A DNA stretch of 36,519 bases. Source: Paracoccaceae bacterium (GTDB taxonomy: Bacteria; Pseudomonadota; Alphaproteobacteria; Rhodobacterales; Rhodobacteraceae). Below, piece after piece: positions 1 through 36,519 of this stretch. The position numbers and the translations under genes were made by a program. The notes under the pieces are model-generated. The model ran no database searches and had not been told where the DNA came from. It saw only the letters and a list, made by a program, of their open reading frames with translations. The stretch lies in contig JACZKR010000199.1 in the NCBI GenBank assembly GCA_014859945.1, forward strand, positions 1 to 36,519, written 5' to 3'. Each line of letters begins with the position of its first letter. Positions within the stretch are counted from its first letter, which is position 1.

Positions 1-681
1 GGGGATGACAGCGGCGCCTTGGCGCGGGTGGGATGGGCGGCCCGGCGGCTGACGGGCGGGCCGGGACCGCAGGCCGATCTTGCTGCCTTTCTCGACCGCC
101 GCGATCCCGAAGCGGTCGCTGCGGATGCCGAGCCTTTCGCCGACCGTGTCGGTGCGTGGCTGAATCTGATGGCCGCCGCACAGGGCCTGCACCCGGTCAC
201 CCGCGCCTGCATGGGGTTCCACCTGTGGAGCCTTGCCGGAATGGGTCAGCAGGGCGACCGGATGGAAGCGGCGGTCACAGCCGCCCGGATCGCCGCCACC
301 GAAGCGAAGGGGCTGGTCTTCGCGCCTTTGGCCATGGGCGGCGCATCCGCGCTGCGGGCCGGCGGCAAGCCGGATGAGCGTCTGCTGCGCTGGCTGGACG
401 GTATGGAAACGGCCTGCCAGACGGCGATGCGCCAACTTGATGATGTCGAGGCGTGGGGCGCGCGGGCTGCGGCCGCCATGGCCGGCCTGTCCGGGCGCAC
501 CCCGCCGGCGCTGCGCAAGGCGCTGGCGGACTGGCCGCTAATCTCTGCCCCCATGGCCGAGGCGCTGAGCGGTGCCAGCCGTGCCGCCGTTCAGCGCAAT
601 CTGGCGTGGATGGAGGAACGGGGCCTGATCCGAGAGGTGACCGGGCAGGGACGCTTCCGCATGTGGCGCATCGCGATCTGA
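1..681 (+). CDS. C-terminal part of a DUF1612/HTH-type (RHE_PE00001-like) protein; frame is open to the window edge
   Basis: Frame 1 is open from base 1 to TGA 679-681. C-terminal segment 'LADWPLISAPMAEALSGASRAAVQRNLAWMEERGLIREVTGQGRFRMW' looks like a winged/HTH DNA-binding domain. Confidence 0.5.
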   Translation, partial: GDDSGALARVGWAARRLTGGPGPQADLAAFLDRRDPEAVAADAEPFADRVGAWLNLMAAAQGLHPVTRACMGFHLWSLAGMGQQGDRMEAAVTAARIAATEAKGLVFAPLAMGGASALRAGGKPDERLLRWLDGMETACQTAMRQLDDVEAWGARAAAAMAGLSGRTPPALRKALADWPLISAPMAEALSGASRAAVQRNLAWMEERGLIREVTGQGRFRMWRIAI

Positions 682-709
682 TCCGCCGGCAGCCTGTGGC
701 CGGCGCCGC

Positions 710-1405
710 TCAGGCCGGGGCCATGCCAGAACGGATGGCCTCGGCTGTGCGCAGGTAGTGGTCACGCAGCAAGGCTTCGGCCCGGGGCGTATCGCGGGCA
801 AGGACGGCATCGGCAATCGCGCCATGTTCGGCGTCGATGTCGCGCTTCTGCGGCCCGGCAGACAGCAGGGCGGGAATGCGGTATCGCTCTGTCGCCGCAT
901 AAAGCCGCTCAAAGAAATCCAGCAGCCAGTCCGATCCGCAGGCCGCCAGCAACGCGCGGTGGAAGGTGTGGTGACGCAGCTTCAGTTCATCCACATCGCC
1001 GCCCTGCCGCCGGGTCTGCAGCCGCAGCGCATAAAGCGCGGCAACCACCGAAGCCTCCCAGGCGTCATCGCCCTTCGCCATCGACTGGCGCAGCGCCTCG
1101 GTCTCGATCAGAAGGCGGGCCTGCAGCGCATCCTCGAACTCGGCCAGAGATTGGGCGGACACACGAAAGCCGCGCAGGGACTCGGCAGTGACAAGGCGCT
1201 CGGCCTGCAGCCGGTTCAGCGCCTCGCGCAGGGGCGAAAAACCCATGCCGTAGCGTTCGCTCAGGTCGGCAAGCCGCAGCGGGCTTTCCGGTGCAAAGCA
1301 GCCTTCGACGATGTCTTTCCGCAGGGAAACATAGGCTTTTTCGGCCAGGGTCATGATCGCGTCCTTGTCTGGCCGCAGCTTATCCAGCGCCGCTTCAACC
1401 TGCAA
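710..1405 (-). CDS. GntR family transcriptional regulator, FCD (FadR-type) C-terminal domain
   Basis: N-terminal wHTH 'AYVSLRKDIVEGCFAPESPLRLADLSERYGMGFSPLREALNRLQAERLV' and helical FCD-like C-terminus with 'RHHTFHRALLAACGSDWLLDFFERLY'. Start could also be 1354. Confidence 0.9.
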   Translation of the reverse strand: MQVEAALDKLRPDKDAIMTLAEKAYVSLRKDIVEGCFAPESPLRLADLSERYGMGFSPLREALNRLQAERLVTAESLRGFRVSAQSLAEFEDALQARLLIETEALRQSMAKGDDAWEASVVAALYALRLQTRRQGGDVDELKLRHHTFHRALLAACGSDWLLDFFERLYAATERYRIPALLSAGPQKRDIDAEHGAIADAVLARDTPRAEALLRDHYLRTAEAIRSGMAPA

Positions 1406-1409
1406 TTCT

Positions 1410-1443
1410 ATAATTTTCGAAGATTATTATTGTCATCGAAAAT
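1410..1443. promoter_or_regulatory. Candidate GntR operator: ATTTTCGA-N15-TCGAAAAT inverted repeat
   Basis: ATTTTCGA at 1413-1420 and TCGAAAAT at 1436-1443 form a perfect 8-bp inverted repeat in the AT-rich gap between divergent GntR and cupin genes. ATAATTTTCGAA (1410-1421) recurs as its reverse complement at 5229-5240. Confidence 0.6.
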
Positions 1444-1494
1444 ACTGACTGGCATAGTCCCCCCATCACCCCCGTCGAAAGAAGGAGTCGCCCC

Positions 1495-2616
1495 ATGGCC
1501 AATGGACGCGAGAACCACCGCGAAGACGTCATCGGCCGCGCCAATGTCGAAGATACGCCCGAGCTTCTGGCCTATTATGACCAGCTAGAAGGCTTTCACG
1601 CCGGCGCGCTCTGGACCGTTGCCAACAAGATCGAACCCTGGGCGCCCAAAAGCCAGTCGGTTCCCGTGGTCTGGCGCTATAAGGATCTGCGCGATCATGT
1701 GATCCGCTCGGTCGATCTGGTCACGCCGGAAAAGGCGGGGCGGCGGGTGATCTACCTGAACAACCCCGGGCGGCAGGATGTGGCGGCGGCGGTCGGCTGG
1801 GTTTACGCGGGGCTTCAGGTGATGAACCCGGGCGAGGTCGCGGGCGCGCACCGCCATTCAGCCAGCGCGATCCGCTTCATCATGGAAGGCCGCGGCGCCT
1901 ATACCGTGGTCGATGGCCACAAGATGACGCTGGGCGCGAACGATTTCGTGCTGACCCCCAACGGCACCTGGCATGAACATGGCGTCGCCGAAGACGGCGC
2001 GCTTTGCCTCTGGCAGGACGGGCTGGATATTCCCTTCGTCAACGCGATGGAGGCGAATTTCTATGAGGTTCACCCCGACCTCAATCAGGCCGTGGGCTAT
2101 GCCGTGGACGACATGACCAAGACCTGGGGCAATCCGGGCCTGACGCCCTATGGCGAAAGCTGGAAAAAGGGCTACAGCCCGATGTTCAAATACGAATGGG
2201 CGCCGACCTATGAGTCGCTGGGCAAATACGCCGGTTGCACGGCGGGCAGCCCGTTCGACGGCGTGCTGATGGAATACGTCAATCCGGTTACCAACGGCCC
2301 GGTGATGCAGACGCTGGGCGCTTCGATGCAGATGCTGCGCCCGGGCGAGGCGACGAAGGCCCATCGCCATACCGGCAGCTATCTTTACCACGTCGCCAAG
2401 GGGCGCGGCCATTCCATCATCAACGGCAAGCGGTTCGACTGGCAGGAACGCGACATCTTCTGCGTGCCCTCCTGGGCCTGGCATGAACATGTCAACGCCT
2501 CGGATCGTGAGGATGCGTGCCTCTTCTGCCTCAGCGATCTGCCGGTGATGCGCGCCCTTGGCCTCTATCGTGAAGAGGCATTCGGCGAAAACGGCGGCCA
2601 TCAGCCCCTGCTTTAA
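1495..2616 (+). CDS. Gentisate 1,2-dioxygenase-like bicupin ring-cleavage dioxygenase
   Basis: Two cupin motifs 'PGEVAGAHRHSASAIRFIMEGRGAYTVVDG' and 'PGEATKAHRHTGSYLYHVAKGRGHSIING', each followed by 'TWHEHG'/'AWHEHV'; length 373 aa is typical of the GDO/SDO family. Confidence 0.85.
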   Translation: MANGRENHREDVIGRANVEDTPELLAYYDQLEGFHAGALWTVANKIEPWAPKSQSVPVVWRYKDLRDHVIRSVDLVTPEKAGRRVIYLNNPGRQDVAAAVGWVYAGLQVMNPGEVAGAHRHSASAIRFIMEGRGAYTVVDGHKMTLGANDFVLTPNGTWHEHGVAEDGALCLWQDGLDIPFVNAMEANFYEVHPDLNQAVGYAVDDMTKTWGNPGLTPYGESWKKGYSPMFKYEWAPTYESLGKYAGCTAGSPFDGVLMEYVNPVTNGPVMQTLGASMQMLRPGEATKAHRHTGSYLYHVAKGRGHSIINGKRFDWQERDIFCVPSWAWHEHVNASDREDACLFCLSDLPVMRALGLYREEAFGENGGHQPLL

Positions 2617-2625
2617 GGACGGATT

Positions 2626-3549
2626 ATGAAACTTGTGACCTATCGCGCCTCGGTCGAGGCAGCGGCCCGGCTGGGCGTGCTTCATCAGGAACTTGTCGTC
2701 GATGTCGCCCGCCTGGGGGCTGATCATGGCGAAACCCTGCCCGATTCCATGCTGGGCCTGATCGACACGGGCCGCCCCGGCCTTGAAACCCTCCAGGCCT
2801 GCCTTGATCAGTCGAAGGGCCGCTTCCGGCCCGGCACGGCGACGGCACTGGCCAATGTGAAGCTTCTTGCGCCCATCCCGCGCCCGCGCAAGAACATCTT
2901 CGGCATCGGCCTGAACTATGTCGAACACGTCGCCGAAAGTGCGGCCTCGCTCGACACGTCCAAAGACCTGCCGAAACAGCCGGTGGTGTTTTCCAAGCCG
3001 CCGACCACTGTGATCGGCCCCGACGATGCGATTGAGCATGACAGCAGCATCACCCGGCAACTGGACTGGGAGGTCGAGCTTGCCGTGATCATCGGCACCA
3101 CCGCCCGCCGCATCCGCCGGGATCAGGCACTGGCCCATGTCTTCGGCTATTCGGTGATGATCGACGTTTCAGCCCGCGACAACCGCCGCGCCGGGCAATG
3201 GATCTTCTCCAAGGGGATGGACAGCTATGCTCCCTTCGGTCCGGTGATCGTCACCGCCGATGAAATCCCCGATCCGCAGTGCCTTGACCTCTGGCTGACC
3301 GTCAACGGCGTCGAAAAGCAGCGTTCCAACACCCGCCACATGCTCTTCAAGGTCGATCACCTGATCGCCGACATTTCGTCGGGCATCACGCTGGAACCCG
3401 GTGACATCATCGCTTCGGGCACACCAGAAGGCGTCGGCGCGGGCCGGACGCCGCAGGAATGGCTGCATCCGGGCGATGTGGTAGTGGGCCACGTCGAAGG
3501 CATCGGCACGCTGAGGAACCCGGTGGTAAACTCCACCCCCGAAGCCTGA
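2626..3549 (+). CDS. Fumarylacetoacetate hydrolase (FAH) family protein
   Basis: 'IFGIGLNYVEHVAES', 'PVVFSKPPTTVIGPDDAI', 'DWEVELAVIIG', 'FGYSVMIDVSARD', 'GDIIASGTPEGVGAG' are FAH-family signatures. Confidence 0.92.
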   Translation: MKLVTYRASVEAAARLGVLHQELVVDVARLGADHGETLPDSMLGLIDTGRPGLETLQACLDQSKGRFRPGTATALANVKLLAPIPRPRKNIFGIGLNYVEHVAESAASLDTSKDLPKQPVVFSKPPTTVIGPDDAIEHDSSITRQLDWEVELAVIIGTTARRIRRDQALAHVFGYSVMIDVSARDNRRAGQWIFSKGMDSYAPFGPVIVTADEIPDPQCLDLWLTVNGVEKQRSNTRHMLFKVDHLIADISSGITLEPGDIIASGTPEGVGAGRTPQEWLHPGDVVVGHVEGIGTLRNPVVNSTPEA

Positions 3550-3586
3550 GCCCCCATCCTCTCTCTGAAAAATTTCCCACGGGGGT

Positions 3587-3607
3587 CCGGGGGTGTGAAA
3601 CCCCCGG
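3587..3607. repeat. GC-rich hairpin CCGGGGG-TGTGAAA-CCCCCGG in the FAH/nitrilase gap
   Basis: 7-bp perfect stem, 7-nt loop, preceded by 'GAAAAATTTCCCACGGGGGT'. Resembles dispersed GC-rich intergenic hairpins of Rhodobacteraceae. Confidence 0.4.
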
Positions 3608-3634
3608 CGCTTTCAACCGAAAGGACCGCCTGCC

Positions 3635-4564
3635 ATGTCCACCCCCTTCACCGCCGCTGTCGTGCAGATGGCCTCGCTTCCCGACGATCCGCTGGCCACC
3701 GCCGAAAAGGCTGCCGCCCGCCTGCGTGAGGCAGCGGCCCGCGGCGCAAAGCTCGCGGTTTTCCCCGAAGCGCTGATCGGCGGCTACCCCAAGGGCGCCA
3801 GTTTCGGCGCCCCGATCGGGATGCGCAAACCCGAAGGCCGCGCGGCCTTCGCGCGTTATCACGCCGCCGCTATCGACCTTGACGGACCCGAAGTTGCCCT
3901 GCTGGCCGAAGCGACGGCCGAGACCGGCATCTTCGCCGTTGTGGGCGTGATCGAACGCGATGGCGCCACGCTTTATTGCACGGTGCTTTACTTCGACGGC
4001 GAGAAGGGCCTTGTCGGCAAGCACCGCAAGCTGATGCCCACGGCGGGCGAACGGCTGATCTGGGGTTTCGGCGACGGCTCTACCATGCCCGCTTTCAAGA
4101 CTGCTCTCGGCACCATCGGCGCGGTGATCTGCTGGGAAAACTACATGCCGGCGCTGCGGATGCACATGTATCATCAGGGCGTCAGCCTCTATTGCGCCCC
4201 CACCGCCGATGACCGCGACACCTGGCTGCCTACCATGCAGCACATAGCACTGGAGGGCCGCACCTTCGTTCTGACCGCCTGCCAGCACATCACCCGCGCC
4301 GCCTACGGCCCCGACCATGAAAGCGCGCTGGGCGATGAACCTGACCGCGTGATGATGCGCGGCGGGTCGGCGATCATCTCGCCCTTGGGCCGGGTTCTGG
4401 CCGGGCCGGATTTCAGCGGCGAAACAATCCTTTATGCTGAGATCGACCCCGATGAGGTCATGCGCGCCAAGTTCGATTTCGACGTGACCGGCCATTACGC
4501 CCGGCCCGATGTCTTTGAGATCCGTGTGGACACGCGCCCCAAATCCGCGGTGCGAGAGGTCTGA
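3635..4564 (+). CDS. Carbon-nitrogen hydrolase, nitrilase (branch 1)-type
   Basis: Glu-Lys-Cys triad motifs 'LAVFPEALIGGYPKG', 'VGKHRKLMPTAGE', 'IGAVICWENYMPALRM'; the CWENYMP context is typical of true nitrilases. Confidence 0.88.
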   Translation: MSTPFTAAVVQMASLPDDPLATAEKAAARLREAAARGAKLAVFPEALIGGYPKGASFGAPIGMRKPEGRAAFARYHAAAIDLDGPEVALLAEATAETGIFAVVGVIERDGATLYCTVLYFDGEKGLVGKHRKLMPTAGERLIWGFGDGSTMPAFKTALGTIGAVICWENYMPALRMHMYHQGVSLYCAPTADDRDTWLPTMQHIALEGRTFVLTACQHITRAAYGPDHESALGDEPDRVMMRGGSAIISPLGRVLAGPDFSGETILYAEIDPDEVMRAKFDFDVTGHYARPDVFEIRVDTRPKSAVREV

Positions 4565-5196
4565 TGCGCTACGATCTGGATCAGGTTCCCCAGCCCATCG
4601 CCTACAAGCTTCTGGCCGCAACGGTCATTCCAAGGCCCATCGCCTGGGTGGTGACGCAGGGGAAGGATGGCCTCAACGCCGCGCCCTATTCCTTCTTCAA
4701 CGTCATGGGCTCGGCGCCGCCCACCATCGCGCTGGGTCTGATGGCGGCCCCGGACCGGGGCTTCAAGGACACCGCGCTGAACATCCTGGAAACCGGCGAG
4801 TTCGTGGTGAATCTGGTGCCCGAACGGCTGGTGCAGGCGATGAACCTGACCGCCGCCGATGCGCCGCGCGGGGTGGATGAGCTGCAGCTGGCCGGATTGG
4901 CCACGCTGCCCTCAACCCACGTTACCCCGCCGCGCATTGCCGAAAGTCCGGTCGCCTTCGAATGCCGCGTGCTGTCCTCGGTGGTGACCGGGCCTTGTCA
5001 GACGGTGGTGATCGGGCGGGTGCTGTCGGTCCATATCGAGGACCGCTATCTGCTGAATGCCGACCGCGCCCATATCGACACCGACGCGCTGGACCTTGTC
5101 GCGCGCAGCTTCGGCTCGGAATACATTCGCAGCCATGACCGGTTCGAGCTTGCCCGCCCCACCTGGGCCGGGCTGAACGCCGCAGGAAAGCCCTGA
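4564..5196 (+). CDS. Flavin reductase (DIM6/NTAB-like FMN-binding split barrel) family protein
   Basis: 'ATVIPRPIAWVVTQGKDGLNAAPYSFFNVMGSAPPTIALGL' N-terminal motif; ATG overlaps the nitrilase stop codon. Confidence 0.85.
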   Translation: MRYDLDQVPQPIAYKLLAATVIPRPIAWVVTQGKDGLNAAPYSFFNVMGSAPPTIALGLMAAPDRGFKDTALNILETGEFVVNLVPERLVQAMNLTAADAPRGVDELQLAGLATLPSTHVTPPRIAESPVAFECRVLSSVVTGPCQTVVIGRVLSVHIEDRYLLNADRAHIDTDALDLVARSFGSEYIRSHDRFELARPTWAGLNAAGKP

Positions 5197-5207
5197 TTTC
5201 CCGATAG

Positions 5208-5240
5208 ATAATCGAAAGTCGTACGATTTTCGAAAATTAT
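5208..5240. promoter_or_regulatory. Candidate operator shared with 1410-1443 (ATTTTCGAAAAT palindrome plus upstream TCGAAA)
   Basis: ATTTTCGAAAAT (5226-5237) is a perfect 12-bp palindrome; TTCGAAAATTAT (5229-5240) is the reverse complement of ATAATTTTCGAA (1410-1421); TTGACA follows at 5242-5247. Confidence 0.6.
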
Positions 5241-5326
5241 GTTGACAGGGTTAAGTGCCGCGCTGAAACTTAACTCACAAGTAAAGAAATTCGCGAAACT
5301 GCGAATCGTCAACATGGGATTTCGAA

Positions 5327-6379
5327 ATGCTTCAGGAGCGGGTCGAAGGAAAATGGCTAGCCGCGTTCCGGCGGGTGCTGGCCTTGAACGGGATCGGCAA
5401 GGGCACGCCCATCGCCATCCTGTCGGAAACGCAATCCCGGCCGGTGCTGGTGCATCTGTGTGAACTGGCAGCCTATGACCTTGGCGCCGACTTCTGCATG
5501 ATCCAGATGCCGACGCCGGCCCAGACGGCGCCGGTTCCGGTGAAATCCACCGGCACAAGCTGGGCCATCCAGGGCAACCGCGCGGTGATCGAGGCGCTGA
5601 AGCGCGTCGATGTGATCGTGGACTGCACCGTGGAAGGCCTGATCCACGCCCCCGAATGGCCCGAGATCGAAGAGGCCGGGCGCACGCGCCTTCTGGTCAT
5701 CACCAACGAACACCCCGAGATTCTGGAACGGACCGAGCCCAAGGCCGAACACGGGCCGAAGGTGCAGCTGGGCATCCAGATGCTGCGCGAAGCCTCGGAA
5801 ATGCGGGTCACCTCGGCCCTTGGCACCGACCTGACGGTCAACCTGCGCGGCGCCCCTTGCGGCGGCACGGCCGGCTTTGGCACCACGCCCGGCTCGGTCG
5901 CGCATTGGCCGGGTGGATTGTGCCTGGCCTTCCCGGGTCAGAACGCGGTCAACGGCCGCATCGTGATGGGGGTCGGTGACATGAACCTGACCTTCAAGAC
6001 CTATCTGACCAGCCAGATCGACTTCACCATCGAGAACGACTTCGTCACCGCCATCAAGGGCGACGGCATCGATGCGCTCCACTTCCGCGAATACATGGAA
6101 GCCTGGGACGACCGGAACGCCTACGGCTTCAGCCATGTCGGTTGGGGCATGCACCCCGGCGCCCGCTGGGTTTCGGCTGCCATGTACGACAAGCGCGACA
6201 TGCAGGCGGTCGAGTTCCGGGCGCTTGCCGGTTCGTTCCTGTGGTCGACCGGCGCCAACCAGTATGCCGGGCGCTACACGCTCGGCCATTTCGACCTTCC
6301 CATGCGCAACTGCACCATCGCCCTCGACGGGCGCGTCGTCGTGCGTGACGGCGTCCTGCAAGGAGACCTCGCCCTATGA
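5327..6379 (+). CDS. NicX-like 2,5-dihydroxypyridine 5,6-dioxygenase family (M29 aminopeptidase-like fold)
   Basis: Length 350 aa. Collinear with recalled NicX motifs: 'HWPGGLCLAFPGQ..NGRIVMGVGDMNLTFKTY', 'YGFSHVGWGMHPGARW', 'GSFLWSTGANQ', 'GHFDLPMRNCTIALD'; candidate Fe-ligand His/His/Asp retained. Confidence 0.82.
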   Translation: MLQERVEGKWLAAFRRVLALNGIGKGTPIAILSETQSRPVLVHLCELAAYDLGADFCMIQMPTPAQTAPVPVKSTGTSWAIQGNRAVIEALKRVDVIVDCTVEGLIHAPEWPEIEEAGRTRLLVITNEHPEILERTEPKAEHGPKVQLGIQMLREASEMRVTSALGTDLTVNLRGAPCGGTAGFGTTPGSVAHWPGGLCLAFPGQNAVNGRIVMGVGDMNLTFKTYLTSQIDFTIENDFVTAIKGDGIDALHFREYMEAWDDRNAYGFSHVGWGMHPGARWVSAAMYDKRDMQAVEFRALAGSFLWSTGANQYAGRYTLGHFDLPMRNCTIALDGRVVVRDGVLQGDLAL

Positions 6380-7719
6380 ACGTCCAGACCCCCTCTGCCA
6401 CCGTCATGCCGATGAGCAGCCCGGCCGACTATTACGACATGACCCGCGTCCGCCCCGAGGTCGCCGCCGCCATGGCGAAGATCAACGAATTGGGTCCGCT
6501 TTTCGCCGCGCGCGCCAAGGCGGTGGATGACGAGGCGTCCTTCCCGACGGCGAACTACAAGGATCTGGCCGATGCGGGCTTCCTCGGCCTGTCGATCCCG
6601 CAGGAATTCGGCGGCTGGGGCTTTTCGATGGGCGAATACGCCATGGTCGGGGCCGAGATCGCCAAGTACTGCGGCGCGACCGCGCTGACCTTCAACATGC
6701 ACAATTCGTCCATGGCCTGGTCGCGCTTCATGTTCGACATGCCGAACCTGACCGCCGAGGAGAAGGCCGAGTTCGCCCCCCTGCGCGCGCGCCAGTTCAC
6801 CCGGGCGATGAAGGAACGCGCGATCTACTCGCAGCCGATTTCGGAAGGCGGGCAGAACTGGACCTCGAAACCGAACCAGACCCAGTGCCGCGCCACCGAA
6901 GGCGGCTGGAAGATCAACGGGTTCAAGAAGTTCGCCAGCCTTGCGGGCTATTGCGACTATTACACCATCGTCTGCACCGAGGTCTTCGAAGGTATCGAGC
7001 CGCGGCATGAGGACACCATGCTGTTCGTCGTCCACAAGGACGCGCCGGGCCTGACCGTCAAGGGCGACTGGGACCCTCTGGGCATGCGGGGCACCAACAG
7101 CCGCGACCTGATCCTGAAGGATGTCTTCGTCACGGCCGATGACCTGCTGATGCCGCGCGGCATCTTCGGCAAGACGCTGCCCAACTGGCCGCACATGATG
7201 GCCACCCTGTCGCCCACCTACATGGGGGTTGCCCAGGGCGCCTATGATTTCACCATTGCCTATCTGAAGGGCAAGGTTCCGGGCCAGCCGCCGATCGACC
7301 GGCGCATGTATGCGACCAAGCGCGTGGCGATTTCAAAGATGTATGCCCGCCTTGCCAACATGCGGGCGCTGTGGTGGCAGGCTTTCTCGGAAGCCAAGGG
7401 CATGCCGTCCAAGGCCGAAGTGATGCGGATGTATGCCGCGCAGTACAACGTGATGGAGGGCGTGCAGGAAATCACCGCGCTGGCCATCCGCACCTGTGGC
7501 GGCCAGTCGATGCTGAAATCCCTGCCGCTGGAGCGGATGTACCGCGACAGCCGCTGCGGTGCGCTGATGCTGCCCTACACCTCTGAAATCATGGAGGACT
7601 ATATCGGCCTTCTCTCGCTTTATGAGATGGACGAACTGGACAGCGCGCCGGGCGACGAAGGCGGGGCGCGCAGCTCGCTCTGGCGCGGCGATGCCGGCAG
7701 CCTGCGGGGCCTGCGCTGA
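6376..7719 (+). CDS. Acyl-CoA dehydrogenase-fold flavoprotein, possibly a group D-type monooxygenase component
   Basis: 'LADAGFLGLSIPQEFGGWGFS', 'KINGFKKFASLAGYCDYYTIVC', 'DPLGMRGTNSRDLILKDVFV', 'TCGGQSMLKSLPLERMYRDSRCG'; starts inside the nicX-like stop codon (ATGA). Confidence 0.85.
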   Translation: MNVQTPSATVMPMSSPADYYDMTRVRPEVAAAMAKINELGPLFAARAKAVDDEASFPTANYKDLADAGFLGLSIPQEFGGWGFSMGEYAMVGAEIAKYCGATALTFNMHNSSMAWSRFMFDMPNLTAEEKAEFAPLRARQFTRAMKERAIYSQPISEGGQNWTSKPNQTQCRATEGGWKINGFKKFASLAGYCDYYTIVCTEVFEGIEPRHEDTMLFVVHKDAPGLTVKGDWDPLGMRGTNSRDLILKDVFVTADDLLMPRGIFGKTLPNWPHMMATLSPTYMGVAQGAYDFTIAYLKGKVPGQPPIDRRMYATKRVAISKMYARLANMRALWWQAFSEAKGMPSKAEVMRMYAAQYNVMEGVQEITALAIRTCGGQSMLKSLPLERMYRDSRCGALMLPYTSEIMEDYIGLLSLYEMDELDSAPGDEGGARSSLWRGDAGSLRGLR

Positions 7720-9005
7720 TGGGCCGCGACGTCGTTCAGGTTCAGGGCCATCTGCCCCATGCGCCGGACGACGTCTGGCAGACCTTGCGCGATTTCTGCG
7801 GTGTCTGGCATCCGTGGATCGCGACCATGCGGGAAGAACGCGGCCCGGGCGGCGCCCGCATCCGCGCCTTCACCGTGACGGGAGAGGACACGCTTTACCG
7901 CGAGCAGCAGACCTATCTTTCCGACAGCGACCGGGTGCTGGGATACACCCATCTTCAGGGGATCAGGGAATGTGAGGCCTATGACGCCCGCGTCACCGTG
8001 ACCCCTGCCGAAACCGGCGGTTGCCACGTCGGCTGGACGGCCCGGGTCAAGGCGCCTGCCGGCAGGCTGCGTCAGATCTGCGACGGCACGCGCGCGGTGT
8101 TCGAGGCGGGCATCGCAGCCCTGGCACAGCTTCCGGCGCGGGCGCCGGAGCCGAGGGCGGCCCTGCCGGCGCCTGTGGCGGTCGAGACGCTGATCTTTGA
8201 CGACCTTCCGCGTCTGGCGCTGAGCGTGACACCAGAGCGCGGCGACGACCGGCTGTGCCTGTTCCTGCACGGCATCGGCGGCGCGCGGACGAACTGGCTG
8301 GATCAGTTGCAGGCCGTGGGCGGCACGATCCGCGCCGCCGCGCTGGACCTGCGCGGCTATGGCGACAGCAGCCTGGGCGCCCGGCAATCAACGGTCGATG
8401 ACTATTGCGCGGACATCCTGCGGGTGGCCGCGCGGCTGGGCGCGCGGCGGCTGGTGCTGGTGGGCCTGTCCTACGGGTCGTGGATCGCCACGTCCTTTGC
8501 CATGCATCACCCCGAGATGCTGGATGCCCTTGTCCTGTCGGGCGGCTGCACCGGCATGTCCGAAGCCGGCCCCGATGAACGCGAGGCCTTCCGTCTTAGC
8601 CGCGAGGTGCCGCTGAACGCCGGTCAGGTGCCGGCCGATTTCGCTCCCGCAGTGGTCAAGGTGCTGGCCAGCCCCGGCGCTGGCGAAGCGGTCCGCCAAC
8701 GGCTTTATGACAGCATGGCGGCAATTCCCGCCGCGACCTACCGCGATGCGCTGAACTGCTTCACCAATCCGCTTGAGCGCTTTGACTTTTCCCGCCTGAC
8801 CATGCCGGTCCTGCTGATGACGGGTGAGCATGACCGGCTGGCCCCGCCGGCCGAAATCCGTGGCGTTGCCGGGCGCATCTGGGACGCCGCGCCGCGCCCC
8901 GATGTCCGGTTTGAGGTGATCGCGGGCGCGGGCCATGTCTGCAACATCGAAGCGCCCGAAACCTTCTCACGCCACCTTCTGGACCTGATCGGCCGCCTGC
9001 CATGA
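7719..9005 (+). CDS. SRPBCC (START-like) domain fused to alpha/beta hydrolase
   Basis: Residues ~1-140 SRPBCC-like ('VQVQGHLPHAPDDVWQTLRDFCGVWHPWIATMREERGPGGARIRAFTV'); C-terminal alpha/beta hydrolase with 'LFLHGIGGARTNW', nucleophile elbow 'GLSYG', 'TGEHDRLAPP', 'AGHVCNIEAPE'. Confidence 0.85.
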   Translation: MGRDVVQVQGHLPHAPDDVWQTLRDFCGVWHPWIATMREERGPGGARIRAFTVTGEDTLYREQQTYLSDSDRVLGYTHLQGIRECEAYDARVTVTPAETGGCHVGWTARVKAPAGRLRQICDGTRAVFEAGIAALAQLPARAPEPRAALPAPVAVETLIFDDLPRLALSVTPERGDDRLCLFLHGIGGARTNWLDQLQAVGGTIRAAALDLRGYGDSSLGARQSTVDDYCADILRVAARLGARRLVLVGLSYGSWIATSFAMHHPEMLDALVLSGGCTGMSEAGPDEREAFRLSREVPLNAGQVPADFAPAVVKVLASPGAGEAVRQRLYDSMAAIPAATYRDALNCFTNPLERFDFSRLTMPVLLMTGEHDRLAPPAEIRGVAGRIWDAAPRPDVRFEVIAGAGHVCNIEAPETFSRHLLDLIGRLP

Positions 9006-9688
9006 CCAAACTGCCCCGCCGCGAACAGAACCGCCTGAACCGTGAGCGCCAGATTCTGGACGCCGCGCTGAAGATCTTCGGTGCGACCGGCTATACCGGC
9101 GCCACGATGGATGCCGTCGCGGCCGAGGCCGGGGTGACGAAGCCCACGCTTTATTCCTACTTCCCGTCGAAAGAGTCGCTTTTCCAGGCGATGATGCTGG
9201 GCAAGCGCGACCTGATGCTGGATGTGTTCGAACATCCTTCCAAGGCGGGCATGGTCGCGGATCTTCTGGTTTTCGCCTGGGCCTATGCCGATACGGTCAT
9301 GCGGCCAGAAATGCTGTCGCTGGCCCGTCTGATCATCGGCGAGGTGCAGCGTTTCCCGGAGATCGGCCGGGCCTATCAGGCCAGCGGTCCCGATCACCTT
9401 CTGCGGGGGATCATGCGCTATCTGGAAGGGCAGCGCCGTGCCGGGCGGCTGGCATTCGACGATGCCGAACTGGCCGCGCAGGACCTGTGGGGCCTGATCC
9501 TGTCGGCGCCGCGGACCCAGGCGCTTTACATGCCCGATGCCCTTCCCGACCGGGCCACGCTTGAACGCTATATCCTGAATGGTCTGCGGGTCTTTCTGAA
9601 GGCCTACTCGACCACGCCAGCGCCCGATCTTGAACAACTTGAAGCGCTTAAAGGCGCCCCTTCCCAACAGGTGAACCATGACGCTTGA
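9002..9688 (+). CDS. TetR/AcrR family transcriptional regulator
   Basis: 'ILDAALKIFGATGYTGATMDAVAAEAGVTKPTLYSYFPSKESLFQAMM' HTH signature. Confidence 0.93.
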   Translation: MTKLPRREQNRLNRERQILDAALKIFGATGYTGATMDAVAAEAGVTKPTLYSYFPSKESLFQAMMLGKRDLMLDVFEHPSKAGMVADLLVFAWAYADTVMRPEMLSLARLIIGEVQRFPEIGRAYQASGPDHLLRGIMRYLEGQRRAGRLAFDDAELAAQDLWGLILSAPRTQALYMPDALPDRATLERYILNGLRVFLKAYSTTPAPDLEQLEALKGAPSQQVNHDA

Positions 9689-11018
9689 CGACTTCCTCGC
9701 CGACCCCGGCAGCCGATTTGCCACGGTCGCGATGACGGATACCAACGGCCTTCTGCGCGGTCAGATGGTTTCGGCCCGCAGCCTGAAGGGCGTGGCCAAG
9801 GCCGGCATGGGCATGGCCCCGGCGCAGCTGGCGCTGGACCCGACCGACGTGCATCTGAACCTGCCGGGCGTGAATGACGACTCGGGCGACTTCCACGACG
9901 ATCCGCTGGTCCTTGATCCGGCCAGCGTCCGCCGCCTGCCGTGGTCGAAGCCGGGTCATGACCTTCTGGTGCTGTCGAACTTTACCGGCCAGTCCGGGGA
10001 GCTTTGCCCGCGCTCGATCCTGTCAAAGGTTCTGGCCCGGGCGGCCGAGGCCGGGTTCTTCCCGAAATACGGGATGGAGCTGGAATACACCCTGTTCGAT
10101 GAAACGCCGGAAAGCGCCAAGGCCAAGGGTTATCGCCATCTCAAGCCCGCGACGCTGCATGCCAGCCATGACCTGATCATCTATCAGGCGGTTCAGACCG
10201 AATGGTATGAGGCGCTGGCCGCGATCTGCGAGCCGCTGAAGATCGACCTTGCTAAGATGCACGAGGAAATCGGCGCGGGCTTCATGGAATGCTGCATCGG
10301 CGCGGGTGAGGGGCTGGAACCCGCTGACCAGCTGGTGCTGCTGAAGAACTTCCTGCGGGCGCTGGCCCTGCGACAGGGCAAATCGGTCACCTTCATGCCG
10401 CGCTGGAACGAAGAGGCCGACAGCCAATCGATCCACCTGCACATGAGCCTGAAGGACAAGGCCGGAACCCCGCTGTTCTGGGACGCCAGCCAGAAGAACG
10501 GGGTCAGCCAGCTGTTCCGCTGGTTCTTGGGCGGGCTGCAGGCCTACATCGGCGACATGACCCTGGTCTTCCAGCCCACGGTCAACAGCTATCGCCGCTT
10601 TGCGCCGGGCACCTTCGCGCCGCCCGGGCTGACCTGGGGGTATGAGAACCGCACCACCTGCTTCCGGCTTGTGGGCCATGATCCGGGGTCGCTGCGGGTG
10701 GAAAACCGCCTGCCGGGCGCCGATACCAACCCCTACCTGACCGCCGCTGCCACCCTTGCGGCCGGGATCGCCGGCATCCTTGGCAAGGTCGAACCCGAGC
10801 CCGAGGTCATCGGTTCGGGCTATGCGCAGGCCCCGTCGCGGGACTTTGCCCGCTCGATGCCCGAGGCGATCAGCCGGTTGCGCGGGTCGGCTTTCGCCCG
10901 CGACTGGCTGGGCGACCGCTTCGTCGACGGCTTCACCGCCACCCGCGAAAGCCAGCATGACGAATTCCGCCGCCGGGTTCCCGATGTGGAACTGCAGCGC
11001 TTCTTCGATCTGGGTTAG
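9678..11018 (+). CDS. Glutamine synthetase family protein (gamma-glutamyl ligase-like, PuuA/GlnT-type)
   Basis: 'GMELEYTLFD', 'HEEIGAGFMECCI', 'VTFMPRWNEEADSQSIHLHMSL', 'NSYRRFAPGTFAPPGLTWGYENRTTCFRLVG', 'RVENRLPGADTNPYLTAAATLAAG'. Confidence 0.9.
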   Translation: MTLDDFLADPGSRFATVAMTDTNGLLRGQMVSARSLKGVAKAGMGMAPAQLALDPTDVHLNLPGVNDDSGDFHDDPLVLDPASVRRLPWSKPGHDLLVLSNFTGQSGELCPRSILSKVLARAAEAGFFPKYGMELEYTLFDETPESAKAKGYRHLKPATLHASHDLIIYQAVQTEWYEALAAICEPLKIDLAKMHEEIGAGFMECCIGAGEGLEPADQLVLLKNFLRALALRQGKSVTFMPRWNEEADSQSIHLHMSLKDKAGTPLFWDASQKNGVSQLFRWFLGGLQAYIGDMTLVFQPTVNSYRRFAPGTFAPPGLTWGYENRTTCFRLVGHDPGSLRVENRLPGADTNPYLTAAATLAAGIAGILGKVEPEPEVIGSGYAQAPSRDFARSMPEAISRLRGSAFARDWLGDRFVDGFTATRESQHDEFRRRVPDVELQRFFDLG

Positions 11019-11021
11019 GCC

Positions 11022-11531
11022 ATGGATCTGCGCGCCGCATTCCTTGAAGGCATGAGCCGGGCCGCAACCTTCGTCGCGGTCGCCACGACCGACGGTGAGG
11101 GCGGGCGTTTCGGTGTCACCGTCTCGTCGCTGACCTCGGTTTCGGCCGACGGCGATCACCCCTCGCTTCTGCTGTGTATCCACCATCTGTCGCCGGTGGG
11201 GGCCGCGATCCTGAAGAACCGGTATTTCTGTGCCAATCTTCTGGCCGAACCTCAGCAGGATGTGGCGAACCTCTTCGCGGGGCGCGGCGGTTCGGGCGAC
11301 CACGCCGACCGTTTCACCCGCGCCGCATGGCAGCCGGGCGAACATGGTCAGCCCCTTCTGGCCGGCGCCACCGCCACTTTCGAATGCCGTCTGGCGACGG
11401 CGCTTCTGTGGGAGACCCATCACATCATTGTCGGCCGCGCCACCTCGGTGCGGCTGTCGGACAATTCCTCGGCGCTGCTCTACGGGCAGCGCGCCTACCG
11501 CAAGGCCATCCACCTGACGACTGACACCTGA
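11022..11531 (+). CDS. Flavin reductase family protein (second copy)
   Basis: 'GMSRAATFVAVATTDGEGGRFGVTVSSLTSVSADGDHPSLLLCIHHLSPVGAAILKNRYFCANLLAE'; typical two-component oxygenase reductase. Confidence 0.88.
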   Translation: MDLRAAFLEGMSRAATFVAVATTDGEGGRFGVTVSSLTSVSADGDHPSLLLCIHHLSPVGAAILKNRYFCANLLAEPQQDVANLFAGRGGSGDHADRFTRAAWQPGEHGQPLLAGATATFECRLATALLWETHHIIVGRATSVRLSDNSSALLYGQRAYRKAIHLTTDT

Positions 11532-11611
11532 AAGCTGACCCCGCGGCCACTCCGGCCGCGACAACCGCATTCCGGCACCAAGACCGGACTCTGCGCAACA
11601 CGGAGGGACGC

Positions 11612-13060
11612 ATGTCTGACACTACCGGAATCGGAACCAACAGGCTTCGACGCAATTCGCTGGGGCTTGTCGCCGTCACCTTCATGGTGATCTCGGCCGC
11701 CGCTCCGCTGACGGGGGTCGCTGGCGCCATGCCGCTGGCCTTCCTCCTGGGCAACGGCACGGGCGTGCCGCTGACCTTCATCCTTCTGACGCTGGTCATG
11801 CTGGCCTTCGCCGCCGGCTATGTCGCGATGAGCCGCCATGTGATCAATGCCGGCGCCTTCTACGCCTATGCCGCGCGCGGCCTTGGCGGCAACGCGGGCG
11901 GGGCCGTCGCCCTGATCGCGCTGGTGGCCTACAACGCCATGCAGTTCGGCCTGATCGGACTTCTGGGCGGGATATCCGCCGGGGTCTTCAGCCAGTTCGG
12001 TCTGACGCTGGACTGGTGGGTTTACAGCCTGATCGCCGTCGTTCTGGTCGGGATTCTGGGCTATCGTCAGGTCGATCTGTCGGCCAAGGTGATGGTGGTT
12101 CTGGTCGGCCTTGAATACCTGATCGTGCTGATCGTCGACTTCGCCATCCTCGGGTCGGGCGGGGCCGAAGGTTCGGGGCTTGCCGTCAACATCTTCGACG
12201 TCTCGGCCCTGACATCGGGTTCGCTGACGGCCGCGGTGCTGTTCTGCCTTGGCTCGTTCATCGGCATCGAGGCGACGACGATCTACGGTGAAGAGGCCCG
12301 TGACCCCGAGCGTACGATCCCGCGCGCGACTTATCTGTCGATCCTGATGATCGGCGTCTTCTTCGTCTTCACCACCTGGCTGATGATCGCCGGCACCGGT
12401 GCCGACAAGCTGATTGAAACCATCGGCGGCCTGCCCGACCCGACGATCCACTTCTTCGTTCTGGCCGAAACCTACACCAATCCGACCGTTTCGATGATTG
12501 CCGGTCTCTTGCTGGTCTCCAGCCTTTTCGCCGCACTTTCGGCCTTCCACAACTACATCGCCCGCTATTCCTATGTCGCGGGCCGCGACGGACTGCTGCC
12601 GGCGGCTTTCGGCCGGACCCATGACGCGCACCAAAGCCCGCATATCGGCTCGGTCGTGCAGACCATCGGCGCGCTGATCGTTCTGGCCGTCTTTGCCGGG
12701 CTGGGTCTGGACCCGATCCTGAACATGTTCACCTGGGTCAGCCAGGTCGGCACGCTGGGCGTGATCGGGATGATGGCCATCACCTCGCTGTCGGTGATCG
12801 TGTTCTTCACGAAGAAGGGCGGGGGTTCGGCGCTGTCAACCCTGATCCTGCCCACCATCGCAGGGCTGATCATGCTGGCGCTGTTCGTCTATATCTTCGT
12901 GAACTACGGCGATCTGACCGGCACCACCGGCGGCGGGCTGAGCGTGATCCTGCCTTCGCTGATCCCGGCGGGCGGTGTTCTTGGCCTTCTGCTGGCCCGG
13001 CGGCTGAATGCGGTGGACCCGGCGCGCTTTACCCGGATGGGAACCACGCTGCCCGACTGA
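11612..13060 (+). CDS. APC family amino acid/amine permease
   Basis: Multiple hydrophobic helices; 'SAAAPLTGVAGAMPLAFLLGNGTGVPLTFIL' and 'FIGIEATTIYGEEARDPERTIPRATYLSI'. Confidence 0.92.
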   Translation: MSDTTGIGTNRLRRNSLGLVAVTFMVISAAAPLTGVAGAMPLAFLLGNGTGVPLTFILLTLVMLAFAAGYVAMSRHVINAGAFYAYAARGLGGNAGGAVALIALVAYNAMQFGLIGLLGGISAGVFSQFGLTLDWWVYSLIAVVLVGILGYRQVDLSAKVMVVLVGLEYLIVLIVDFAILGSGGAEGSGLAVNIFDVSALTSGSLTAAVLFCLGSFIGIEATTIYGEEARDPERTIPRATYLSILMIGVFFVFTTWLMIAGTGADKLIETIGGLPDPTIHFFVLAETYTNPTVSMIAGLLLVSSLFAALSAFHNYIARYSYVAGRDGLLPAAFGRTHDAHQSPHIGSVVQTIGALIVLAVFAGLGLDPILNMFTWVSQVGTLGVIGMMAITSLSVIVFFTKKGGGSALSTLILPTIAGLIMLALFVYIFVNYGDLTGTTGGGLSVILPSLIPAGGVLGLLLARRLNAVDPARFTRMGTTLPD

Positions 13061-13075
13061 CCCTGGGGGAAACGA

Positions 13076-13109
13076 CAAGGCCGGCCGGACGCAAGTCCGG
13101 CCGGCCTTG
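13076..13109. terminator. Bidirectional hairpin terminator between convergent operons
   Basis: CAAGGCCGGCCGGAC-GCAA-GTCCGGCCGGCCTTG: perfect 15-bp stem with GCAA tetraloop, in the gap between two converging stop codons. Confidence 0.8.
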
Positions 13110-13129
13110 CCTTGTTCAGGCAAACCGCT

Positions 13130-13372
13130 TTAGCCGCCCTTCAGCGCCTGCAGCAGGAAGATCTCGGCATCCGGCGCGATGGTGGCGTGACGGTTCGGCA
13201 TGACTTCACCGTTCACCACCACCGAAACGCCGCCCTTCAGAATCGGCTCCAGCCCCGGATGCAGGGCGACAAGCGCCTGCAAGGCTTCGGCGATGGTTGC
13301 AGCCTGCACCTCGACCACGCGGGCACCATCGGTGAACCGCGCAAGGCTGGACCACAGGTTGACCGCAACCAT
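13130..13372 (-). CDS. MoaD/ThiS-like ubiquitin-fold sulfur carrier protein
   Basis: 80 aa; 'VNLWSSLARFTDGARVVEVQAATIAEALQALVALHPGLEPIL...VVVNGEV' and C-terminal di-glycine 'LQALKGG'. Confidence 0.8.
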   Translation of the reverse strand: MVAVNLWSSLARFTDGARVVEVQAATIAEALQALVALHPGLEPILKGGVSVVVNGEVMPNRHATIAPDAEIFLLQALKGG

Positions 13373-13378
13373 CCTGCC

Positions 13379-15622
13379 TCAGCCCTTCGTCTTCATCGCC
13401 GCAAGGATCTTGGGAGGCGTCATCGGCAGATGGCGCAGCCGGACGCCTGTTGCCGCGTGGATTGCATTGGCAATCGCCGGCAGGGGCGGGGTGATGCCGG
13501 TTTCGCCCACGCCGCGCACGCCATAGGGATGGCCGGGGTTCGGCACCTCGACAATCACCGTATCAATCGGCGGCAGGTCCGAGGCGACGGGAATCCGGTA
13601 GTCCAGGAAGACCGTGTTCTGCAACCGGCCGTCCTTGCCGTAGATGTATTCCTCGTTCAGCGCCCAGCCGATGCCCTGCGCCGCGCCGCCCTGATACTGG
13701 CCTTCCACATAAGCGGGGTGAATGGCCCGACCGGCATCCTGCACCACCAGATAGCGCAGAACCGTCGTGCGCCCCGTTTCGGGGTCCACCTCGACATCGA
13801 CGACATGGGCACCGAAGCTGGCGCCAAAGCCATCCGGCACCGATTCATGGTGGCCCGAGATCGGGCCGCCGGTGCCGCCCATCTTGGAGGCGATCTCGGC
13901 GATGCTCATGGGCGGGAACTTGCCGGCGTTGGGCCCGGCCGGCTGCGCCGCGCCCTGCACCCATTCGACAGCCTCGGGTTCGATCCCCCATTCGGCGGCA
14001 GCGCGGTTGCACATCTCGCGGATGGCGGCCTCGGCGGCGATCACGGCGGCCTTGCCGCTGGCAAAAGTGGCGCGGCTGCCATGCGTCGGTTCGTTCACGC
14101 CAAGCGCGCCGGTTTCGACGATGTTCACCCGCACATCCTCATAGCGGATGCCCAGCGTCTCGGCCGTCATCAGCGCGATGGACGCGCGGCTGCCGCCGAT
14201 GTCCGGCGTGCCGACCGAAACCGTCGCCGTGCCATCCTCGCCGATGGCCAGCGTGACCGAGGTTTCGCCGGCATGGTTGAACCAGAAGCCCGATGCGATG
14301 CCGCGCCCCTGATTAGGCCCCAGCGGCACCGCCAGATTGGGATGCGCGGCGGTGGCTTCCAGCGTCTCGATCAGCCCGATCGAGCCGAAGGTGGCGCCGT
14401 AGCTGGCGGTGTCCCCCTCACGCACGGCGTTCTTCAGCCGCACCGCCATGGGGTCCAGCCCCAGTTCACGGCACATCTCGTCAATCAGGCTTTCCACCGC
14501 AAAGGCGCCCATGGGCGAGCCGGGGGCACGGTAGGCCGCGCATTTCGGCCGGTTGGCCAGCACGTCATAGCCGATGTGCTGAAGCGCCGGGATGGCATAG
14601 GGCGCGAAGGCGCAGTACAGCCCCTCGGCCACCGGCGAGCCGGGGAAGGCGCCGCCCTGCATGCGGAACTCGGCCCGGCCGGCGGTGATCGTGCCGTCCT
14701 TCTTCATGCCGATCTTCACATCCATCGAGGCCGAGGCTGTCGGCCCCGTCGCCCGCAGCACCTCGGACCGGCTCATGACAATCTTGACCGGCCGGCCGCC
14801 TGCCTTGCGCGACAGCGCCAGCGACAGGGGCTCCATGAAGATCGTGGTCTTGCCGCCGAAGCCGCCGCCGATCTCGGAGGGGGTCACGCGCAGCTGTGCG
14901 GCCTCAAGCCCCAGAACGGCGCTGCACATCTTGCGGATATACCACTGACCCTGGGTGCAGACCCACATCTCGCCCTTGCCGTCCGCGCCAAGCTGGCCGA
15001 CGCAGGCATGCGGCTCGATATAGCCCTGATGGGTGGCTTCGGTCTTGTAGGTCTGTTCGCGCACCAGATCGGCCGCGGCAAAGCCTGCGTCGATATCGCC
15101 GCGCCCGAAGTCCAGATAGCGCACCACATTCGGCGGCATCCCCGGGGGGACCGAGGCATCGGCCGCACCTTCGCGGATTACCGGGGCGTCGGGACGGATC
15201 GCGTCATCGACGTCGATCACATGGGGCAGCACCTCATAGGTCACCTCGACCAGCCGCGCCGCCTCTTCCGCCAGAAGGCGTGAGGTGGCAGCCACGGCGG
15301 CCACCGCATGACCGTCATACAGCGCCTTTTCCCCGGCAAGGGTGTTTTCCTGAAGGTTCCAGTCTTCGCCCGTCAGGCCGGTGGGCAGGTCGGCGCGCGT
15401 GACCACGGCCTTCACCCCGTCCAGCGCCAGCGCCTTCGACGCGTCGATCTTCACGATCTTCGCATGGGCATGCGGCGAACGCACCACGGCGCCCCACAGC
15501 ATCCCCGGCAGGGTGGCATCGGCGCCATAGCGGGCGCGGCCCGTCACCTTGTCCAGCCCGTCGGGCCGGTTGGGGCGGGTGCCGACAAGACGGAATTCGG
15601 CCTTCAACTCATCCTTCGGCAT
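13379..15622 (-). CDS. Xanthine dehydrogenase-family molybdopterin-binding large subunit
   Basis: 'TGRARYGADATLPGMLWGAVVRSPHAHAKI', 'GGGFGGKTTIFMEPLSLALSRK', 'AAYRAPGSPMGAFAVESLIDEM', 'GVRGVGETGITPPLPAIANAI' (catalytic Glu region). Confidence 0.93.
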   Translation of the reverse strand: MPKDELKAEFRLVGTRPNRPDGLDKVTGRARYGADATLPGMLWGAVVRSPHAHAKIVKIDASKALALDGVKAVVTRADLPTGLTGEDWNLQENTLAGEKALYDGHAVAAVAATSRLLAEEAARLVEVTYEVLPHVIDVDDAIRPDAPVIREGAADASVPPGMPPNVVRYLDFGRGDIDAGFAAADLVREQTYKTEATHQGYIEPHACVGQLGADGKGEMWVCTQGQWYIRKMCSAVLGLEAAQLRVTPSEIGGGFGGKTTIFMEPLSLALSRKAGGRPVKIVMSRSEVLRATGPTASASMDVKIGMKKDGTITAGRAEFRMQGGAFPGSPVAEGLYCAFAPYAIPALQHIGYDVLANRPKCAAYRAPGSPMGAFAVESLIDEMCRELGLDPMAVRLKNAVREGDTASYGATFGSIGLIETLEATAAHPNLAVPLGPNQGRGIASGFWFNHAGETSVTLAIGEDGTATVSVGTPDIGGSRASIALMTAETLGIRYEDVRVNIVETGALGVNEPTHGSRATFASGKAAVIAAEAAIREMCNRAAAEWGIEPEAVEWVQGAAQPAGPNAGKFPPMSIAEIASKMGGTGGPISGHHESVPDGFGASFGAHVVDVEVDPETGRTTVLRYLVVQDAGRAIHPAYVEGQYQGGAAQGIGWALNEEYIYGKDGRLQNTVFLDYRIPVASDLPPIDTVIVEVPNPGHPYGVRGVGETGITPPLPAIANAIHAATGVRLRHLPMTPPKILAAMKTKG

Positions 15623-16101
15623 CAGGCGGCTCCTCTCATTTCGGCGGCGGCATCCTGCACCGCGCGGATGATCTTGTCATAACCCGTGCAGCGGCAGAGG
15701 TTCCCGGCCAGCCAGTAGCGGATTTCGGTATCGGTCGGGTTGGCGTTCTTTTCCAGAAGCGCCTTCGCCGCCACCAGAATGCCCGGCGTGCAGAAGCCGC
15801 ATTGCAGGGCGGCATGTTCGATGAACTTGCGCTGCAGCGGGTGCAGTTCGCCCCCTGTCGCCATTCCTTCGATGGTTTCGACCGTGCGGCCCTGCGCTTC
15901 AACCCCCAGCACAAGGCAGGAACAGACCAGCGTGCCGTCCAGCCGCACCGAACAGGCGCCGCAATCGCCGGTGCCGCAGCCTTCCTTGGAACCGGTCAGC
16001 CCGACATGGTCGCGCAGGCAGTCCAGCAGCGTCTCGCGCGGGTCGGCAAGAAACTCGACCGTATCGCCGTTGACGGTGGTGGTGACGTGTATCCTGCTCA
16101 T
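15622..16101 (-). CDS. (2Fe-2S)-binding small subunit of molybdenum hydroxylase
   Basis: 'GCGTGDCGACSVRLDG' and 'QCGFCTPGILV...GNLCRCTGYDKI' two-cluster motifs. Confidence 0.95.
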   Translation of the reverse strand: MSRIHVTTTVNGDTVEFLADPRETLLDCLRDHVGLTGSKEGCGTGDCGACSVRLDGTLVCSCLVLGVEAQGRTVETIEGMATGGELHPLQRKFIEHAALQCGFCTPGILVAAKALLEKNANPTDTEIRYWLAGNLCRCTGYDKIIRAVQDAAAEMRGAA

Positions 16102-16964
16102 TGCTTGCCTCCCCGGGCGCGGTCATAGGCGATCCTGGCGGCGCGTCTTGCCAGAACGCCGGCCACTTCGGTGCGGAACGCGATGGTGCCGCGCTTGTCG
16201 TCGATCGGGCTGCAGGCGGCTTCGGCGGCCTTGGTCAGGGCTGCCAGCGCCGCATCGTCCAGCGCCGTGCCGATGATGGCCTTCGCCGCATCCGGCACAA
16301 GGCGCACGGTCGGCGCCACCGCCCCCAGCACCACGCGGGCGGCGGTGATCGTGGCGCCTTCGACCGTCAGGCTGACAGCGCAGCCCACCACGGCAATATC
16401 CATCTCGGTGCGCGGGATGAAACGCAGATAGGCGTCGCCCCCATGGGCACCCCGCGGCGGCAGCAGCAGGGCCGAGATCACTTCCCCCTTGGTCAACGAG
16501 GTGCGGCCCGGCCCGGTGGGAATATCCTCAACCGCGACGGTCCGCTTGCCCGTCGGACCGGTGATTTCCGCCACGGCGCCGGCCGCGACCAGACCCGGCA
16601 CCGAATCTGCTGCCGGCGAGCCGTTGCACAGGTTGCCGGTCAGCGTCGCGCGTCCCTGCACCTGGGTCGAGCCCACCAGCTCCATCCCCTCGACCACGCC
16701 CGGCCAGTCGGCCTTCAGCCCGGCATGGGCGCCCAGCTGCGCGCCGGCAACCGCCACGCCGATCCGCCAGCCCTCGTCGGCAGTGCGGGAAATCTCGGCG
16801 GTGCCGGGAATTTTCTTGATGTCGATCAGGTCGTCGGGCCGGACCATGGCGGCGCGCAGCTGCACCAGAACATCGGTCCCTCCGGCCAGAAATCGGGTCA
16901 CCCCCGGCGCCTGCGCGGCAAGCTGCGCGGCCTCCTCGAAGGTTTGTGGGGCGTGATAGCGCAT
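16098..16964 (-). CDS. FAD-binding medium subunit of molybdenum hydroxylase
   Basis: 'MRYHAPQTFEEAAQLAAQAPGVTRFLAGGTDVLVQLR', 'RATLTGNLCNGSPAADSVPGLVA'; overlaps the small-subunit start. Confidence 0.93.
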   Translation of the reverse strand: MRYHAPQTFEEAAQLAAQAPGVTRFLAGGTDVLVQLRAAMVRPDDLIDIKKIPGTAEISRTADEGWRIGVAVAGAQLGAHAGLKADWPGVVEGMELVGSTQVQGRATLTGNLCNGSPAADSVPGLVAAGAVAEITGPTGKRTVAVEDIPTGPGRTSLTKGEVISALLLPPRGAHGGDAYLRFIPRTEMDIAVVGCAVSLTVEGATITAARVVLGAVAPTVRLVPDAAKAIIGTALDDAALAALTKAAEAACSPIDDKRGTIAFRTEVAGVLARRAARIAYDRARGGKQ

Positions 16965-17090
16965 GTGTTCTCCCTCGCTCGGGCGGCTGGCCGACGGGCC
17001 GCCGCATCTTGCTCGGCACCGAAGCTAGCCTGAGGGCACGGCGCTGTCACACCCGAAAACGGCATCGGGCGGGCCTGTTCGGCCGGTCGC

Positions 17091-17927
17091 CTATCCGTGA
17101 TGGGCCGAAGCGCGGCTCTGCTGCAGCATACGCTGTGCAAGCGCTGCAATGAAGACCGCCGTCAGGATCAGAACGATGGTCGGCGCCGGCGCGCTGTCAA
17201 GATGGAAGCTGGCATAGACCCCCGCCAGCATCGAGGCCACGCAGACCACCACCGCCACCGCCAACATTCGCCCGAAGCTGCGCACCATCAGAAACGCGAT
17301 GGCCCCCGGCGCGATCAGCAGACCCACCGCGAGAATCAGCCCCGTTGCCGTCATGGTGGCGACGATGGTCAGCGACAGGATGGTCAGCAGCCCGTAATGC
17401 AGCAGCCCCACCGGCAACCCCGCCGCCCGCGCCTGCGCCGGATCAAAGGCATGCAGCATCAGATCCTTCCATTTCACCAGCAGCGCGGCCGAGACGGGAA
17501 CGGCGATCCACAGCGCGGTGGAAATATCCTCGGGCCCCACGCCCAGCATGTTGCCAAACAGGATATGGTCCAGATGCACGTCCGAGGTGATGGCGGTGTA
17601 GATCACGATGCCCAGCCCGAACATGCCGGAAAAGACCACGCCCATCACCGTGTCCTGCTTGACCCGGCTGTTGTCCGACAGATAGCCGGTGGCCAGCGCC
17701 GTCAGCATTCCGGCGGCAAAGGCCCCCAGGATCAGCGGGAAGCCCAGGATATAGGCCAGCACCACCCCCGGCAGCACCGCGTGGCTGACCGCATCGCCCA
17801 TCAGCGCCCAGCCTTTCAGCACCAGAAAGCACGACAGAAGCGCCGTGGGGACGGACACGATCACCGCAATCAGGAAGGCATCGCGCATGAAGCCGAACTG
17901 GAAGGGCAACAGCAGCGCCTCGGTCAT
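17091..17927 (-). CDS. Metal (Mn/Zn/Fe) ABC transporter permease
   Basis: ABC-3 family: 'GWALMGDAVSHAVLPGVVLAYILGFPLILGAFAAGM', 'KQDTVMGVVFSGMFGLGIVIY'. Confidence 0.9.
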   Translation of the reverse strand: MTEALLLPFQFGFMRDAFLIAVIVSVPTALLSCFLVLKGWALMGDAVSHAVLPGVVLAYILGFPLILGAFAAGMLTALATGYLSDNSRVKQDTVMGVVFSGMFGLGIVIYTAITSDVHLDHILFGNMLGVGPEDISTALWIAVPVSAALLVKWKDLMLHAFDPAQARAAGLPVGLLHYGLLTILSLTIVATMTATGLILAVGLLIAPGAIAFLMVRSFGRMLAVAVVVCVASMLAGVYASFHLDSAPAPTIVLILTAVFIAALAQRMLQQSRASAHHG

Positions 17928-18787
17928 GGCCGCACCTCATCGGCCAGTGCCGCCCGCGCCTTGGCCCGGGCCGCCAGAAGCCCGTGCTTCGGCGCCCAGA
18001 CAAAGGCCGCCAGAAACAGCAGCGTCTGCAGGACCACGATGATCCCGCCCGTCGCACCGTCCAGAAAATAGCTCAGATAGGCGCCGCTAAAGCTGGTCAG
18101 CGTGCCGATCGCCACCGACAGCGCGATCAGTCGCGGAAAGCGGTCGCACAGCAGATAGGCCGTGGCGCCGGGCGTCACCACCATGGCGATCACCAGAAAG
18201 GCCCCCACCGTCTGCATCGCCGCCACCACGCAGGCCGCCAGCAACGCAAAGAAGATGCCTTTCAGAAGACCCGGCCGCAGCCCGATCGACCTTGCATGGC
18301 TTTCGTCGAAGAAGACCACCATCAGGTCTTTCCATTTGGCCAGCAGCACGACCAGCGAGACAAGGCCGATGATGGCCAGTTGCACCGTGTCTTCGGGCGT
18401 GATGGCAAGGATGTTGCCCATGGTGATGGTCTGGACCGAAACCGACATCGGGCTGAGCGAGACCATGAACAGCCCCAGCCCGAAGAACGCGGTAAAGATC
18501 AGCCCGATCACCACATCAACCTTCAGCCCCGACCGGTCCGACAGGAACAGCATGGCCGCCGCCGCCAGCCCGCCCGACAGGAAGGCCCCCAGCGCGAAGG
18601 GCAGGCCCAGCATGTAGGCCCCCGCCACCCCGGGCACCACCGAATGCGAAAGAGCATCGCCGATCAGCGACCAGCCCTTCAGCATCAGATAGGATGACAG
18701 GAACCCGCAGACCGCGCCGACAAGGGCCGAGACCCACATCGCATTGGTCATGTAGCCATAGCTGAAGGGTTCCAGCAGCACGCTCAT
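17924..18787 (-). CDS. Metal (Mn/Zn/Fe) ABC transporter permease
   Basis: '[35 protein letters not shown]', '[20 protein letters not shown]'. Confidence 0.9.
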
Positions 18788-19665
18788 CGCGGCGCCTCGC
18801 CGGCCTTGGTGTGGGTGCGGTCGCCGTATTGCACCAGCGGGCGTTCGTCATCGGTCAGAATGGTCACCCGCCGCGCGTCGGCATCATCGTGCAGCGCGTC
18901 GCCGCCCAGCGTGAAGTGCCGCAGCACGCCGCCGAAGGCCGCCTCAAGGTTTTCGCGCGTGAAGGTGGTTTCGGTCGGGCCAAAGCCCAGCACCGTGCCC
19001 TTCACCAGAATGACCCGGTCGCAGAACTCGGGCACCGAGCCGAGGTTGTGGGTGGAAACCAGCATCACCCGGCCTTCGTCGCGCAATTCGCGCAGCAGCG
19101 TCACGATCTGGTCTTCGGTCTTCACATCCACCCCGGTGAAGGGTTCGTCCAACAGGATCACCCTGCCGTCCTGCGCCAGGGCACGGGCCAGGAAGACGCG
19201 CTTCTTCTGCCCGCCCGACAATTCTCCGATCTGGCGGTGGCGCAGGTCCTGCAGGTTCACCCGGCGCAGGGCGGCATCAACCGCATCACGGTCGGCCTTG
19301 GCGGGGCGGCGCAGGAAACCCATGTGGCCGTAGCGGCCCATCATCACCACATCCTCGACCAGCACCGGAAAGGACCAGTCCACCTCTTCCGACTGGGGAA
19401 CGTAAGAGACGAGGTTTTTCTTCAGCGCCTCGGCCACGGTCATGCCCAGAAGCCGTATTTCGCCCTTCGCCACGGGCACAAAGCCCATGATCGCCTTGAA
19501 CAGGGTCGATTTCCCCGCACCGTTCACCCCCACCAGCGCGGTGATCGTGCCGGTCGGAATTTCGAAACTGGCGTTGCGCACGGCGGTATGGCCATTGCGG
19601 TAGGTCACCGTGACATCGCGCGCCAGAATGCCGCTGCCCGTGGTGTCCGAGGTGTCGTCGCGCAT
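18784..19665 (-). CDS. Metal ABC transporter ATP-binding protein
   Basis: Walker A '[15 protein letters not shown]', signature '[32 protein letters not shown]'. Confidence 0.93.
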
Positions 19666-19687
19666 GTTCGCTCTTCTCTGCCGCCGC

Positions 19688-20590
19688 TCAGTTCGCGCCG
19701 GCGGTCAGGCCTTTGACCACGGTTTCGGTCGTGACCCGCAACAGGTCAAGATAGGTCGGCACCGGGCCATCAGGTTCCGACAGGCTGTCCACATAAAGCA
19801 CACCGCCGAAGGCCGCGCCAGTTTCCCGCGCCACCTGTTCGGCCGGGGCGCTGTTGACGGTGCTTTCGCAGAAAACCACGCCGATGCCGTTGTCGCGCAC
19901 CCCGTCGATCACCGCGCGCACCTGTTGCGGCGTGCCCATCTGGTCGGCGTTGATCGGCCAGAGGTACAGCTCTTTCAGCCCCAGATCGCGCGCCAGATAG
20001 CTGAAGGCGCCCTCACAGGTGACAAGCCAGCGCTGCGCCTCGGGGATGGCGGCGATCTCGGCCTTCAGCGGGTCAAGCGCCGCCCGCAGTTCCGCCTTGT
20101 AGGCGGCGGCGTTGCTTTCATAGGTCGTGGCATTCGCGGGGTCATGGGCGGCAAAGGCGGCCGCGATGTTGTCGACATAGATCAGCGCATTCTCCAGCCC
20201 CATCCAGGCATGGGGATTGGGCTTGCCCTCATAGGCGCCGCCGGCAATCGCGATGGGGGCGATGCCCTCGCTGACGGTGACGGCGGGCACATCGCCCAGA
20301 TTGGCCAGGAACTGTTCAAACCAGCGTTCCAGGTTCATCCCGTTCCACAGGATCAGATCGGCCCCCTGCGCGCGGACGATGTCTTGCGGCGTCGGTTCAT
20401 AGCCGTGAATCTCGGCCCCCGGTTTGGTGATCGAGACCACGTCCGCCGCATCGCCCGCCACCCGCCCGGCCATGTCGGCGATCACCGTGAAGGTGGTGAC
20501 CACCTTCATCCGCCCTTCGGCCGCAGCGGTCCCCGCCAGCAGCAGTGCCGCTGCCATCACGCCCAGCAGCCGCGTCAGGTTCAAAGCCAT
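19688..20590 (-). CDS. Metal (Mn/Zn) ABC transporter substrate-binding protein
   Basis: Signal peptide '[26 protein letters not shown]'; '[59 protein letters not shown]', '[19 protein letters not shown]'. The ORF track start at 20809 is too far upstream. Confidence 0.92.
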
Positions 20591-20691
20591 CGGTTGTCCT
20601 TTCCTGCATCGGGCACCCGGGGCCGCAGCCATGGTGCCGGACTTGCGAACGAGTCGCATACAGAAATAGCGGGCGCCCGGCGCAATGCAAG

Positions 20692-20706
20692 TGCAAATCA
20701 TTTGCA
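20692..20706. promoter_or_regulatory. Fur-superfamily (Mur-like) operator palindrome
   Basis: TGCAAAT-C-ATTTGCA, perfect 7-1-7 inverted repeat ~100 bp upstream of the metal transporter SBP start; matches the general form of alphaproteobacterial Mur/Fur boxes. Confidence 0.7.
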
Positions 20707-20724
20707 AGATGATCGCGAACGGAA

Positions 20725-20756
20725 AACAGCCGACCCTTCGCCACGGGCCGGCTGTT
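20725..20756 (-). terminator. Rho-independent terminator of the bhc operon
   Basis: On minus strand AACAGCCGGCCC-GTGGCGAA-GGGTCGGCTGTT followed by TTCC: 12-bp stem with one G-U, downstream of bhcD stop. Confidence 0.7.
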
Positions 20757-20768
20757 CGAGGTACCCCG

Positions 20769-21734
20769 TCAGACGCTGACTTCGATGGCGGTTCCGCGAC
20801 GTTCGGCAAGGGTTACCACCGCGGCGGCGACGGCCAGATCCTGCAGGCCAACGCCGGTGCCGTCGAACAGGGTGATCTGGTCGGCCGAGGTGCGGCCGGG
20901 GTGGCTGCCGTTGATCACGGCACCCAGCTGCGTGATGTCGGTTTCCGCAATCAGCCCGGCGGCCACCGCGTGCTGCGCTTCGCCGATGGTCACCGATTGC
21001 GCGACCTCATCGGCAAAGACCGTCGCCCGCGCCAGCAGGGCGGGGTCAAGCTCCTGCTTGCCCTTCGTGTCGGTGCCCATGCAGGCGATATGGGTGCCGG
21101 GGCTGACATGCCCCGCCATCAGCACTGGCGCGAAGGACGACATGATGGTGATGATCACATCCGCCGCGCGCATGCCGTCCAGTTCCACCGGTTCAAACGG
21201 CAGGCCGGCCTCGGCCGCCACTTCGGCCAGCCCCGGCAGCATCTCGGGGTGCAGGTTCCAGCCGATCACCTTGTCAAAGTTGCCGTGCTTCAAGGCCGCC
21301 CGCAGCTGGAACTTCGCCTGATGGCCGGCGCCCACCATGCCCAGCACCCGCGCATCCTTGCGCGCCAGATGCCGGATCGACACGGATGAGGCCGCGGCCG
21401 TGCGCAGCGCGGTCAGAAGGTTGCCCCCCACCATTGCCCGGACCATGCCGGAATCGGCATCGAACAGGAAGATGGTGGACTGATGGTTGATCAGCCCGCG
21501 CTTCGCCAGATTGTCGGGCCAGTAGCCGCCCGCCTTCAGGCCCAGCGTCAGGCCCGACCGGTCAAACCCGCCCTTGAAGCCGTAAAGCGCGTTTTCATGG
21601 CCAATGGCCTCACGCACCACGGGAAAATTGTAGGCCGCGCCCGAGGCCATGGCCGCAAAAACGCTTTCCACCGCCTCGAAGGCGGCTTCGGGGGTCATCA
21701 GATCGGCAATGTCGCGTTCGGGAACGATCAGCAT
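20769..21734 (-). CDS. bhcD: Iminosuccinate reductase (ornithine cyclodeaminase/mu-crystallin family)
   Basis: 'VGAGHQAKFQLRAALKHGNFDKVIGWNLHPE' Rossmann motif of the OCD family; assigned by position in the bhcRABCD cluster. Confidence 0.88.
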   Translation of the reverse strand: MLIVPERDIADLMTPEAAFEAVESVFAAMASGAAYNFPVVREAIGHENALYGFKGGFDRSGLTLGLKAGGYWPDNLAKRGLINHQSTIFLFDADSGMVRAMVGGNLLTALRTAAASSVSIRHLARKDARVLGMVGAGHQAKFQLRAALKHGNFDKVIGWNLHPEMLPGLAEVAAEAGLPFEPVELDGMRAADVIITIMSSFAPVLMAGHVSPGTHIACMGTDTKGKQELDPALLARATVFADEVAQSVTIGEAQHAVAAGLIAETDITQLGAVINGSHPGRTSADQITLFDGTGVGLQDLAVAAAVVTLAERRGTAIEVSV

Positions 21735-21801
21735 GGCTTCCTCGTGTCAGCAGGTCGGTGTGGTGCCGGCGGGCTGGCCGGCACCAAAGAGTGGCGGTGC
21801 C

Positions 21802-22965
21802 TCAGTAGGCCTTGCCGCGGGCCGACACCGGCCAGACGACCTCAACCTTGCCGCCCCGCACGCCGACATACCAGTCATGCACGTTGCAGGTCGGGTCGCA
21901 GTGGCCGGGCACAAGGCGCAGCTTGTCGTTGACCTTCAGCACGCCATCGGGGTCTTCGACCACGCCATGTTCGTCGCTGCACTTGACGTATTTCACGTCC
22001 GTCCGCCCAAAGACCACCGGCAGGCCGCTGTCCACCGACTGCGCCTTGAGGCCGGCATCCACAATCGCCTTGTCGGCCTTGGCGTGGCTCATGACGCTGG
22101 TCAGGATGAACAGCGCATTCTCCCACTCGCCCCGGTCGATGCGGTTGCCGTCCTTGTCCAGGATGCGGCCATAGTCGGCATCCATGAAGGCATAGCTGCC
22201 GCACTGAAGTTCGTTGTAAACACCCGAGGCGCTTTCGAAATAATAGCTGCCGGTGCCGCCGCCCGAGACGAGTTCAGGCTTCAGGCCCACCGCCTCCAGC
22301 CCTGCGACACAGTCCTTCACCTGCGCGATGGCGGCATCCAGCTTGGCCTTGCGGTCTTCGTAGCGGTCCATGTGCTGCATGGCACCCTGATAGGCCTGAA
22401 TGCCTGTGAACTTCAGGCCCGGCGCGGCGGCGACGGCCTGGGCGATGGCCACCACCTCGTCGGGCGTCTTCACGCCGCAGCGGCCCGCGCCGCAGTCGAT
22501 CTCGACGAAAACCTCGATCTGCGTCCCGTGCTTCACCGCCGCCGCCGACAGATCGGCGACGTTCGCCACATCATCCACACAGACGATCGTCCGCGCTCCC
22601 AGCTTGGGCAGCCGCGCCAGCCGGTCGATCTTGGCCGGGTCGCGCACCTGATTGCTGACCAGCACATCCCTGATCCCGCCGCGGGCAAAGACTTCGGCCT
22701 CGCTGACCTTCTGGCAGCAGACGCCCACGGCGCCGCCCAGCCGTTCCTGCAGCTTGGCCACATCCACCGACTTGTGCATCTTGCCATGCACCCGGTGGCG
22801 CATGCCGTGGGCGCGGGCATAGTCGCCCATCTTGACGATGTTGCGTTCAAGCGCGTCCAGATCAAGGATCAGGCAGGGCGTCTGGATGTCGGCCTCGGCC
22901 ATGCCCGGCAGGGCGGGAATGTCATAGCCGACTTCCATGTTCTCGAAGGTGGCGGATGCGTTCAT
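21802..22965 (-). CDS. bhcC: beta-hydroxyaspartate aldolase (DSD1/D-threonine aldolase family, PLP)
   Basis: 'LDLDALERNIVKMGDYARAHGMRHRVHGKMHKSVDVAKLQ', 'VEIDCGAGRCGVKTPDEV', 'HCDPTCNVHDWYVGVRGG'; cluster context. Confidence 0.9.
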   Translation of the reverse strand: MNASATFENMEVGYDIPALPGMAEADIQTPCLILDLDALERNIVKMGDYARAHGMRHRVHGKMHKSVDVAKLQERLGGAVGVCCQKVSEAEVFARGGIRDVLVSNQVRDPAKIDRLARLPKLGARTIVCVDDVANVADLSAAAVKHGTQIEVFVEIDCGAGRCGVKTPDEVVAIAQAVAAAPGLKFTGIQAYQGAMQHMDRYEDRKAKLDAAIAQVKDCVAGLEAVGLKPELVSGGGTGSYYFESASGVYNELQCGSYAFMDADYGRILDKDGNRIDRGEWENALFILTSVMSHAKADKAIVDAGLKAQSVDSGLPVVFGRTDVKYVKCSDEHGVVEDPDGVLKVNDKLRLVPGHCDPTCNVHDWYVGVRGGKVEVVWPVSARGKAY

Positions 22966-22968
22966 GGC

Positions 22969-23925
22969 TCAGACTCCTTGAATCCAGGGCAGCTTGTCCA
23001 GATCGACATTGCCGCCGGTAATGATGATGCCCACCCGCTTGCCGCGGAAGGCGCCGGGGTTTTTCAGCACGGTGGCCAGCGGAACCGCGCTGGACGGTTC
23101 CATCACCACGCGCAGATGCTTCCAGATCAGCTTCATCGCCGTGACGATTTCCGCGTCCGAGGCCGTGTAGATCTCGCTGACATGGGTCTTCACGAAATGC
23201 CAGGTCAGGTCTTTCAGCGGCACCAGAAGCCCGTCGGCAATGGTCTTTGGCGCGTCGTCGGCAATGATATGGCCGGCCTTGAAGCTGCGATAGGCGTCGT
23301 CGGCCTGCTCGGGCTCGGCCGCGATGACCTGCGTTTCGGGCGCCAGCCGCGACAGCGTCAGGCAGGTACCCGAGATCATGCCGCCCCCGCCGATCGGCGC
23401 CACCACCATGTCCAGCCCGCCGGTCTGTTCCATGAACTCACGCGCGCAGGTGCCCTGACCGGCAATCACCCGGGGATCGTTGTAGGGATGCACGAAGTCG
23501 CCCCCCGTCGCCTCCTGCACCTTGGCAAAGGTCGCCTCGCGGCTGGAGGTCGAAGGCTCGCATTCGGTGATCACCCCGCCATAGCGGCGGACGGTGTCTT
23601 TCTTGGCCTGCGGCGCGGTGCGCGGCATCACCACGTTGCAGGGAATGCCGCGCAGCATGGCGGCATAGGACAGGCAAGAGGCATGGTTGCCCGAGGAATG
23701 GGTGGCCACGCCGCGCCGCGCCTGTTCGTCGCTCAGCCCGAAGACGGCATTCGCCGCGCCGCGCACCTTGAAGGCGCCGGGTTCCTGAAAGTTCTCGCAT
23801 TTGAAGAACAGCTGCGCCCCGGTCAGCTCGTTCAGAAAGTCCGAGCTGCGGACCGGCGTCTGCCGGATATGCGGCCGGACGCGGTCATGGGCCGCCAGCA
23901 TGTCCTCATAGGTCGGAATATACAT
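22969..23925 (-). CDS. bhcB: beta-hydroxyaspartate dehydratase (serine/threonine dehydratase family, PLP)
   Basis: 'EPGAFKVRGAANAVFGL' PLP lysine motif, 'THSSGNHASCLSYAAMLRGIPCNVVMP', 'VVAPIGGGGMISGTCL'; cluster context. Confidence 0.9.
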   Translation of the reverse strand: MYIPTYEDMLAAHDRVRPHIRQTPVRSSDFLNELTGAQLFFKCENFQEPGAFKVRGAANAVFGLSDEQARRGVATHSSGNHASCLSYAAMLRGIPCNVVMPRTAPQAKKDTVRRYGGVITECEPSTSSREATFAKVQEATGGDFVHPYNDPRVIAGQGTCAREFMEQTGGLDMVVAPIGGGGMISGTCLTLSRLAPETQVIAAEPEQADDAYRSFKAGHIIADDAPKTIADGLLVPLKDLTWHFVKTHVSEIYTASDAEIVTAMKLIWKHLRVVMEPSSAVPLATVLKNPGAFRGKRVGIIITGGNVDLDKLPWIQGV

Positions 23926-23934
23926 GGGTCCCCC

Positions 23935-25104
23935 TCAGGCAGCGGTGCTGCGGTAATGGTCCTGCGCCGCGGCCACGCCCGAGCCCAGCCGGATGCTCAG
24001 GCCCAGGTCGGCCATGCACATCTCGGCCGTGGCGATGCCGGACAGCGCCATCACATCGGTCAGCATGCCCAGATGGCCGATGCGGAACACCTTGCCCGCC
24101 ACTTCACCCAGACCCACACCGAAGGCCACGCCGTATTTCGTGGCGGCATGGGTCACGATTCTGGTGGCGTTGAAGCCTTCGGGCGTGCGGATGGCGCTGA
24201 CCGTATCGGAATAAACCTCGGGCCCCGCCGCGCACAGTTGCAGCCCCCAGGCTGCAACAGCGCGGCGCACGCCCTCGGCAATGCGGTGGTGACGGGCGAA
24301 GACATTCTCCAGCCCCTCATCCAGCAGCATCTGCGAGGTCAGCTTCAGCCCGTTCAGCAGACCCACCGGCGGCGTATAGGGAAAGGCATTGGCGGCATAG
24401 CTGCGCGTCATGTCGGCAATGTCAAAGAAGGTGCGCGGCAGCCGCGCGGTCTTCGACGCCTCAACCGCCCGGTCGGAAAAGCCCAGGATCGCCAGCCCGG
24501 CCGGCAGCATGAAGCCCTTCTGGCTGCCCGTCACCGCCACATCGACGCCCCAGTCGTCAAAGCGGAAATCCATCGAGGCGATCGAGGACACGCCATCGAC
24601 AAACAGCAGCGCCGGATGGCCCGCCGCATCCAGCGCGCGACGCACCGCGGCGATGTCCGACTTCACGCCGGTCGCGGTTTCGTTATGGGTGGCCAGCACC
24701 GCCTTGATCCGGTGCCCCTTGTCGGCCGCCAGCGCCTCGGCATAGCGGTCGGCCGGCAGGCCCTGACCCCAGGGGGTTTCGACGATCTGCACATCCAGCC
24801 CGTGACGCTGGCACAGGTCGATCCAGCGGTGGCTGAACATGCCGTTGCGCGCCGCCAGCACGGTGTCACCCGGCGAAAGGGTATTGCTGATCGCGGTCTC
24901 CCAGCCCCCGGTTCCGGTGGACGGGTAAACGAAGATATGCGCGCTGTCAGACTTCAGGACCTTGCGGACATTCTCAAGGCAGGGGTTCAGGATACCTGCA
25001 AAGGCCGGTGAGCGGTGGTCGATCGTCGGCACATAGCAGGCGTTGCGCACCTCTTCGGGAATGTTCGTCGGGCCGGGAATGAACACGGGGTTCTGAAGGC
25101 TCAT
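23935..25104 (-). CDS. bhcA: Aspartate-glyoxylate aminotransferase (class V)
   Basis: 'MSLQNPVFIPGPTNIPEEVRNA', 'VYPSTGTGGWETAISNTLSPGDTVL', 'GSQKGFMLPAGLAILGFS' PLP lysine. The ORF track start at 25296 is upstream of the likely ATG at 25104. Confidence 0.9.
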   Translation of the reverse strand: MSLQNPVFIPGPTNIPEEVRNACYVPTIDHRSPAFAGILNPCLENVRKVLKSDSAHIFVYPSTGTGGWETAISNTLSPGDTVLAARNGMFSHRWIDLCQRHGLDVQIVETPWGQGLPADRYAEALAADKGHRIKAVLATHNETATGVKSDIAAVRRALDAAGHPALLFVDGVSSIASMDFRFDDWGVDVAVTGSQKGFMLPAGLAILGFSDRAVEASKTARLPRTFFDIADMTRSYAANAFPYTPPVGLLNGLKLTSQMLLDEGLENVFARHHRIAEGVRRAVAAWGLQLCAAGPEVYSDTVSAIRTPEGFNATRIVTHAATKYGVAFGVGLGEVAGKVFRIGHLGMLTDVMALSGIATAEMCMADLGLSIRLGSGVAAAQDHYRSTAA

Positions 25105-25226
25105 GGCGGTCTCCTCGCATCGTTTTCCGCAGGCTAGCGGGTGTTCCGCGCCGATGAAATAATTTCGAAACCGCGCCACGGACTGTCTGGAATCTGAATA
25201 ATGTAGTGTTGCCAGTGGCTTATATT

Positions 25227-25241
25227 TTTCATATCGTGAAA
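25227..25241. promoter_or_regulatory. Candidate BhcR (IclR) operator TTTCA-TATCG-TGAAA
   Basis: Inverted repeat in the AT-rich gap between divergent bhcA and bhcR. Confidence 0.45.
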
Positions 25242-25271
25242 TCGTTTTTCTTACGTATCCGGAGGCATCAT

Positions 25272-26120
25272 ATGGAAAGCGCTGACAATGCCGCACTTGC
25301 CCCCCGCAGGGCGCGCGGCAGGCCCCGCAGCTGGGCCGATACGACCGATCAGACCCTGATCAAGTCGCTGGACCGCGCGATGGTCGTGCTGGATCATGTC
25401 AGCCAGGGCCGCGGCCAGACCCTGACCGCGATTTCGGACGATCTGGGGCAGTCGCCCGCCACCGTCTACCGCATCCTCGTCACGCTGGAAGGCCGGGGTC
25501 TGGTTGAGTTCGAGGCCCCCGAACAGCTTTGGCACATTGGCGCCCGCGCCTTTGAAATCGGCGCGCGCTTCCTGCGACGCACCAGCCTTGTGGAACGGGC
25601 GCGGCCGATCATGCGCCGGCTGATGGAGGAAACCGGCGAAACTGCCAATCTGGGGATCGAGCGGGACGGCTCGGTGCTGTTCGTCAGCCAGGTTGAAACC
25701 CACGAAAGCATTCGCGCCTTCTTCCCGCCCGGTACGCTTTCGCCGCTGCATGCCTCGGGCATCGGCAAGGCGCTTCTGGCGCATATGGACGGCGACCGGC
25801 GGCGGCGGCATCTGGCCTCGGCCCCGCGTCAGGCCTTCACCGACCGCACCCTGACCGACCGCGCCGCGATAGAGGCCGAGATGGCGCTGATCCGCGGCCG
25901 GGGCTATGCCGTGGATGATGAAGAACGCACGCGCGGCATGCGCTGCATCGCCGCCCCGGTCTTTGACCTGAACGGCGAGGTGGTGGCCGGAATCTCGGTC
26001 TCGGGGCCGACAACGCGGGTCAGCGGCCCGGCGGCCACCGCCCTGTCGCGCCCGGTGATTGTGGCTGCGGCCGAACTGACCGCGGCCATCGGCGGCAGGG
26101 GGCCGGCCCCGCCCGGCTGA
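25272..26120 (+). CDS. bhcR: IclR family transcriptional regulator of the bhc cluster
   Basis: 'SLDRAMVVLDHVSQGRGQTLTAISDDLGQSPATVYRILVTLEGRGLVEF' IclR HTH and 'GIGKALLAHM' effector domain; GGAGG RBS before ATG 25272; divergent from bhcA. Confidence 0.9.
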   Translation: MESADNAALAPRRARGRPRSWADTTDQTLIKSLDRAMVVLDHVSQGRGQTLTAISDDLGQSPATVYRILVTLEGRGLVEFEAPEQLWHIGARAFEIGARFLRRTSLVERARPIMRRLMEETGETANLGIERDGSVLFVSQVETHESIRAFFPPGTLSPLHASGIGKALLAHMDGDRRRRHLASAPRQAFTDRTLTDRAAIEAEMALIRGRGYAVDDEERTRGMRCIAAPVFDLNGEVVAGISVSGPTTRVSGPAATALSRPVIVAAAELTAAIGGRGPAPPG

Positions 26121-26248
26121 ACGCCCCGTGGTCATCGGAATAAGGGATTCCCGCCCCACGCCGCGCTTGATCGGCCGGGGCCTTTCGCACATGATCCGCG
26201 CATTCCAGGCGCCGTCAGGCATCACATTTCTGTTGAAGGAGGCGGACC

Positions 26249-27226
26249 ATGGCCGGTCCCGTCATTACTGAAGACTACCAGCGCAAGCTTGAGAATTTCA
26301 TCACCGCGGTGCCGCTTTATTACGGCGACAAACCTGGTGAGACGGGTGAGGTGCGGTCGATGGGCAAGGGGTCAAAGACCCTGAACACCCAGAACGGCAA
26401 GTTCACCGCCGACGATGTCGATGCGATCAAGGCCGACATCAAGACCAACGCCGACTTTCAGCGGATGACGGGCTACACCCATTACGACCTGCTGAAGAAA
26501 TGGGTGAACGACCGCACCACCACCTGCAACGAGTTCTGCTCGAAATGCGCGGTGGCGATGGGCTACACGTCGAAGGACGGCGTCGGCAAGTTCGACATCG
26601 CCGACTGGCTGACGCGCTATGGCCTTGGCCACTGCTGGGTGCCCGCCTCGACCGGGGCCGAGCCGAAATATGGTGATGTGTTCCGCATGTTCGCCAAGTC
26701 GCTGGACCGCAACGGCGTGAACCTGAACCACATGGGCGTCTCGCTCTATATCGACGGCAAGAACTGGTACACGGTGGAATCGGGGCAGGGCGGCCCCACC
26801 ACCGGCTATGACGTGATCAAGCGCAAGCGCCATGACTGGAAGCCGGATTCGCTGCAGGGCTGGGTGAACATGAAGGCCCTGATCGACGCCGAAAAGCCCA
26901 TCCCGCACTGGCTGGGCGGCTGGTGGGAGGTTGAGGAAGGCGCCTACGAAGTCTGGTATTATTACTTCGGCGCGCCCAACAAGGTCTATTACAGCCAGGA
27001 GGCGCCGACCAGCCTTTACGCCCCGCCGAACCGCCCCGGAACCATCGGGTCGTTCTCGATGAAGGGGATGTTCGGCGTCCAGATCAGCTGGAACAGCGCC
27101 GATGTGGACGAAGAACTGACCGCCGGCATCCAGGACCCGAAGAAGCGCCGCTTCACCATGGCCGGCAAAAGCGCCAACGGCGTGCCGATCAAGGCCGAAC
27201 GGATGATGATTCAGGGTCTGCTCTGA
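26249..27226 (+). CDS. Hypothetical protein with possible papain-like (CHAP/NlpC-like) cysteine hydrolase domain plus a Trp/Tyr-rich C-terminal domain
   Basis: Good RBS (GAAGGAGG), 325 aa, no signal peptide. Candidate nucleophile in 'TTTCNEFCSKCAVAMG' and candidate His in 'NLNHMGVSLYIDGKNWYTVESGQGGP'; C-terminal 'GGWWEVEEGAYEVWYYYFGAPNKVYYSQEAPT'. Confidence 0.55.
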   Translation: MAGPVITEDYQRKLENFITAVPLYYGDKPGETGEVRSMGKGSKTLNTQNGKFTADDVDAIKADIKTNADFQRMTGYTHYDLLKKWVNDRTTTCNEFCSKCAVAMGYTSKDGVGKFDIADWLTRYGLGHCWVPASTGAEPKYGDVFRMFAKSLDRNGVNLNHMGVSLYIDGKNWYTVESGQGGPTTGYDVIKRKRHDWKPDSLQGWVNMKALIDAEKPIPHWLGGWWEVEEGAYEVWYYYFGAPNKVYYSQEAPTSLYAPPNRPGTIGSFSMKGMFGVQISWNSADVDEELTAGIQDPKKRRFTMAGKSANGVPIKAERMMIQGLL

Positions 27227-27329
27227 CGCGGCGGAATGGTCGGGCTTTCGCCGGTCGGCGCGGGCGGCGGTTGACCCCCGCCCCCCGCCGGGTCTATCGA
27301 GACACGACCCTTTCAGACGGACGCCCGCC

Positions 27330-27944
27330 TTGGCCATCTTCCTCCACCAGAACGACCTTCCCGACGGGCTGACCCTTGGTCCCGTCGTCGCCATCGACAC
27401 CGAGACGATGGGCCTTGACCCGCGCCGCGACCGGCTTTGCGTGGTGCAACTGTCTGCAGGCGACGGAAACGCCCATCTGGTGCAGATCGCCCGGGGCCAG
27501 ACGGCGGCGCCCAACCTGTGCCGCATGCTGGCCGATCCTTCGGTGCTGAAGCTGTTCCATTTCGGCCGTTTTGACGTGGCCGCCCTTCAGCGCGCCTTCG
27601 GGGTGCGCACCGCGCCGGTCTGGTGCACCAAGATCGCCTCGAAGCTGATCCGCACCTACACCGACCGTCACGGGCTGAAATACCTGCTGGCCGAATATGC
27701 CGGCGTCGACGTCTCAAAGGCGCAGCAGACCAGCGACTGGGGTTCGCCCGTGCTGACCGACGCGCAGAAGGAATATGCGGCGTCAGACGTGCTGTACCTG
27801 CACAAGCTGAAAGACGCGCTTGAAGCCATCCTGATCCGTGAGGGGCGGCTGGACCTTGCGCAAAGCTGTTTTGATTTCCTGCCGGCCCGGGCCGAACTGG
27901 ACCTTCTGGGATGGGAAGAGCCGAATGACATCTTCCACCACTGA
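27330..27944 (+). CDS. Ribonuclease D-family 3'-5' exonuclease
   Basis: DEDD motifs 'AIDTETMGLDPRRDRLCVVQLS', 'LFHFGRFDVAALQ', 'KEYAASDVLYLHKL'. Confidence 0.9.
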   Translation: MAIFLHQNDLPDGLTLGPVVAIDTETMGLDPRRDRLCVVQLSAGDGNAHLVQIARGQTAAPNLCRMLADPSVLKLFHFGRFDVAALQRAFGVRTAPVWCTKIASKLIRTYTDRHGLKYLLAEYAGVDVSKAQQTSDWGSPVLTDAQKEYAASDVLYLHKLKDALEAILIREGRLDLAQSCFDFLPARAELDLLGWEEPNDIFHH

Positions 27945-28890
27945 TTTCCTGGCCACCGCCCGCCGCGTCATCGCGCGTGAGGCCGAGGCGCTGGGCGCCC
28001 TGGGCGCGGGGCTGGGTGAAGGCTTTGCCGATGCCGTCCGGCTGATCCTGGGCACCGAGGGGCGGGTGATCGTTTCCGGCATGGGCAAGTCGGGCCATAT
28101 CGCCCGCAAGATTGCTGCAACGCTGGCCTCAACCGGCACACCCGCGCATTTCGTGCATCCGGCCGAGGCCAGCCATGGCGATCTGGGCATGGTGACCAAG
28201 GGCGACGTGGCGCTGGTCATCTCGAACTCGGGCGAGACGCCGGAACTCTCGGACATCATCGCCCATACCCGCCGCTTCGGCATTCCGATGATCGGCATCA
28301 CCGCCCGGGCGGACTCGACGCTGGGCCGGCAGGCCGACGTGGTGTTGGTGCTGCCCCCGGTGCCCGAAGCCTGCGAGACGGGGATCGTGCCCACCACCTC
28401 GACCACCATGACGCTGGCCCTGGGCGATGCCCTTGCCATCGCGCTGATGGAGCACCGGCAGTTCACGCCCGAACATTTCCGCATGTTCCACCCCGGCGGC
28501 AAGCTGGGGGCGAAGCTTCTGAAGGTGCGCGACCTGATGCACACCGACATGCCGCTGATCGCCGAAACCGCGCCCATGAGCGAGGCCCTGCTGGAAATCA
28601 GCCGCAAGGGTTTTGGCATGGTGGGGGTGACCGATGCCGATGGCCGGCTGGCCGGCATCATCACCGACGGCGACCTGCGCCGCCACATGCAGGGCCTGCT
28701 GGACCAGACGGCCGGCGCCGTGATGACGCGCAATCCCCGCACCATCGCGCCCGATGCCTTCTCGGAAACCGCCGTGGCAGTGATGAACGACCGCAAGATC
28801 ACCTGCCTTTTCGTCGTCTCGCCCGACGATCCGGGCCGGGCGCAGGGCATCCTGCACATCCACGATTTTCTGCGCGCCGGGGTGGTCTAG
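27925..28890 (+). CDS. kdsD: Arabinose-5-phosphate isomerase (KpsF/GutQ family; SIS + 2 CBS)
   Basis: 'VIVSGMGKSGHIARKIAATLASTGTPAHFVHPAEASHGDLGM', 'NSGETPEL', CBS 'GVTDADGRLAGIITDGDLRRHM'. Internal start 27925 of the 27838 ORF. Confidence 0.93.
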   Translation: MTSSTTDFLATARRVIAREAEALGALGAGLGEGFADAVRLILGTEGRVIVSGMGKSGHIARKIAATLASTGTPAHFVHPAEASHGDLGMVTKGDVALVISNSGETPELSDIIAHTRRFGIPMIGITARADSTLGRQADVVLVLPPVPEACETGIVPTTSTTMTLALGDALAIALMEHRQFTPEHFRMFHPGGKLGAKLLKVRDLMHTDMPLIAETAPMSEALLEISRKGFGMVGVTDADGRLAGIITDGDLRRHMQGLLDQTAGAVMTRNPRTIAPDAFSETAVAVMNDRKITCLFVVSPDDPGRAQGILHIHDFLRAGVV

Positions 28891-28891
28891 G

Positions 28892-29494
28892 ATGGCGGGG
28901 GCCGCGCGCGACAACCTGCATTCGCGTGTCGTGGCGCTGTTGAAAGTGGTGATGCCGCTGGCGGCGCTGGCCATCCTGTCGTCGCTGTTCCTGTTTTCCC
29001 GCACCATCGACCCGCAGGACGCCATTCCTTACGCCGATGTCGATGTCGAAGACCGTCTGCGCCAGCCCCGGCTGACCGATGCCGGCTATTCCGGCATGAC
29101 CGAGGATGGCGCCGCGCTGACCCTGACCGCGGCCGAGGCGCGGCCGGATGAAACCGGCGGCACGGCGACGGGGCTTTCCGGGGTTCTCAGCACCGCCGAC
29201 GGTGCCACGACCCGCATCATCGCGCCGCAGGCCGTGATCGACAGCAAGGCCCGCCGGATCGAGCTTTCGGGCGGGGTGCAGCTTGTCTCGTCCTCGGGCT
29301 ATCAGATCGACAGCACCGGCTTCGGGCTGGCGCTGGACCGGACCTGGATGGAAAGCCGCGGGCCTGTCACCGCCCTTGGCCCGATGGGCGATATTCGCGC
29401 CGACAGCCTGCGGCTTGACCGCAACGCTGACGGCGCGAGCTATCTTCTGGTTTTCAACGGCGCTGTGCGGCTGGTATATCAACCGGCGAAATGA
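28892..29494 (+). CDS. lptC: LPS export ABC transporter periplasmic protein LptC
   Basis: Single N-terminal TM, beta-jellyroll-like repeats, position between kdsD and lptA. Confidence 0.85.
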
Positions 29495-29997
29495 CGGATT
29501 TTCCCATGACCAAGCCCCTTCTGTTCCTTGCCCTTGCCGCCGCCCTTGCCCTGACCGGCCCCGCCGGCGCGCAGGGCACGGATGTCCGCTTCGGCGGGCT
29601 GAAGGCCGACACCACGCTGCCGGTGGAACTGAAGGCCGACAGCCTGACGGTCGATCAGGCCAGCGGTCAGGCGGTCTTTGCCGGCAATGTCGTGGTCTCG
29701 CAGGGCGAGATGAAGCTTTCGGCCGACACGATCCGCGTCGAATACGCCGAGGGCAGCCAGAAGATCGAACGCCTGCACGCCAGCGGCAACGTGCTGCTGG
29801 TCAATGCCAGCGACGCCGCGCAGGCGTCAGAGGCCGTCTATACCATCGACAGCGGCGAAGTGGTGATGACGGGCGACGTTCTTCTCACGCAGGGCCAGGC
29901 CGCCATCCGCGGCGGGCGTCTGGTGATCGACCTCAAATCCGGCGCCGGCCGGATGGAGGGCGGGGTGACCACCACCTTCGTCCCGGGGGGCAACTGA
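29491..29997 (+). CDS. lptA: LPS transport periplasmic protein LptA
   Basis: Signal peptide then OstA-like '[39 protein letters not shown]...'; may start at 29509. Confidence 0.9.
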
Positions 29998-30755
29998 TGG
30001 CTTCCCCCGAACTGACCGTGACGCCCGGTGGCGGCGGGCTTGCCATCCGCAACCTGCGCAAAAGCTACAAGCGCCGCCCGGTGATCCGCGATGTCACGCT
30101 GCAGCTGAACCGGGGCGAGGTGGTGGCGCTGCTGGGCCCCAACGGCTGCGGCAAGACCACGACCTTCTACGCCATCGCCGGGCTGATCACCCCCGAAGGC
30201 GGGCAGGTGCTGATTGACGGACGCGACGTGACGGCGCTGCCGATGTATCGCCGCGCGCGCCTTGGCATCGGCTATCTGCCGCAAGAGGTTTCGATCTTCC
30301 GGGGCCTTTCGGTCGAAGACAACATCCTTGCCGTGCTGGAGATTCGCGAACCCGACCGTCACAAGCGGCGCGAGCGGCTGGAAGAACTGCTGGGCGAATT
30401 CTCGATCACCCACATCCGCCGCGCACCTGCGCTGGCGCTGTCGGGCGGCGAACGCCGCCGGGTTGAGATTGCGCGCTGCCTGGCGGCTGATCCGAAATAC
30501 CTGTTGCTGGACGAACCCTTCGCCGGGGTCGATCCCATCGCCGTGGGCGAAATCCGCCATCTGGTGCATGATCTGAAAAGCCGCGGAATCGGCGTTCTGA
30601 TTACCGACCACAACGTGCGCGAGACGCTCGACATCGTGGACCGCGCCTACATCCTGCATGACGGCGGGGTGCTGAAGACCGGCACCGCGGATGAGATCGT
30701 GAAGGACGAAATGGTGCGCCGGGTCTATCTGGGCGAGAATTTCCGCATCATTTGA
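29997..30755 (+). CDS. lptB: LPS export ABC transporter ATP-binding protein LptB
   Basis: '[20 protein letters not shown]', '[21 protein letters not shown]', '[16 protein letters not shown]'. True start 29997 within the longer ORF. Confidence 0.95.
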
Positions 30756-30958
30756 AACCGGCCGCAGACCGCGGTTGACAACCGGGCGGCGCCGTTCCCA
30801 AATGAAAGGGATGAGAGCGACAACCGCCCCCCTCCATCCTGCATCTGCGGCCGAAACCCGGCCCCGCCACGATGGAGACTGCTGCTTTTCCTGCCATGGA
30901 AAGAAGGGCCCGGCGCGTCCCGCGTCCGGGTTGGAATGACGACCGAGAAGGAGGCATC

Positions 30959-31534
30959 ATGCGCTATCAGATCAGCGGCAAACAGATCGACATCGGCGAG
31001 GCGCTGCAGACCCATGTGAAGGCCGAACTGGGCGAGGTGGTTGAAAAATACGCCCAACGCCCGACCGAGGCGGTCGTGGTCTTTTCGCGCTCGGCGCATG
31101 AGTATGTCTGCGAGGCGGTCATCCATCTGGCGACCGGCCTGACCGCGCAGGCCAAGGGCCATGCCACTGAAATCTATGCTGCTTTTGAAAGCTGCCGCGA
31201 GAAAATGGACAAGCAGCTGCGCCGCTACAAACGGCGTTTGCGCAACCATCACGCAGATCGTTCACAACCTGTTGAATTCGGCGAAGGCGCCGCCTATATC
31301 CTCGCGCCATCCGACGAGCCCGAGGATAATGACGCCGACACGCTGCAGCCGGTCGTCATTGCCGAGATGGAGACGAAGATTCCTTCGATCACCGTGGGCG
31401 AGGCGGTCATGCAGCTTGATCTGGCGGGCCAGCGTCTTCTGGTCTTCCGGAATGAGGGGCATGGCGGGGTGAATGTGGTGTATCGCCGGGATGACGGCAA
31501 CATCGGCTGGATCGACCCGCGCAACAGCAAGTAA
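30959..31534 (+). CDS. hpf: Ribosome hibernation promoting factor, long form
   Basis: 'MRYQISGKQIDIGEALQTHVKAELGEVVEKY' and C-terminal dimerization domain 'MQLDLAGQRLLVFRNEGHGGVNVVYRRDDGNIGWIDP'. Confidence 0.93.
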   Translation: MRYQISGKQIDIGEALQTHVKAELGEVVEKYAQRPTEAVVVFSRSAHEYVCEAVIHLATGLTAQAKGHATEIYAAFESCREKMDKQLRRYKRRLRNHHADRSQPVEFGEGAAYILAPSDEPEDNDADTLQPVVIAEMETKIPSITVGEAVMQLDLAGQRLLVFRNEGHGGVNVVYRRDDGNIGWIDPRNSK

Positions 31535-31564
31535 CCCCGAGAGGGGAAGGAAACGGGCAGGGCG

Positions 31565-32029
31565 ATGGACCTATCGAAGCTTCTGATCCCCGGAGCGGTG
31601 CGCGTGCTTGGTCAGATGACCAGCAAGAAGCGGCTGTTTCAGGAACTTGGCGAGATCGCGGCGCAGGCCTACGGGCTGAACGGCGCGCAGGCTTTCGACG
31701 GGCTGCAAGAGCGCGAAAGCCTTGGTCCGACCGGGGTCGGCAATGGCATCGCCCTGCCACATGCGCGGCTTGAGGGGCTGGAAAAGATTGTCGGTCTTTT
31801 CGTGCGCCTCGAAAAGCCGCTGGAATATGACAGTGTCGATCGCCAGCCGATCGACCTGGTCTTCTGCCTGCTGGCGCCGAAGGATTCGGGGGTGGACCAC
31901 CTCAAGGCGCTGGCGCTGGTCAGCCGCACCATGCGCGACGCCGCGGTCTGCGCCAAGCTGCGCGCCAACAACGACCCGGCCAAGCTTTACGCCATCCTGA
32001 CCGAAGCCCGCACCACGCAAGCCGCCTGA
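31565..32029 (+). CDS. ptsN: PTS IIA-like nitrogen regulatory protein PtsN
   Basis: 'RESLGPTGVGNGIALPHARLEGLEKIVGLFVRLEKPLEYDSVDRQPIDLVFCLLAP' with active-site His. Confidence 0.95.
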   Translation: MDLSKLLIPGAVRVLGQMTSKKRLFQELGEIAAQAYGLNGAQAFDGLQERESLGPTGVGNGIALPHARLEGLEKIVGLFVRLEKPLEYDSVDRQPIDLVFCLLAPKDSGVDHLKALALVSRTMRDAAVCAKLRANNDPAKLYAILTEARTTQAA

Positions 32030-33439
32030 TCAGGCGGCCGGCGCCCAGTTGGCAAAGCCGTAGCCCGCATAGTCGCGCCAGTAGGCGGCGCGCGCGGCCT
32101 CTTCCAGATCGGGGCCGTAAAGGGCCGCCAGCGGGAAGGGGCCGGCATCCTCTTCGGGGGGCAAGGGCGGCAGGTCCTGGCCGGTTTCGGCGGCAAGCCA
32201 TTGGCGCCCCTGCTCCAGCCGGTCTTCGCGCAGCACCACGTCAGGCCCTTGCACCCCGGCAAAGCCCTGCAGGATGGCGCCCTGCGTGGCGAACTGCGGC
32301 GGTATCCGCAGCTCGGTTCGGCCGTTCAGGATGTGCTTGATCAGCTCCAGAAACACCACCAGCCCCTCACGGAACTCGGCCGCGGTGTCAAAGCCCTTGC
32401 CCTTAGGGGGCAGCTGGAACTTGTGGACCCGTTTCAGATAGGGCCGCAGCTCGGGCATCCATTCCTTGCGCAGGAAGTCGGCATAGGCGGCATGGGCGCG
32501 CGCCAGCGGGTGGCGGATCACGGTAAAGCTGCGGTGGCCCGGATGGGCCTCACGCCAGCGGCGCAGCGTCTGGCGGTCCATCCCGGTCTGCACCGGACCC
32601 ATGCCGTTCAGCCATTTGCGCAGCCGCGCCTCGGGCGCAGATTTCACCGGCAGGAACAAAAGCGGCGCGGCGTTTGACGCGATGTACTGCGGCACCGATC
32701 CGGCGCGGCGCGGCTCAAAATTCGGGGTCTGCGACAGGCCGAAGAAGTCGATGCTGGCCAGACCGGCCCGCATCTCTTCAGGGTTGGCCACCTTGTCTTC
32801 GATCGCTTCGGGGTTCTGCTTCTTGAAGCGGAAGTTCAGCTCTTTCAGCCGCCCCTCAACCCCCAGAAACCCCGCCAGCCCGTTCAGCACATCCAGATCC
32901 AGGATGTCGTCATAGTCAATGTAGAAGGCCGTCTGACCGGTGGCCTGCAGCCGGTGCAGAAGCCGGCGCTGGAACTGCTGCAACACCTCAAGCCGATGCT
33001 CGAACTCTGCCAGATCGAAGGGGGGGCGGACGGTCTTCAGATGCTTGGTGTTGGCCAGCCACCACTGGTCGCTTTCCATCGCGATCTTCCAGCTGATGTA
33101 GCTGTCCAGATGGTTCCGCGTCAGGATGATCTTGGCCACCGAGGGGTCATCGGCCACGATGTCGAACACCCGCGGGTCGTGATCGTGGAAATAGCGGAAA
33201 CCCGGCATCCCTTCGGTCTGGCTGCGCATCGCGGCCAGAAGAACGCGGGGGTCGGCATTGCGGGCGGCAATCGGCACACCCAGCATTTCCTCCTTGCCCT
33301 CGCCGCCCATGAAGAAGGGGTTGAACGCCTCACCGTGGCACCTGACCCCGGCAATCGCGTTCAGGTTCGCCTCAAGAAAGTTCGACCCGGTGCGCATTTC
33401 TGCGAACACGACAAAGCTCGTGAACGGCGTCTTCGTCAT
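32030..33439 (-). CDS. Sulfotransferase family protein (apparent double sulfotransferase-like architecture)
   Basis: 'EMRTGSNFLEANLNAI' (PAPS 5'-loop-like), 'KIILTRNHLDSYISWKIAM' (3'-loop-like); second half 'SFTVIRHPLARAHAAYADFLRKEWMPE' (Sulfotransfer_2-like 3'-loop). Confidence 0.82.
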   Translation of the reverse strand: MTKTPFTSFVVFAEMRTGSNFLEANLNAIAGVRCHGEAFNPFFMGGEGKEEMLGVPIAARNADPRVLLAAMRSQTEGMPGFRYFHDHDPRVFDIVADDPSVAKIILTRNHLDSYISWKIAMESDQWWLANTKHLKTVRPPFDLAEFEHRLEVLQQFQRRLLHRLQATGQTAFYIDYDDILDLDVLNGLAGFLGVEGRLKELNFRFKKQNPEAIEDKVANPEEMRAGLASIDFFGLSQTPNFEPRRAGSVPQYIASNAAPLLFLPVKSAPEARLRKWLNGMGPVQTGMDRQTLRRWREAHPGHRSFTVIRHPLARAHAAYADFLRKEWMPELRPYLKRVHKFQLPPKGKGFDTAAEFREGLVVFLELIKHILNGRTELRIPPQFATQGAILQGFAGVQGPDVVLREDRLEQGRQWLAAETGQDLPPLPPEEDAGPFPLAALYGPDLEEAARAAYWRDYAGYGFANWAPAA

Positions 33440-33442
33440 GGG

Positions 33443-35146
33443 TCACTTCACCAGATAGGGGCGGCCGCGCCGCGTGGTTGGCGGGCGCAGGTCACCCGAG
33501 GCCGGGAAATCGCCCATCAGCACCGGCTGCATGCCCTGATTGCGCAGATTCTGCAGGAACTGGCCAAAGCCGGTCAGGTCGTTCAGCCGCGGCACTTCGG
33601 TCAGTCGCCGCATCGACCGCGGGCTGATCTCATCCACGATGGTCTGCAGGGGCTCCATCGGGTTTTCGACGAACTCGGCCAAGGTCCAGGTCCGCACCCG
33701 CGCCTTCACCCAGGGGCTGCGCAGCACCGACAGGAAATCGGCCTCGATCTTCTGCAACTGCGCCGCCTCGCGCCGGATGTCGCCGAAATTGCGGTTCGAC
33801 TGGAACAGCGGAATGGCCCAGGCGCCCGAGACGACAGAGATCTGCGCGTTCGGATCGCCCGCCATGAACCAGTTCAGCGTCTGATTGTCGCCGGGGCCGA
33901 ACTGAAAGCACTGCCTCTCGCCCCTGGTGTTCCACAACAGGCTGGTCAGGAAGCTTTTCGGGTTGTAGTCGCGCAGCTTGGCGCTGGCCGACAGCGCGCC
34001 GTTGTAGATCGCCTCTCCCCCGGCAAAATCCACGCGGTCAGGGGCGAACAGATGGCCATGCACCCGCGTTCCGGTGGTCTTGCCCAGCCAGATCTCAAAA
34101 TTCTCGAAGACATCCGAGAAACCCTCGAACACCGAATAGGGTGCGGCGGTGCGGCCGTTCTCCCAGTTCTCATTCGGATGGCGGGACTGCATGTAAAGGC
34201 CGGCGCGGCCCTTGGTCCGCCGTTCCACCGCCTTGGCAAACAGCCGGTCGATCTTGCCGGGGTTCGGTTCGGTCGCCTGACTGGCGGGGGTGTCGGTCAG
34301 GAAGCTGCGGTAAAGCTTGTCGGCATGCGGCCAGATCTTGCGCGCCACGAAACAGTCCGACCGCCGCAGGATCTGCAGGTGGTCGTCATAGAAGATATGC
34401 GGCTTGCCCTGAAAGTCGAACTTCGACAGCGTCAGCGACCGGCTTTCGACCTGCCCCGAGACCAGCCGCACCAGCGTCTGGAAATAGCTTTCGTCGGGAA
34501 TCCACACGCGGCGGAAATAGCCGTCGATCTCATCCCGGTCGGGATTGTCGAGGATGGCCGACAGCGTCTGCCGGGTCAGGCACCACCACTGGCTGCCCAG
34601 ATGCGGCACCAGCCCCGCCGGAATGCGCCGGCGAAAGCCGATGCGGCGCTGCACCCGCACATACCAGTCGAACAGCCGCCGCTGCTTGCGCCAGCTGAAG
34701 GGGAAGCGCAGGGTGAAGCGTTCGACATCCAGCCCGCCGATGGTCCAGCCGACATCTTCGGTCGTGACGCTTTCGATGAAATCGGTCTTGGGCCGCTCGT
34801 CCAGATAGCGCACCAGCTCTTCCACGGGCCGCAGGGGCAGGCAGGACCCCGAGGCCAGATAGACATGCCGCACCCCCGGAAAGCTGTGCAGCATCACCGT
34901 CGCCGCTTCCTGCGTGGCGGCCACCAGCCCCCAGGTGCCCCATTCGCAGGCGTGCCGGCCGGAAAAGCGGATGTTCTTCAGATCGGCCAGTGCCTTGACC
35001 AACCCGTTATAGGCCCGCCGACGCACCCGCCGGTCCACATGGATGACCACAGGGCAATCCCGTTCCGCCCAGTGACGCGCCACCTGCGCCGCGCGGTCCA
35101 GCGCGGTGTGGCACAGCATCACGAAGCCGACGGTGCCGCTTGTCAT
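33443..35146 (-). CDS. Beta-1,6-N-acetylglucosaminyltransferase-like (GT14, DUF5927-type C-terminus)
   Basis: 'VGFVMLCHTALDRAAQVARHWAERDCPVVIHVDRR', 'ACEWGTWGLVAATQEA', 'VYLASGSCLPLRPVEELVRYL', 'GSQWWCLTRQTL', 'PDESYFQTLV' GT14 motifs; long C-terminal extension. Confidence 0.85.
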   Translation of the reverse strand: MTSGTVGFVMLCHTALDRAAQVARHWAERDCPVVIHVDRRVRRRAYNGLVKALADLKNIRFSGRHACEWGTWGLVAATQEAATVMLHSFPGVRHVYLASGSCLPLRPVEELVRYLDERPKTDFIESVTTEDVGWTIGGLDVERFTLRFPFSWRKQRRLFDWYVRVQRRIGFRRRIPAGLVPHLGSQWWCLTRQTLSAILDNPDRDEIDGYFRRVWIPDESYFQTLVRLVSGQVESRSLTLSKFDFQGKPHIFYDDHLQILRRSDCFVARKIWPHADKLYRSFLTDTPASQATEPNPGKIDRLFAKAVERRTKGRAGLYMQSRHPNENWENGRTAAPYSVFEGFSDVFENFEIWLGKTTGTRVHGHLFAPDRVDFAGGEAIYNGALSASAKLRDYNPKSFLTSLLWNTRGERQCFQFGPGDNQTLNWFMAGDPNAQISVVSGAWAIPLFQSNRNFGDIRREAAQLQKIEADFLSVLRSPWVKARVRTWTLAEFVENPMEPLQTIVDEISPRSMRRLTEVPRLNDLTGFGQFLQNLRNQGMQPVLMGDFPASGDLRPPTTRRGRPYLVK

Positions 35147-36159
35147 GCCCAGTTCCCCTTGGACATGAGGCCGAGGATCTCAAGCTGGCGCCAGTTGATG
35201 TATTTCTCGCTCCACTTGCACCACAGGTCGGGCTCTTTCGAGACGGCCAGCCGGTAGGCGCGGTATTCGTGGCTGTTGGCGTAGTGCTGCTTGCGCTCCA
35301 TCTCTTCTTCCGCCTTGCGCGCGAAAGTGTCGAGGAACTTGGCATGCAACAGCACGCCCGAGGCCTTTTCGCCCCCCCATTCGTCATAGACCTGATTCAG
35401 CCCGCGCGGCAGCAGCATATGGGTCGAGCTGACATAGGCATAATCGCGGTGCCACTTCACCAGCGGGATCTTGTTCAGCGCCGGCGCCCGTTCCGGCGCA
35501 TCGGCAAAGAACATCCGCATCCGCGGCCCGCCCTGAATCCACAGGTTGCCGTATTTGTGGTTGCGGCTGATCACATAGTTGCCGCTGTCGAACCAGGGCG
35601 CGATTTCAAACGGGTCCTGCCCCTCACGGTAAGGCGTCACGTCGAAGGGGCCCTTGGGATACATGTCCAGAAGCATCGCCGAGAAGGACTTGATCGACGA
35701 AGCATCCAGCCAGTCGGTCAGCGCGCGCAGGGGCCGGGTATCGCAGAACGGATAGACAAAGAATTCATCCGGATCGACCACAAGGCACCAGTGGCCGTGG
35801 CCGTGGCGCATCTGCAGCCAGTTCAGCCAATCGACGCCGAAGCGCGACCGCTTGTAGCTGGCGGGCGTGGTCCACAGCGACACGTCGGGCTGTTCGGCCA
35901 GATATTCGGCCCCGCCATCGTCGCTGTCATTGTCGACCATCAGGAAGTGGTTCACCCCAAGGTCGCGGTAGTATTTCAGGAAGAACGGCAGGCGGACCCG
36001 TTCGTTGCGGAAGGTGGTGAAGACAAGGATATGGTCGCCCTTGATCAGGTCTGTCCTGTCGATCACCGGCCGCAGCTCACGCCGTTTGCGGAACGCGCGG
36101 ATGCGCCACCGCTTGCGGGCCAGTCGCAGCATGTATCTGGACAGAAAGCTCAACCCCAA
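35143..36159 (-). CDS. Glycosyltransferase family 2-like (GT2/GT92-like) protein
   Basis: 'ILVFTTFRNERVRLPFFLKYYRDLGVNHFLMVDNDSDDGG', 'HWCLVVDPDEFFVYP' DXD-like; stop overlaps the next start (ATGA). Confidence 0.88.
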   Translation of the reverse strand: MGLSFLSRYMLRLARKRWRIRAFRKRRELRPVIDRTDLIKGDHILVFTTFRNERVRLPFFLKYYRDLGVNHFLMVDNDSDDGGAEYLAEQPDVSLWTTPASYKRSRFGVDWLNWLQMRHGHGHWCLVVDPDEFFVYPFCDTRPLRALTDWLDASSIKSFSAMLLDMYPKGPFDVTPYREGQDPFEIAPWFDSGNYVISRNHKYGNLWIQGGPRMRMFFADAPERAPALNKIPLVKWHRDYAYVSSTHMLLPRGLNQVYDEWGGEKASGVLLHAKFLDTFARKAEEEMERKQHYANSHEYRAYRLAVSKEPDLWCKWSEKYINWRQLEILGLMSKGNWA

Positions 36160-36198
36160 CCTTTCCTTGTCGCCGGAAACGTCCTGCGGGCTGGCGTA

Positions 36199-36519
36199 TC
36201 ATTCAAGGCTTAAGACCCGGTTGAAGTGGTCTTCCCAAGCGGGAAGCGCCCGTCCCATGCCTTGCCCACGCAACCTGCCCGGGTTTTCCGTGCGTTCTTC
36301 TATCTTGTGCTGCCAAGGATACCGGTCCTCAAGGGGCAGGTAAACCGCATAGTCGCCCAAAAGTTCTTTGGTCACAGCCAGATCGCCGGCAATCACCGGC
36401 GTGCCAAGCGCAGCGGCTTCCAGCGGGGGCAGACCGAAGCCTTCGGCCATGCTGGGGAACAAAAGCGCCTCGGCGCCGGCCAAAAGGGCGGCCACCGCGC
36501 CATCGCCCAGTCCCTGCAG
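36199..36519 (-). CDS. Glycosyltransferase family 1/4 C-terminus (partial, runs off window)
   Basis: 'LQGLGDGAVAALLAGAEALLFPSMAEGFGLPPLEAAALGTPVIAGDLAVTKELLGDYAVYL' GT-B donor-site motif; frame open to window end. Confidence 0.88.
   Translation of the reverse strand: MQGLGDGAVAALLAGAEALLFPSMAEGFGLPPLEAAALGTPVIAGDLAVTKELLGDYAVYLPLEDRYPWQHKIEERTENPGRLRGQGMGRALPAWEDHFNRVLSLE

Follow-up and report, generated by a model that had tools for sequence, protein, structure and literature searches.

The stretch of DNA analysed here (36,519 bp; hereafter the window) is one entire contig of a Paracoccaceae assembly that consists of 494 contigs and is 86% complete. The genes under study are listed in Table 1. 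Open reading frames, strands and overlaps are as described in an earlier note on this sequence (neighbouring genes share 4 bases at 6376/6379 and 9002/9005, and 1 base at 4564 and 7719), and the domain assignments made there were borne out by comparison with Pfam, NCBIfam and PDB. Two features go beyond that description: an SRPBCC (Polyketide_cyc2) domain at the N terminus of the alpha/beta hydrolase, and a ThiS/MoaD-like gene at the end of the Mo hydroxylase unit. The genes of the gentisate-1,2-dioxygenase-like bicupin (GDO), the FAH-family hydrolase, the nitrilase-superfamily enzyme and the flavin reductase FR210 constitute unit 1; those of the NicX-like dioxygenase (NicX'), the ACAD-type monooxygenase (ACAD'), the SRPBCC-alpha/beta-hydrolase (ABH'), the TetR regulator, the GS-like ligase, the flavin reductase FR169 and the permease constitute unit 2. 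The view that the locus is a catabolic island for N-containing aromatic compounds was supported. Its description as an island of twelve genes was upheld in part: when about 100 other loci were compared, units 1 and 2 emerged as two recurrent modules, to which the molybdenum (Mo) hydroxylase is unrelated.

Table 1. Genes of the cluster and adjoining genes, with positions in the window
Feature	Position	Strand	Evidence and remarks
GntR/FCD regulator	710..1405	-	Pfam GntR + FCD; divergent from unit 1; homologs adjoin GDO at other unit 1 loci
Gentisate-1,2-dioxygenase-like bicupin (GDO)	1495..2616	+	3bu7 (annotated GDO) E=1e-166; proposed ring cleavage of 5-hydroxyanthranilate or gentisate
FAH-family hydrolase	2626..3549	+	PF01557 1e-69; proposed maleamoylpyruvate/maleylpyruvate hydrolase
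Nitrilase-superfamily enzyme (CN_hydrolase), NIT4-like	3635..4564	+	PDB 6i00 NIT4 E=5e-106; proposed maleamate amidase
Flavin-reductase-like protein FR210	4564..5196	+	PF01613
NicX-like non-heme Fe dioxygenase (NicX')	5327..6379	+	PDB 7cn3 E=1e-55
ACAD-fold flavin monooxygenase-like protein (ACAD')	6376..7719	+	Pfam ACAD domains
SRPBCC + alpha/beta hydrolase fusion (ABH')	7719..9005	+	PF10604 + PF00561; proposed N-formyl hydrolase
TetR regulator	9002..9688	+	PF00440 + PF14246
Glutamine-synthetase-like (GS-like) ligase	9678..11018	+	PF00120 3e-80; proposed gamma-glutamylation of amine
Flavin reductase FR169 (RutF/IacG-like)	11022..11531	+	PF01613 1.5e-31; proposed ACAD' partner
APC permease	11612..13060	+	PF13520
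ThiS/MoaD-like protein, 80 aa	13130..13372	-	4th gene of Mo hydroxylase operon
Mo hydroxylase FAD/FeS/Mo subunits	16964..13379	-	Outside the system

Recurrence and coupling of the two units

The SRPBCC-hydrolase was searched for in 249 genomes of the family, in plasmids and in GTDB genomes, which located unit 2 at 37 other loci with its gene order retained. The succession NicX'-ACAD'-ABH' is present in 34 of these (the remaining three are cut by contig ends), and ACAD' adjoins NicX' at every locus not interrupted by a contig end. The TetR, GS-like, flavin reductase and APC permease genes come next in most loci; the permease is exchanged for TctABC-type genes in some and for a Pot-type ABC transporter in one. 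The SRPBCC and hydrolase domains are encoded by two separate adjacent ORFs at L063:8759-10188, and separate matches were also obtained in a further genome (G192, locus L062); the fusion is therefore optional. Ensifer carries unit 2 alone, without unit 1. Homoprotocatechuate (hpa) meta-cleavage genes adjoin unit 2 at two loci (L049:2-5597 and L055:2-5794), and hydantoinase A/B genes (oxoprolinase-like), perhaps for lactam opening, lie near NicX' at L066:13563-17356, where they flank an ORF for an FAD oxidoreductase.

Nine loci of Rhodobacteraceae and Rhizobiales (the window and eight others) have unit 1 fused to unit 2 in one and the same order. One of them is on plasmid pAA02 of Aminobacter aminovorans KCTC 2477, which carries both units without the Mo hydroxylase. 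The count also includes a locus with a decayed unit 1 (L034:5891-7480), in which the GntR gene is kept, GDO and FR210 persist as fragments, the FAH and nitrilase genes are lost, and unit 2 is intact. Such recurrence of unit 2, and of units 1 and 2 together, in fixed order is far beyond chance. A GDO of at least 83% identity is accompanied by unit 2 in five of six genomes (window left out), as against about 6% overall, and in two of those five (G034 and G235) GDO and unit 2 are both present yet unlinked. The functional link between the units assumed in the earlier note is thus supported by fused loci and by co-occurrence even in the unlinked state.

Among 26 loci with a GDO unit, nine carry unit 2, eight carry anthraniloyl-CoA/isatin-type genes (anthraniloyl-CoA, thioesterase, RidA, indolepyruvate-oxidoreductase and isatin-hydrolase-like genes were counted), and none carries both. 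This is most simply explained if unit 2 takes the place of those genes in supplying the GDO unit with the same intermediate. The two units could instead be separate pathways that are merely co-located, with unit 2 degrading some N-heteroaromatic amine to end products of its own and unit 1 serving several routes as a general cleavage system for gentisate or 5-hydroxyanthranilate. Each unit has its own regulator, most genomes with unit 2 lack a close GDO, and unit 1 stands alone in 17 of the 26 GDO loci, all of which would fit this explanation; however, the conserved order of the fused loci in Rhodobacteraceae and Rhizobiales, the joint presence of unlinked units, and the mutual replacement of unit 2 and anthraniloyl-CoA genes at the GDO unit argue against it, and we consider it somewhat unlikely.

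The Mo hydroxylase adjoins unit 2 at none of the 37 other loci. Its relatives (69–87% identity) form a stand-alone operon of four genes, with that of the ThiS/MoaD-like protein as the conserved fourth, in changing and unrelated neighbourhoods. It is therefore not a member of the island, contrary to the earlier claim, and is ruled out as the first step of the pathway. The window also contains a Mn/Zn-type ABC transporter (17091-20809) and the bhcD-A genes of the beta-hydroxyaspartate cycle (20769-25296). On pAA02, bhcA and bhcB lie at a distance of about 8 kb from the cluster, whereas none of the other fused loci seen has such genes nearby; a link to this glyoxylate-related cycle was considered and set aside.

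Predicted functions of the unit 2 enzymes

NicX' is 36–39% identical to canonical NicX proteins and belongs to the same family; its fold follows from full-length similarity to 7cn3, and it is paired with an alpha/beta hydrolase, as in nic clusters. According to the crystal structure of NicX, the iron is bound by H265, S302, H318 and D320, and the substrate is contacted by E177 and H189; E177 binds the pyridine lactam at N1 and O1, and the E177A/H189A double mutant is inactive (PMC7910607). In an alignment of 51 sequences (32 window-type, 15 sister-type, 4 canonical), the Fe ligands of NicX' (H270, S307, H321, D323) are invariant throughout, as is H189, and R293 is common to NicX' and canonical NicX. 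The pair of substrate contacts is broken at E177, which is retained in the four canonical proteins, replaced by T in 32 of 32 window-type sequences (T181 in the window), and replaced by G or V in all 15 sister-type sequences. Because the residue that contacts the lactam is replaced, NicX' is predicted to act on a substrate other than 2,5-dihydroxypyridine. This compound, and hence a nicotinate or hydroxypyridine pathway, is unlikely by this criterion, and the earlier equation of NicX-family membership with dihydroxypyridine opening probably does not hold here. A small residue at the E177 position would make room for a fused benzene ring.

The earlier note had pointed to a pyridine route, in which the Mo hydroxylase would hydroxylate a pyridine and NicX' and the hydrolase would open the ring as in the nic and pic pathways. 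Such a route agrees with the family membership of NicX' and with the neighbouring Mo hydroxylase, but the loss of E177 in both clades, the lack of linkage to the Mo hydroxylase elsewhere, and the absence of NicC, NicF and NicE, all carried by canonical nic clusters, render it very improbable. A NicF-type isochorismatase amidase and NicE are located beside NicX in the canonical loci (L090-L093) and not at the window cluster, which has an ACAD-type monooxygenase instead. The lack of a NicF-like amidase and a maleate isomerase had been recognized before; both are absent here, and no NicE-like maleate isomerase was found in any of the six genomes with both units (that of the window and five others). 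The canonical nic/pic pathway was ruled out by the E177 change together with the missing genes, and a reading of the locus as a homarine operon was dropped for want of support.

The catalytic residues S251, D372 and H406 of ABH' are conserved in 46 sequences from both clades. ACAD' combines an ACAD fold with a flavin-reductase partner (FR169) and no ETF in the cluster, as is characteristic of group D enzymes, and is predicted to be a group D-type flavin monooxygenase with ACAD fold. FR169 is 37% identical to an IacG-like reductase of Sagittula. IacA was rejected as the nearest kin of ACAD' (no BLAST match at 1e-3 to the Sagittula IacA-like protein), and the genes neighbouring an ACAD relative in Dolichospermum (44%) were uninformative.

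The GS-like ligase scores below every NCBIfam cut-off for GS types. It resembles the gamma-glutamyl amine ligases IpuC and AtdA1 in being a GS-fold protein encoded in a catabolic cluster, but is only about 31% identical to IpuC, and unit 2 lacks a gamma-glutamyl hydrolase. Relatives with 55–57% identity form GS-GATase-P450 sets (L095, L096, L124). A GS-P450-GATase set also lies upstream of NicX' at L067, a flavin amine oxidase gene immediately behind ABH' at L066, and an aromatic amino acid decarboxylase gene in the same run as the hpa genes beside unit 2 at L049. Together with the ligase and its relatives, these genes point to an amine-bearing substrate. On the Sagittula stellata plasmid (L124, 4.3-32 kb), the GS-GATase-P450 set is located between a tryptophan/anthranilate operon (tryptophan 2,3-dioxygenase [TDO], KynU, CoA ligase) and an iac-like set for indole-3-acetate (IAA), where it possibly provides a gamma-glutamyl route for tryptamine.

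AtdA1 and TdnQ make gamma-glutamyl anilide. In an aniline-type amine route, the GS-like ligase would do likewise, ACAD' would hydroxylate the carbocycle, and NicX' would open an aminophenol-type ring. The occurrence of GS relatives with GATase and P450 and the recurrence of amine-handling genes near the core are in keeping with this explanation; however, several NicX'-ACAD'-ABH' loci lack the ligase, as do the sister sets examined, where a CoA ligase takes its place, and unit 2 has no Rieske dioxygenase, which makes the aniline-type route distinctly unlikely.

Anthranilate-related context of the sister clade and unit 1

The sister-clade NicX homologs (51–58% identity) are found in other alphaproteobacterial families, in sets of NicX, ABH, ACAD and CoA ligase genes without the GS-like gene and the SRPBCC domain; a flavin reductase gene is close by in L130, L134 and L141. 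In L134, L140 and L141, the set adjoins an operon encoding an FAD-monooxygenase/OYE fusion, an SDR, an enoyl-CoA hydratase and other proteins, and in L141 both form a single continuous run. The architecture of the fusion is that known for 2-aminobenzoyl-CoA monooxygenase/reductase. The fusion is present in 16 of 21 sister-clade genomes and 11 of 59 others (p=4e-6, phylogeny uncorrected; p=8e-4 for genomes of at least 3.5 Mb only, relatedness uncorrected). In Sagittula, the operon with the fusion also carries TDO and kynureninase genes, so that anthranilate appears to be its natural substrate.

A similar association exists for unit 2. Among Rhodobacteraceae, aminobenzoate-CoA ligase is encoded in 12 of 16 genomes with unit 2 and in 71 of 233 others (p=5e-4, phylogeny uncorrected), and the window's own genome has a copy on another contig (C90). 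In Shinella, aminobenzoate-CoA ligase, TDO and kynureninase genes are located near unit 2. The comparative context, with 2-aminobenzoyl-CoA operons, TDO, kynureninase and isatin-hydrolase-like genes, points to anthranilate and indole rather than to the nicotinate or picolinate setting considered before. The fusion and ligase genes of the aerobic 2-aminobenzoyl-CoA pathway (PMC4539516) adjoin the NicX sets of the sister clade as well as related units with GDO but are not in the window.

The GDO of the window scores 301 bits against the NCBIfam equivalog gentisate_1_2, below the cut-off of 442. It is 61% identical to the GDO of R. pomeroyi (3bu7) and is paired with an FAH hydrolase, as in the gentisate pathway, but is only 38–39% identical to enzymes annotated as gtdA; unlike in that pathway, it is linked to a nitrilase and FR210, and related loci contain 2-aminobenzoyl-CoA genes. 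Gentisate may also be its substrate, since the solved homolog is annotated as gentisate dioxygenase. The FAH gene is present in 24 of the 26 GDO-unit loci. The nitrilase has the intact Glu-Lys-Cys triad of its superfamily (E45-K132-C166), and its clade tracks GDO across genomes, although it is missing from eight of the 26 loci. With the nitrilase-type CWEN motif retained and NIT4 as its nearest homolog, the enzyme can be called a maleamate amidase only as a guess.

Locus L105 encodes a full series of enzymes, namely a monooxygenase/OYE fusion, a thioesterase, RidA, aminobenzoate-CoA ligase, GDO, FAH, a nitrilase (90% identical to that of the window) and FR210; here, hydroxylation of anthraniloyl-CoA at C5 and subsequent release of CoA would yield 5-hydroxyanthranilate. 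Two further GDO units (L107, L029) occur with isatin-hydrolase-like and indolepyruvate oxidoreductase genes. All three are candidate gene sets for anthranilate or isatin degradation via 5-hydroxyanthranilate. The R. pomeroyi-type set ends with an Asp/Glu racemase-family protein that is 67–70% identical to the NicE-like proteins of canonical nic clusters. Of the 26 loci, 16 have FR210 and five the NicE-like maleate isomerase, and no GDO-FAH locus has both; FR210 may stand in for the isomerase at this step, or it may be a marker of one subclade of GDO.

A proposed indole-type route

We tentatively propose, with slightly less than an even chance of being correct, that units 1 and 2 form one catabolic route for an N-heteroaromatic compound, most likely an indole-type one that bears an amino group or a side chain. 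Its substrates and products, like the role of the GS-like ligase, are what we infer from the gene content, active sites and comparative context described above. From 2,5-dihydroxypyridine, NicX forms an N-formyl acid by splitting the C5(OH)-C6(H)-N bond pattern, and NicD then removes the formyl group. By analogy, the C3(OH)-C2(H)-N pattern of indoxyl would be the same in a bicyclic substrate that leads, via N-formylanthranilate, to anthranilate. ACAD-fold flavin monooxygenases with a flavin reductase are known to oxygenate indoles (IacA, IdoA), and N-formylanthranilate was put forward as an intermediate of indole degradation in 1953 (PMC6221969).

In this route, the APC permease would import the indole-type substrate, and ACAD' with its flavin reductase would hydroxylate the ring carbon beside CH-N to give a 3-hydroxyindole. 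NicX' would then split the C2-C3 bond (C-OH/HC-N), forming an N-formyl anthranilate, and ABH' would take off formate to yield an anthranilate. GDO would cleave a 5-hydroxyanthranilate between C1(COOH) and C2(NH2); the resulting maleamoylpyruvate would be an amide, which would explain a nitrilase-family enzyme beside FAH. FAH would split this product into pyruvate and maleamate, the nitrilase-family enzyme would deaminate the latter, and the GS-like ligase would handle the amine of the substrate through gamma-glutamylation. The end products are probably common metabolites. The two ring-opening chemistries seen as an unusual combination in the earlier note are indeed present, but need not be rivals, as one can feed the other.

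The signs of an amine, together with a pre-existing 5-hydroxyl, suggest a serotonin-like substrate. In its most specific form, which we regard as unlikely, the proposal is that 3-hydroxyindoles have their pyrrole ring opened by the NicX' clade, with N-formylanthranilates as products, and that in the window a 5-hydroxyindole amine of the serotonin type would be converted to 5-hydroxyanthranilate and, via GDO, to pyruvate and a C4 amide. Several points weigh against the indole-type route. Plain indole does not account for the GS-like, APC and SRPBCC parts. An indole substituted at C3 cannot be turned into indoxyl directly; the side chain needs prior removal or accommodation, which no gene explains. 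Four genomes with unit 2 (G056, G124, G146, G147) have neither aminobenzoate-CoA ligase nor the GDO clade, and the genomes with both units lack a maleate isomerase.

The iif/ind pathways for indole and the iac and iad pathways for IAA (PMC6221969, PMC12633357) share a two-component flavin oxygenase with the cluster, and anthranilate is the end product of iif and iad, as proposed here. The window differs in lacking IifA, IacC-E and Rieske enzymes, and NicX-type ring opening is foreign to all of these pathways. The literature searched contained no indoxyl-cleaving NicX homolog, no combination of 5-hydroxyanthranilate and maleamate, and no characterised cluster with a matching gene set, in agreement with the earlier claim of an undescribed enzyme combination; the breakdown route of the island is probably undescribed.

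If the proposal is true, the NicX family would comprise N-heterocycle openers rather than enzymes for one substrate, and the E177 position would be the residue that predicts which member does what. It would also provide genes for indole degradation via N-formylanthranilate and for the gentisate-type branch of anthranilate degradation, both without genes in PMC6221969 and PMC4539516; those of the latter branch were still unknown in a 2018 review (PMC6221969). The analysis defines a conserved catabolic module of NicX-like dioxygenase, ACAD-type monooxygenase and alpha/beta hydrolase in two versions, which is distributed among many alphaproteobacterial families and one gammaproteobacterial MAG and whose proteins are named "peptidase M29, acyl-CoA dehydrogenase, alpha/beta hydrolase" in databases.
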